Shown here: in pieces, positions 1 through 64,000 of the stretch
How the letters are laid out: every line of letters begins with the position of its first letter
Position numbering within the stretch: position 1 is the stretch's first letter
Assembly (NCBI GenBank): GCA_012064415.1
Contig: SSNU01000069.1
Coordinates: 111,408-175,407 of the forward strand
Direction: 5' to 3'
From: Gyrodactylus bullatarudis
Taxonomy: Eukaryota > Platyhelminthes > Monogenea > Gyrodactylidea > Gyrodactylidae
Length of the DNA: 64,000 nucleotides
The notes under the pieces: generated by a model
The model's database searches: none
Told to the model about the DNA's origin: nothing
Seen by the model: the letters and a program-made list of their open reading frames with translations, nothing else
Position numbers and translations under genes: made by a program

Positions 1-2007
1 AGGGAATTGACGGAGTTATGGCTTACCAAGATGATATTATCGTTGGCGGAAACAATGCAGATGAACATGATCAACGGTATCAAGCGGTACTTGATCGTCT
101 TAAGAAATATAATTTCAAAATAAATGAGGCCAAACTTCAATATCGGAAAGCTAGAGTCAAGTATCTAGGCTTTGAGCTCTCAAATGGCTGCATTTTTCCA
201 GATCCTGAAAGAATACAGCAGTTTGCTCAAATTTCTGCTCCCAGTGACAAAAAGGAGCTCGTGAGTCTTCTGGCAACTTTAAGGTACTATGAGCGTTTTC
301 ACCCTAACTTATCATTGAAAATTGGTCATCTCTATGAGAAAGTCAAACAAGATGGATTCAGTTGGAATCCAGATGATAACGCAATAATCAAACAAGTAAT
401 CTTCACAATGAGTAAAAACTTCCTTACTGGCTACGACATAAATAAGCCCTTGTATCTTGCTACTGATGCTTCCGCAAAAGGAATTGGTTATCTGTTGTCT
501 CATGACCCTGATTGTAAGGAGATCATTATGGCTGGCAGTAGGTTGTTAAAGCCTGCAGAGAGAGGTTATTCAGTTATTGAAAGAGAAGGTCTAGCCGTTG
601 TGGAAGGTGTGCAGTTTTTTCATCGTTTTGTGGCCGGCCGTGAATTTTCCGTGCTCACTGATCATCGATCGTTGGTTTTTATCCTGAATCAGCTTAAAGG
701 CGAGTCTACCAGGTCTTACCGCCTGCAAAGATGGACACATATCTTGAGCAACTACAACTTCAAGATTCAACATGTTAAAGGATCTTCACTGAAATGGCCT
801 GCTTTCAAGATTGACAACAGTCTCAGAGTCCACTGCTTTGACGGAAGTTCTGCCTGCGATTGATGAGTCAGTCTGCCTAGTGAATGATTTTCTGGACGAT
901 CCGACCCTCTTGGACTTGTTTGCCAGATCCAAGGATGAAATCTACGTAAAGGTAAAACGGTATGTCTCTCATGGTTGGCCAGTTAATGTTCTTGCCAAAA
1001 TACGTCCATATACTGCTGTAAAGTATCAACTGACTGTACAAAATGGTGTTCTATATCGAGGAAATCAGGCTGTTGTGCCTCCGGAATGCAGATCTAAGGT
1101 ACTTGACCTCATCCATGATCAAAATGCACATCTCTTGCATGTCAAAATGAAGCTTAAAATGAGACTATTCTTCTGGTGGCCAAAGGTCAATCAGGACATA
1201 GCGACGTACATAAACAGGTGTAGTGAATGTCAAAAAAATGCTAGGACCAGACACAGCGCTTATCTCAAAAGCTGGCCAGATCCTCAGGACGCTTTCGACA
1301 GGGTGCATATAGATGTTGCTATCTCAAATAGTAAATATTATCTGGTTATTGTCGTTGCCTACTCAAATTGGGTAGATGTGCAGCCGCTTAGTAACTTTAC
1401 AACACAAGCTGTTATCAAAGCACTGCAGCAGGTGTTTAAATATTTCGGTAATCCCTTCCTAATTGTTAGCGATAATGGCACAAATTTTACTTCTAAAGAG
1501 TTCGCTGATTTCTTGGCTGATAGGAAGGTTTTGCACAAGCTCACCCCACCTGGTCACCATCAATCAAATGGTCATGCTGAAGTTTTTGTTGGCGATTTCA
1601 AGTCCTTTATGGAAAAGAATGCCCAGTGTTCAGATCTGGTTCATGCATATGTTGAGAATCACAACAGTTCCCCGGGCTCCAATGGTTGCATTCCAAATGA
1701 CCTGATATTTCTGCGACCCCCACGTACCAAGGTCAGTTCAGATGCCACGGCTCAGCATGGTGTCAGTGTTCCCACAACAGCATTTGTTCGGAGAGAGATC
1801 AATGGTATAGTTCCCTCCAGTGTCAATTCTCAACTTGGTTCCAACACGCTCATAGATGGTCAAGGTCGGTCAGTCCATGTAGCTGATGTGTTTCCTATGA
1901 CTGGTGAGGACGATTTAGTTTCTTCGGACAATTCAGTTGATGAACGTCCTGCACATTCTCAGAGAATCAGAAGAGCCCCACCAGGACTGAATGATTATGT
2001 CACATAA
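1..2007 (+). mobile_element. Ty3/gypsy-type LTR retrotransposon, 3' part of pol (RT end, RNase H, integrase), frameshifted
   Basis: Two overlapping reading frames, 18-863 and 811-2007, encode consecutive pol domains. The first opens inside reverse transcriptase at the catalytic YQDD box and continues into RNase H (motif LATDASAKGIGYLL). The second holds integrase. Its N-terminal zinc-binding pattern is H-x3-H...C-x2-C (the cysteines in CSECQKN). Its catalytic acids are D in VHIDVA, D in SDNGTNFTS and E in SNGHAE. The order RT-RNaseH-IN is that of Ty3/gypsy elements. The frame changes near 790-795, in the RNase H to integrase linker, consistent with a one-base indel, so this copy should not make an intact polyprotein. 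The element runs off the left edge; gag, protease and most of RT are not in the window. Otherwise there are no internal stops, which suggests a fairly young copy. Confidence 0.93.
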
Positions 2008-2022
2008 TCATAATTTATGTGT

Positions 2023-2400
2023 AAAAGAGGGAGATGATTTATATTGACGCTAAAATTATTGTTTGTAATAATATTTAACTTTAAAAGTACTATTGATTTG
2101 TTTAAAATGAAAGATAAAAAAGCAGTTTATTTTGGAGTTCAAAATCAAGTCTTGTCAATCTCACTATCATTAGTCAATCTAAGTTGAATATAAATCAAAC
2201 CTGAAACCCAAAATAAAATTTAGTACAGTAAATATATTTTCATAATTCTCTTGGATCATGGAAATTTTATTCTAGAAAAATATAAGCATTCGATAAAAGT
2301 TTATAATTATAATCAATAACTAATGGTAATTTCCAACTTCCTATGAGAAGACAAAATATTTTGATAGTTCTTATTATTATTAGTTGAATGGTGGTTTCAC
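2023..2400 (+). repeat. Polypurine tract and probable start of the 3' LTR
   Basis: Just after the integrase stop there is a purine run AAAAGAGGGAGA (2023-2034), then TGATTTAT, the expected order of polypurine tract and LTR 5' TG. The sequence after it is AT-rich and non-coding up to the tektin 3' end. I could not place the LTR 3' boundary, because the matching 5' LTR is outside the window. Confidence 0.55.
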
Positions 2401-2426
2401 TAAATTTATTTAATATTATTTTGGTC

Positions 2427-4124
2427 TTATTCATAATCCTCTCCTAAGATACGTCTCTGAGTTGGATAATTTGCCCTTTGCGGCAGAATTTGAGATTTAA
2501 TCTTGAAAAATGTTTGCTTTTTGAACTCAATTTCCTCCTCAAGCCGTACTTGGTCATCGCGCAACTTTTTAAGATTATCTTGCGCCTTTTTCAGTTCATC
2601 TTTTAAGGAAATCACAACATCCTGCAACAGATCAGCCTCAGTGAGCATTCTAAAATTATAAAATACATTTTTATTTATAAATGTAATACAGATCTGTCAG
2701 ATTTATCTGAAAAAGGAATAGCTTTGGCAAGGCTTCAGTGTTTTTACACAGCCCACACTTTCGAATGTAAAAATGTTGCAGTTACTATGACGAATAAGTT
2801 AATATGGGTATGAGCTATAAAGCTGAAAGGCACCCTTAATAAGGGTCCCTTATCCAAAGTCAAAAATTTTAATGATTTATAAACTAAAATACATACTGTT
2901 TGTTAGCATTATCGTCAACCAAGTCATTTCCATAGCGTTTCTCTCTGATATGAAATCGTGTCTGAACGAGCTTTATTGGATCCGATTTATTTCTCATAGT
3001 ATTCTTCAAATATGTAACATTGAGTTCTTGATTCCTAATTTCATTCATGACCTTACATGGATAAAAAGGTATAACTCAAATAATTATTTGACTAAGTGGA
3101 AATGCAAAAATCTCACCTGTTCAAGACTAGTCTCTAAGCTTAATTTTGCATTATTCATTTCATTCATTCGTGCTCCAATAGCAACATCCACTTGTTCAGA
3201 ACATTTCTTTAAATTTCTGGCAATATCGTTTATTAAATTCTCTATTTCGACCCGCAAATCTTCGGAGTTTTTTGTATAACTTGGTGCTAATTTTATATTA
3301 CGGTTCACTCGATCTTGCCACTCTTCTAAAGTTAGATAGTCGCTCAGAGTTTTTTTGTAATGTTCATAGTACTGCTTATTCGCATCGCCCACTGTAAGGG
3401 CCTCTGCCATTCTATCAAGCTCGATTGCGTATAGGTTTGAAGAATAATCTTTTTCAAGTTTATTTTTCAATTCGTGATTTGCATCGTTTTGTCTAATGAG
3501 ATTTTGAATTGCTCTGTCGATTAAATTTCTTGACTCAATTATGCATTCCTTCTCCTAATTTTTATTAATTTATAATTAAAAATAATAATGTTATTACTTA
3601 AAAGTAAATTGTTGAATATATATATATACTTGTAAAAGTTTGAACAACAGGTCATCGTCAACATTTTCAGATTCAACTCTTGTTTTCAAAATTTTGAACA
3701 TGTCTGAATTGATATTTGCAGGAATTTCCATAATATTACATAGACTCTCAGATCTTTTTTTAAGGATCGCGTTTTTATCAATTTGTTCAATGATATTCTG
3801 TACTCCGCTCACAATATCATTCTGAACATTTTTACAGTCCGCGATTCTTTTACGAAGCTCTTCACTTGTTAAATTTTCAGCAGATTTTATTTCTCGATTT
3901 TGACTCAATATATTTGTTTTGGAATCATTCCAATCTCTAAGACTTTTTTCGTTATCAATTCTAATCTCCTCTGATATTTTATTTAGATCGTCATACCAAT
4001 CTCTAGTTGTTCTATTCCTTTTAATGGTGCAAAATTCTCGAATATCATCCCCTTTAATCTCTTTAATGCCATTTTGGTAATTATTTTCTATCTGATCGAG
4101 CATACAATGTTGTGTAGTGGTCAT
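2427..4124 (-). CDS. Tektin-family protein (ciliary/flagellar microtubule inner protein), 4 exons
   Basis: Predicted exons on the minus strand are 4124-3630, 3554-3117, 3051-2897 and 2649-2427. All join in frame with GT/AG ends and give about 437 residues, the usual tektin size. The protein is almost entirely coiled coil. Exon 2 has the tektin pattern LTLEEWQDRVNRNI, LRVEIENLINDIA, then an R-x-NE-x-x-NAK-x-x-LE segment. Exon 3 has KLVQTRFHIREKRYGNDL, which aligns with the tektin stretch before and through the signature nonapeptide RPNVELCRD, but here that nonapeptide is strongly altered. Exon 4 matches the tektin C-terminal helix. Tektins line doublet microtubules of cilia and sperm tails. 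The start is the first ATG of the long exon-1 frame, 144 bp from the divergent G-alpha start. I cannot assign a tektin subtype. Confidence 0.85.
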
Positions 4125-4268
4125 CGATAGGAATTAACCAATTTAGTTAAACCAAAAGAAATTAAATTTGTACAAAATATCCCCAAGATAATTTACAAAC
4201 ACATTCAATGTAGACTTAAGTTTTAAAAATTATTTGCGAAAATATGAATTAGATTTTCAAATGGTAAA
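4125..4268. promoter_or_regulatory. Candidate bidirectional promoter between tektin and G-alpha
   Basis: A 144-bp AT-rich gap separates the start codons of two divergent genes, so both promoters and both 5' UTRs must lie here unless upstream non-coding exons exist. I see no convincing TATA box or other named motif. Confidence 0.4.
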
Positions 4269-6508
4269 ATGTCTTGTGTTACGTGCTGTCCATGTGAGAA
4301 GCGCCTTGTTAAATCCACTGAATCAATCAGAAATACTCGTAAAAATAATGAGATAGATAGTTATTTGAAAAAAGAGAGAAAAAGAATTCAAAATAGACAA
4401 ATGATTCTTTTACTTGGTACTGGAGAGAGTGGTAAAAGCACATTTTTGAAACAAATGAAAATTATCAATGGAAAAAGATTTACATTTGAAGAAATGAATC
4501 TCTTTCGTGACACTATTTATGACAACATTTACAAAGGAATCTTATTTTTGTTAGAAGTAAGTCAAAAGTTCATAACCGGTTTTGTAACATACTAGAATTT
4601 TATCACATAACTCAATTTTTCATCTTGTAGATAATCCATTGACTCATTTTTATTTCTTTAAATACAATTCATTTATTTATTCATTATTCGTTATGTATGT
4701 AATTTACATAACGGTTCACTAATAAGCCGTTTAGTGTCACAAATTATGAATGAATCTGCATAAAAAACGATATTTTCTTAAGATCAGAGAAACTCTTGAT
4801 ATTAATTGGAGTGAGCCAAGTGAAGACGCAGTGAGATCAGCCTTTTTCCTCGAGAACCATTACAAGGAAACTGTACAGATTCGAATTAGTAGAAAAAAAC
4901 ATGGAGAGTTAATGTGGTCTGAGAAAGAATTTCTGGTTCTTGTTGATCATTTTAATGAAATTTGGAACAATAAAGCTATACAAGATGCATTTAACTTACG
5001 CTCAAAGATGCTCACTGAGAGTTTTGTAAGTTTTTTACTTTCATTTATTTGATCCTGAATGCACTGTAAACTAAAAGACTAATGTATTTTAGTAATTTTG
5101 CATTTCCGTATATTCATTTAGTATAAATGTATTTAAGAGAATCTTGTTTGAAAAATTTTGATAAAAGCATTAGTTATCTGGTACAAAAACTTTATTGTAG
5201 GTTGACAACTTGTCAATAGAGTTGTAACGAATTCTAAACGCAGGCCTTTTCTTATCTGTAACAGGTTTAGATTTGTATAGTTACTTGAGAAACTTATTAA
5301 AAGATTATTCATATCTTTGATAACTCAATATTAGTATAGAATTTGTTCATAGAAAATTTCAGCAACATTTAGATTACCTCCAAACAAAACATTGAAAATT
5401 TAGACAATAAATTTCAAAAACAAGATTGACAAGTTGTCAATGAAAAGTTAATTGAATTAACTTAATTCTGAATCTTAATAGTGGGGGGGGGTGCGACAAG
5501 GACTTGTCGAGGAGGATAGTGCTCAATCTTTTTTTAGGGTCTTTCCCTTAGGGTTGTTAAATAGAATTATTCAAAATGAGTGAATATGCAAGCTAATGAA
5601 TAACATAGATTTTTCGAAATTCAATAAAAGATTCTATAATAAATTTATACAAATTTCATTTCCAGAGTGAAAACATACGATACTATTTGAACAGATTGAA
5701 TTTTATTGCTATTAAAAATTACAAACCTACAAATGAAGATATTGTATGGTCAAGGAAACCTACTGAAGCTATAATCGAGGAGGAAATAGCCTTGTATGGA
5801 ACTAACCTTGTCTTCATAGACGTTGGTGGCCAAACAAAAGAACGACACAAGTGGTGTCACTTTTTCTCCAATATGAATTCAGTTCTCTTTCTTGTTGCAT
5901 CTAGTCATTTCGATGAATACTACCAGGATAGAGTTACCAAAGCCTTTAGAAATAAATTATTCGAAGCTCTTGTTGTCTTCCAAGGTCTTATCAATCACAC
6001 CGCCTTTCGTAACGTATCAATAATACTCTTTTTTAACAAAACAGATATTCTCAAAGAAAAGGTTGCAAAAGAAATAGATATATTTAACATCCACGAATTC
6101 AGACGTTTTCGACCCAAGTATAACCCAAAAAAGTTGGAGAGTGTACAAAGTTTTCTAGTGGACCTTTTTGCAAGTTGTATCGACCAGACTGCATTAAATT
6201 TTAATAATTTTTTCCAAAATCAAAATCAGATAGAAGTTGACGATGAGAAAAAGAGATCTTCACTTTCTGCCAGATCATCTCATAGACAAATAAAAAATCG
6301 AAGTTCAAGTGATGGAGTAAGATCGGATAATTGCATAAATCGAGAGGCCAGTTTTGATCTAAAATATTTCAATGCAAACAATCACTCCAAACGAACAATT
6401 TACAAGCATTTTACCACGGCTGTAGACAGACAAAATATTGAAACTGTTTTCAACGCTATGCAGGATACTGTACTCCAAAATAACTTGAGAAGAATAATGT
6501 TGCATTAG
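4269..6508 (+). CDS. Heterotrimeric G-protein alpha subunit, G12/13 class, 3 exons, with an extra Ser-rich insert
   Basis: Exons 4269-4556, 4783-5025 and 5666-6508 join in phase 0 and encode about 457 residues. The P-loop is GTGESGKST (from residue 50). Switch I is WSRKPTEAI, keeping the catalytic Arg (residue 207). Switch II is DVGGQTKERHKW with the catalytic Gln (residue 233). Then follow FFNKTD and the HFTTAVD box. The segment SSHFDEYYQDR and the C-terminus RRIMLH resemble vertebrate G-alpha-12/13 and fly concertina rather than Gi, Gq or Gs. There is no Gly2; cysteines at positions 3, 6, 7 and 9 suggest membrane anchoring by palmitoylation, as is usual for this class. Typical members have about 380 residues. 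The excess is mostly a Ser/Arg/Asn-rich insert (about residues 347-415) between the last helix and HFTTAVD. An AATAAA signal lies at 6614-6619. Confidence 0.93.
5202..5509. repeat. Three short perfect palindromes in the second G-alpha intron
   Basis: TTGACAACTTGTCAA (5202-5216), TTGACAAGTTGTCAA (5426-5440) and CGACAAGGACTTGTCG (5494-5509) share a GACAAG/CTTGTC core. The first two differ only in the central base and are reverse complements of each other. A G8-9 run lies just before the third. They may be ends of a small mobile element or protein-binding sites. Confidence 0.45.
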
Positions 6509-6922
6509 GGTTTTAACCTTTTATCTCTGTATGAAAAAAATGGTATTTATTTTTTAGATTGCTTATAATCTTTTTGTATTTATTGATTTTTAGTTTTACT
6601 GTTTGAATATTCTAATAAAAATCTTATTTCCAATCGAAATTTTGCATATAAACAATTTGTAAAATTGTCTAAAAGATTCTATGAATCAATATAATACAAC
6701 ATAGATCACAGAAGATATTTATATTTCAAATACCTTATTAAAAATTTCAATTAAGTATTATTCTTTAATACATTATTAATAATACTTATAATTACATTAA
6801 TGGCTAATTGTAACTGTTAATTAAAATTACCAATTTGAATAGAATTTTCGCATTTTTCAAATTTTAAACACAAATTATTTTCCGAATTTATAAATTGTTA
6901 AAGTTATCAGATATTACGAAAA

Positions 6923-8000
6923 ATGGGCATAGATTCAGATTCAGATTTCATTATATATCAAAAGAGGTTTTCCGATGAAGATATTGATGAACTTATTGAT
7001 TATATAGAACAGTACCTTTTTTTATTATTTTTTTAGAAATCCTGAACTTACTTGCAAAGATATAATACGAAATTATTGTCTCATCAAAACTATTCCTGAA
7101 GATACAGTATTTAATCTCTTCCAAGAGGTCATGATAATGGACTATTCCGGTATTTTTAACAAGCAAAAGAAGAATGATAGTAAACCTTTCTCTCTAGAAG
7201 TAAATTATTTATAATAAATTTAGATGGTGCTTAATTTATTTCATGTTTATTTCGGGGGTCTGGATCCTGACAAAGTTAATGACAAGTTTTCTAAAGACTT
7301 CACTAAATATCCGTTTCGAGCTCTTGAAAATTCACTTAAATACAACCGATTTCATTTTGATCCCAGCCTCAAGGATATTTTAGAAGATGATTTTAATCTT
7401 CTTGAAAATTTAGTTGATCATTTGTTAAGTCGCCCAATTGTTCAAGCCCAAGTCCAACAATTAAATGAAGGAGTTATTAGAAAAGCTGCAACCGTTCTCG
7501 CTATTTTTTTGATTTCTCAATCTTGCTACAAGTCACTTAAAGAGTTGAATGAGATTGATTTGCCTGAATCTGTATCTAGAGCAACAAGAGATAAATTCGT
7601 TTACAACTTGTGCCATACATTAAGTGAAGATTTCCAATGCTCAGATGATATAATTGAAGATCTGAAAAAATGTTTCATTGATCCCCTAAGTGTGCGTGAA
7701 ATGGATGGCTTAATCAAAAATATTCATACTGAAATAGAAATATTTTTCAAGGAATCACTCAAATTCCAAGGAAATCATAAAGCTCCTGTTTACAAGAGGT
7801 ATGCTGGTTCACTAATTCTCTTATAATTTTATTCTTTAGAGAGACAAACAAAGGACCCGATTTTGTTAGAAAGTTCAAAAAAGTAGAAGATGATAAAATT
7901 GACTATTCCAAGGTTAGTTTGTCCTCATTTTTACTTTTGATAAATTTCAAAAATTAAATCTGAATCTTTATTCTAGTTTATGCGTACCTCTTACAAGTAG
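6923..8000 (+). CDS. Unrecognised 307-residue helical protein, 5 exons with very short introns
   Basis: Exons 6923-7011, 7037-7199, 7224-7798, 7840-7912 and 7977-8000 join in frame through GT/AG introns of 25, 24, 41 and 64 nt and end at a TAG. The product starts MGIDSDSDF and ends RTSYK. It is acidic and predicted mostly helical, with no signal peptide or membrane segment seen. The large third exon carries a conserved-looking core (GLDPDKVNDKF, ENLVDHLLSRPIVQ, IRKAATVLAIFLISQ). I do not recognise the family. The short exon 1 (29 codons) and the last exon (7 codons plus stop) are the least certain parts, but the frame would stay closed at the introns without splicing, which supports the model. 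The gene follows G-alpha on the same strand (about 415 bp gap) and converges on Gli. Confidence 0.72.
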
Positions 8001-8265
8001 TGACAATTTGATAGTTATAAACCAATTGATTTATCCAATGATTAATTCATTTACTGCAATAAAAACTTTATTTGATAATTATGCAATTTGACTTTTTCAT
8101 TCTTAATGAATTTACTAAAATCAATGATTGAGTCCACAGTATGGACTTCTCAATAATGGTATTAAAGGTTTTTGTTGAAAAAAATTTACACAAAATTCTT
8201 CTAGTAGTAAATTTATCAGCAATTATTGTATTTGGAACGAGGCGCAATTCACTTTGGTACATTAC

Positions 8266-11200
8266 TCAATAAAAGTTTTCATTAGGATTCATACTGCACA
8301 TTACCATGTTACTTCCTAAACTATCAATATTCGGGATCTCTTCCAATATAGTCTCTATCGTGGGCGATTCTGGACCATTTTGTGATGTTGTCTGATGATG
8401 ATGAGAGGTTGGTGGCTGATAAGTAGTATTCTGGTAACTTGATGCATAAGGGAATGTTGTCGGGTTTAGTCTTGAGGAATGAGGAACAGATTGATTTTCA
8501 CTGTTGTTATTACAATTAGGATTGGAATTAGAAACATAAAAGCCATTGTTATTCAATATTAAGGGATTATTCATGTTATCTGAATTAAGTTCATTCCAGA
8601 CTGAAGTCAGTGAAGTGTACTGCTGAGGCTGAGAGCTGATAGGGAACTGGGTTGATGAAGTTGCCGAAGCAGCTGTCATATACTCAAAGAAGCCTTGATT
8701 GTAATTAGCATTATTATTTGATGGGGTATTATAACCACCGGTGGAATAGGATGAAAAAATTTGACCATTATTCTGTGTGGCTGGTTGAGCTTGACTGGTG
8801 TAGTTTTCACATTCCATAGAATTTCTCAACTGCCAAGAGTCGACTTTATCCTTGAAATAAATTTGACCTGGTTCAGCTGAGGGTGTTGGTGTTACACGAC
8901 TCAAGTGGAATTTCTTTTCTGACATCTTCTTATGAGACTTGTTTAGAATATCTTCCTTCTTTGATATAATACTACTCGTGGAATTAGAGGCGATGCCACT
9001 CTCAATAGCTGTACTTGATGTGTCATTCGATGCCATATCCCATCGATCTAGAATATTTTAGTAAAATATTTTTTCATGTAGTTACTACAAAGTAAACATA
9101 CCATTAGTATTCTGAGAATGATATCCGATAGACTGACTTTCTTCGAATGATTGATTCAATGTAGTCTGTTCTATGTTAGATGCTGACGATGGAGTCGGCG
9201 TATTTTGTCCACTCATCAATCCTACATCGTTGCTCACATCGATTGTGTACTTTTCTTGCAAGTTTGCTTTGATGTTAATCGCAGATGAGTGAAATTGATT
9301 AAAGGTTTGTCTACTGGTACAATTTGTCAACATTTGTAAACCACCTAGGCTATTTTCCATATAACTATAGTTATTCTCTTGATTCAACCCATTCTGATTG
9401 TTGAAGTTGTTACTTGCCTTGAATGGAAAATAAATATTTTTCAAAATTAACTCAAAACGGGCACCCCATTTTTGTTTAGATTCAGATCAATAATTGTGAT
9501 TATTTTAATTTTAACTAAGCCAGGAGGCATTGTCACTTTCTCATTCAATTTTGTGTATTTTTCAAGTAAAAATTAAAAGAATAATTCATGAGAATCTTTG
9601 ATCCAGAGGTACATGTGATGAACTTGTTACTAATATACTACTGTATGTGAATCATGTTTTATTATTATTCAAAGTGATGAATAAATAACATATGCTCAAA
9701 GTAAAACTTAATTTGTCTGCTCTCAGTCCGAGACCCCACCTCTCTTTTTATGCTTGCATATTTTACATGCTCAACTTGCATGGATATTATTCATTTTTAG
9801 TAATTCGAATCAGATGATAATAAAATAAACTAATACATGAGGTTTGCACTTGTGGAGGAAGTTATAGACTGACTAAGAATCATGAAACAAATTCTCATCA
9901 TATAAATATAAGTAATATAAGTAAATATAAGTAATGAAACAAATGTATGTATTTTATATATTGAGTATATTCGGTAGTATCATCTCATGTCAAGTATTTA
10001 TTGAGTTTTCCTAGGATTAAAGTGTCAATTGGGAAAGTTACAATTTCTTTAATTGAATTATGGGAATTTTTCTCAGAGACTAGAAGTAATAAAAAATACA
10101 TTATCCCTTCTAACAGTGAATTGAGACTATTCTTATATTAGTATTATACGATTTTATATTTAGATAGACAAAAGAGATGGAAAATTACCTTGGAGGATTG
10201 AGTAAAATGGCTGAATTGTTGCGAGAACTGATGCTGACTCTGATTGAATTTCTGAGATTTACTTAAATTTGATTTAATCGTATTGAAAATACTCGGATAG
10301 AGTCCATTATCACTTGAGGAAAAACTCATAGCCCCATCATTATACTTCATGTCAGTTTGAATTATAGAATTGCCATCATGTTTACCATAGTTTATCAAAT
10401 TCGGATAGAAAGAATTAGAAGAAGTATTTGTATTGGTCTGATTAATATGGCTGCTATTACCAGTGTTGTTTGAGTAGGAATTTACAAGACTATTTGAGTT
10501 GGATGTACTCATATGCTTAGATTGAGCAATTCGATTTTGTATATCAAGGAGAGAGTTTTGTTTGAGATATTTTTGTCGAATTCTGTGCTCATTCGAGTTG
10601 TTCTTTAGAGCTCTATCACTCCAACTTTCTCCACGATGCTTTTTATTTGCATAGACCTCAGCTCCATGCACAGTTTTTACGTGTTTCCTTAAGGAACTAG
10701 GGTCTGTATAACGTTTGGTACATCCCTCAACCTTGCAGACATATGGCTTGTCTGTGCTATGAGTTCTATTTTGATGTTTAGCTCGATCAGAAGCATTACT
10801 GAAAGCCTTATTACAGCCAGGTATTTCACAAAGGTATGGCTTCTCACCAGTGTGAGATCTTAGATGAGTTTTTAAATTTTCCAGCCTGGAATATCGTTTG
10901 TTACACCCCTGAAACTGTAGTTAGATAAAAAAATTTTTAATAAAAAAGTATAAATAAATCATAAAAATATCAATAAAAATCTTACCAAGCATTCATGGGG
11001 TTTTTCTCCAGTATGACGTCTCATGTGAACAACCAACATATATTGAGCTTTAAAAGGACGACATTCACGAACACAATCCCGCCATTGGCAGACAAAGTTT
11101 TTCTTACAATTTGGAATATGCTCAGATGATAAGTGCTTGAGGATAAAGAAAATGAGTTATTTTCGATTAAATCAATCAACTAACTAACTCTGACAAGTTC

Positions 11201-12120
11201 ATCTTGCGTTGCAAAATGAAAATTACATGTGCCCCACCGGCAATTGGTCTCAATAAAATCAGGATCTCCCTCTTGTGGGCCATGTTCTTCATCATCAACA
11301 CAAATTTGGCTGGCTCTGTACGAGGGAATATTTTGATTAACTGATTTTAATGTGGAACTAGAATCTTCCATAACAGCTGGAAGTGGATTTTGATGGAGTT
11401 GCAATCTTAGAGATTGTGTTTCAGTAGTGTAAGGAAAAACTTTATTGTAAAATATAGGAGAATTATTTAATTCTCCTTCTGGCGGAGATGGAGTTGAAGT
11501 GCTCAGACAAGCTCCGGGCTCTGGAATCTTTTGAAACTCCATATTTTGAATAGGATTAATCTGAGCTTGGATATTAGATGATTTTGAAGTTTTGTTGAGA
11601 TCCTCAAGAGCTGAATTCATTGCAAGAGCTGCATAAGCAAATGAGGTTAATTTTGACTGCGCTTGGAAATCATTCAATTGACGATCCGATGTGGTTGGAC
11701 TCACGCCAAGTGATGCTAATTTAACAATAGACATTTAAAGTCTTAACAATCTTCAATTTCATTAAAATTACCTGCTGATAAATGTCCATAAGAGCCTGTG
11801 GTTGTTTCAGAAGTGAAACTATTCTTTCCCATAATTAGAGTATTTTCCCTTGATCTAGTGATATTTAATATTGCAAAAGGATCATGTATGGTAGACTGGC
11901 TATGAGGTCGTCTTGACGAAATTGTGGATTTCATTTGTTCTCGGCGCAGGAAGTAAGCTGTTGAAGCACTGTTCGACTGACCGATTCGGTGCATTTTTGA
12001 AGCATCCCAGGAATGTTGAGGTAAATTCTGATTCATCATGAGTGATCGTTGTAACGAGTTGAACATAGCTGCAGCTTTAGCTAGGATCATCTCGGACTGT
12101 TTGTCTATGGAGTAATCCAT
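8266..12120 (-). CDS. Gli / cubitus interruptus-type zinc-finger transcription factor, 6 mapped exons
   Basis: Minus-strand exons are 12120-11772, 11715-11189, 11135-10986, 10914-10189, 9417-9102 and 9047-8266, all in frame, giving 949 residues from the ATG at 12120. Exon 1 ends with GSYGHLSA, the conserved Gli block ahead of the fingers. Five C2H2 fingers follow across exons 2-4: CRWGTC...HLSSEH, CQWRDC...HMRRH, CLFQGC...HLRSH, CEIPGC...HQNRTH and CKVEGC...HVKTVH. Linkers HTGEKP and the words [25 protein letters not shown] and TDPSSLRKH are diagnostic of Gli. Fingers 4-5 contact the target DNA in known members. The tail is Asn/Ser/Gln-rich and ends with an acidic segment and SNMVMCSM, resembling the Gli activation region. 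Gli proteins are nuclear effectors of Hedgehog signalling. A further 5' exon probably lies at 16,468-16,735; an exon joining it to 12120 was not found. Confidence 0.95.
9418..10188 (-). other. Gli intron, 771 bp, no gene seen
   Basis: AT-rich intron between the exon ending at 10189 and the exon beginning at 9417. It holds a short imperfect TATAAGTAA-type tandem at about 9,900-9,935 and nothing else I can name. Confidence 0.6.
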
Positions 12121-15100
12121 TTTTTCTGACTTTGAAATATTGATATCCCTATCAAAGAAATGTCAAAATATTATCTACATTGAATGCATTTTACATGTCC
12201 TATATATTTTTCCCTTGATATTCAATAATCGGGATTAAAAATTAAATTACGATAGATAAATTAAACTAGGGAAACCCTTACAATGATAAATCTAGCTTGG
12301 TTAAATTTCGCCAAAAACAACGATCAACTAAAGTCAAGGTTACAATTAAATGATAACTCTATAATGCATTGCTTATCATAACCTCTATTGTTAACATTAT
12401 TATATTAGTATTAGTAAAATAACTATTAATTGTATTAATCTGTCAAATCATATACATTGTACACAGATATGATATACAATGCATAAACGGAATACAGTTG
12501 TTTTCGTATAATCTGTATTATCTACTGGATTATTATGGAATATGATTATCAGCATTATTGAAAATTCACTGACCACCCACAATGACAAGTTGTTGTTTTT
12601 GTAGAGAAAGAGCAAAAAGCTGAATAAAAAGAAAGATATAATTCAGTTATTGTTTTTATGCAGAAAAAAACAACTGCAAACAATTTCAGTGATATAATTT
12701 CCAGATTCATAATGAAAATCAGAAGCAGTTTGATTGGGTTGCTTCTACGAAAAAAATTCTTCCTTCTGTTATCAACAAAAATCAAAAGATTCCCTCAAAA
12801 TCATAGGTTTTACATTGGCATTCTCTATGAAACCAAATTACAAAGATGAAAATGATTTTTGAGATTAAAAGCAATAAATTTTTGTGTAACCCATCAGTCC
12901 CCACTGTACCTTTGAAGGAACGTACCACTTAAGCAACTCATTATTATTCAATAAATAATGTCCATCTGAGGGTCTGAAAAAAACTTCCCATTCGAGTCCT
13001 AAATAAAAAATAGGATAGAAAAAACCTGTAATGTAATCGCCTGAACTCGATCTGCTTAAGCTTCAAAGATAATATTTTTTGCATCAAAAAATGATCCAAT
13101 TTTTATTAAAAAAATAATATTAAAAAACCATACTCTAGATAAAAGATTGACTGGAAGTGGGACTTTAAGGGCTAAAGAAAAATTTAATTTACAATTACTA
13201 ACTGGATTATTAGCCTCATTAAAGTTGGGTAAACAACATTATTAAACATATTCAGTAGATTTTTTATTATTATTATTTCAGAAAAGTATTACTAATAATG
13301 ATAGTCAGTAGTAGAAGTATGCTAGCTAGAGCTTGTGACATTGTTTGTTTAACTTAACAATAAATCTCATGTTTTTTCCCATTTCTCTCTTTCCTTATTC
13401 TCCCTTTTCTAACAAGAAAGAATAGAAAAGTATTTATTGTAATGTGGAAAAAATCTTAAGAAATTAACTCTCTCATAATAAAGAGGATAAACATGCGATA
13501 ATTTTCTATTGCACAATTTTCCATTTCTACGATAGTTAAACTCAATGGTGAAAATATTATTCTTTTATGGAAGCATATAAAAGAAATCAGTACCACTAAT
13601 GTATTTACTATTTTTGAAATAAAGAAGTAAAAACATGAATACACAAGTAAAGTTAATTTTCTATCATCCAATCATGAAAAGGGAGGATGGTTGACGGCCA
13701 ACATTTTTCTCTTAGTAAAATAATAACTTGAGGTCAAATAAATATATTCTGGGTGTGTAATTATCAAGGAATAATCAGAGAAAAATACAAAACTACTGTC
13801 TAGATGAAAGTAATTCATGTTAAAAATAATATTCACTACACTCCAAGAAGAAAGCTGTAAAAATTCGTTGATTTACAAAACCAGAATATTGCTGTTGGCG
13901 CCTGAATTATCATAAGAAGGGAAGCAGAAGAGTTAAAGTTTTGATGAGATTATTTCAAAAAAAATAATCCATAAAAACTAAAAAGTTGGAGAACAAGTTT
14001 TAATTGCTTCCCATTATTTATTTGTGATGTAATTTTAGGAATATACATGCGAATAATTTTATTTATTGCTTTCTACATGTTCTTGTGAATGTAGTTTGCT
14101 TTCAGTTTACAGGTTGTGTGGTCAAGGAACAAGCAAATAAATATATCTTGTTCTTGTATGACTTTAGAGTTTTTTTACAACAAAACTTGAATAACTAAAT
14201 CAAGAATTTTTTCAAAACTATTGCAATGCGGGATAACTAAGGAGTTTTATTGAATAAGAGATTAAAAATAGATTTGTAATCATGATAGAGTTACTCGATT
14301 TAAAGAAAAGAGTTTCATACATGAATTTCTAAAATTTAAATTAAAAAATAATCTAACATACTCTTTTGATTGTATTGAGAGAAATCAATAATAAATATAA
14401 TCAAGCATATGAACTAAACTCGATGCGTGTTCGTATGTGTTATAAATGGCGCCAATATTTCCCTATTTCCCACATTTACTCCTAAAACATATACACATAT
14501 TCCAAAAGTCGATTCGGCACATTTTAATGTACAATATAGGTGGATGTAATATCAGAAATGAATAGAAAATTTATGTGTGAAAAGTCGAAAAAGTAAGCAC
14601 AAATTTTTTTTCTGTAAGGATAAAAAACGATATTTTTTATTCCTTAATAAATCCTAGGTATCTTTTATTGTATGGTTAAGATGAAAGAAATGATCATAAA
14701 TATAACTAGAGTTACTTTCACAGATTTTATGACAGTCTCAGATTTTGTATATTTCCATTTATAAGCCATAGTTTGTTTAATCAAAAATTAAAATGTCAGA
14801 GAAAATCTTTTTCAAAAAGCCTATTGCCTATTTAAAATCAATCAAATTTATGGATTTGAAATTGAAATTTCTCTTATTTATAAAGAAAAGATCACGTGGA
14901 AATTTTCAAATCGATCTCTTGTTCCTTTCTTCAGAAAGATCTCAAGAAATCGCATAAAATCTCATAATTTGAATTTTGAGTTTATACCGAATTCTGTCTC
15001 ATACATCTGACCCTATGAGATGAAAATTTTTAGTTATCACAGAGTAATCGTAAATTGTTACTTGCGATCAGAACTAAGCAAGGAAATTGAGTATTCTTAT

Positions 15101-16467
15101 CTATTATCTTAGTGATCTTTAGTGAACTTTAAAGAGAGCTTGAATTTATCCTTTTGTTTCATTATCAATCTTCAGACATTGTCTAAATCAGTAATGACTA
15201 TAAAACTGCTATAGAGAGGAATGTATTTATACTTTAATCATAGAATTTTAACCTTTACAATTACTATGTTGTGTATTTTATGATTGTCAAATCAGATAAG
15301 ACTTAATTAATTATAGGAAAGGATTTGTGTTTAACCAAATTTTCCAAGTTGATGTATTTTTACCTGATATTTCCGTCGGTAATGCACTGAATTTGCCCAG
15401 CTATCCCTCAACTAAACTTCTATAGAATGTTATCGCTAATTGAAATCGCCAAAAGAGAAAGAAAAAAACTTATTTCTCCCCAATGTTGGGTTTGTATAAG
15501 AGTATTCAACGAATAGACAACCTGTTAATAAGAGATATACTGAATAAATGGGAGTATCTGAGTGATTTGTGTAAACCATCCTTTCTCCCCCTGATGGAAA
15601 AGTGGAAAAAGAAATGTTACAGACATTCTCTGTGAGGGATAGATTCAAAAAGAATAAGAAACTAATGACCTAATGACCTTCATTCTTTTATCAGGAAAAG
15701 GAACACAAAAGAAAACATTGACAGGTTCCATTCTATTTCTTTATTTTCAAATTTTCTCATAAAATATATGGCATTCATATCGAACTCAAAGATAGTTCTG
15801 TATTTTTGAATAAAGCTGGTTAAACATTTTCATCGATATTCAATTTGGAAAAAATGATATCAATCAGATTAAAGTGCCGACAATGGAGAGTTGGAAAACA
15901 AAAGAATATAACGTTAATCCAAGAAACAGAATGCCTTCCAATTAATCAAAAAGAAAAAAATTAACATGGAAGCTTCTCCACCAATTGAGTAGAAATACAA
16001 TAGACTAGAACTAGCCAACTTTGTTTAATACATTACAAGGAGTTTTCTTTTACGCTTATAAGAAAAATTGATTGACGCCTTTAAACTGTACGGGTTCTCT
16101 CTTTTACCTCAAATAAAGTCTGTCCTACTCAGCTATAAAAATATCTTTCCTCCTTATCATATATTTAGGATTAAAAACTTTGTCAATCAAGAAAAAAAGA
16201 TTTGTCGTTACTATAAAATCTTTTTTCCCAACTTTCTGCTATCATATAAAACGGAATACTATGACTTTACTAGTACAACAATTTTATAGTGCCTATATTT
16301 TGGAAAACAACCATTTTCCCGGGCAAGCAGATGTTAAACTCATGCGATCAATAAATTGACTCTTACTGGGCCAGAACTTTAACATTGGAATGAAAATCCT
16401 TTTATCACAGAAACTACTCTTTGATTATGATCGTTCAGAATATTAAATGCATTGGAAATAAACTCAC
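12121..16467. other. 4.3-kb non-coding stretch, probably a Gli intron
   Basis: Lies between the first mapped Gli exon and a probable further 5' exon. The short open frames (for example 12555-12785, 13456-13671, 15436-15648) have no recognisable domains and look like chance. Because the 16,468 donor is phase 2 and does not fit either candidate acceptor before 12120, at least one small exon is probably hidden here. Confidence 0.5.
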
Positions 16468-16735
16468 GTGAATTTATTATTTTCTAAAATAGTTTCAGTA
16501 GGCTGATTCTTTTTCGTCAGAGTTGAAACATAGGCAGCTGCCAATAGGGGATGCAGATTAAGGATCGCTTGTGATTCTGAACTATTCGTTATGTTATTTC
16601 TGCATTGGGGATCATTTTTATTCGATTGGTTGATATTAATCTGGAGAGATGAACAGGGATTTGGGTCAGTTGTTGGTGTTTCATTTGATATACTCTGATA
16701 GTTCATTTTCATACTTCTTGATTTCCTCTGAATCT
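16468..16735 (-). CDS. Probable 5' exon of the Gli gene
   Basis: An open frame with an AG acceptor after a T-rich tract (exon start 16735) and a CAC/GTGAGT donor (exon end 16468). It encodes a Ser/Asn/Thr-rich peptide with MKMNYQSISNETPTTD and ILNLHPLLAAAYVSTLTK. Composition and strand fit the disordered N-terminus of a Gli protein, and the frame is open to the acceptor, so the ATG at 16712 may be the start or internal. Assignment to Gli is inferred from position, strand and composition; I see no diagnostic block. The phase does not join directly to the next mapped exon. Confidence 0.5.
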
Positions 16736-19700
16736 CTGGAAAAAAAATTAGATTTGAATTAATTAAGATTTCGAAAATGACCTTATCTCAATTTTTCCTT
16801 CTTTATAGGAAATAATCGCTTCAATCATGTAGGTGGTGCTTTTCACAAAAGAATTCCAAAAGATTCAAGAGATAATGGCGAAATAAATAGCCATAATTTA
16901 TACCTCAGAGATAGAAAAGGCGTAATGTATACGGAAAAGGCATTGAGAATCTGGATTTCCCATTTTTTGCTGAAACCCCTCTCTTGATCACTGAGATAAA
17001 AGTAGAGAAAAAAATAATTCAAAGAAAGAAAATTTAGACATTTGCATGCAAGCGTACTCTTTCGTTCTGTGTGTGCACGAATGTACTCTCTTTTTTTGGC
17101 GTATTGTTTATAGTTTTATTCAGCCAGCCCTTTTTTCTTCAAGTTATTTCCCTAATCAGATGATGAAATAGATCTGACTTTGGGCCTCCCGCATAGATAA
17201 ACTATCACCTCCACCACCCACGATGTTCTTAATGATAATAATATTGTAATGAAATAATACTATGATCTCTTTATTCCCACTCCACCCTCGCTTCTGTAAA
17301 CATGAATTCTCTTTTTAATATATGCTATATAAAAGTAAAGAAAAAATGTATATCAAGTCTAATCTTTGTCATAAATGCAGAAAAAGTAGGATATCTAATC
17401 TTTGTTATTGCTTCTAGATTCTACTTCTACGCCATTGGACTTTCAGCTAGTTACAGGAAACGCAGTAGATTTTTATTACACGTTCATATTGGAGATATAT
17501 TTATCAGGATGTTATAGAACTGAAATAAGGGGAAAAAATAAAATGAACAAGCTATAATACTCTCATTGGACTGAATTTGATCCCGGAAAAGTAGCCTACC
17601 CATTATTGATCTGAAATTACTCAGATTCTTAATTGCTCATGTGAATTCTAAATTTCTATTTTAATGAGCTAGAATGACTTTTGAAATTTTCTTGATTTTA
17701 AAGTCAAGGCGTGATCAAAGGCTGTCTTTTAAGATCACAATTTGACTGGGAAACCAATTTTCATCATAAAATTTTTGATAAAATCAAGAGGTCTTTATTA
17801 ATTTTTAAACCGTGAAAATGATCAAGAAATCGAAGTTCAACTTTTACACGAAATTTAGCAGATTTTTATAATATATTTTTGATCGGGAAAGAATAATCTT
17901 TAACCACTTTTGCACTTTATAAACACAAATTTTCTCTTGGCGCCAATTCAAAATCGGTAAAAGGTCCAAATTGAATAAAATTGCCTCAAAGCCTAGATCT
18001 CAAAAAATTCAAGTTATTTTTCAAAAATTTAGACTCATATCAAGCAAAGTGAAGTTTTCAAACAGAAAAAACTAATGTTACACTCATTAATATTATAATT
18101 ATACATATTCAAATAGACCAGGCACGTATTCAGGGAAATATGTCACACTTGTAGAATTAATATTTACAATCAGAAAAGATTTTTCCGGAAAAAGAAAGTT
18201 GTAAAGATTTATTCGCTATTCACCCCTATATCAACATCATTAACAAATCAAATTTGAACTAAATTTATTTGCTTCTTCTCCTGAAAAACTTAAAGTACTT
18301 TTAGCAAGTATGAAAAATCTGGAAAGAGTCAGCAGGACTATTTGAGTCAGAAATACAGTAATAAATTTTCTTTCTTTGATATACACTGTACAACACTTGA
18401 AAATATCGGGATAAATAGAATATAATCAGTATTTTTTTTGGAATGAACTCTTACTCCCCATACTCAAAAATCATGATTATTTAGATGAATATCTATTTAT
18501 AGGAAACAATATGTCCTCATGATTGAATGCTTGTATAAATTTCACTTAATAATAATCTCATGACAAGCCCCATCCCTTATTATATGATAACGTAGTTGTT
18601 ATTTTTTATCAAAACGATCGTTTCCCATGGATTATTATTTATCTTTGATATTTTATTAATACTTAAACATATACAAGTGAGGAGTGTAGTTTTTTTGATA
18701 TATATTTTTCATTAAATTCATGACCATAAGTTGTAAAAGTGTAGTTAAATGTATCTATCTATAAATATTCAAGATTAAATTTATTGCCCTTCTCTACCAG
18801 AGGGTGTACTCAAAATAGATTCGGATGGATACCATAAAATATTCAGCATTTACTTGTTTGAAAACAGAATCATTATAAATTATACTTTTCTTATCTTGAA
18901 AACATTCCCCACTGATCTAACCTGAATTCAGTTAATCGCTTTCAACGATGGCTCATGACACTGACTTTAATGAAATCCATTATTACTAAAGGTTACATTG
19001 ATTTTTCATCTAGGTTTTATTTCACATCTAGGTTTTCTTCCGTTCCTAAATGTTTAGAAAATATATATAAATAAATGAATGATGAGGGAATGAAATGAAA
19101 AAAGGGCTGAATCTTCTCAGGGGTATTTAAAAAGGTAGACAATTATAATTAATAAATGCGCAAAAGATAAATACAAAAAATCCCTATCTGCTTATGCATA
19201 GGGTATTTGAATAGTAATTCTTTTGCCTCAATTCTCGTCGTGTACATTTTCATTTAGTCGTTCTTATTTCATTGATTTTCAATATTGTTTTTGTTCATGT
19301 TCTTTTTTTTCTTTAAAGAGTTTGATAACAAAATGATGCACTTGTTATTTTAATTCTAAACAGTACAAAATAGGGACCAGTTTCTCGTAGTAAAGTAATT
19401 TTTATACATAACAAAAAGTTTTTCGGTTTTGTTTATTCTTCTATGACTACTTGAAAGTAAGAAGGGAAGATTACTTTTTTCTCAAGGATTGCATTCCTTT
19501 ACTGTGAATGAATAAGAATATAAACTACATGTCATGGTAACACATGGAATAACATTTTTTTAATAAGTAACAAGACAGATTTGAAAGGAACACACACAAA
19601 AGATAGATAGAGAATGGAATAATAAGCTATTTTTGTATGACCTTTCAAGAAAATTTCCCTCACAATTTCTTGAAATAGGCAGAGGATGTCTGAAACTTTT

Positions 19701-22700
19701 TTCATCTTCCCTATCATACATTGCCCAATTTTGAGGTAAACAATGGATTGGTTGTCAGAAAACAAGAAACTTGGTTTAATTTGAAAAAAAAGAATTTCGA
19801 AAAATACCCGACTCATTCTAAAAAATGGATGAAAACTACTTGATTTTGAATTTATAAATATTATCAAATGATAGGAAAACAAAAGATGAAAATTTAATCA
19901 TTTGCTAAGTCTATCTTCGATCTTAACCTTGATTAATTTTAATCATAAAATCGACTTTCATTAAGTTTGCACTAATATTATTTCAAGTTCCAAGTCCTCA
20001 AATATGATGTGAATTAGGAGTTTTTTAGTATCAGAGAATCAGAAAGAATAAAAGCTAATTATTTAAATGCCTTGTAGATGTTTAGGTGGTAACATTGAGT
20101 AATGAATAAACAGAATGTCAATGTCAATTAACAATTGGTGGTGTGTAAAAAGTTGAGAACTTCCTCCAATACACATGTAATTTCTACTTTTTTCCATACA
20201 ATTCTACAACTGTAAAGAAACTCTTCTGATTTCGGAATAAGAGAGTTTCATCTTGACAACCAACTTGTCTAACTAAATAAAAGAATTGTTAAGATGAAAA
20301 AAAACTAATCAGTTGGATGGAATAAACTTTTTTCTACTTTTATTTAAACGAATAATCATTGATTAATTGATTCTATTAAGCAACTATTATCAATGCAGTC
20401 TGTGTTTGGTGCATGAAAATGTGTAAGAATTAAATCTGGAACGATGAATGGTGATGACCAAGTATCCTGGTGAAAAGGTTAAACTTTCTCATTTACTATC
20501 GAGAGAATATGTGTTACCATGAAAGAATCTATTTGTTTTTATTGTTTTAATTTTGACCTGTCTGATAAATTATTCTAAATTAGTTGCCATTTATTAATAG
20601 TAAACAGGTTCCTAATAAAAAAAAATACATTTTCGTTTATTAGAATTTTATAAAAAGTCAGGACATAAAAATTACAAGTCTTTACCGGCTCAATAAATCT
20701 ATCTTCAGTCTCTCACTCTCTCTCTCTGAATATAATTAGTTAAACTATTGTATTATGATCTGATCAAAATTGAAACAAAGGGCAAGTAGACTAAGTCTCA
20801 AATAAATCATCTCCAATCCTCGACAACAAAGACAGCAACTGCAAGTGCAAAGAAAACGTGGACAGATACGTAAGGAGGGGGCAATGACTTTGGTCTTGAG
20901 CGGTATAATTTCACCCCTTATTGATTTTCCCATGTTATGTAAAATACGGATTAAACCAATCAATTAGGTGATGTAGTCTGAAGAGATCCGGGAAAATATA
21001 AGATTTATTACTAAAATAAATATATAGTTCCTCTATTGGCTATTCAAAATTGAATCAACCAGATTTTCTTAGAGGTTTCAAGTTAAATCATTTCAAGAAT
21101 TATTTTAAAAATAATGAATGAAGTTTTCATTAAACCATAAATAATGAAATCTGAAATCTTCTATTAAATATCAGTAGTGAGAAAAAGTATTCGACCACTC
21201 AAAATTTTTAATTTTTATTATTTTCTCTTTAGTTGCTAACCTGATTTAAATTAGCTTGTGTGTCAAGATATACATTTTATTTCGGACAAAAGCGGAAACA
21301 AAAGAGATCAAAATTAAATTTTTTATACCATGGAGACAGAAGAGGCATTCTTTCAACCTGCAGGTAAAGGTGATAATTAATTCAAGCCAATTAATTCTGG
21401 CAAAATAATTCAAATTCCCTTTTTTTACTCTTCTCGGAAAAACAAGTCAGAAAAGAGATTTTTATTTTCTTTTGGAAAAAATAATAATCCTGCAAAAAAG
21501 TACAATAAAGGGATAAACTCGGAAGACAATAAAAGATACAATGACTAATTTATGAAAAAAATATGAATAGATTCTCTACGAAAATCTAATTATAATTATA
21601 CGACCCATACGAAGAGATTGAAAGGGAAGAGGTCTATAGTGACTTTGAAAGGGCCCGACTTAAAACGAGCCTCATAAAAATAACCATGCGTTTTTGACAA
21701 GAGATGATTTACTTACGTCTGGGGAATAAATTTTATTATTAGAGAAATATTTATCTCTGTGGATAATTTCTGAAATAGGGAAATTTGTGAAAACTGACTG
21801 ATATTTTATCGGGTCCAATTTAGAATTCTCAGACCGTAAGAGTTTTACTTAACTTTACTGTAAATATTAGCATTATATTGAAAATGTACGTGTAATTTTC
21901 AAATTTTTACTAATACAACTGCTAATGTATTAATTTTTATGGTAAAGGGAATGTAGTATATTCTTTTAATATCCTACCATGTAAATAAATTAAGTTTACC
22001 TAAATGGAAGGAAAACACATGAAGAGTCATTTTAATGATGTATTTTAATATGTATTATAGATTGATTGGAAAATCATCGTATACATACTTGAAAAAATGT
22101 GAGTAGCTTAAAAATACAAGTAGTAATTTCTACCTGGTTGAGAATAATTACTGTAAAAATTAATGATTATTCCCTCAACTATAGTTATTAAGTGAAGAAT
22201 ATGATATTGTAGATTATAAGATTTATCTTTCATTGATCTAATCCCAAGAAATCTTGAACAAAATTACAATTACTGTTTATGAAACTGATATGAAGTAAAG
22301 CCTGTTTTTAATGCTTCAACCCAAATAGGTGTCTGAATTCAATTCAATTATAAGAGTTCAATTGATTAAAACCCCTATTACTCATGAATTTTCATTGAAA
22401 ATCTGGAAGAAAAAAACATCCCTTCGATATACGGAAAATATAATTTTTTAAACAAATGTTTTCATATTTCATCGTTATTGTTTTGAAAAAATGTGTAATT
22501 TCGAAAGAGGTGTTTTTATTGCGTTCAGCAAGTTTGTGTATTTAGTCTTAGCTGAAGAATAGAAGGAAGGCCACCTTGGCTAAACTGAAACATGAATATG
22601 ATGCTTCTATAGTAAAGGGAAAACATGTTTATATTTTTCACACTTGCTATGTCAAATAGAGCTCTCTTCCTTCTAGGAGATTGCAGTCTCACTTGAAGAA

Positions 22701-25700
22701 TGTAGCATATTCCCAAGGGGAATTCATTTTCTATTCCCATTATTAGTTATAAGGCTTATTAGGTTGAATGTTAGGTAAAAAATTATTTTTTTTATAAAGA
22801 AGACAAGAAAAAAACTCACGGATTTATCGGTGGATCCTCTCTGGTCTCTATTGTTTTATTTTTTCAACAGCAAAACTGATAAAATGCGTTAAATATTCAA
22901 AATAAAATCTATTCGAGAATGCAATAGTAGAATAAGATTTCCTCTCTTTTAAATTCGATCATTTATCAAGAGTCCGTATCTGAATTCAGCCACTTTTTTA
23001 TTTTATCATGAATAATTTTCAACAAAACTACTGTTATATGTTGTAGTGATAAGTAAAGCCAAGTCTATTTGCTACAACACCATTCAAAAATGAAAATAAA
23101 CAAACATGTATATTCAGCCGTGTATTATGTATATATTTTAGGGGGTGTATAAATAATGTATGATCTCTCATTGTTGAATACATTATTATCAAAGGTCTAT
23201 TATTATGCATAGAATAGAAAATGTATATAAATTGAATAGACAGATATACTTTATATTCTAAGAATCTATTCTATATTTGTATGGAATAATAAAAGTATTA
23301 TCTACATACGATGAAAATACAGCGTATCGAAATAAGGGTAGAGAGAAATCATGAATACAACTGTGTATACTTTAAAGTAGTACTTTTTTTTTTAACGGCA
23401 ATTGCGAATGTACCAGTTTGATTGGTGGACGATTTAAATGACCAAGTAGTCCGTTATAGATTATCAGTTGCTCGATAAAGACTCAAAAGTTGAAAAATCA
23501 TACTGCAGAAAAGATCTTTGTGGTCATATCTATGATGACTCGGATAAACGATTGCCGATTTATGAGACGAGGTGGTCGAGAAAAACTGCAAGCTGGCTCT
23601 AATGAGTTATTATTATGAGGCCCTAGTAATAACTTGCACTGTTCTTGTGCAAATCTTATAAAATAAATACATGTATATCCTTCTAGTTGAAATTTGAAAT
23701 TCATGAAGGAATATTATCCAATAAAAAGCTACGATCTAGATGCTATTTTCTTACATGATTAAAGCTCGATATCAGGAATATAGCTATTAATTCATCGAAA
23801 ATTGTAGCTAGTTGAGCAATACTAATAGTATTATACTATACAATATTCTGATATTAAATTTGAAAACTAGTACAATAAAGTACCTGGGCAACAATTTAGT
23901 ACAGAAATAGTACCAGCTATCTTTTAAATAGGATTAGATAAGCAGATATTTTCTTCAGATTATTAAAACTCAGCCAGTCCTTTCTCTAGAGTAAAAATAG
24001 ACCAAATACTAGTCCTTTTTTGAGGCCCTACTAATAACATATTAGTCAGAAATTATTTAATCATAGAAAAATAGTAATAAATAACTACCTGTAAGTAAAT
24101 TCAAAAAAAATATTTTATTTGGTTGGTTAGGGCAGAATATTCTGTCTTGAAGTGTGATCAGATTTTTAATTATGGAATGAATAAGGATAAAGTGATTCTC
24201 CAAGCTTGATATTTTTGTTGGACCAATCCAAACCTCTTAGATCAGGTCTTATTCCGAGATTGAGACGCTTTAAAAACATCATCTGACAAGGACTTGGCCA
24301 AGAAAAAAAGTAAAAAATTTTGACCTCCCTAGTAATTGTTGTATGCAGTATGGGCAAATTTCTTGAATAGCTAAGATGAATCTGCCATCAAGAAATTTAT
24401 CTCAAATAATATCTGACTGTCTGACATGTAGTGGGGATGAAAAAAATAGCAAAATTTTCTCGGTTATCAGAAAGCTAGGAAAAGAAAGAATGATACCGAC
24501 CAATTTTTATCGAAATTCTATTCATCATATCCAAAATATTAAAATTTATGCTTAATTACTAACTAGTAATTAGTGATTAACTGAATTAGAGAGTTTGTCA
24601 TTACAAAACAATGCCCAGATCATTTCTAGCATTATAGCATGAATTCCAGTTTGGATAACTTACCTTAACTATTTTGTATTTTTTACTAGAGAATTCCAAA
24701 TCCTGAATGAATATGGTATCGCAGGTATTGCAGGTTTCAAACTAATAAATTATGTCTAATTTTTATTCTAAAACTAATCGAATAGTAGAGAGAATCAACA
24801 GAAAGCAATAACATAAAGATATTTTTATTGGTAAATTATAATATTTTTATAAAAGATTGAGAAATATGAAAATTTACACAAGAGACAAATATCACTCCTT
24901 TTCAAATATACTTGATCCAGTTTGATATTGAGATAAGAAAGGAATATATGGTTTTGCTTGAGAATTATTGAGCAATGCTTGAAAGAGCATGTTTTTCTTG
25001 AATAACGATGACATGATATTTGTGCTTGATCAATTGTTGGGATGGTGGAAATTTTCAGTCATGCGAATAAGGTGTACAAAATATCTTTATTTACATCTCT
25101 AACAGTTTAACATAAAGTAAAAAACATTTATTTGAATTAAAAGGAACAGGAGATCTCTCATAAAGAGGACAGAATAATAACACCGAGCTTTTTAAAACAA
25201 ATAAACTTCCTGAAGAAGAATAGATGAGTATTAAAAATTATTTTTTTGTCAGAAGAACGTAAAAAATAATGAATAGTTTTTCTTAATATGATAAATGCAT
25301 TGATCTCCAAAGGATGTTTTGTCTCATGAGGTGAGTGTTTTGAAACCAGTGATGGGGATAAGGATTGATAAAAATAAGGGAGGAGTTCAGGATTAACAAA
25401 TTTTTTATATTCCAAACTTGGTCCTTTAATTCAATTTTTCTCTTGTGTATTCGATGGCTGTAAAGGGAAAATAAAGCATCATTATTTATTCATTTTATCC
25501 AAGATATTAATAAAAATATTTATACACTCTGTTCTATTTTTTCTTGATGTGAGTTGTCGAAAGAATATGATCAGAAACTTGGAAAATTTTCAAATCAATA
25601 AGAGGTTTATTTGTAAGGATTTTTTAAAACTCTAGATTGATAATGTGAAAGTAAGGTCATAAATCTGGAGAATGTATTTTTTCAAATAGACTAAAATAGG

Positions 25701-27122
25701 TGGATTACAGACAAAGCATAATGGGAAGTAGTCTTGAATTTTCAATTTAAAAATAATTTGAAATCGGGACAGAGAACAAAGTCTGATGAGGTAAAAAAAA
25801 TTCGATTCAAATAGATTTGGCAAAATCAATTAATTGAATAACTGAATTGGAACTATCCTAATCATATATATACCATTGGTCTAGTAAAAGAGTACATTAT
25901 AAAGAGATAGAGAGACATGAACGAAGACCGAGCCGGATTAGATTAGTAGTACGAAATTAAGGTGAAAAAGTCTGGAAAAGAAATAATAGGGGAAAGATTG
26001 TAAATACAATAATAATCCGCATTATTATCATCTACACACCGTACTTTGTCCTGGTATATGTATGCTATTAATAATGATGGTTCACTTTCTATAGCCTTAG
26101 TATTTGTGAATGTATGTTTACAGATATCATGAATAAGATTTGAATTAAGGGAAAGCATTAGGTAAAAGATGACTGCAGAGAAACAGAGTTAATGTTAGTT
26201 GGGATAAGACTTTTTTGCTTTCAAAGAAAGAAAATGAAAACAGTAATATATACCCCGTAGTCCAAAGTGGAGGAAAACTTTGATTCACACAAAAAGTTTT
26301 TCCCTATTCGAAAATGGGAGAAACATGTGAGATTAATACATGCACCAAAAGGGGGGAGGGTTAGATATCGCTTGGAAAGGAATATATGTAAAGAAAAATG
26401 AAAATAATGCATAAACGTTTGAAATTTGGTATCGATTTCGAGAGAAATTGAATATAATTTGCAGAAAATGTAGTATATTGAAATTAGACTAAATTTTGCT
26501 CATGTCTGGGAATAAAAAATGTTAGATTATGAAAAATTTCAAGGCTCTTATCTAAAGAACGATATTTTTGCTTGTAAATTTTGAATTTAGGGCTGTGGAA
26601 AGACAAGTTTAGTTTTAATTTAGAGTCTATTTTGAAAACAAAATCAAAGAATATTCGATTTTTGGCCAACATTGCAAATTTAGAAATGATTTCTAGAAAA
26701 TAATAAGCTTATTTCTATAGTTGTTGTGGCCAAGTAATCTAAAATTACTCATCTCTTAGATAAGTAACTGAATGACTGAAAACGAAACATTGTACCTAAA
26801 TTTATGTATGAACTCAAATCCAGTGATCTCTCGACTTAGGACCTTTAGAAATGGAAGTCTGTTCATGATGAATATTAGCTCTTCAACAGGTTAATTGTAC
26901 CAAAAATTAAAAATCTCAGACCGAATCTGTTCAGATAATTTTGTAAAAAAATCTACTTGTATAATTATACCATTATAATGGTTATAAAAATGAATAAAGA
27001 TCTTAGGTCAAAGGACCACTGTTTAAATAATAAATCTATAAATTGTAATTGAAAATAGAAATTTAGGATAAAATTTTAAATTCTCCCGTATTGAAAAAGA
27101 ATAGAATAAAGTATTGACTTAC
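16736..27122. other. 10-kb gene-poor AT-rich stretch between BAZ1 and Gli
   Basis: Short frames on both strands show no recognised domains or credible exon structure. It should contain the last small exon of BAZ1 (splice donor at 27122), any first Gli exons and Gli regulatory DNA. The segment about 17,690-18,010 resembles the arm of the foldback family seen at 45,130-45,850. A decayed copy of the CCAAT/hairpin repeat is at 20,955-21,030. CT-rich simple sequence lies at about 20,705-20,730. Confidence 0.55.
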
Positions 27123-30100
27123 GGGGTTTGTGAGCAGCAAAAAGGACTTTTATATATCTCTCTAATTTACGACTAGCAGTGAGAACATCACTATCGGTAG
27201 GATTATAGAGTTCAGCGTTGTAGAACATTTTGGAAATATCTGCGGAAAAATGTTTGTGCTTATACTTGGGATCGTCATTAATCTTCTTTTTAATGTCACC
27301 AAGGTAGATAGGGTCGAGAATAACTTCGTAATAATCCGGAGCCTCCTTTCTGTCAACAGGTTCTAAGAATGGCCAGGCAGATCGATGCGTTGTAATAGAA
27401 TCGTGGAGTTTCAATAAATCTGCTTTATCATTCAGAACTGGTTGTGTTTCACTTCTTAGACTAGTACGGGTTCGTTTGGGAGGAGGAATTTCTTCTTCTG
27501 ATAAAGTTTCACTGTTTGCTGAACCATTTGAGGATCGATTTCTAATAGACTTGCGGCTAGGTTTTTCCAATCCAAATTTATCAACAAAGCTTAAAAACAA
27601 AAAGCCTTTTATCAAAACTACTTGAAAGTAATTACAGAATTTAAATTAAATTTTTGAAGATATTCTAATTATATTTAGGGCAACTAAATTTGCTACTTTT
27701 TGGGATATGACTTGCTACTTATGCCACTAAATTCTACTTTTTAGAAAAATTGGCTAGTTTCAATTTAAAAAATTATACAATTTCAAATCATTATAATATA
27801 GATTTGTATACAGAATTTCTAAAAATATTCTCTTTCATTCTCCAATTTATTAGCTTCTGCATTCATAAACAATTATTACGAAAAAAATCTAAAACTAACA
27901 TGCTTGGATTTCTAAGATTACCCTTTATGTCACTTGTAGTGCATGGGCCTTAAAGATTTACTGATCTTCAAAATTAATGCGATAATACTATGAAATAAAT
28001 TTTTAGATTGCAAGTCTTGAATTTTGAGCATTGAGAAAGAGCGCTCGATGAAAACAGCGATCAACGAAACCACACAAAAATCATATGAAAGGAAGAAAAC
28101 TCAGTTTTTCAATTCAGTTCTTGAAAACAAAGATGACGCTTTCTTTCCAGATCATAATTACGTTGTTTTTAATTTTTCAGATAAAGCTCTTTCTCTGAAG
28201 GGAAGATGAGGGTTCACAGAATTTCCTAGATTTTCTTGTTAAAAAAATGAAGGAAGTAGCTCAAACGAGAATCTACAGAAAGAAATCCGTGCCAACACAG
28301 TTCTTGTCCTTCTTAAGTTACAATCCTGCATGTCAGAAGAAAAATTTAGTCAGGAAGATAGTCGAAAATAGAGAGAATAACCTCTGAATCGAAAAAATTT
28401 AAAAACAAAGAGATTCTAAAGAAGTTACTAATGATAGATGGAAACCCAGAGGTGTTTATCGATAAATATTCAAGCTTGCGACAGAAAGCCGAAACTGACT
28501 CCAATTTACCTGAGAGTGCCGTGCAAAGGAGATACTGCCCATCAGGTGCTGAACAACAAGTTGCAGGAGATTTTAAAAAAGGCATTCCCAGGATACAGAC
28601 TACAAATCTTAAATAAGACAACGAAGCTGATACCAGATCGAAACAAAGACCAAATACCCTGGCTCGAAAGAAAGAGGTGATCGATCAGTTTAAATGCAAA
28701 TGTGGTGCATCGTATGTTGGACAAACAGTGAGACCCGCGAAAGTAAGGTCTGGCTACAAAAAAGGAAAGGAGCGAATCAAAACGATGAACAAGCTTGCAA
28801 AGGTTTCTAAAATCCTCAATAATCCACCTCTTTGTTCTTCAATCCAAGTTGCAGTCAACCAAAAAGTTTATGCAAAACTAATTAGTGAATCAAAAGAGCA
28901 AGTAGTTGAATCTACGTCTCAATGCAATCAACCCGATTTCTCTACCCCAGCAATAATTAGAATGAAAGTGTAAACCAAGAGAAGCTAACTGAAGTTAGTA
29001 ATCAAATCAATTCACAGCCTGTAATTAATTGTAGCACAGAGAAACCAAACATCCCTCCCACTAGCACAAAAAGAGGGAAGAAACGAAAAAGATTTTTGTT
29101 ATTATCGATGGATGAATTCGTCAACCCTAGAGACTATTACATTTTTAACCTTTTACACCCCCCTATGTTTCATCGCTAAAAACTATTTGAACCAATAAGA
29201 GGAATTTCCATATGATCATAAATTTAATAAAAATATCAAGCCGGTGTAATAGTCTGATGAGATCCGGTGAAATATAAGCTTAATCACTGAATATTCACTC
29301 GACTTCTAATTCCTCATGAAGATCCCTTTATCTTCAGAAAATATTTTCAAAGAAGCTCGGCATTATTTTCCTCAAAACACCAATCGCTTGAGTGTGTAGG
29401 CATTATTTACGCCTCTAGATAAACAAAATAGACTAGAAAATTGGTTTCTTAATTTTCATTGGATGGATCCGGAACTAGGGATAGTCTAAGAAGTTTATTT
29501 ATATAAGGGATTGATAAAATTATGGATTGACAAAATTTCGACTTTTGCCGGGTCTCTTCAGACTCTACTTCGGTAATATTTAAATATAACAATGCAATAA
29601 TTTGATTCCTTCCATTGGTCAATATCGGTTGGTAGAGACTGAAGAGAATATAACGTTTATCACTACAATAAACGTCTGTCTTCTCTTACCTTCCTCATGA
29701 GTTCAAAAACCAATAACAGTAATATTCTTGGCAATAGTACCATAAAAATTCCTATTCTGTTATTAAAATTGAGAAATAACTCACTCATTATGTCTTCGAT
29801 CAAAGAATTTTTTCCTTGCCTGTTCTGATGAATAGCGTGCTGCAAGTCTGCTGAAGGAATTTAAAAATTTGGGTCCCGTATTCTTACAGGTGATACAATT
29901 CCAATTTGTATTTCTTCTTAGAGATCTGTTTAGAGGGGGTTTGTGACAATTTGGATGGAAAATGGCAGGGCAAGTTGAGCAGGTGACAAACTCTTCGCAA
30001 TCTTCATCTTCCTTATCAATGTACTCTCCGAGACATACGAGACATTTACGATCGCGCATCAATACTAAATTATACATGTAAATATTTCAGGTAATGGGTC

Positions 30101-33100
30101 ATTTTTAGTCAAAACTCACATTCGCTAACTAGTTCAGGGTCATCCTCTAAAATAAAATTTTGTATGAGGAAAATTTAAAATTATTTACAAATTTCACTTG
30201 GGAATGAAAACTAACCTTGCTCTTCTTCTTGTTTGTTCTTGACAAGAGTTTGAAGTCGAGTACTTCGTTTGATGCAATTGGAGCAGAACCAGTCTCCTTC
30301 AGGAATATTTTTCATAGGAGGCTTCAAGCAGTAAGTATGATAAGGATCATTGCAACGATCACAAAGCAACATTTTATCCTCATTTTGGGTTTTGGAGCAT
30401 TTCTGGCACTTTGAAGATTCTATACTCTTATCCCAACTTACGGCAGAATAAAGAACACTCTATCAAAAGATAAAATATTCTTTAATTATTGAATTTGTTG
30501 ATATTTATATAGCTAATTCGTACTTGGTATAAATTAGCAGGGATTGCTATGCTAATTCGTAATGAAAGTGACAAAATACACTTGGTCTATGCAATGTATT
30601 ACCCTCTGCCCTTTTAGTACGCATTAGCAGAGCGATCTCTGCAAATTTATACTCAAGTACGAATTACCTACAACATATAGATGATATAAGGCAGGAATTA
30701 TGATAGAAAATGCAATTCCGATCAATGTTCTTAATATCTGTAGCCTTTCACGTTTTCAATATTTTATGAGAGCTGTGTCTAAGGATCTGATATTATGAAA
30801 ATTCATGAAATGTTATTCAAAAGACTCACGAGCAAAAAGTAGACGTGAGAAAAACTGGTTGCTGACTCAACGCCATTCTTCCATTTTCTTAACCACGTTT
30901 CATACTTTTTAGTAATTCTAGACTTTTCAACTGGAGTACTACTATCAATTTTGGTGTAGCCATATTGGGGAACTTTGATGAAACTCTTGTTGAGGGCTTC
31001 GAAAATTTCAAAAATAATTTCTTTAATCTCAACAAGGACAATTTCACGTGTTTCATTCAACTTAGTGATGGCCTCTTTTTCGTCTGTAATTTCAGTGAAA
31101 TTTCTAGAATCAATTTTCTTCTCCAATTGCATAATACGATCTTCAAGAGCTGGATAATCTTCAACACCGCCAAGACCAGATTGTCTAATTCTAGATTCCA
31201 TATCAATGATATTGTTAATAATGACAGAGGCTAATGATTCAAAAGCTAGCTTTGACCAGTCATTCGACTGATTTCTTAAAGAGCGACCTTCCTTTTGTTC
31301 ACGAAGCAATTCCGAATCTCTATAATTAAAATAAGGATTTTTACAAATCTATCATTTTGAATGTAATCGAAAAAAAAGAACAAGAATAAATATCGTACCT
31401 TGAAGATATAGCATCTGAAATTGTTTCAATTAAATTGACATCTTGAAGTTTATCAGAAAGAGACGATTCCTCTGCTCCAAGACTACAGAGGCTTTCAGTG
31501 AGCTTTTCCAAGTCGTTAATTGTATTGATCATCTTCCAAGTGTATTTAGTTTCTGTACTAGTTTGATCTTCTCCTGCGGTTAAATCAATCTTTAATTTAT
31601 CATCAGCTTCAGGTACTCTAATAAGAATTCTTTCTGGGGCTGATTTGAGGTAAAAATATTCTGCATTATTACGATCTTTTCCAAAAGGTCTAATTCGAGT
31701 TACTGCTTTCAGGTAATTTTCCAACTTTGTAAGATGTGCTTGTTCTCTGTTGAGTTTATTAGTTTCAGTGAGAAGTTGTCCTTCAATCTTTTGAATTTGT
31801 TTGGATCGTTTACGTTCTTCTTCTTGTTTTATTGAATCAACTTGTCTAAGTGACAAGCGAGGTTTCGAGCTTGTAGAATGATTATCATCTGAAGTTGAAT
31901 TTGTAGCAGTTCCCTCAGGCTCGTCTTCCTGTTTTTCTAAAAGCATGTTTTATAAGAATTTCAATTCCCTTTTATATTATTTTCAGTAATTATTATTTTT
32001 AAAAGTTACTTACTTTCATTAGTTACTGGTTTATCAATAGATTCTAATTCAAAATTCAAATTTGAAACGACATCCCTCAAATCTCGAACTTTGGCTCTTA
32101 ACTTGTAAGCTTCAGATTCAACACAACTGATAGCATGATTAACAATATTTGATTGTAATACTTCGTTCATGATAAATTCCAATAATTCAATTCGTAACTC
32201 AGCTGAAATTTGGTCCAAATCATACTTTCTCAATGCTTGTAGTATACCTGGAATTTCCTTCTTGGTTTTTAAAGCTTTAGGCTGAGTCTTTGAAGAGTAA
32301 CTGGCTTGAGAGGCATCATCGTCTAAGAACAATTCCTCTTCGTCTTCTTCATCTTCGGTGAGTGGATCATCTTCATTTTCATCCTCATCCTTTGCACTAT
32401 TGTTGGAATCAGATTTATGTCTCAGCTGGTAGTAGGCAGGTGGTGGATCGTATTGTTGTGTCATCAAAATTTTGACAATTTCCACAGCAGTGTAAGGATT
32501 AAGGTGCAATTCATCAAGAGTGAAACCTAGGTAGCTTACTTTAAGCTGAAAATATAAAAGTATTAATCGAAAGGTAACTTTTATATATTTTCATGCTGAT
32601 CAAAATTTTCGGAAAAGAAAATCCTGTTTTAAAATTCTATATACATGCGCTGAAAGCTAAATACAAGAAGTAATTCGTTATCTTGACCCTTTAAGGTCCG
32701 AGTTTAATTAATGACCTCTTGACAAACTTTCTTTGAGAATATTGATAAAAGTTATTAAATGGTGTGTAATTTTCAGTTATTTATACTGTTTTCAATATTT
32801 TGGACTACATATGGATTAAACCACTTTCAGAAAAAAACAGTCAAGCTTGGTTTAGGACCTAAGTTGCTTATTAACTTAAGTTTTTTAGTCGTAATTATTT
32901 ATTTGAATAGCAATGATTTTAGATATTAAACTGAAAAATATATATCGATTAGAGCGAGTCAAGTATTTTTTTCAGGAACAATGTTTAGGCAGCAATGCGA
33001 ATTTGTTAGATCTATATCTGACACATGAAATTTTTAATTCTCTGATACTCCAAAATCCCATTTTCCCAAAAATGGCTTCAACATATCCCAGATTAATCGG

Positions 33101-35226
33101 AACTTTTTACTAGAATATTTAGTGCTGATTAAAAATACCTTACGAACCTATTTCTGTTTAAATTTGCATCGACTCAAAATTTAGATTTTAATCGATTGTA
33201 GTAGAAAAATTCATTGAAAATAGTTAGCGCTAATTCAAAAATTGGCATTTTTAGTTGCGATTTGGGGTATCTAAGCAAAATTACAGGGTTTAATAGGAAC
33301 TATTTTACGTTGAAAAATTGTCTTTAAAATAAGCTCTGCACATCCGAGTGTTAAAAAAATGTCTCTCTCTAATATCGATAATTTAAAAAGTTAAAAAAGA
33401 GTAATGAATATTTTCAGACCAGGATTTAAACTCACAGTTGAATATTTTTTCATAGCCAAGAGCATTGCGTAAATGAACCGGATAATACAACGAAGATATG
33501 ATGAAGTAAGCTTATGAGATTCCTTCCCAATAGCTTCAGTTAATAGTTCCAAACCAATTTTAGGAACATGGCTTAAACTGATAGGATTGATTTTATTTGA
33601 TGAACTAAAATATGATTCATCAGATAAATCACTGGTTGTTTTGGAATTACAGTCCCAAGATGCTGGATTTAGGTAAGTAATAACTTGAGAATTGATAGCC
33701 AAGTGATGAGTATGCCAGGAGGTATGGAGACATATGAAGAGTTGGTGAAATTCAGCAATAGTAACAATACGAGAATACATTTCGTAACTCATGCTGTTTG
33801 ATAGTGGGATGCAGGTAAGAGGATGCATTTTGGTCATAAGAGGGAGATCTTTTAATAAATTATCAGAATATTTATCTTGTCTAGGTTTCAATTCGAGATT
33901 TAATTTAGCTGCGCTGATATATGGTTGAATGGAATCATCCAAATTTGAAAAATCTGTTTCATTCATAGACAAAACAATTTTTTTGGCTAAATTCATCGCT
34001 TCGTTCAAGGTTATAGACTTGGATTCTTTCAGTTTGTTCATTAGTTTTATTGCTTCGGGGGGAGGTTTAAACTTTTTTGGAGATGGCGTTTTACGTTGAA
34101 TATCTGTTCCATTCCTAGAAGGACTGAATTGTAAAATACTCGACTGTCTCCATTGTTTCGTTTTACTTTCACCACTATCACCTTCATTGTTGTTACTATT
34201 GGCAGGTACTGAGGGACGCTTAGCAACTTTGCTGGGAGAAGTAGGAGGAGACTTTTTAAATACGGATATAGAGCTTCTTGGCTTTAGATTTGAAATTTTT
34301 GATGTGGTTGACGAATCTTGAGAAGCTTTCAACTCATGTTTTAGACACTTTTGGTAAATATCAATTTCAGAAATCTTATAGGCCTCAAAAAGCTTGTCTT
34401 TGTCAATTTCCAATTCAGGTTTAGATGGGATTTTGAATTTCTTTATTAAATGAATATCAACAATCCAGGGACCGGAAAATTGCGGCATATATTTGAGTGA
34501 GTAACAGCGAATGAATTGTCTAATAAGATCCTTTGTATAAGATTTCACGGGTCTACTTATTAAATCAGGAGTAACACTTTGAACAAATTTCGGTTCTTCT
34601 CCAAGGATTTCAATGTCGTAGCGCATATTTGTCTTTTGAACTATCTTTTTGGAATTAGAATTTTCCTTGTCACTACCATCTGCTGAGCAATTTAGTTGAT
34701 CATTTTTTTCAATAGGAATTTCATTCGTCGATAATATTTTAGCATCCACATATTTATTACCAGTAGAATTTTTTTGGAGGAGTTTAATCATCTCACCAGA
34801 GTAGTATTCTGTGTTGACAATTGAGTAACATTTACTACACATTTGATCGAGAGTTAACTCAGCTAGAATTAAAGGAAATTAATAAGGAATTACAGCAAAT
34901 TAGTACAAAAACTTACAAGAATGAATTTGTTTAAGAAGAATACCTTGAAGAACAGGACTGAAAGATTCATTGATAACTTTTTGAGCTTGACTCTCAGATT
35001 TTTTAGCTTGACTAAGAGTTATTCCTGATTTCCCTGTAATTCGACATGACCAAACAGGTCTGGAATAAACATAAACTTTTCGATCATATTCTTCTTTGTT
35101 AGAGCATATTTCATTTGTTTCTTTGACAATAAAATCTGGTACAGTGACCGGTTCGTCATTTTTTAATTTTTTAGTTGTTCGATGGACAGGATTGGGTATA
35201 TAACGAACTTGCCCAAGCATAGGCAT
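27123..35226 (-). CDS. BAZ1/ACF1-type ISWI remodeller subunit (WAC, DDT/WHIM, two PHD fingers, bromodomain)
   Basis: Nine minus-strand exons join in frame: 35226-34917, 34862-33436, 32545-32014, 31936-31399, 31319-30830, 30459-30216, 30146-30120, 30064-29785 and 27589-27123. They give about 1,438 residues; the last donor is phase 1, so a short final exon lies further left and was not located. Domains in order: WAC (YSRPVWSCRITGKSGIT, about residues 45-100); a WSTF-like block (SDKENS, then GPWIVDIHLIKKF); DDT (about 530-600, ending LDELHLNPYTAVEIVKIL); an acidic run; WHIM motif IRPFGKDRNNAEYFYL; PHD1 (CQKC...CDRC...HTYC...CSNC); PHD2 (CLVC...CSTC...HPNC...CITC); bromodomain (WPFLEPVDRKEAPDYYEVI...YNPTDSDV). 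Two PHD fingers match fly Acf1 better than vertebrate BAZ1A/B, which have one. The product partners ISWI ATPase in nucleosome spacing. Confidence 0.95.
28024..28975 (+). mobile_element. Decayed Penelope-like element with GIY-YIG remnant
   Basis: Frames 28024-28209, 28438-28680 and 28677-28973 carry pieces of a Penelope-type protein: an N-terminal-like VVFNFSDKALSLKG, then KLQEILKKAFPGYRLQI and KDQIPWLERKR of the post-RT region, then FKCKCGASYVGQTVRPAK, the start of a GIY-YIG nuclease (Tyr and the YVG box, then Arg). The RT catalytic core is missing and frames are broken, so it is inactive. It lies antisense in a BAZ1 intron. Confidence 0.72.
29200..29720. repeat. Cluster of three CCAAT/TATA-hairpin repeat copies
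   Basis: Copies are centred at 29,254-29,272 (+), 29,544-29,561 (-) and 29,631-29,650 (+). Each has the CTGANGAG box. The first has CCAAT upstream, AATAAAAATAT, GCCGG, CTGATGAGATCCGGTGAAA; the second has CTGAAGAGACCCGGC; the third has lost the right arm. They lie directly after the Penelope remnant. Confidence 0.6.
30120..30146 (-). CDS. 27-nt micro-exon of BAZ1 between the two PHD fingers
   Basis: Flanked by TTTTAG and GTGAGT, it adds nine residues' worth of sequence (EDDPELVSE plus a split codon) and preserves the phase between exons 30459-30216 and 30064-29785. Skipping it would also keep the frame, so it could be alternatively spliced. Confidence 0.75.
32546..33435 (-). other. BAZ1 intron, 890 bp, no gene seen
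   Basis: AT-rich intron inside the DDT-coding region. The plus-strand frame 32913-33113 has no recognisable features. Confidence 0.6.
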
Positions 35227-36128
35227 TTTAAAGGATTTCTATGTTAGATATAGTTTTTAACAAATAATTTGTTCAAATTTTAAATTATAATGTCATTTAA
35301 AATATTTGATTTCTCATGAGCTAACTAATTGTTTAAATATAAGACAATTTTTCAATTTCTTCGGGCAATTTCGCAGAGAATTAGCAAACCTTAAGTCTAT
35401 TTAAATGATAAGTTATGAGCGATAACAAATGAGCTTAACATTTAAATTAATCATTCACTGACTTCTAAAGTAAGACTTAAGTGGCTATTATGAATAATAA
35501 TACATTAAGTTGGAGTTAGAACATCAAAAATGAAACGTAATTTTTTCTGTGTAGTTTTCTAGCAGAATCTCTCCGAAAGAGAGATTATGTCTCACCTAAT
35601 TCACTTCTAAATCCTTTTGTAGGCCAGAATCCGTAGTGTAAAAAAGAAATAAAATATTTATAAATGCATATTTATGTATTTTTGAAGATTAGCTAACCTC
35701 AGATTCATATTTATAACCAAAAACTGTCTAAATTATTAATTTTTCAATATTCATCAAATACTTTTTGACAAAAAAAGTTTTTGTACATAATACTATAGTC
35801 CCATTGTGAATTTTGAAATTAATCTGAAAATACTGGTATGAGTTCTATTATATGATCAGAGAAAACATGAGGTTTCAAATGAATTGAATCAAATCTCATA
35901 GTAAACGAATATACGAGTTTTAAATATTCATCCATCTTCCAATAAAAAACGAGAAAATTGATTAACCAAGATTTTTTTGGAATTCGAGATAAATGGAAAC
36001 TGTTTATTAATCCATAATTGATGAACATCATGAAGGAAGTTAGATTCTAACCATACTCCAAAAGAATGTGAGAAGGAATTATATTTTATTTGTTCACTAA
36101 ATTAGACTTTGACCATGCCTGTTTAAAG
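35227..36128. other. Intergenic region between BAZ1 and G-gamma; one unassigned minus-strand frame
   Basis: About 900 bp. A minus-strand frame (35819-36031, 70 codons, containing IPKKSWLINFLVFYWK) has no clear homologue. Another short open stretch on the minus strand ends in a good donor (GTGAGA) near 35,596. These could belong to an unrecognised small-exon gene, or be chance; I cannot decide. Confidence 0.3.
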
Positions 36129-36311
36129 CTAGAGAAAAGGACACATGAACTGTTTCTCGGTGTATGGATCGTTATTTTGTTTGTGAATTAAATTATCCTC
36201 AAATTCTTTTTCCTGACAATAATTGAGTAAATCAAGTAAAGAGATGCTGAGTTTGGTTCTCTTCATAGTGGCTTGAGCTTTTAGACTATGGAAACTGGAG
36301 TTTTCATTCAT
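36129..36311 (-). CDS. G-protein gamma subunit, 60 residues, single exon, CaaX box CPFL
   Basis: A short intronless frame whose layout matches G-gamma subunits end to end. A helix LKAQATMKRTKLSISLLDLL is followed by NYCQEKEFEDNLI (family: YCExHAKEDPL), then NDPYTEK (family: ENPFREKK), and it ends in CPFL. The terminal Leu of the CaaX box predicts geranylgeranylation, which anchors G-beta-gamma dimers to membranes. Usual length is 65-75 residues, so this is a compact member. It lies 176 bp from the start of the divergent enkurin gene. The start could be the ATG at 36311 or the internal Met before KRTKL. The match is from motif order and the exact C-terminal CaaX, not from a search. Confidence 0.8.
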   Translation of the reverse strand: MNENSSFHSLKAQATMKRTKLSISLLDLLNYCQEKEFEDNLIHKQNNDPYTEKQFMCPFL

Positions 36312-36487
36312 GGATCAATAATATTGGATTCAATATTTTAAAATTATTTCGAAATAAAAATAAGTAATATTAAGTTAAACAAATTTATTTTTGCTATGTA
36401 AACTTTTATTTTATGTTTGTTACATTTATGAAAATCGTTTTATTATAAATTTTATGAATTAAAATTAATTTTAATCTGTTCCAGAAC
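36312..36487. promoter_or_regulatory. Candidate bidirectional promoter between G-gamma and the enkurin gene
   Basis: 176 bp of AT-rich sequence between two divergent start codons. No specific promoter motif is convincing. Confidence 0.4.
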
Positions 36488-37155
36488 ATGAAATACTATC
36501 ATAAGTATAACGAAAGCAACATCTTCCATTTAGAGAAAAAATCTGGAAGTAATTCTAAATCTAAATAAAAATTTTAGAGTTGAATAAAAATTTTATTGCT
36601 GCAAATATTAAAAATGTCAAAGTTAATAAAGAAGAAGAATTATACAAGGTATTTTTGATTCTATTCTATTCTAGCATAACCAATTTGAAAGTTCAGAGAA
36701 AAGACCTAGTTTGAAAGACCAAAAGTTCATTATAGCTAACAAGACAGCAATCAAACAGATTTCAGAGAAAAATTCTAAAAAAAAGATTGAAGAAGAAATA
36801 AACAAATTTATTCCTGAAGCACACAAGCGTGGCAGAATTCCTGAATAGTAAGGCGACTTAATTCAAAATTATTCATAGTCTAATCAAAAGAAAAATAGAG
36901 TACGAAAGAAAACGGTGTAAAGATTATTCCCTTCAACCCTCTCTAACTGACTCATCTCATTCAGATGTCAAAAGTGACGCTGAGGATTATAAAATAATCA
37001 ATTCGATGTTGCAACGAAGAAAACAAGAACTTTGTGAAAGAATTAACAGCTCTGATTCCTACTTCAATGATAGAAGGCGAGAAAATTTGGAATATCAGTT
37101 GGCTGAGCTTCAAAGAAATATTGATAATATTTCTCTAAAAGCTCCTATTCATTGA
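36488..37155 (+). CDS. Enkurin-domain protein, 4 small exons with 26-31-nt introns
   Basis: Exons 36488-36548, 36578-36648, 36675-36847 and 36879-37155 are joined by GT/AG introns of 29, 26 and 31 nt and give 193 residues ending at TGA. Individual exons are too short to stand out as open frames, but every phase closes. The C-terminal half has the enkurin layout: KRGRIPEYLIKRKIEYERKR (family: PxYLxKRKxE), then a long helix MLQRRKQELCERINSSDS and RRRENLEYQLAELQRNID (family: KKRREEL...RRKEELExQLxxLExDI). Enkurin is a calmodulin-binding adaptor and microtubule inner protein of cilia and sperm flagella. The human protein has 256 residues, so this is short, mainly at the N-terminus. The calcium-channel-related Pro-rich region is not apparent. 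Confidence 0.75.
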
Positions 37156-37329
37156 ATAGTTTTCAATGAACTGTTTTGATCTTCAGATCTGAGTACAATT
37201 CAACTATTTTTTTTCTAATTTTGTAACAGAAAATTTTATTTGATTATTAAAAAAATAAATACATAAAAACTATATCTTGAAATTTCATAAAAGTTTTTAA
37301 AAAGATTGCGATTTTCTCCAAAAGACAGA

Positions 37330-38460
37330 CTTCTGCTTCATGGATTGATGTCTGAAAGAGTTAAGGATCTTAACTTGAGGTTGATCTTGCCCTTTATTCT
37401 TATCGAGAAAAATTTCGAATCGATAGGGAGATGTAGACTGGACAGAAGGCTGTAGGTATAGCTGTAGTGCAGCACGTTAGAGCCATACATGGGTAAGGTT
37501 GGCCTCATAGAGTGCTGATCTGTAGTTTTGGGGTCTAGACAACTACATAACATTGAATACTTTCTAGGGCTTTGATTTTTGCAGCATTAGTTGATGAGAA
37601 AATTGTTGTGCCGTATTTATGAGGGCGATAAATTTTTTATTTTGGTGGAGTCTGAAAGTTGAGTGTCTGAAAAATTTCCTGCGAGGAGGTCCTAGCAGCG
37701 TGATTTTATTTTTGAGTCCAAAATTTTTGGACACGTTGAGGGATTCGAATTGAGGACAATAGATTCAAGATTTTTCTTGATGTAATTAAGTTCATTTTGT
37801 ACAATTTTTGGTCATTGTTATATGGGATGATGACTTTGATATCGTCTGCATATCTGAAATATTTCTGCTAGGTTGAATTTCTGAGAATACAAGATTAAAA
37901 AGTAAAGTGGCGAAAATCCCACCTCGAGGAACACCTGATGTTATAGGGTGAGGAGTTGAACATTCTTGATTAAACTTTACGAATTGAGGCTGAGATGTAA
38001 GAAAGCTAATAGTCCAATTTATTATGAATGGGTTTCAACTTAAGCTCTTACATGAGAGCGGTATGGATGGCGAAGAAATGCAAAGATTTAGGATTATTGC
38101 AGATTTTCCTCAGTAGATGAGGTTTGAAAATGTGCTCTTGTTTTCACAGAATCCGTGTTGAGAGGTGATCAATAATTGAAATTTTGAAAATTTAAGAATT
38201 TCTCACTGACACAGTCATACATTTGACTCTTGTGAGGATTGTCTTCGATTAATCCCAGTCATCAACTCGACGAACGTTGGGTTGCTCAACAATTAGAGGG
38301 CTGCAGGGTTCTGCGCCACTCTTCTACATTGTCCAAATCGACCTCGTGTGATCCATTCCTGAGGGAGGAAAGGTTATCATTGATCTCAGTCATAAGTGCT
38401 ATATCCGATCAAATTTTTTGTTTGAAAAAAAATCTTATATTGAATTGAAAATATAAATAC
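37330..38460 (-). mobile_element. Degenerate non-LTR retrotransposon RT fragment, first family
   Basis: Read on the minus strand, about 37,720-37,960 encodes GVPRGG...LLFN and a YADDIKVIIPY catalytic box in different frames, the motif order of non-LTR reverse transcriptases. Many stops and indels separate the pieces. The flanks 37,330-37,720 and 37,960-38,460 look like the downstream and upstream parts of the same relic. Confidence 0.65.
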
Positions 38461-38627
38461 AAATTATAACGAAATCTGCTTGTACAAATAGAAATAAAAT
38501 ACAATGATTAAAATGGATAGATTGATCTGTACATTGTACAGTGTACAATTATGAAATGATAAAATGTTAAGTCATAAAATAAGGTAAAGGCTCTCGAGTT
38601 GTAAAAATTTGAGCAATATTAAAGCCT

Positions 38628-39097
38628 GAGAACTAGAGTCTGCAAGAAATTCGAAAATCATCTGGTTATTGAAGATAGGAATAAAGCAAAGACTTAGAGT
38701 AATCGATTTTAAGCCTGATGTGAGACATGACCAATTTAAGATTAGTCAAATCATCGCAATCAGATAATTCAAATTTAGTATACATAAAGTTATAAATAGA
38801 AAGTAAATAGTTAGGGTTATATTTATTATTTCTCAAGGAATAATTATTATCATTAGAGGGAGAATAAGACTCTGTGAATTTTTTGACTAAAAAGCAAATC
38901 TCCAGACCCAGAAGGGGTTAAGGCCAGAGACCGATATTAGGGCATTGTACGAGTCAATATGAGGATATAAAGAATGTAAAAACCTATATTGAAGACGTTC
39001 AATAGTTAGACACTGAGATTGATTTAAATTGGGTAAGAGAGGAAAATATAGTCAAAAAGTGGAAAGACCAGTGATTTGTAAGCTTTTAGTCTTACAA
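38628..39097 (-). mobile_element. 5'-truncated copy of the non-LTR element at 39,910-41,800
   Basis: About 470 bp align with the 3' end of the next element (39,915-40,376) on the same strand. Shared words include AAATCATCTGGTTA, AGACTTAGAGTAATC, GGATATAAAGAATG and AAGCTTTTAGTCTTAC. The similarity ends sharply at 39,097. Truncation at the 5' side is typical of target-primed reverse transcription. Point changes and stops make it older than its neighbour. Confidence 0.8.
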
Positions 39098-39395
39098 ATC
39101 AAAAACAAGAGTGCGTATCTCCTTTCCTCCACTTCAATTTCGATTAATTTATATTCATCTCATCTATGTGTAATCACTACACTCTCGATTTACTTAATCC
39201 CACTCTTGCAGATCAAAACAGAAAGTGCAGGTTGAAGCGATTAGTTCAGTCTCCTAACTAATGCTCATGGACGTTCAACTTGCTATGCTGTCAAAATCAT
39301 TTGAACCATCATTTTCTGCACTTCTACTGGTGGTAGAACCATTGTTAAAAATGGTTGCAGCTTTAGATACAGACAAAAAAATTTTATATTCTATT

Positions 39396-39579
39396 CTGGA
39401 GTAAGATGAAAGTGATGCCAAAATTTTCACAAATAAGGGCCTTTATTTCGGGCATACTCATCAGTGTGATACATGCCATATATATAATGTTTAAACAGGA
39501 GTAGGGAATGGATGAGTATGCCCGAAATAAATGCCCTTATTTGTGAAAATTTTGGCATCACTTTCTTCTTACTCCAAAA
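39396..39579. repeat. Inverted-repeat (foldback) element, about 67-bp arms
   Basis: The arm 39,396-39,462 (CTGGAGTAAGATGAAAGTGA to the CATACTCATC end) is repeated in inverted form at 39,511-39,579. The spacer is about 48 bp. Related half-copies occur near 51,200-51,275 and 59,165-59,225, so this is a dispersed family. Confidence 0.8.
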
Positions 39580-39914
39580 TGAATCCAGCATCGGTTACTC
39601 AGCTCAAAGCCGATGTCTCTGGACATCTCTCAAACCTAAATATTCTATTCGAAAATTTAAGGAAATGATACTATATATCAAAGAGAGGAAGATTGGCAGA
39701 TTTTTTTTTGTTAGACGAATTTCTTATATTTAAATAAAATTGATAATTACAAAATAATAAAGTAATCTTTATAGGGGTTTTCGTTCAAGGCAAAATAAAT
39801 GAAAAATGATGTATAAAAAAATAAAATAAAAAAAAATGTTCTATCAATTCATCAAATTGGCGAATGAGATTAGTAATCTATGATAGCTAATCATAAGGTT
39901 ATAAAATATGAAAA

Positions 39915-41800
39915 ACTAGTGTCTGCAATCAAAACGAAAATCATCTGGTTAATGGAGGTATGAATAAAGTAAAGACTTAGAGTAATCTAATTTAGATCTA
40001 ATGTGTGACATGACAGATTTAAGATTAGTCAGGTCATTACAATCAGACAATTTATATTTTAAATTAATAGCGTTGAAATTAGATAATAGGTAATTAGCAT
40101 CGTATTTAGAATTCCTGAGATTATAGTTATTCTCAGAAACGGAATAGGACTCAGAAAATTTTTTAACTATGAACGCATATCTACGAACCCAGAGAGGGTT
40201 AATCCCTGAGATCAAGATGAGTGCATTGTACGAGTCCAGGTGGGGATATAAAGAATGTAAAAATCTATATTGTACCCGCTCAATTGTTAAAGATTGAGCA
40301 TTATTCAAGTTAGGTAGAAGAGGGAAAATATAGTCAAAAAGAGGAAATACCAATGACTTGTAAGCTTTTAGTCTTACGTCACTGGATTTAGAGAATTTTC
40401 TAATAGAATATATTATAGTATTAATTCTAGAAATGTTAAAAAGAGGATCAATTTTTAAATTAGATGACATACTGAAACCCAGATCTAAAGTTAAGGAGAC
40501 AATTTCTCCAGGAAGTAGAAGAGATTCCATGAGAGTTGCAGGGAGACCAGATGGGAGCATAATTTTGCATTTATCTCTATTAATATAGAGCCCCATGGCC
40601 TCAAGGGAACCTTTAAGAAGCAAGAAGTTACGATTTATTTTTATAATGTCTAGAGCATTATTAATTCTAAAGACGAATTTTAGGTCGTCGGCATATTTTA
40701 TGAGGACACCCTCAATATCCTCAGAGAGCTGAATATCAGCGAAGCAAATATTAAAAAGAAGAGGGCCAATAGAAGAACCTTGGGGGACCCCAGAGTTTAT
40801 CTTAACAAGTTTACTGTTGGTGGCGTTGAAAGTAACATATTGCATCCTTTTTGTTAAAAAGTACATAGTGAGATTAATTACATAAGGATCAATTTTTAAA
40901 TCAATAAGTTTTTTTTAATAAAAGAAAATTTCAGTTTATCAAAAGCCTTAGAGATATCAAGGTAATGTATCAATAAAAATGATTTAGATTTTAATAGAGG
41001 GATGGAGTAATCAAGGCAATCCAATAAATTGCTAGAAGTACTTTTTTGGGGTAAAAAACCATGTTGAGATGCATCAGGGAAGGGAAACGGAAGGGAGGCT
41101 CTTATTTCGGCAGTAAGGAATCTGTCAATTACCGAAAGGAAGACGTTTAATGACGAAATAGGCCGAAGATGGGCATATTCCGAATAGTTTTTGATTTTCG
41201 GTATTGGCGTAATTTTGACGGTAAGCCAATCATCGGGAATAAAACACTCAATAATGCAACGATTCAGGTAGTTACATAAATTGGTCAAGAAGTTATTATT
41301 AAGGGAGTTTAGAAGATTTAATGAATTAAATTTTGAATCGATTCTTTTAAGATTTTTACATGAATCTATAAGGGTTCTAAATTGTTCAATACAGATAAAG
41401 GGAGGAATAGAATCAGAGGGGATTTTGTCAATGATTTCGAAATTTCCAAAGGTGTTTTCAAAATACAAATTAATTTCTTCACAGAAATCTTGGTCTGAGA
41501 GTGAAGTAAAATTTTTAATGGAAGAGGTTTTGTTTATATTGAGCAATTTTCTGAACTTGGACCAACCTCTTTGAGGATTGGATCTAAAATCAGACAGGAT
41601 ATTTTCTTCAAAAGCTTCCAGGGCAACAGATTCAATATTAGAGGATATTTGAAAAAATTTAAAAGAGTTCTTAGTAATACGGGTGGATTCCCTTAGAATC
41701 GAGTAAAATAGATCATAATTGAATGAGTTATTAGAAAACATAATAGAAGAAAAAGTCTGGATAAGATCTTTACATTTTTTATAATCAACAGTTTTTTTTC
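39915..41800 (-). mobile_element. Non-LTR retrotransposon reverse transcriptase, one frameshift from intact over 1.8 kb
   Basis: Two frames, 41741-40896 and 40866-39949, are consecutive parts of one reverse transcriptase. The first has the fingers region (PQRGWSKFRKLLN, DDWLTVKITPIPK, LRPISSLN, HGFLPQKSTSSN) and motif A region HYLDISKAFDKL. The second has GVPQGSSIGPLLFN and the catalytic box KYADDLKF, then the thumb. They are split by a frame change in an A/T run at about 40,907-40,917. No endonuclease or ORF1 is present upstream. Coding capacity runs to about 41,800, where another fragment abuts. The low damage implies a recent insertion. Confidence 0.88.
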
Positions 41801-42030
41801 ATTAGTATAATAACGAGCATGGTTTGAAAGAGAAAATTGGAAATGGGTCTGTACTCTGATGGAATTAGTTTTTAGAATTGGTGTAATTTTTATGGTTGTC
41901 CATTTCGAAGGTACGTGGTTGAGAAAAATAAGTTTGTTGAGCAAGAAAGACATTGGAAGTGATAATGATAATTCGATTAGGTAGTGATGGACATTGGACC
42001 ATTGCTCTGCTTTAAAAAAAACTAGCAAAC
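41800..42030 (-). mobile_element. Short RT fragment of a related non-LTR element
   Basis: The minus-strand frame 41693-42028 contains HVPSKWTTIKITPILKT, the same fingers-domain motif as DDWLTVKITPIPK in the adjacent element but in a separate, diverged copy. The junction with the neighbour is near 41,800. Confidence 0.6.
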
Positions 42031-42180
42031 TTGAATAATTACATGTAACTTGGAATTATATATACTAGATTTTTATTTGAAATACATTAATAAACATATT
42101 GTGATTATAGTTATCTGGTAGAAAATGATTATAAATATGAACAGATGTTGGCAATGTTTTTATCATTAAAATGAGAGAAG

Positions 42181-42456
42181 TTAATTTGAAATCTTGTGCA
42201 AAGGGGGAGGAGTACATCTAGTAAAATAGAGTATTATTTTACTGAACGCAGGTTGTAATGGCCATTCGGTCGAGCAGAATACTTGGAATGCAGAGGCTGA
42301 GATGCGCCTAACCAAGAGAGAAAAAACTTTTGCACACCCAAGCAAATCGTTATAAGGTAGGGGACCATAGCATGTTCTGAGACAGATGAACTGAATGCAT
42401 TCTAGCTTTTTTGATGTTCCATTAAGTTGTGTACGAAATCTAAGCTTTTTATTCAT
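42181..42456 (-). mobile_element. C-terminal RT fragment of a non-LTR retrotransposon
   Basis: A 91-codon frame with KKLECIQFICLRTCYG, then YNDLLGCAKVFSLLVRRI, matches the thumb/C-terminal pattern of non-LTR RTs (LExxQxxxxRxxxG...Y...L...L.SL..RR). It is an isolated fragment. Confidence 0.5.
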
Positions 42457-42599
42457 GCTAAAATCTATGCTTGATGTAATCTACTTTAATCTAAGAGTCA
42501 GAAATTTTTTGAAAGCTACCTTCAAAATTGGGCTGAGATTTGAATTCTGTAAGTAATAGTTAATAAAAAATTTGGTTTGAGCTCCATACAGAAATTCTA

Positions 42600-44030
42600 T
42601 TTCTTATTTTGGGTAGTCTATTATAGTTGTAACCTGACTCTGAACCCACAAATATTTGATTCTTTTAAAAGATAAAGTTATCTATAAATCTTGAACACAC
42701 TTCTAGAAGTTAAAAAATTTCTTAAGAAGAAAAGCTGGGCTCTAATGGTCATTTTTTTGTTAGAAAGTATGGTTTTATTGAGTTATAAAAGATAAAATAA
42801 ATAAATATAAACACAAATATACATAGCATCTCTGGATATAATATGGCGGTTCAAAATAAAATAATTTGATTAATAATTTTCCTTTTTTTAGATTTTGAGT
42901 TAAGAAGTATATCAATGATTAACTCTATAGTAAACCAGATTCTTACAATTTTTCAATTATTGTTTTCCAGCTTACAAGAACAAATTTTATAATCATTTTA
43001 TTTCGAATCAGATAAATAATTAATTTTTATCAAATATTTTTTTATTCGACTACTACTGAGTAGAAAAATTTTGATCCTACTCTAGTTTAAAATTTTAAGT
43101 TTTCATTTTAAAATAACGGTCAAAAATTTTTTTTTTCTCAGGATATTTCTTATCAACTCAAACAATATATATTTAAAATTTAATTTTGAGTTTCCACAAA
43201 ACAAGGAATTTGTTTATGGCTGCTTGTAAAAATTGGAGCTTTATTTTGGCCTAAGATAGGCTAGTTCTTATTTTTTATTTATTCTCTTTATTTTTAGCAT
43301 ATCTAGCCTAGATAGTCTAGGTATCAGTTTTCTCAAATTTTTCTCATTTCCAATTCTACTATAGACTATAGAGTCTCTATAGAATTTGTTGGAAAAGTAG
43401 TATCTTCATTTGTGAAAAGATGTTTACGAAAAAGTCTTTTAGTGCTGATCCAGAGAGGAATTTATCCTTGTTTATCAGGAAGGCTATTTTCCTCCAGGTT
43501 TCTTATGGGTAAATTTTTGGGCAGTTAAAAATAGACTCTTTCCTTACCAAACGATAATTATAATTATAATTTCAGTCCCTACCTCTCCTGGTCAACATCA
43601 ACTCAAAAGGTGAACGTGATCAACCAATCAGAGGATTCCAAAAATGTACTAATTTTCTGTATAAATATCCAGCCGGTGTAAGAGTCTGACGAGATCCGGT
43701 GAAATAAAAGCTTTATAACTACATATTCACTAGTCTTCTAATCCTCTTAATGATTTCCTCAATAACGAATTCAGTAAATTTTTTAGTTCCTCTATAATTG
43801 ATTGTTCAAAGAAATTTGCGTAGGGAATCGACTGCTCAAGGTAAATCATCACCTGATACCTTTCTAGTATTCAGTTCATAGTGAGGTAAAGAATGACCCC
43901 ATTATGATTCATGTCAAGAATAACATGATTATCTGATCGAATCTGTAAATATAATTTTTTCCCAAATTTTTTTGTTACTCAAAATGTTGACGAAGTCATA
44001 AATTATGACTCAAAATTCACCCCATTATTA
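42600..44030. other. Non-coding stretch with one CCAAT/TATA-hairpin repeat
   Basis: AT-rich. The only organised piece is the repeat at 43,605-43,770: a CCAAT-like word, TATAAATAT, then GCCGG, CTGACGAG, CCGGT, GAAATAAA. This is the best-preserved long copy of the family. Confidence 0.55.
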
Positions 44031-44033
44031 GAC

Positions 44034-44399
44034 ATGTATGAAATTTTACAGTTGTTCTTCCTCAAATTGAATTTAATCAAGCTCTGTGAGATTCTTAAAA
44101 TGGTGTATTATTTTCATTTCAGTATCTTGTTCAGACTTTGGTTTTGTATCATGCGAGAGTTAACTGAACCTGCTATCAAACTTTTAACGGGTGAACAATT
44201 TCAACGATATTATTGGACCAATAATATAATATTGGTTATATTCAGAAGAGTTTTGACTAAACTTTCTTCCATATTTTACACATTTGACTACAGTAAAATT
44301 CCATTAAAAATATTGAGAATTTTTTCCAGATTTATTTTGACTATTGATAATTTACATTTTTATATAATTTTATATAATATTTTATATAATTTTATATAA
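44034..44399 (+). other. Unassigned open frame, 121 codons
   Basis: A hydrophobic and aromatic-rich frame containing MRELTEPAIKLLTGEQFQRY. It ends in a TATAATTT simple repeat, which supplies the last codons by chance. No family recognised. It could be part of a gene with small exons or a transposon relic; a further candidate plus-strand exon (AG acceptor and GTAAAT donor, encoding DLGGMDDGQSHNSEKLNEEK) lies at 44,782-44,840. Confidence 0.25.
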
Positions 44400-44407
44400 T
44401 TTTTAGA

Positions 44408-44545
44408 ATAATTTCGTTCTTAGTGCTTAGCTAGTTTATTCATCATTTTTATCTTATTTAGTAATGGATTAGTCCATGTCGTTGAATGTTACAGCTTACG
44501 AATGGATCCCACCGACAAATGGATTACCAAGAACGAAATTATAGT
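44408..44545. repeat. Short copy of the foldback family seen at 55,314-55,547
   Basis: Left end AATAATTTCGTTCTTAG and right end CCAAGAACGAAATTAT are inverted. The interior (GTAATGGATTAGTCCATGTC, GAATGTTACAGCTTAC) matches the arm of the 55.3-kb element. Confidence 0.65.
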
Positions 44546-45129
44546 TAAATCAGATCAAATCCAAGACTGATAAGCATCTGTAAAGATCAGACAGCGAAAC
44601 CAGTGTTCAATTATAATTATTGTTAAGCAAAATTGCTCAGTAATTGGTCCGACTCTCTTCAACTTACTCTTCTGTGAAATAAGCAATATGAATTTAGTAA
44701 TATGAAATAAATAAACTAGGAATTAAAAACTTTTGATTAAAAAGAGAAAATATCAAATCAATATGAAATTTTATTCTACAGATTTAGGTGGTATGGATGA
44801 TGGCCAATCCCATAATAGCGAGAAGCTTAATGAAGAAAAAGTAAATATTTATTAATACTGGAAACGTAATAAGGATCAATATCATGTTGAAAAATTATTT
44901 TCATAGATTTTCTCAAAAAACTAAATCTAAGCTAATAGTTACTATTATGTCATCATGAAGATTGACTTTAAGATTTTTAGCTTTGTTGACTTTTTAACAG
45001 TTTTTCAAATTTTTTCTACCGCAAATTAATAATTTGTGGTAGCTCTGAAAACAAAACTCATGAAATCAGTTTTAGCTTTTTTCTTGACTTTTTTCTCTAA
45101 ATAAATGTATAAACTATATAAAGCTATTT

Positions 45130-45850
45130 AATATGAAGATGGGAATTTATGGTTTTTACAAAATTCTCAATTTTTTCATCAAGAAATCGAATTTGATCAA
45201 AATTTTTTGGAATCTAGATCATAAGGCCCTCTTTCACGGTACGGAGAAAAAAAATTTATAAAAAATCAGTTTTTAAAGAAAATACGACAAACCTTGAAGT
45301 AGCGCCAGATTCGCATTTCTTGAACTTTGAGTCGAAAATTTTCGTTGATTTCAATGTGAAAGAGTGATCAAAAGTTGATTTTTAGGATCACAATAAGACA
45401 AAAAAACCGATGATCATCATAAAATTTTTGATAAATTCCTCATTTTCCAGGGATCTTGAAATATCAAATTTCATCGACTTTCAAGTAGGGAAAATGACAA
45501 ATAAATCAAAATTTGATTTCGACACGATTTTGGGGTGATTCTCAAAACCATATTCAACATATTTGATTTCTTTGACTTATTGTGATCATAAAAATCAACT
45601 TTTGATCACTCTCTCACATTAAAATCAACAAAAATTTTCAACTCAAAGTTCAAAAAATGCGAATCTGACGCTACTCCAAGATTTTAAATTTGCCGTATTT
45701 TTCTCAAAAATTGATTTTTTCTAATATTTTTTTCTCCGTATCGTGAAAGAGAGCCTCATGATCTAGATTCCAAAAAATCTTGATCAAATTCGATTTCTTG
45801 ATGAAAAAATTGAGAATTTTGTAAAAACCATAAATTCCCATCTTCATATT
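45130..45850. repeat. 720-bp foldback element, arms about 290 bp
   Basis: The left arm (45,130-45,420) starts AATATGAAGATGGGAATTTA. The right arm (45,575-45,850) ends in the inverted equivalent, TAAATTCCCATCTTCATATT. Arms are similar along most of their length with small indels. There is no coding capacity. Terminal words recur at 49,740-49,790 and 51,725-51,970. Confidence 0.88.
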
Positions 45851-46280
45851 AACTAGGTGTAGTAACATATACGATTATAAAAACCATTACATAATCCCTT
45901 TCTATGATATAGAAAATGTGTACTCGGCTTTGCTCAAATTCAGTAGGAAATAATTTGGCCAATATCGAAAGGTACTATTTTCGTGAACGTCAACCTAGTA
46001 AATTGAACAGATCAGAAAATAATCATTATCGATTTTTATCGTGAACATAAACATAGTGAACATACCTTACTAATTAGACCCTTTCTAGACCTTTACATGT
46101 AATCTCTGCTCTACAGAAGTTAATTGAGGATAATTACGGTGTGTGAAATATTGAGAAGTGAATGAATGAATAATGACTAATTGAAAAAAAATTTAAATCT
46201 ATCGAGAAGAGATTTTTTTCATTTTTTTTGAGGATTAACTCTACACCACATCTTTAGGACTTTTACTGTATTTATTTTTA

Positions 46281-47679
46281 GATTTATTCCTCAAGTTAGT
46301 ATCAATTTTTTCATTATTTTTACCAATAGTATAATAGACCGGTATTATTTTCCAAAGTAGTATCATATTTTTAAAATTTTTTATTATACAGGTGAAGTCC
46401 CCGTTTTCTATCCCTCTCTGCCCAAATGGGAATTAACATCTTTCTTATATACCTAAACCATGATTTTTCTTAGCCAATGAGAGAGCAGGAAACTATCAAC
46501 CAATAGAATTCAAGCAGATAGTTTATTTGATTTTCAAGTTAGATTCCTGTTGTTAATCATGTAAACAGCTGAAAATAAATATTTTTCGAAAAATCCTTTA
46601 TGTAGAAGAATTATTCATATAAAGATCTATCGTTTGATATTTTTTTCAGAATTCTAGTTTCATTATTAAGAAAGTTGAGAAAATCTTTGTTTTGAACTAT
46701 AAAATTGGTATCATTAAATGCAGAATTAAAAGTTTAGCTCTTCCCTAGATTTTCATAATTTTTTATTATAGTATCAATACTTAAAAATATTTCAAAAACA
46801 GTATAATATACCAATATATATTTCCAGAATTAGTATTAGCTTGAGGAAAAATAACTATAATCAAACAAATTTTTTTTTCAATTTGAAATTAAAAAAATTT
46901 ATTCTAAGAAAAATTAAAAAACTAACGTTGATAAATATCAGGATAAGATCTTTTCGGATTCTTTTCTTCTTAGGGTTTCCTCTTTTACATGAATCAGACT
47001 TTGGTTTAAGATTTGATGATTTTAGACCATCCAAATCACAGAAATTAAATTCAGAACTGTACATGTCTTTTCAATTTTGTTATTTTGTAAAAATTCGGAA
47101 GGTAGTCTTCGGGTACTTTTGGCTACTACTACTACTTTTGATTCAGCAATATTGGACGTGAGATTACTAAATCTGCAGGTGGGGCAATAGTACTCGACCC
47201 AAAATTTAGCATCTATTTTTGATAGATATTCATGAATATTCAAGGGTTTTTGTCAAATAATGAAAATAACAGCTATCTAGAACAGTTATTGGCAAACCTT
47301 TAAGAATGCCTTTATGAATGCCAAATCTTGTTCATCCCTCGATTTGAGTATATCAGTGAAAGTTCCAGGATTTTGCAATGTGCTTCAACTCAAAAAAGCT
47401 CTCCAAAAATCTTCAAATAAATTTTTTTAATTGATCTGATTATAGTTATTTTTTCCTCAAGCTAATACTGATTCTGAAAATATATATATTGGTATATTAT
47501 ACTGTTTTTGAAATATTTTCAAGTATTGATACTATAATAAAAAATTTGTATACATATATTTTTTTATTTATTTTAATACAAATATATTTCTAACAAAAAA
47601 AATATGATACTACTTTGGAAAATAATACCGGTCTATTGGTGAAAATAATAAAAAACTGATACTAACTTGGTGAATAACC
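46281..47679. repeat. 1.4-kb element with long inverted termini and a nested insertion in the left arm
   Basis: Outer blocks 46,281-46,390 and 47,575-47,679 are inverted copies (AGTATCAATTTTTT/AAAAAACTGATACT; GACCGGTATTATTTTCC/GGAAAATAATACCGGTC). Inner blocks 46,750-46,880 and 47,432-47,560 are also inverted copies (AGCTTGAGGAAAAATAACTA and its complement). The left arm carries about 360 extra bp (46,392-46,752) absent from the right. Central frames (46841-47161 +, 47022-47243 -) show no recognised transposase. Confidence 0.75.
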
Positions 47680-47819
47680 CTTATTTTTAAAAGATTTTGC
47701 TAAATTTATAAACGTACTGTGAAGCTGAACTTGACTACGTTTGACGAAGCTTTTACACGTTCTGTTGTTTAAGAAATTATAAATTAAATGGATTTAACTA
47801 TAAGGAAATTAAAATTTAC

Positions 47820-48081
47820 TTGTCGTTTCATTTGACTGAGTAGTAGTAGTCTCTAAAGCTTCGACTGTTAGATCTTTATCTGAAACTGAAATCCCAAGAC
47901 TTGCTAACTCTTGAGGAGATACATTATTTGATCCATTTACAATTGATTTTGATAAATCTGCACTACTCAAACTATCAGACTGTACAGTCATTACTGTATC
48001 TACAATTGTGGATCCTTCTTTCACATTCGATACTTGACAGTCATCTACAATTTGACCCCCTTTTTGTGCGAATGCAGTCAG
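47820..48081 (-). CDS. SEA-like module exon of the FN3 gene
   Basis: Begins after a TTTCTTTAG acceptor in phase 0, continuing from exon 49377-49250 (TCRS). The peptide CQVSNVKEGSTIVDTVMTVQ, a Ser/Asn-rich loop, then ELASLGISVSDKDLTVE has the strand-helix-strand rhythm and GS-x-V-x-D motif of SEA domains of mucins and adhesion proteins. It then turns Thr-rich (ETTTTQSNETTS), as in a stalk. The family call is tentative. Confidence 0.5.
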
Positions 48082-51000
48082 CTAAAGAAATAAATACAAT
48101 CACGAAATGGACCAATGGAAGCCAGGGAATATTTTGCATTGTAATAGTATTTAAATGTTACCGGGGTAGAGTCTGAAGAGACCCGGCGAAATATAACGTT
48201 TATCACTCAAATATACGCTAGTTTTCTCTAACCTTCCTTATGAGTTTAGAACCAAACGAAAATATTCTTGATGAAGTTCGTCAATATTATCGTTCAAAGA
48301 AATAAATAAATTATAACTCAAAAAGTCTTAAATAGCATATTTTAGCTGGTAAAAGCCAAGATTCTAACGCTCACAAAAATTCACTAGATTTTTTTGTTTT
48401 GAATCTCAGAGTTTAGAGTTATAAACTCTTATAAATTATAATTTATTTTTATCAAGTCATAAAATAACACCTTAACTTGATTCTTTTAACTTATAAAAAA
48501 TCAAACAGCGAGTAGGGAGATCATCTTCTGTCATATACAATGTAGGTATTACCTACTAGGTAATCGTTAATTTAACTAAATCCTACATTTTAATGAAACT
48601 ACCTTTAGATAAAATATTCGACCTACTACTTTTATGGCTATTCTCGATGAATTTCAGAATTCACAATCTTTACAAAAATCTCATTTTTTCATCAAGGTAT
48701 CGAAATTAAGATATTTTGGTAACTGATTCAAAATGTACACTTTTACTGATTTGAGAAAAAAATTTCTTTTGGAAAAATTTAAAGACATTATAAATCTCGA
48801 AATGGCGCGATTTTTTCATTTTATTTCAAACTTTAAGTTGAAAATTTTTGTTGATTACAAGGTCAGAGATAAATCAAACGTTATTTTTCAGGATCATTAT
48901 TAGTCAAAGAAAATAATTACTCTTATTCATTTTTTTGAAAAAACACAACATTTACGTGCAAAAGTCGACTTACTATTTTTCGACCATTTTTACTGCTTGG
49001 AAATTGATAAACTGGGATGATCCAAGATCATTTCAAAATGACAGGGTTTTCAAAAAAGTGAATAAGAGAAATTATTTTCTTTGACTAATGATGATCCTGA
49101 AAAATAACGTTTGATTTCTCTCAGACCTTGAAATCAACAAAAATTTTCAACTCAAAGTTTAAAATAAATGAAAAATCGCGCCATTTCGAGATTTCTAATG
49201 TCTACATAAATGAATCTCTCAATAAAAAAATTTTCTGACTTGAACTTACAGATCTACATGTTCTATCATTTAAGGCTCGTCTAGCTGGAGAATTTTTATT
49301 TTCAAAATCAGTATTATATGGTATCGGATTTCCATCGGGGCCTCTTGCAGATACAGAAACATTCCCTTCAGATTTTGCTATTTATCGGATTTTTAGATTA
49401 GTCCATCCTGCTTCCAAATTTTAAACTCACGTTGAGGTTCTATGAAAAGGTAATGATAACTTTAAATGAATTTATTTAGAATTGAGATTATTACTTGGTT
49501 GTTCACCAGTAGCAGGAGTGGTAAACGGCGAAGACTTAACAATTGAGCTGATCCTGGTCGAATTGTTAACATCGGTTGCAAAGGCAGAAAGCGTATATGT
49601 AGTTTCAGGATTTAGACCTTGAATAAATTCAATGCGTTAATAGTCTAAAATAAAAATGGGAATTTGGCGCAAGCTCAAAATTCTAGAACGTACAAATTTC
49701 GGTCACATTATCAAGATTTAAAAATACTTTTTATTAATTTTAAATTTTTGTAAAAATCTAAAATCCTCAACTTCATATTAACTAGCTTTATATAATTTAC
49801 GGCTAAATTTTTATTAAAAATATTTCAGTATCATTGCTCATCAATGTTCAAAGTAGTTAGATAGGAATAGTTACTGATGAGAAAGTGTAAAAATATATAA
49901 AATTCATCTTTGAGTCATTGAAACCTCTTTGGATTTGGGGTCAAACTGGAAAAACGTTCAGCCCTCTTAATTTATACGTTCCGAGATCAAATAATCACAC
50001 ATTTTGAATTTTAACTGTAAAATATTAACAAGTATAATAATTTTACTTCTTTAATTCAAAGAATTCTTGAAAAAAAATTAAAATTTGCCCCGGTTTAATT
50101 CCATTTTCAAAAGAATCTAATCTAATGAAATTCTCCTAATCGTGTGAAGCATATTTTAATTAATGATTAAACACATCAGCGTCTTCTTAAATTTGCTTCT
50201 CAAAATCCCTCAACCACTCCTAGTGTTTAGGTTATCTTTAATTTCGTAATAAATTGAACTAGTCGAATGCAACAGCTTACTAGTGGATTGAGCATTGGAC
50301 TATAATGCAAGAGATCATAGATTCGAATACCAATATGGCACACTGGCGGGTTCAAACGGGGACGAAATGCGCGTGTGTGTATTCCAAAAAGATGTGTTAC
50401 CCATGAATGTTAGAGTACAGCTCAATTTTTAAAACTATCAACATTACAATTATCGAACAGTAATTATTACTAAAATCTGCTTATAAGCAGATACAGATGA
50501 TTTTATTTATGTAAAAATTTATTCTCAGAACTATCTGAGAACAAAAGTAGAAATTCTCGAAAAAATGTTGAGAGGATAAATAAATATTATGAGGTTGCTG
50601 ACTGAAAGTCATGCTAGGATTAAGAACGAACGAAATTTATTTGGTGAATAAAGCTCTATTTTTGTCGGTTCTCTTCAGACCAAACACCGACTTGTTATAT
50701 TTATATATATGAAAGCAACAAAAAAGAATATTTTCGAGGAAATCAGGCAACTTATGTCGAACAAATAAATATTACTCTACCCACTAAGCCATCCCGATAA
50801 TCTAAAGTGAATTATTTAAAAGATGCAAATACTTATTGTAATCTACCTTTTCTTTCAGAAATGTTGGAGGATCTTTAAATAAATTTTAAAACTTAGCTTT
50901 CAATGCTTAAAATGCTTATATGGGGTTAAATACATTAAGGAGTTGAGCAGTCCTTTTATGTATGTAATAACTATTCTTGTTAGTTATTCAGAGAAAAACA

Positions 51001-54000
51001 AATTTCAAAATTACTCTAATGCATGAATGTTAAGAAGTCTACAGAAACTTTTTTATCAATCTTCATTACTTAAAAATAACCTTAATCAAAGCATCCCCAT
51101 CACAAAGTACTTGTAACGTATGAGTCAACTGAGTACATGTAATATATTGTACATGATCTATGGAAGGCCAACCAATCAAATATTGTCTTTCTCTTTATAG
51201 TGGCATGTAAAGACTGACGAGTATGCCTGAAATAAAGTACTTATTTCTCCAATTATCAGGCATCGCCTTTCTCATAGATATAAAAATAACTGTTTTATGA
51301 ACTAGATGATCCTTTTAAATAAAGTTAACGGTTTTCAAATCATACATTGAATCGATTAAAAATTTCATGAAATTACTTGACATTCTTCCGTTAAGATTTC
51401 CATTTGTTACTGGATTACCAACAGAGCTTGAGCCTTGATTCAGCTGAACAGTGTAAGTTACATTATCACAAGACCTTGCAGGTTCCACAATTGTGTATAA
51501 GACAGAAGTACTATTCTCTACTTTAGGTATTATTGAAATTGGTGAATCCAAAGTACCTAAATTATAAAACTTGTTTATCATTCATTATAATCATTAACTA
51601 TTGTAATCTTACACTAAGAAAAGGTTCAATTGTGTGAAAACAAAACCCTTTATTGTTTAATAGAAAATTATAATCATGAAGATATTCAAAGAGAAACGCA
51701 TTTTGTGATCTAACATGACATGAATTGACATGAAGATGAGAATTCACTTGTTTTTACAAAAAAAACTCAATATTTTTCTTCGGAAAGTCAGGAAAAATTT
51801 ATTTTTCCATAATAAAATGAGCCAATAAGTTGTGGAAATTAAAAAAAATCTGAAAGGATTCAATTTACCCAATTGGCTCATTTTATTATGGAATTCGATT
51901 TTCCTGACTTTCCGAATAAAAATATTGAGTTTTTTGTAAAAATAAGTGAATTCTCATCTTCATGTCAACTAGGTTTAGGTAGTTTCCTAAATTTTATTAT
52001 CTTATAATAATTTATATTGTTTCTATTACCTTTAGAATTCAAATTTCAGGTCTCTAGGGTTAATTTTTTTCTTAAAGACAAGAAAAATAGTCTGCAAAAC
52101 ATCTGAATCAGGGTTAATGAGACTTCAAAGATGATCAATTAGACATCAGCAATCTGGACTTGTTTTCTCTACAAAGTCAATTATCACACACTTAAATGAG
52201 TGCAAACAAGGTGTATAGAAAAATGGAATGACAAAAAACCTAAAAGAGCTTTTGATACTACATATATGAGATTTAGTATAAGTAGTCCAAAAAATTAGAT
52301 TTTGGTATAGGTTAAATTTAAAATTATCTCTATCTTGATCAATATTATATAATAATTTTTAATACTTTTAGGTAAAGTTAGCTTTGAACTTGGTGCCGAC
52401 AAAGGACCTAAGGCGTTGCTTGTCTTTCCTTGAACTCTTATTTGGTATGTTGTGCAGGGGATTAAACCAGTAATTGTCTTTGGAGAACTAGTTGCTTTAA
52501 GTTCTTTTGGGCGACCTCCTATCGGATTATAAGTTATTATATATTCATTGATGCCTTCTAGTGGAGTCCATGCTAATTCGATTGTAGTATCGGTTTCATT
52601 GCTTGGAGTTATTCCTGTCACTTCGCTAGGTATAGTTGCTTGAGGAAGTGTTAAAAATTTAATTAAAATTGATAAAAACTCATAAGAATACATTGAATAT
52701 TTAAGAAGAAAACTATTTTCAAAGTTTATACACCATTTCAGTTTAATAATTATAATTATAAGGCCTTATTTGAGTTTCAGATCTTGAATGAGGTAAATCT
52801 ATATGCAATCGTAGACTTTTTTTGTAGCGTAAATAAGACTTGAAGTATGTGTGAATGCTCGGTCAGTGATTTTAGTTTCTACATTGATCTTGTTGTATAT
52901 ATTATATTATGTATGATGAGTGAAGGCCCTTATTTGTGAAAATCCATTTTTTAAATCAAATTATAAATTGATTATAATTTCCGCATTTTGAAAAGAGATC
53001 AACTCCAAAAAATTGATGCGTATCTGAATTCGAATTAGCAGATAGGATATTCCAAGTAATCTTGTTCTTCACTTTCAGAAGAATCACTACCTAAATTCTT
53101 AGAATCGATCAGAGTTTCGATATCAGAGGACATGTTTTCTTCTTCTTAGCTCATGTTATGAAAAAATGAGAAAATCATATAGAATACAATGTGAGTTCCC
53201 CGTTAGTTGAATTTTTCATAACAGACTATCTTTGATACATTTTTGTTTGGGGAAACGATAAAAACTAATGGTAACAAGGTTGTAATCTAGAACTTGTAGA
53301 TTATTAGTTTAGCTAGGAATAGGTTTTTGTTTGATTAAGATATGGCTCTCCTATCTAAAGTTATTATAAATCAAAATATGATTGAGGCGAGGGTTAATTA
53401 AACCAAAAGTTAACGTCTAACCAATTCAAATTTGTCGGAGAGAATCTGATTAGTTTTTAGTCTTAAATTCTAGCTAGACTGTTCCTGTAAAATCCTTAAG
53501 CAAATGATTTCAGCAAACACTTTTAAAACATATTTGAAATTTTGATGATATTCTAGTAATTTAATTTTTGATTATTCATTATTTCGCAAAAATAAACCAT
53601 TGGGAATAGTGTTGGATCTCTAGTCACAATAATTTATAGAATTTCTTTTGTTTCAATGCCATAATAGAAAATAATTTCTGAAACTCACCTCCACCAGTAT
53701 ACGTTATCTGTTCAGAGTCGAGGCTAGTACTGAATTCCTTTGTCAAATCATCTTGTACTCGCATACTTCCGAAATATTTCAAGCCAGCAGTTATGTCTTT
53801 TCTTAGTAATGTTCCTTGTAAATCTCTTGTTGTGACTCTGAGAACCTCCTCCTTGGTTAACCCTTCTGAAAATAACACAACTACATTGGAGTATGTGTTA
53901 CAGTTATTAACATCAGCCTTTTTGATAGTCCAAACGATATTATTTTCGGCATTTTCATACAGCACAAAAGATAGAGCTGGTGATGGTTCTGATAAAAAAC

Positions 54001-57000
54001 ATATTCATAAGAAATTTTGAATTTTCAATGGATTGATTTTCAAACTAACTTGGAGCTAAAGTTTTTACTTTAACCAAAAAAGAATAAGCGCTGGTTTTCC
54101 CTTGAGTAGATACACTATTAACGGAAATTGAATATTCTGTACAGGGTTTAAGTCCGACTAGTTCAAAGTTCGTGGGTGGTTCCTGACCTGGTATTACAGC
54201 TTTTACAGTTCGGGTTTCTTTTACTCCTGTAGCTGAGGAATACATTACTGTATAAGAATCCACTGTTACATTTTGTACAACAGGACCTTTTTGCCAAGCT
54301 ACTGAGATTCTCTCTTTACCAGGAATTCCGGTCAAGTTGGTTGGTGTAGATGGAGGAACCAATGCTAGGCATACAAAGTTAAATAAAAAATTATCTCATC
54401 ATAGTGAATTTATCATCGAAAATAGTCACTGAAATGAAATGGTGAATAGTTAAAACTTTCTTTCATTTATAAACTCATAATGTTGTATTCTCAAAAATTG
54501 AAGAATATCACAAAAAAAAATATCTTACGTGCATTTCCAGTCGTAAATACTGATCCATTCACTGGACTGCTCTCCAGGCCAGTTGAAACATCTTTAACAG
54601 TAATAATAGAAGTGTAGTTTGTATTTGCTGTCAGTCCTGTAACCGTTAAGGATTTGTTTTTATTTTCATACGTTTTACCACCTACAGCAGTCTTGTAGAC
54701 ATAATTACCACACTGGGGTCGAATAACATTATCAACAATATTTATGACTGCTTGTACTGAATCTATAGCTGTACCAGATGCAGATATGATTGGTTCAGGC
54801 TCTAATTTTTTTAAATTAGTGTTGAGAATTAAAATTTATTTCTTTACGCTTACGAGTAGCTGAGGTCACAACGATTATTGGAGCTGAATCAGGACTTCTA
54901 TTAGCACCATCTTTACCGTAAACAGAAATTAAATATTGGGTGCATTGAGTCAATCTGTCTATTGTTATGGTAGTAGTTGTGATTGCGTCCTTGTAATCAG
55001 CACCATTAACACTAACTGTGTAAGAGGTAGCTCCAGCCAACGCAGTCCAGGTTAGAGAAATCGTTGCATTTGTTTTTGCAGTTGATTTAAGATTGGTCGG
55101 TCCGGTATTGAATCTTCCAGCTATGTTTGATAAAATTGGCTTGCATTAATTCGAAGTTAATTTTAGATTTGGTGACGTGAGAAATGAATAACAATTTTTC
55201 ATGTTTTAATTGGGAGAGAAATTTATTAAAGATGATAGTCAGGGAAAATACTTGTCTTAAATTAAAAATTACAAATAATGAATAGTGCAGCACCTATACT
55301 TACAAAGGTTACTAGAAATATTTCGTTCTAGGTACTTGGGCAATATATCCCACAGGAACGTTTTATTTGGTAATGGATTAGCCCATGTCGCTGAATGTTA
55401 CAGCTTACTAATGGATCTCACCAAGACTGGTACGAAAACTAATGGATCCCAGTCTCGGTGTAACATTCAGCGACATGGGCTAATACATCACCAAATAAGA
55501 CGTTCCTGTGGGATATATTACCTAAGCACCTAGAATGAAATATTTCTATTACAAATAATTTTTATTTAACAATTTCTTTCTTACCTGATGAAGAAGTTGT
55601 AAAAGTCAATGAATCGACAGATGTTGATACAAGTTTATAATCTGGAATTTCTACAGCAACTGTTGCATTATATTGAGTTGAAGGAGCTAGTCCAGTCAGT
55701 GTTACTATATAAAACCACAGTTTAAGATTACAAAGATATATAATAAGTAAGAGGAACTAACTTGATTTTGCTTTAGTCACTATTGTGCTGACGATGGCTC
55801 TATTCAACTTAGCACTTACTCTATAGTGCCAGTTTGCACAAGCTGGTTTTGGTGTAGAATCTACAATTGTAACTACAGCTTGTGTACCATCTGAACCTTG
55901 ACCACCAGAAACACTAGTGATCGGGGCTGGAACTAAAGAAATTAAGTTGTTAAGTAATCCTATCACAATAAAAATTTTTGACTTAAATTCCATTTTAACA
56001 ATTATTTGTGGGTGAAGGAGAAATTCTTCATCAACCACTTTAAGCCAAATCTGTGTTCGGGAAAATTACTCTTATAACCTTCAATTACCCTGGTCTATGT
56101 GAGCTTTTTCACCTTTTTCTTCACTGTTGCTATTTATTGAAGATTTTTGGTGTTTTTGTGCTTAAATTATATTCTAATTTCTCAACTTTTACTTTGCTTC
56201 TTTCAAAATTTGTAAAATATTATTTTCCATCAATTTCAAACTTTTATCATCTATTTATGAACCTTTAGTCTATAAAAAGTCCTTTCTTTTATATCTACAA
56301 ATTTCATTTTCAAATTTGGCTCTAAAAATCTCTCATTTTTCTCTCAAAAGAATAAATTCCAGTTCTCTGTTAAATTGAAAGGTTGGAAATCTATGACTTT
56401 TACAAAAAAATCGATTGTTCAAATATTTTGAAATCAAGGCCTACTTTGTTCATTCAAGACAAATAAAGAAATTTTTTATTCGAGCGATAATATTGTCGAA
56501 CTTTATCAAAAACATGTAAACCGATAATAGATATTTTTCAAATTTTGAGCTGAAAAATTTCATTGATTTCAAACTGAGAAGATGGTCAGAAGAAGATGAA
56601 AAAAGATCAAAATTAGATTATTTAAGAGATGGATTAATGAATAAATAAATGTTATATGGTAAGTCTGACCTGATGATCTCAAAATTTGAAAATCCTTCGA
56701 GAGGTAAACTTTATTTGATATACGCTCAGCGCTCTCAATTTAGAGGCTAAGATTGTCGCTAGTATAATGCCTAAATTGATGTTTTATCTATTTTGGCTAG
56801 ATATTTATTGTTGTCAGGATTAAAGACTAAAGCTTGTCAGTAACCTCATAAGTTATGAATCATAACACAAATTTTGACTAGACGAGTATTAGTGAAACTT
56901 ATTTTAAATGTTAGATATCTGGTTTTTATTAAGTAGAATGTATAAATGTAAGATTCAAGCCTTCTTTTCGAATGACTGAATGATGTGTATTCGTATGATA

Positions 57001-60000
57001 TCAATATGTGTGTACATTTACATATATGATTGGTGTATGCTGGTTTAGGTTCCCTATCTGAAGACTAGAACAAATCCTGATCTTTTTCTGCAAATGATAA
57101 AGATAACCAAATCTTTAATTCTGGTGAATCTTTAATTTTCAAAATGAAGATATTTATAACGACTTCGGATGAAGTATAAGTTTTATAACACTTCAGATAT
57201 TCTAACCCTCTTAATGATTCTTTCATTTGAAAAAGAAAATAGTTGTGAAGAAACTTAAAAATTAAATCAATTAGTTAAAATTATTATAATTTTAAATGTA
57301 TTATGATAAATATTTTGGAACTACATACTGAAAGAATCAAATTTAAATCCTAATTTAAAAACTACTTACCTGAAGGTAGAGTAACGACAGGATAATCTGC
57401 AGAATATGGAGAGGTATTCTTATTAGCCGCTGTATATGTTCTAACTTTAATTATGTATGTCTTGCAGGAATCCAAGTTTAGAATATCAATATAATTTGTC
57501 TCTGTTTGATTCACTTGGCCATTAACTGAAAGTTCATAGCCATCGACAGTTTCTGATACTTCATTCCAAGTGGCAGTAAAGCTTGTGCTTGTTATATTAG
57601 ACGCTGTTATTCCAACAGGAGTAGGTACTGATCAGAAATGAATGAAATCATTTATAAAATTAATTACAATTTTAATGTGAATAAAGAAATAAATTCATTT
57701 TTTTCTAAACGTTATAGGATTCCTTGGATTTCATTCATTTTATTCTATTTCTGAAAGTTATCACCCCTCTCCCAGAGTAAAATTCACATAATCAATTATA
57801 AGTTAACTTCTAAATTATAATATTCTTATATTATAATTATCTTACAGTAAAAATATTTTTATTGAAACACGAGTATTTACCCCCTAATTAATTATTATTT
57901 ATCTCGACCTATCTGAATGTATAAAAATCACTTGCATTCTGATTGGTCGAGACAATACTTAATTAGCGGGTAAATATTCGTGTTTCAATAAAAATAAGAT
58001 GTTTCAATAGAAATATTTTTACTGTAAATAAAAAGTTAATTACAAATTCCCAAGGGTATAAGACCTTTTTTAAAATTGGTCTAAGTCATTTTTGTGAAAA
58101 GTCAAAGATATTTTCGGCATATTATCAAAAGTCTGTTTACAAAAAGTACAAGTGATATTTCCAGATATTATCATTTGGCCTAACAAATTTACACGTTTCA
58201 TGCATCAAATGTTTTCATCACTTGGTCTAAGTTTTTTGACACTGAGTCTTAGCTAGAGAATTTTTAATTTTTGATGAAAAGACTAAATCAGATTTTTATC
58301 CCAATTCTGATAGCACCATTTTCTTTTTTCAAATTGTTGTTGAGATAGAATATTGAAATTTAATTAAGAACATGATGCTACTTGATGATGATTATAGTGA
58401 ATATCACATACTTTTGATAATATTTGTATACTGAAAATATCTTTGACTTTTTGCAAAAGTGACTTAGATCAATTGTAAAAAAGGTCTTATACCTTTGGAT
58501 ATTTGTAATTTACCCTTAAAAAAGCATTTTCCATTGAGAATACCCGGTAAACACGAGGCAGGTTTGATCAGTGAAAATTACTCTTATTCATCAGATTTAA
58601 ACAATGATAATCCACATACCCAATTTCAATTATTCAAACCTCCTTTATACTAAAAGAGTTACCTATCTTTTTAAACGTTGAAAATTAAAATATTGTACGA
58701 TTATTGCTGCTTCAATTACCTTTGACACATGGAATGAAAATGGGAGAATTTTTTTAACATAAGTTAAACGATAAAATCCCCAATAATGCGCTCATTTCTA
58801 CTGCTTGGTACATAAAATAATTTGGTCTTTATCAAGAAATAAGCCTTGTTTTAATTTAACGTTAACTACGACATATTACAGGCTTGAGATAGGACGAAAT
58901 TTTGAGCCTTCCAAATGAATAAATTTTTACAACTCACATTTTGGTAGTGCTTCTGCAGCTATAATTTATTTTTAAAATATCAATAACATGATGAAAATAA
59001 ATTTTATCAAATAAAAATGTCTAAAATTTCTAATGGTTTTTGAATAATTCGTTAAAAATTTCTAAAACTTAAAGATGATACTCTCATCATGAGAGTTTAC
59101 TGTTTTTACAAAAAGTTCAATATATCTCTCCGAAAGGTCGGGAAAAAATATTTAAAAAGAGTAATAAGAAGATTTTCATAAATTGAGCCTTTATCTCAGG
59201 CATAATCGTCAGTGGAATACAAACCAATTAGAAATCGAATTTTTTAAAGAAATATTTGCAAATTTAAGGTTTTGTTTAGTAAATATTAGAAGTAATTAGA
59301 AACAATTAGATCTAGTTCATCTTTTCACATGAGCCCATATTTTATTCAAAAATAATCTGTTTTTTTGTTTCACTTTATTCTAAAAGAGTTTTTTGCTCGA
59401 TTTAAGAGAAGTAATTTTATTTTTGGTTAATAAAATTTATTCTCTTTAATAAATTTTTTTTCTTCTCATATAACACTGCTCGGAGATTTTTCAACTTTTT
59501 TATAGAGATTTAACCAAATTCACACATGGTGTACAGAATTTCGCGCTGATTCCAAATATACTAATATCAATATATGTTTCCCTAAAAATTTAGAGATAAT
59601 AGCCCTCGAAGTTTTTTTATTATTTTTGTTGTCATGGTATTTTCAATGGGTCCCTAATTTCACTTCCTAGCAAGATTATGATTCCTGATTAAAACATTTG
59701 CAATTCAAATCAATAAGGAAAATAGTAAAATAGTTATAAGACTTTAAAGGTTAAAAATCAATAAGAAATGTTAATTTTTTCGTAACTAAATTTCGCTTAA
59801 AATTCGAAAAATAAAATTTTGTGCAGGCTTATGATTCCTGATTAAAGCATTTGCGGAGAATAAGTAATTTCTCAGCTCTTTGTTGATGTTATAATTATAA
59901 TCATTAGCACACGTAATTTTATAACTTGTGTATTAAAATTTTTAAGTGGTCGATTTAAATTTTAGACACAAGTTATAAAATTACGTGTGCTAATGATTAT

Positions 60001-63000
60001 AATTATAACATCAACAAAGAGCTGAGAAATTACTTATTCTCCGCAAATGCTTTAATCAGGAATCATAATCTTGCTAGGAAGTGAAATTAGGGACCCATTG
60101 AAAATACCATGACAACAAAAATAATAAAAAAACTTCGAGGGCTATTATCTCTTAATTTTTTAGGGAAACATATATTGATATTAGTATATTTGGAATCAGC
60201 GCGAAATTCTGTACACCATGTGTGAATTTGGTTAAATGTCTATAAAAAAGTTGAAAAATCTCCGAGTGGTGTAATTCTTTTAAATTAGAAGCTTCTGTAC
60301 TATTTTGATATGACTTTTTTCTATAAAATATTCTTCAAATCTTCTCAATCGTATTGAAAATATATTGAATAAGCATTTTTTGAAACCAAAAAATAATTTT
60401 TATCAGGATAAATTTTCCAATTATCCAATTCTCATAATAAATGAAATAATCAAACCTGGAAATAGCCAAATCAAGAAAATTCTTCATCTTGAACCTTGAA
60501 TTTTCTCCAATTAATAAAAAATAGTAGGGAATAAATTTTAGAAGAAAACGATGAAAGTTTTATTTAGTTAAAAAATTATATAACTTACGAAGAGTTATTG
60601 TTGAGACTTGGTTACTATTAATACCTTGGCTTTCAGTGCCTATATTAGTATCTCTAGCTTTGACGTTAGCTGTATATGAAGTTCCTGGTGTGAGATCGGT
60701 AATATTAAATATCAAATTTTCGGTAGTATACTTCTTCGAATTTATGTATATGTCATAAACGATTTGAGCACATGATGGTCTCTGTATATCTTCAATTGTA
60801 ATTTTGATTTCTGTATATGAAACAGCTACAAGTGTTGCACCTCGCACATCTTGCGGATCTGAATGAAATCAATATTAGATATTTTAGTACGCCGTATACA
60901 AAGATATATTAAATTCATTTACCATTTAGCAATAAAAATTTAATATTGAAAATTTAAATTAAAACTTTTTAAAAATGTAAATAATGATAGAATATTTACT
61001 AGATTTAGGATTATGTAATAAATTTAGGATTATGTAATAAATTTAGGATTATGTAATAAATTTAGGATTATGTAATAAATTTAGGAATTAAATGTGATAA
61101 TTTTGAACTAAATAGCTGTTTGGCATATATTGACTATAACGTTGTTCGCTTGCTACCTGACTATGTTGTCTTCTGGTTTGTATTATTACGAATAAGTAAT
61201 TCACGTAGTTTTTCAAACACGTCCGAAAATCCACTTATATTCATAATTCAGAAAATTAAAAGAAGATATATTAAAACCAAATGTACATTTCTTGAAGCAT
61301 CATCGTGGTAATTCTTCAAAAATGATATTAGTTGAGAATTCATTCAAGATAATATTTTACAAATAATGGAAGAAATAGTAAAGTCAAAGAAAATAAGAAT
61401 AAAATGCAAGCTAAAAAAACACCAAAACTCTCCAATAAATAGCAACAGTGGAGAGAAAAGTGAAAAAGCTCACATAGGCCAAGGTAATTGAAGATTATAG
61501 GAATAATTCTTTTGAACACATAGATTAGGTTTATATAGGTTAATAAGAAATTTTTCTTTCACCCATACATCTATGCTGTCGTCACTAGGGTTTTTGTATA
61601 AAACGAAAAAATAGAAATTGAAGCTGTATGATCTTCTTGTCTAAGATGCCTTGTAACCGCAGTATCCTTCTTCAGATGATCCTCCGCTCGTGTAGATAAT
61701 TTCCTAATCGTTCTACCAATATAGAACACAATCACATTGGAATTTGTAAAATAATAGAGTTTTCTCCTCTGGCTTCAGTAAATCCTTATGAATCAAACTA
61801 AACAATCTCTGAGTCTTAAATACAATTTTCAATTGTATGTTATTATAATGTTGATTGATGAGATCATTTAACCTTCTCCTAATATCATTACTGAACCCAT
61901 CACCTTTGAGGTTGAGCTTCATAAAAATAGTTGTTTTTTCCGATTCATCTGTTTCGACAACCTCATTTCTATCCATGGATACATTCATGAATTTGTCAAC
62001 AAATTTACCGGGATAACCATTATCCTTCAGACTTAACTTCACGTTCTCTATTTCGTTAGACCATTCCTCAGGGCTTGCTATCTTTTTTATCCTCTTACTT
62101 AGACCAATTACCAAGCCAACTTTATGAGAGATAGGACTGAAACTGGCATAATGTAGATACTTCCCGGTGTCAGTCTTCTTCTTATAAATATTTCTCAGAA
62201 TTGATCCATCTTCTCTTCTAGTTAATTTGACATCTAAGAAACTCAAGATACCATTAGATTCTCTTTCCATAGTAAAAACTATATTCGGATGAAACGAATT
62301 CATCTTGGAGAAAAAATCATCTACTGATACGTTAGGTTTCATTAAAATAAAAGTGTCATCAACATATCTGATGTAAACATCAGCGTAAGAATTGATTGTT
62401 TCAGACATTTTATTTAATTCTAACCAGCTTAGGAAGATGTCTGTTAAAAGAGGACTAAGAGGTGAACCCATAGCTATTCCATCTTTCTTTTACTTTGAAT
62501 ACTTTGTTTTGAAATGATAAAGGAAGGTTTGAACAACAGATCCTAATGAGATCAGTGATTTCATTACTTTGCATTTCAAAACCTTCGTGTTCATCAATGA
62601 AAGATTTAATAACAGATAATGTCTCCTCAATAGGTATACTAGGAAATAAAGAGCTTACATCTAATGAAATCATTTCATTTAAACCAATATTTAAATTCTT
62701 AGTTCTATCTACAAAAGCGAATGTATCTTTAACAACATATTTAGCATAATATGTATGTATTGGTTTTTTTACAGTGAATGAAATCGTATTTTGGATTTGA
62801 TTTTAGATTCTGTCATGGATAATTTTGCTGAAAAACATTAAAGCAAATTTATTCAAAGGTTTTTCGTACTTTTCGTTAATTAAAATTTTACCAGGTTATA
62901 CAAAACTTCGTGCTCTTTCGAATAGTATAAATATTGAGACGAGTATAGTTCGAATAAGAGAGTTATGGTATTTCAGCTATTAAGCTACGTGGAATAATAT

Positions 63001-63625
63001 TTTTGGTTTTAATCGAAAGAGAAAAAAAAATCTTTTCTGTGGGGCTTTATAAATTGGTTACATAATCGCCCTAAGAGTAGAGAGTAAAAATGCTAAATTT
63101 AACTTGAATTTCATTGGTCGAGACAATACTCGAATTCCATTGGTCAACAGAAACGAGTAGAGTATATAAGTAGAAATCATTTCGGGGTAGAGTTATCTCG
63201 AACCATCATCTATCCAATTGACTGTAGTCAGATAGAAAGAAAAACAACGTTATATTCAATGAGATGTGATTAAAATTTTTTTCTTAAGATATTAAATTAC
63301 CGCCTTGGAATTTATGTAGTGAAATTCTGACAACTAGTATATAGATAATACTAACTTGATGGACCAGACTTCAGAGAAACAGGTTGAGATTCAATTGAAC
63401 CACCGACTCCGTCATTAGCCATTATAGAAATTGAATAGTCCGTACATTCAGATAAACCGGTCAATTGATAAAAAGGCTGTGTAATTCCTGTTTGAATAAC
63501 TGAACCATTTTTCTTCACAGTGAAACTGGCGGCAGCAGGAACTGAATCTGTCCATTTCATATCGATAGTAGTCGAAGATTTAGCTGTTGCTATTATACTT
63601 GATGGTGGCGTAGAAAATGAAGAAG
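47820..63625 (-). CDS. Multi-FN3 extracellular protein: five alternating A-B FN3 pairs then a SEA-like module (partial gene)
   Basis: Fourteen minus-strand exons join in frame. A-type FN3: 63625-63356, 57627-57370, 55120-54854, 54364-54050, 52638-52366. B-type FN3: 60858-60589, 55932-55762 plus 55704-55585, 54801-54529, 53988-53689, 51556-51377 plus 49617-49495. Then 49377-49250 and 48081-47820. Nearly all junctions are phase 1, as usual for FN3 exons. A domains keep the FN3 Trp/Trp-like core and an LxxCTxYxISV motif (for example GLKPCTEYSISV, GLIPCTTYQIRV). B domains lack the Trp and carry one Cys earlier (RPSC, KPAC, RPQC, VNNC, ARSC). The last two exons give TCRS...DDCQVSNVKEGSTIVDT and ELASLGISV, resembling a SEA domain. 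Predicted to be secreted or membrane-anchored; the signal peptide end lies beyond 64 kb and the 3' end (phase-1 donor at 47819) was not located. Confidence 0.85.
48160..48300 (+). repeat. CCAAT/TATA-hairpin repeat copy in an FN3 intron
   Basis: Contains TACCGGGGTAGAGT, CTGAAGAGACCCGGCGAAA (48,173-48,191), then ATATAACGTTTATCACT and TCTCTAACCTTCCTTATGAG. The arms CCGGG/CCCGG pair around the CTGAAGAG loop. Confidence 0.6.
48640..49210. repeat. Foldback element in an FN3 intron, related to the 45-kb family
   Basis: Inverted arms 48,785-48,945 (AAATGGCGCGATTTTTTCAT, TTGTTGATTACAAGG) and 49,045-49,205 (AAAAATCGCGCCATTT) flank a short centre. The words AAAATTTTTGTTGATT and AGGATCAT are shared with the 45,130-45,850 element and with 17,690-18,010. 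Confidence 0.75.
49740..50280. other. FN3 intron segment with a solo foldback terminus
   Basis: GTAAAAATCTAAAATCCTCA then CTTCATATTAACTAGC (about 49,750-49,790) matches the right end of the 45-kb and 51.7-kb foldback elements without a partner arm. The rest is AT-rich and featureless. Confidence 0.45.
50276..50350 (+). pseudogene. tRNA-like sequence, degenerate (tRNA pseudogene or SINE head)
   Basis: A D-arm GCTT...GAGC with A-box TAGTGGATTGAGCATTGG, an anticodon-arm-like TTGGACTATAATGCAA and a B-box-like AGATTCGAATACC are in tRNA order and spacing. The anticodon and T stems are damaged, so it is not a working tRNA. Confidence 0.4.
50655..50805 (-). repeat. tRNA-like head followed by a CCAAT/TATA-hairpin repeat copy
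   Basis: On the minus strand, 50,803-50,775 reads TCGGGATGGCTTAGTGGGTA GAG, a good tRNA 5' half. About 70 bp on, TATATAAATATAAC is followed by GTCGGT, CTGAAGAGA and ACCGAC (50,690-50,661), a six-bp perfect hairpin stem. Confidence 0.45.
51725..51970. repeat. Foldback element in an FN3 intron, arms about 100 bp
   Basis: The left arm (GACATGAAGATGAGAATTCA, TTTACAAAAAAAACTCAATA, GGAAAGTCAGGAAAA) and the right arm (TTTTCCTGACTTTCC, ATTGAGTTTTTTGTAAAAAT, TTCTCATCTTCATGTC) are inverted. Its ends resemble those of the 45-kb element. A solo left-arm relative is at about 59,090-59,150. Confidence 0.85.
55314..55547. repeat. Foldback element in an FN3 intron, near-identical arms of about 90 bp
   Basis: The left arm AGAAATATTTCGTTCTAGGT ... 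GCCCATGTCGCTGAATGTTA is inverted at the right (TAACATTCAGCGACATGGGC ... ACCTAGAATGAAATATTTCT). The centre of about 50 bp is itself partly symmetric (AATGGATC). A shorter copy sits at 44,408-44,545. Confidence 0.88.
55990..56260. repeat. Repeat shared, inverted, with 61,330-61,570
   Basis: AACCTTCAATTACC, TATGTGAGCTTTTTCAC and CACTGTTGCTATTTATTG at 56,080-56,145 are the reverse complement of sequence at 61,430-61,500. The 61-kb copy lies directly downstream of the Penelope RT on its coding strand, so both may be Penelope 3' regions. Confidence 0.65.
57842..58027. repeat. Inverted repeat with a CCAAT-like centre
   Basis: TTACAGTAAAAATATTTTTA and TTGAAACACGAGTATTTACC (57,842-57,881) recur inverted at 57,969-58,027, with a 20-bp internal duplication on the right. 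The centre GATTGGTCGAGACAATACT is repeated at about 63,113-63,131. Confidence 0.75.
58030..58520. repeat. Inverted repeat, arms about 115 bp
   Basis: The left arm (GGTATAAGACCTTTTTTAAA, GTCAAAGATATTTTCGGCAT) and the right arm (GAAAATATCTTTGACTTTTT, AAAAAAGGTCTTATACC) are inverted and diverged, around a 260-bp centre. It abuts the preceding inverted repeat. Confidence 0.75.
59479..60266. repeat. 788-bp near-perfect palindrome in an FN3 intron with a one-sided insertion
   Basis: Starts CTCGGAGATTTTTCAAC and ends GTTGAAAAATCTCCGAG. Arms match almost base for base over about 300 bp, including words such as GTACACCATGTGTGAATTTG, CTAGCAAGATTATGATTCCT and AGCTCTTTGTTGATGTTATA with their complements. 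The spacer is about 20 bp (near 59,945-59,965). The left arm alone carries about 137 extra bp (59,690-59,826) bounded by duplicated TTATGATTCCTGATTAAA. No coding capacity seen. Confidence 0.92.
61004..61085 (+). repeat. Tandem repeat, 19-bp unit, about 4.3 copies
   Basis: Unit TTTAGGATTATGTAATAAA begins at 61,004, 61,023, 61,042 and 61,061, with a partial fifth unit at 61,080. Copies are identical, so the array is recent. Confidence 0.95.
61625..62830 (-). mobile_element. Penelope-like element, RT plus GIY-YIG, frameshifted, in an FN3 intron
   Basis: Minus-strand frames 62673-62455 and 62471-61713 hold Penelope-type RT: motif A LDVSSLFPSIPIEE, then MGSPLSPLLTDIFL, the catalytic box RYVDDTF and LSFLDVKLTRREDGS...KYLHYASFSPISHK, all typical of Penelope RT. 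The frame changes near 62,460-62,490. After KFQCDC a second change puts the nuclease YIGRTIRKLSTRAEDHLKK in another frame (61,725-61,630), the GIY-YIG domain characteristic of this class. Two shifts make it inactive, but the coding body is well kept. It lies in the same orientation as the host gene. Confidence 0.88.
63100..63220 (+). repeat. CCAAT and TATA-like block, diverged member of the promoter-hairpin repeat
   Basis: CATTGGTCGAGACAATACT and CCATTGGTCAACAG precede TATATAAGTAG, then TTCGGGGTAGAGTTATCTCGAA, which can fold as a short stem-loop. The GGGTAGAGT word is shared with the 48,160 copy. Confidence 0.4.
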
Positions 63626-63789
63626 CTGTGTGAAATAATTGTGAGAAAAGTAAAAGTTGGTATTGAAAAATACAATAAATATAGATGAATGAATCTTTAT
63701 ATTCGAAAAAACTATCTTGGAAAAAAAGAACTCAATTTTTCTAGCTTGTAGAAAAGAAGAATTATTATATTGATAAAGCAGCTGAAAAA

Positions 63790-63905
63790 TCGGGTACCAA
63801 GATGTCAACTCGAAGTGTCAGATCATAAGACGAGCTTTCGTCAAAGATTTATTCAAAGTAGCTGGCCTCTGCTCTAGTAAGATGCTGTTGATCAAAGTTA
63901 TATGG
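63790..63905 (-). mobile_element. Possible gag remnant of an LTR retrotransposon
   Basis: A minus-strand frame reads LIQELKHHITLINSI then LLEQRPATLNKSLTKARL and stops. The LLE-x-x-P-x-TL-x-x-(S/A)L-x-x-A pattern is typical of the end of the Ty3/gypsy capsid region. The last 200 bp of the window are visibly richer in G+C than the neighbourhood. No other gag segment is clear. Confidence 0.35.
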
Positions 63906-64000
63906 TGTTTAAGTTCCTGAATGAGGTGAAAATTAACAGGTCACCTTCATCCAGACTCGAAGTTGAGGCTCGGATCTCCGTAGAACAGTGGAGTTGCCGA

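Follow-up and report, generated by a model that had tools for sequence, protein, structure and literature searches.

Introduction

The clear animal precedent for introns of this size is found in the dicyemids (PMC2222250, PMC6543705, PMC6736024), for which a mean of 26.2 nt in 16 introns (PMC2222250) and a median of 27 nt (PMC6543705) are given, and a mean of 38 nt in D. japonicum. Dicyemids, too, are animal parasites, and their introns share with those described here a spliceosomal nature, a length of about 26 nt and conserved positions. However, about two thirds of dicyemid introns are shorter than 30 nt, whereas here only 5 of 66 estimated junctions are of 33 nt or less, and kilobase-long introns occur in the same gene. 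The orthonectid Intoshia linei has a median of 57 nt, which is near the densest length group here, but most of its introns exceed 30 nt, and we found no 24-nt edge described for it (PMC6543705). Outside animals, Paramecium bursaria and other ciliates have GT-AG introns of about 24 to 25 nt, as here, and SMU1 and RBM17 are conserved in ciliates; these organisms are protists, however, and Paramecium is said to have ultra-short introns exclusively (PMC12862383, PMC5014332). In human cells, a route is known for introns with a truncated polypyrimidine tract or a short distance between 5′ splice site and branch site, which are aided by SPF45 or SMU1/RED (PMC8363638, PMC6692369). The model introns used there, of 56 nt for SPF45 (PMC8363638) and 70 to 150 nt for SMU1/RED (PMC6692369), are longer than those considered here, although the factors are encoded in this genome as well.

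For gyrodactylid genomes, sizes of 67 to 91 Mb, GC contents of 31 to 39% and mean introns of 353 to 773 nt are given (PMC12677651), and we found no report of introns of 24 to 33 nt in Gyrodactylus in the open-licence literature. Here, we describe such introns in Gyrodactylus bullatarudis. As a feature of this genome, they are well supported by its sequence; our literature search turned up no earlier case in this lineage, although the kind itself is known. Whole introns of 24 nt interrupt conserved genes of an animal, and one of these genes has kilobase-long introns as well. This opens the question of the minimal intron to direct test: what factor, or what change at the donor, permits an intron of 24 nt, and is the machinery the same? 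Gene prediction with the minimum intron length set above this size would misinterpret the genes concerned.

Tiny introns in two genes of the window

The window is a stretch of 64,000 nt from a 77.3-Mb assembly of 471 contigs, with a GC content of 0.32 in a 200-kb sample. A gene at positions 6,923 to 8,000 consists of five exons and 307 codons, with its stop codon ending at 8000:

6923..7011, + strand, exon 1, ATG start (frame)
7012..7036, + strand, 25-nt intron, GTA...TTTAG, phase 2 (frame, shuffles)
7037..7199, + strand, exon 2 (frame)
7200..7223, + strand, 24-nt intron, GTA...TTTAG, phase 0, with in-frame stops if retained (frame, shuffles)
7224..7798, + strand, exon 3, which starts with ATG, a possible alternative start (ORF, frame)
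7799..7839, + strand, 41-nt intron (frame)
7840..7912, + strand, exon 4 (frame)
7913..7976, + strand, 64-nt intron (frame)
7977..8000, + strand, exon 5 with stop codon (frame)

Among the four combinations in which the 25- and 24-nt introns are kept or removed, only the removal of both yields an open frame that leads into the 200-residue ORF at 7224, and retention of either one stops the frame early. In 1,000 dinucleotide shuffles of the 524 nt upstream of exon 3, a structure of ATG, exon, tiny intron, exon and tiny intron arose once, with 147 coding nucleotides, and none of the shuffles reached the observed 252. The initial annotation had proposed these two introns, with their GT starts and TTTAG ends, and had stated that the frame needs the removal of both in order to close; the coordinates, lengths and ends proved exact, and the claim about the frame was borne out by the four combinations. 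Searches of Pfam (at its cut-off), the PDB, a set of 5.8 billion proteins and the genome itself revealed no relative of the gene product at the thresholds used. Because exon 3 has its own ATG and the protein is without a detectable relative, the two introns rest on frame logic and not on homology, and proof of tiny introns was therefore sought elsewhere in the same genome.

A second gene of the window, encoding an enkurin, contains three further tiny introns:

36488..36548, + strand, enkurin exon 1 (frame)
36549..36577, + strand, 29-nt intron (frame only)
36649..36674, + strand, 26-nt intron (frame only)
36848..36878, + strand, 31-nt intron within the Enkurin domain (frame and domain score)
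36879..37155, + strand, enkurin last exon (ORF, frame, Pfam)

Of the eight ways to keep or remove these introns, full splicing is the single one that leaves the frame open throughout, and any intron that is kept brings an early stop. The Pfam Enkurin score rises from 14.6 bits for the ORF of the last exon (profile positions 11-89) to 25.6 bits for the spliced protein (positions 1-89), against a cut-off of 23.6, and the added profile positions derive from across the 31-nt intron. The annotated lengths of 26, 29 and 31 nt are confirmed in their coordinates, and homology tests the 31-nt intron.

Longer introns, and one more candidate, are found nearby:

4557..4782, + strand, 226-nt intron of a G-alpha gene in the window (L008), a contrast of ordinary length (spliced alignment)
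5026..5665, + strand, 640-nt intron of the same G-alpha gene (spliced alignment)
31320..31344, - strand, 25-nt candidate intron of a WSD-domain gene, joining two long ORFs (frame evidence only)

Introns of nearby genes had been described as 50 to 250 nt or several kilobases long, which is partly right: the 226-nt G-alpha intron fits, and the 640-nt intron of that gene and the 25-nt candidate of the WSD-domain gene do not. The Pfam domain of the WSD-domain gene does not cross this candidate. In a tektin gene at 2427-4133 (- strand), Pfam PF03148 matches three ORFs, one of them over its cut-off, and introns of about 75 nt (3555-3629) and of several hundred nucleotides are likely.

Homology-supported tiny introns in conserved genes

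Proteins were aligned to 27 loci (8 G-alpha, 11 actin-type, 5 tubulin and 3 CCT) with a spliced aligner that allows only GT-AG introns of at least 15 nt and charges every length equally. The G-alpha and actin loci were taken as returned by the search, while short gaps were part of the reason for choosing the 5 tubulin loci (of 30 rows), the 3 CCT loci (of 14 rows) and the G-alpha locus L052. From 61 proposed junctions, 44 passed a filter on the flanks and on the need for the segment to be removed; the latter rule guards against insertion artefacts of the kind that some annotated very short introns of Tetrahymena probably are (PMC5014332). The rows of 33 nt or less that were dropped by the filter measured 27 nt (L006), 30 nt (L052), 29 nt (L037), 25 nt (L040) and 15 nt (L050). 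By hand we removed four more junctions: two proposals, of 19 and 107 nt, from tandem actin copies, one of 203 nt with 3 residues beyond it and one of 1237 nt with 4 residues before it, which left 40. A kinesin alignment stands outside this set.

Twelve of the 40 kept junctions are 24 to 33 nt long, a count to which the tubulin, CCT and L052 loci, chosen in part because of their short gaps, contribute; in the loci not chosen by intron size, the count is 5 of 25. The G-alpha gene L006 has introns of 24, 24 and 26 nt with strong alignment on both flanks, and at the same positions and phases its paralogues have introns of 71/218, 66/61 and 165/96 nt, respectively. In L052, spliced alignment gives introns of 28, 31, 24 and 31 nt. 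Paralogue introns of 38, 39 and 71/218 nt occupy the sites of the first three, and none of the aligned paralogues has an intron at the site of the last. A 30-nt proposal is uncounted, being a multiple of three in length and without a stop. By profile coordinates, introns of 1.86 and 5.04 kb follow further on in the same gene. An alpha-tubulin gene (L045) has introns of 32 and 29 nt, the former where its paralogue L047 has one of 88 nt, and a CCT gene (L050) has a 33-nt intron with conserved sequence intact on both sides. In a dynein gene (L053), a 31-nt intron, read by eye, joins two profile matches. Because tiny and longer introns have positions and phases in common, the tiny ones look like shrunken ordinary introns and not like new insertions.

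The 26-nt intron of L006 (C267) ends in TTAGAGAG, in which the frame is kept by the third and last AG alone, so the two nearer AGs must be skipped. This skipping fits a scanning rule, as if the nearer AGs lay too near the branch site.

Abundance and length distribution of tiny introns

Lengths were also estimated from the gaps between neighboring profile hits of eight Pfam families, which are placed without any GT-AG rule. Only loci with more than one hit entered the estimate, and we also set aside hits that belonged to different genes of the same contig and a dynein hit that overlapped. Sixty-six of 91 junctions were usable. The other 25, whose short estimates were 31, 28, 28 and 10 nt, were dropped for bad placement, four from mixed tandem actin genes. 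Among the usable junctions, 5 are of 33 nt or less, 4 of 34 to 49 nt, 18 of 50 to 70 nt and 14 of 71 to 200 nt, and 25 exceed 200 nt, the longest reaching 5 kb. At 5 of the 66 junctions estimated from coordinates, tiny introns form a minority in this genome; this count is a lower bound, since those whose length is a multiple of three (24, 27, 30 or 33 nt) can be read through. As 61 of the 66 junctions exceed 33 nt, the genome is not of the dicyemid type. At 18 junctions where coordinate and aligned lengths are comparable, 12 agree exactly (including those of 26, 29, 31 and 32 nt) and 6 are off by 4 to 24 nt.

Sorted by length, the 25 unselected aligned introns begin with 24, 24, 26, 32, 33, 38, 39 and 55 nt, with nothing between 39 and 55 nt; in the full set of 40, introns of 43, 52 and 54 nt fall into this interval. 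Two length groups are therefore neither shown nor excluded.

Decoy-controlled scans outside the window

We counted GTA-AG segments that, once removed, leave two long open frames joined, and compared them with 11 decoy end pairs, relative to segments of 15 to 23 nt. Beyond the window, a 200-kb portion of contig C98 contains 33 such joins of 24 to 31 nt, significantly more than the 13.6 expected (P = 0.002), and 23 versus 5.0 expected when the interior holds at most two G (P = 1.7e−5), a filter that we chose once the homology-supported introns had proved poor in G. In the window alone, 8 joins of 24 to 31 nt against 9.2 expected represent no excess over decoys. Two codon-bias (ab initio) scans did not place tiny GT-AG introns above decoys, with a coding signal of about 0.07 nat per codon, and the length spectrum of GTA...TTAG segments over 343 kb had no clear peak.

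Of 37 hits listed from the scan, 14 were translated and 5 genes were run against Pfam: the domain lies across the junction in two, beside it in one and elsewhere in one, and one gene is without a domain. In a DPP2-like gene, the domain spans a 31-nt intron and the protein is gapless at the junction against PDB 3jyh, and an ECM29_N domain crosses a 29-nt intron. The junction of an MSH2-like gene lies outside the MutS_III match, at the edge of a PDB match. This MSH2-like gene (L025, about 7700-9200) carries a pair of 31-nt candidate introns, and a stop lying in frame between its exons could be the trace of another short intron or of an error.

Ordinary spliceosome or a separate mode of recognition

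We propose that the introns of 24 to 33 nt are very probably real GT-AG introns, shrunken from ancestral ones, that are removed by the same major spliceosome as other introns through intron definition. The observed part of this explanation comprises the junctions, the intron positions shared among paralogues and the excess over decoys outside the window. Ordinary ancestral introns would have shrunk toward a lower bound near 24 nt. In the living animal, the major spliceosome that serves the longer introns would splice the tiny ones too, pairing the two ends across the intron; SMU1/RED may relieve the short distance between 5′ splice site and branch site, and SPF45 may replace U2AF on the truncated pyrimidine tract. 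SMU1, at 68% identity to its human counterpart, is encoded in the genome, as are RED (E = 1.5e−64) and a protein with an SPF45-type C-terminal domain (65% identity). Because these short-intron factors are encoded and the tiny introns share positions with longer ones, the ordinary major spliceosome acting by intron definition appears to be the favored candidate. In HeLa extract, a distance of about 50 nt between 5′ splice site and branch site is needed and splicing stops at 46 nt, and the 70-nt model intron used for SMU1/RED is unspliced in extract (PMC6692369). Given this need, a standard animal spliceosome would have to tolerate far less here.

The initial annotation had suggested a specialised mode of recognition alongside ordinary splicing. 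Its descriptive half stands, as homology and the scan outside the window place tiny introns of spliceosomal type beside ordinary and kilobase-long ones; the specialised mode itself does not follow from these data. We hold it to be a tentative possibility at best that two recognition regimes operate in the same pre-mRNAs, one for a compact, gene-clustered class of 24 to about 33 nt and one for ordinary introns of up to 5 kb. If they did, an animal spliceosome would work at less than half the distance between 5′ splice site and branch site that human extract tolerates, and single genes would supply the internal control. It is likewise doubtful that the tiny introns form a distinct class with a GTA donor, a relaxed position +5, few G and a bound near 24 nt, recognized as one unit without a separate polypyrimidine tract.

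Such a class would be consistent with differences at the splice sites. Position +3 is A in 11 of 12 homology-supported tiny introns versus 9 of 23 introns of at least 50 nt (P = 0.004), and position +5 is G in 7 of 12 versus 21 of 23 (P = 0.03). With one intron per gene and the window and dynein introns added, the corresponding counts are 8 of 9 tiny versus 5 of 13 long introns for +3 A (P = 0.03) and 5 of 9 versus 13 of 13 for +5 G (P = 0.02). Interior G amounts to 3% in 18 tiny introns (six window and dynein introns included) versus 9% in 23 long ones (P = 8e−5). The tiny introns also cluster by gene, significantly in all 40 junctions (P = 0.0008) and weakly in the unselected 25 (P = 0.05), and it is the latter that show the gap of 39 to 55 nt. 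Yet these counts are small, several features were tried and the genes were partly picked. The five introns of 34 to 49 nt do not separate (+3 A in 4 of 5, +5 G in 3 of 5, but a G content like that of the long introns); the introns of 43, 52 and 54 nt close the gap in the full set; and positions are held in common with long introns of paralogues. The initial annotation had seen hardly any space for a separate branch point at such lengths; YTNAY-like branch-point sites occur in 15 of 18 tiny introns (shuffled mean 14.0) and in 20 of 23 long ones (shuffled mean 19.7), in neither case above shuffles. U12-type introns carry the donor motif RTATCC, and it was found in 0 of the 18 tiny introns.

Alternative start in the orphan gene and possible artefacts

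For the gene at 6,923-8,000, translation could instead start at the ATG at 7224, in which case the gene would have no tiny introns and the open stretches upstream would be due to chance or to a 5′ untranslated region. This ATG is placed exactly at the start of exon 3, and no exon of the gene has a homologue. Nevertheless, we consider this start improbable, given that an upstream structure of the observed length appeared in none of the shuffles and that introns of the same type are homology-supported in other genes.

Mimicry of tiny introns by assembly errors or pseudogene frameshifts, of which two cases were seen by eye and dropped (the 19- and 107-nt proposals), is very improbable for the kept segments, which run from GT to AG, contain stops or shift the frame and fit the protein without loss, several of them recurring at paralogous intron positions, and the excess in the scan is absent from decoy ends. 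The tandem actin copies on C356 (L035 and L040), in which frame breaks gave rise to the aligner's false introns, look like damaged copies or assembly errors.

Other features of the window and the genome

Only one 18S-like match was found in the genome (L043, 1-2049, - strand). It is divergent, with the Rfam model stretched over 2049 bases for 1403 positions at 164.5 bits, and because of this divergence and modest score, it may be a degenerate copy. The primer PBS18SF has no match in it within 3 mismatches, and 23 of 23 nt match the Gyrodactylus primer PBS18SR (primer text in PMC11166112) at a site where the eukaryote consensus differs. A glass sponge and a dicyemid had also been considered as sources; the PBS18SR match, the GC content of 0.32 and the values given for gyrodactylid genomes (PMC12677651) favor a gyrodactylid.

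Within the window, mobile-element open frames were recognized by eye as fragments between genes: a Gypsy-type integrase at 793-2007 (+ strand), LINE-type reverse transcriptases at 37792-38034 and 39949-41798 (- strand) and a Penelope-like reverse transcriptase at 61713-62802 (- strand). Also by eye, a GLI/ZIC-like zinc-finger gene lies at 8266-12162 (- strand), and many exons resembling fibronectin type III repeats extend over about 12 kb at 51300-63731 (- strand), possibly as one very long gene.
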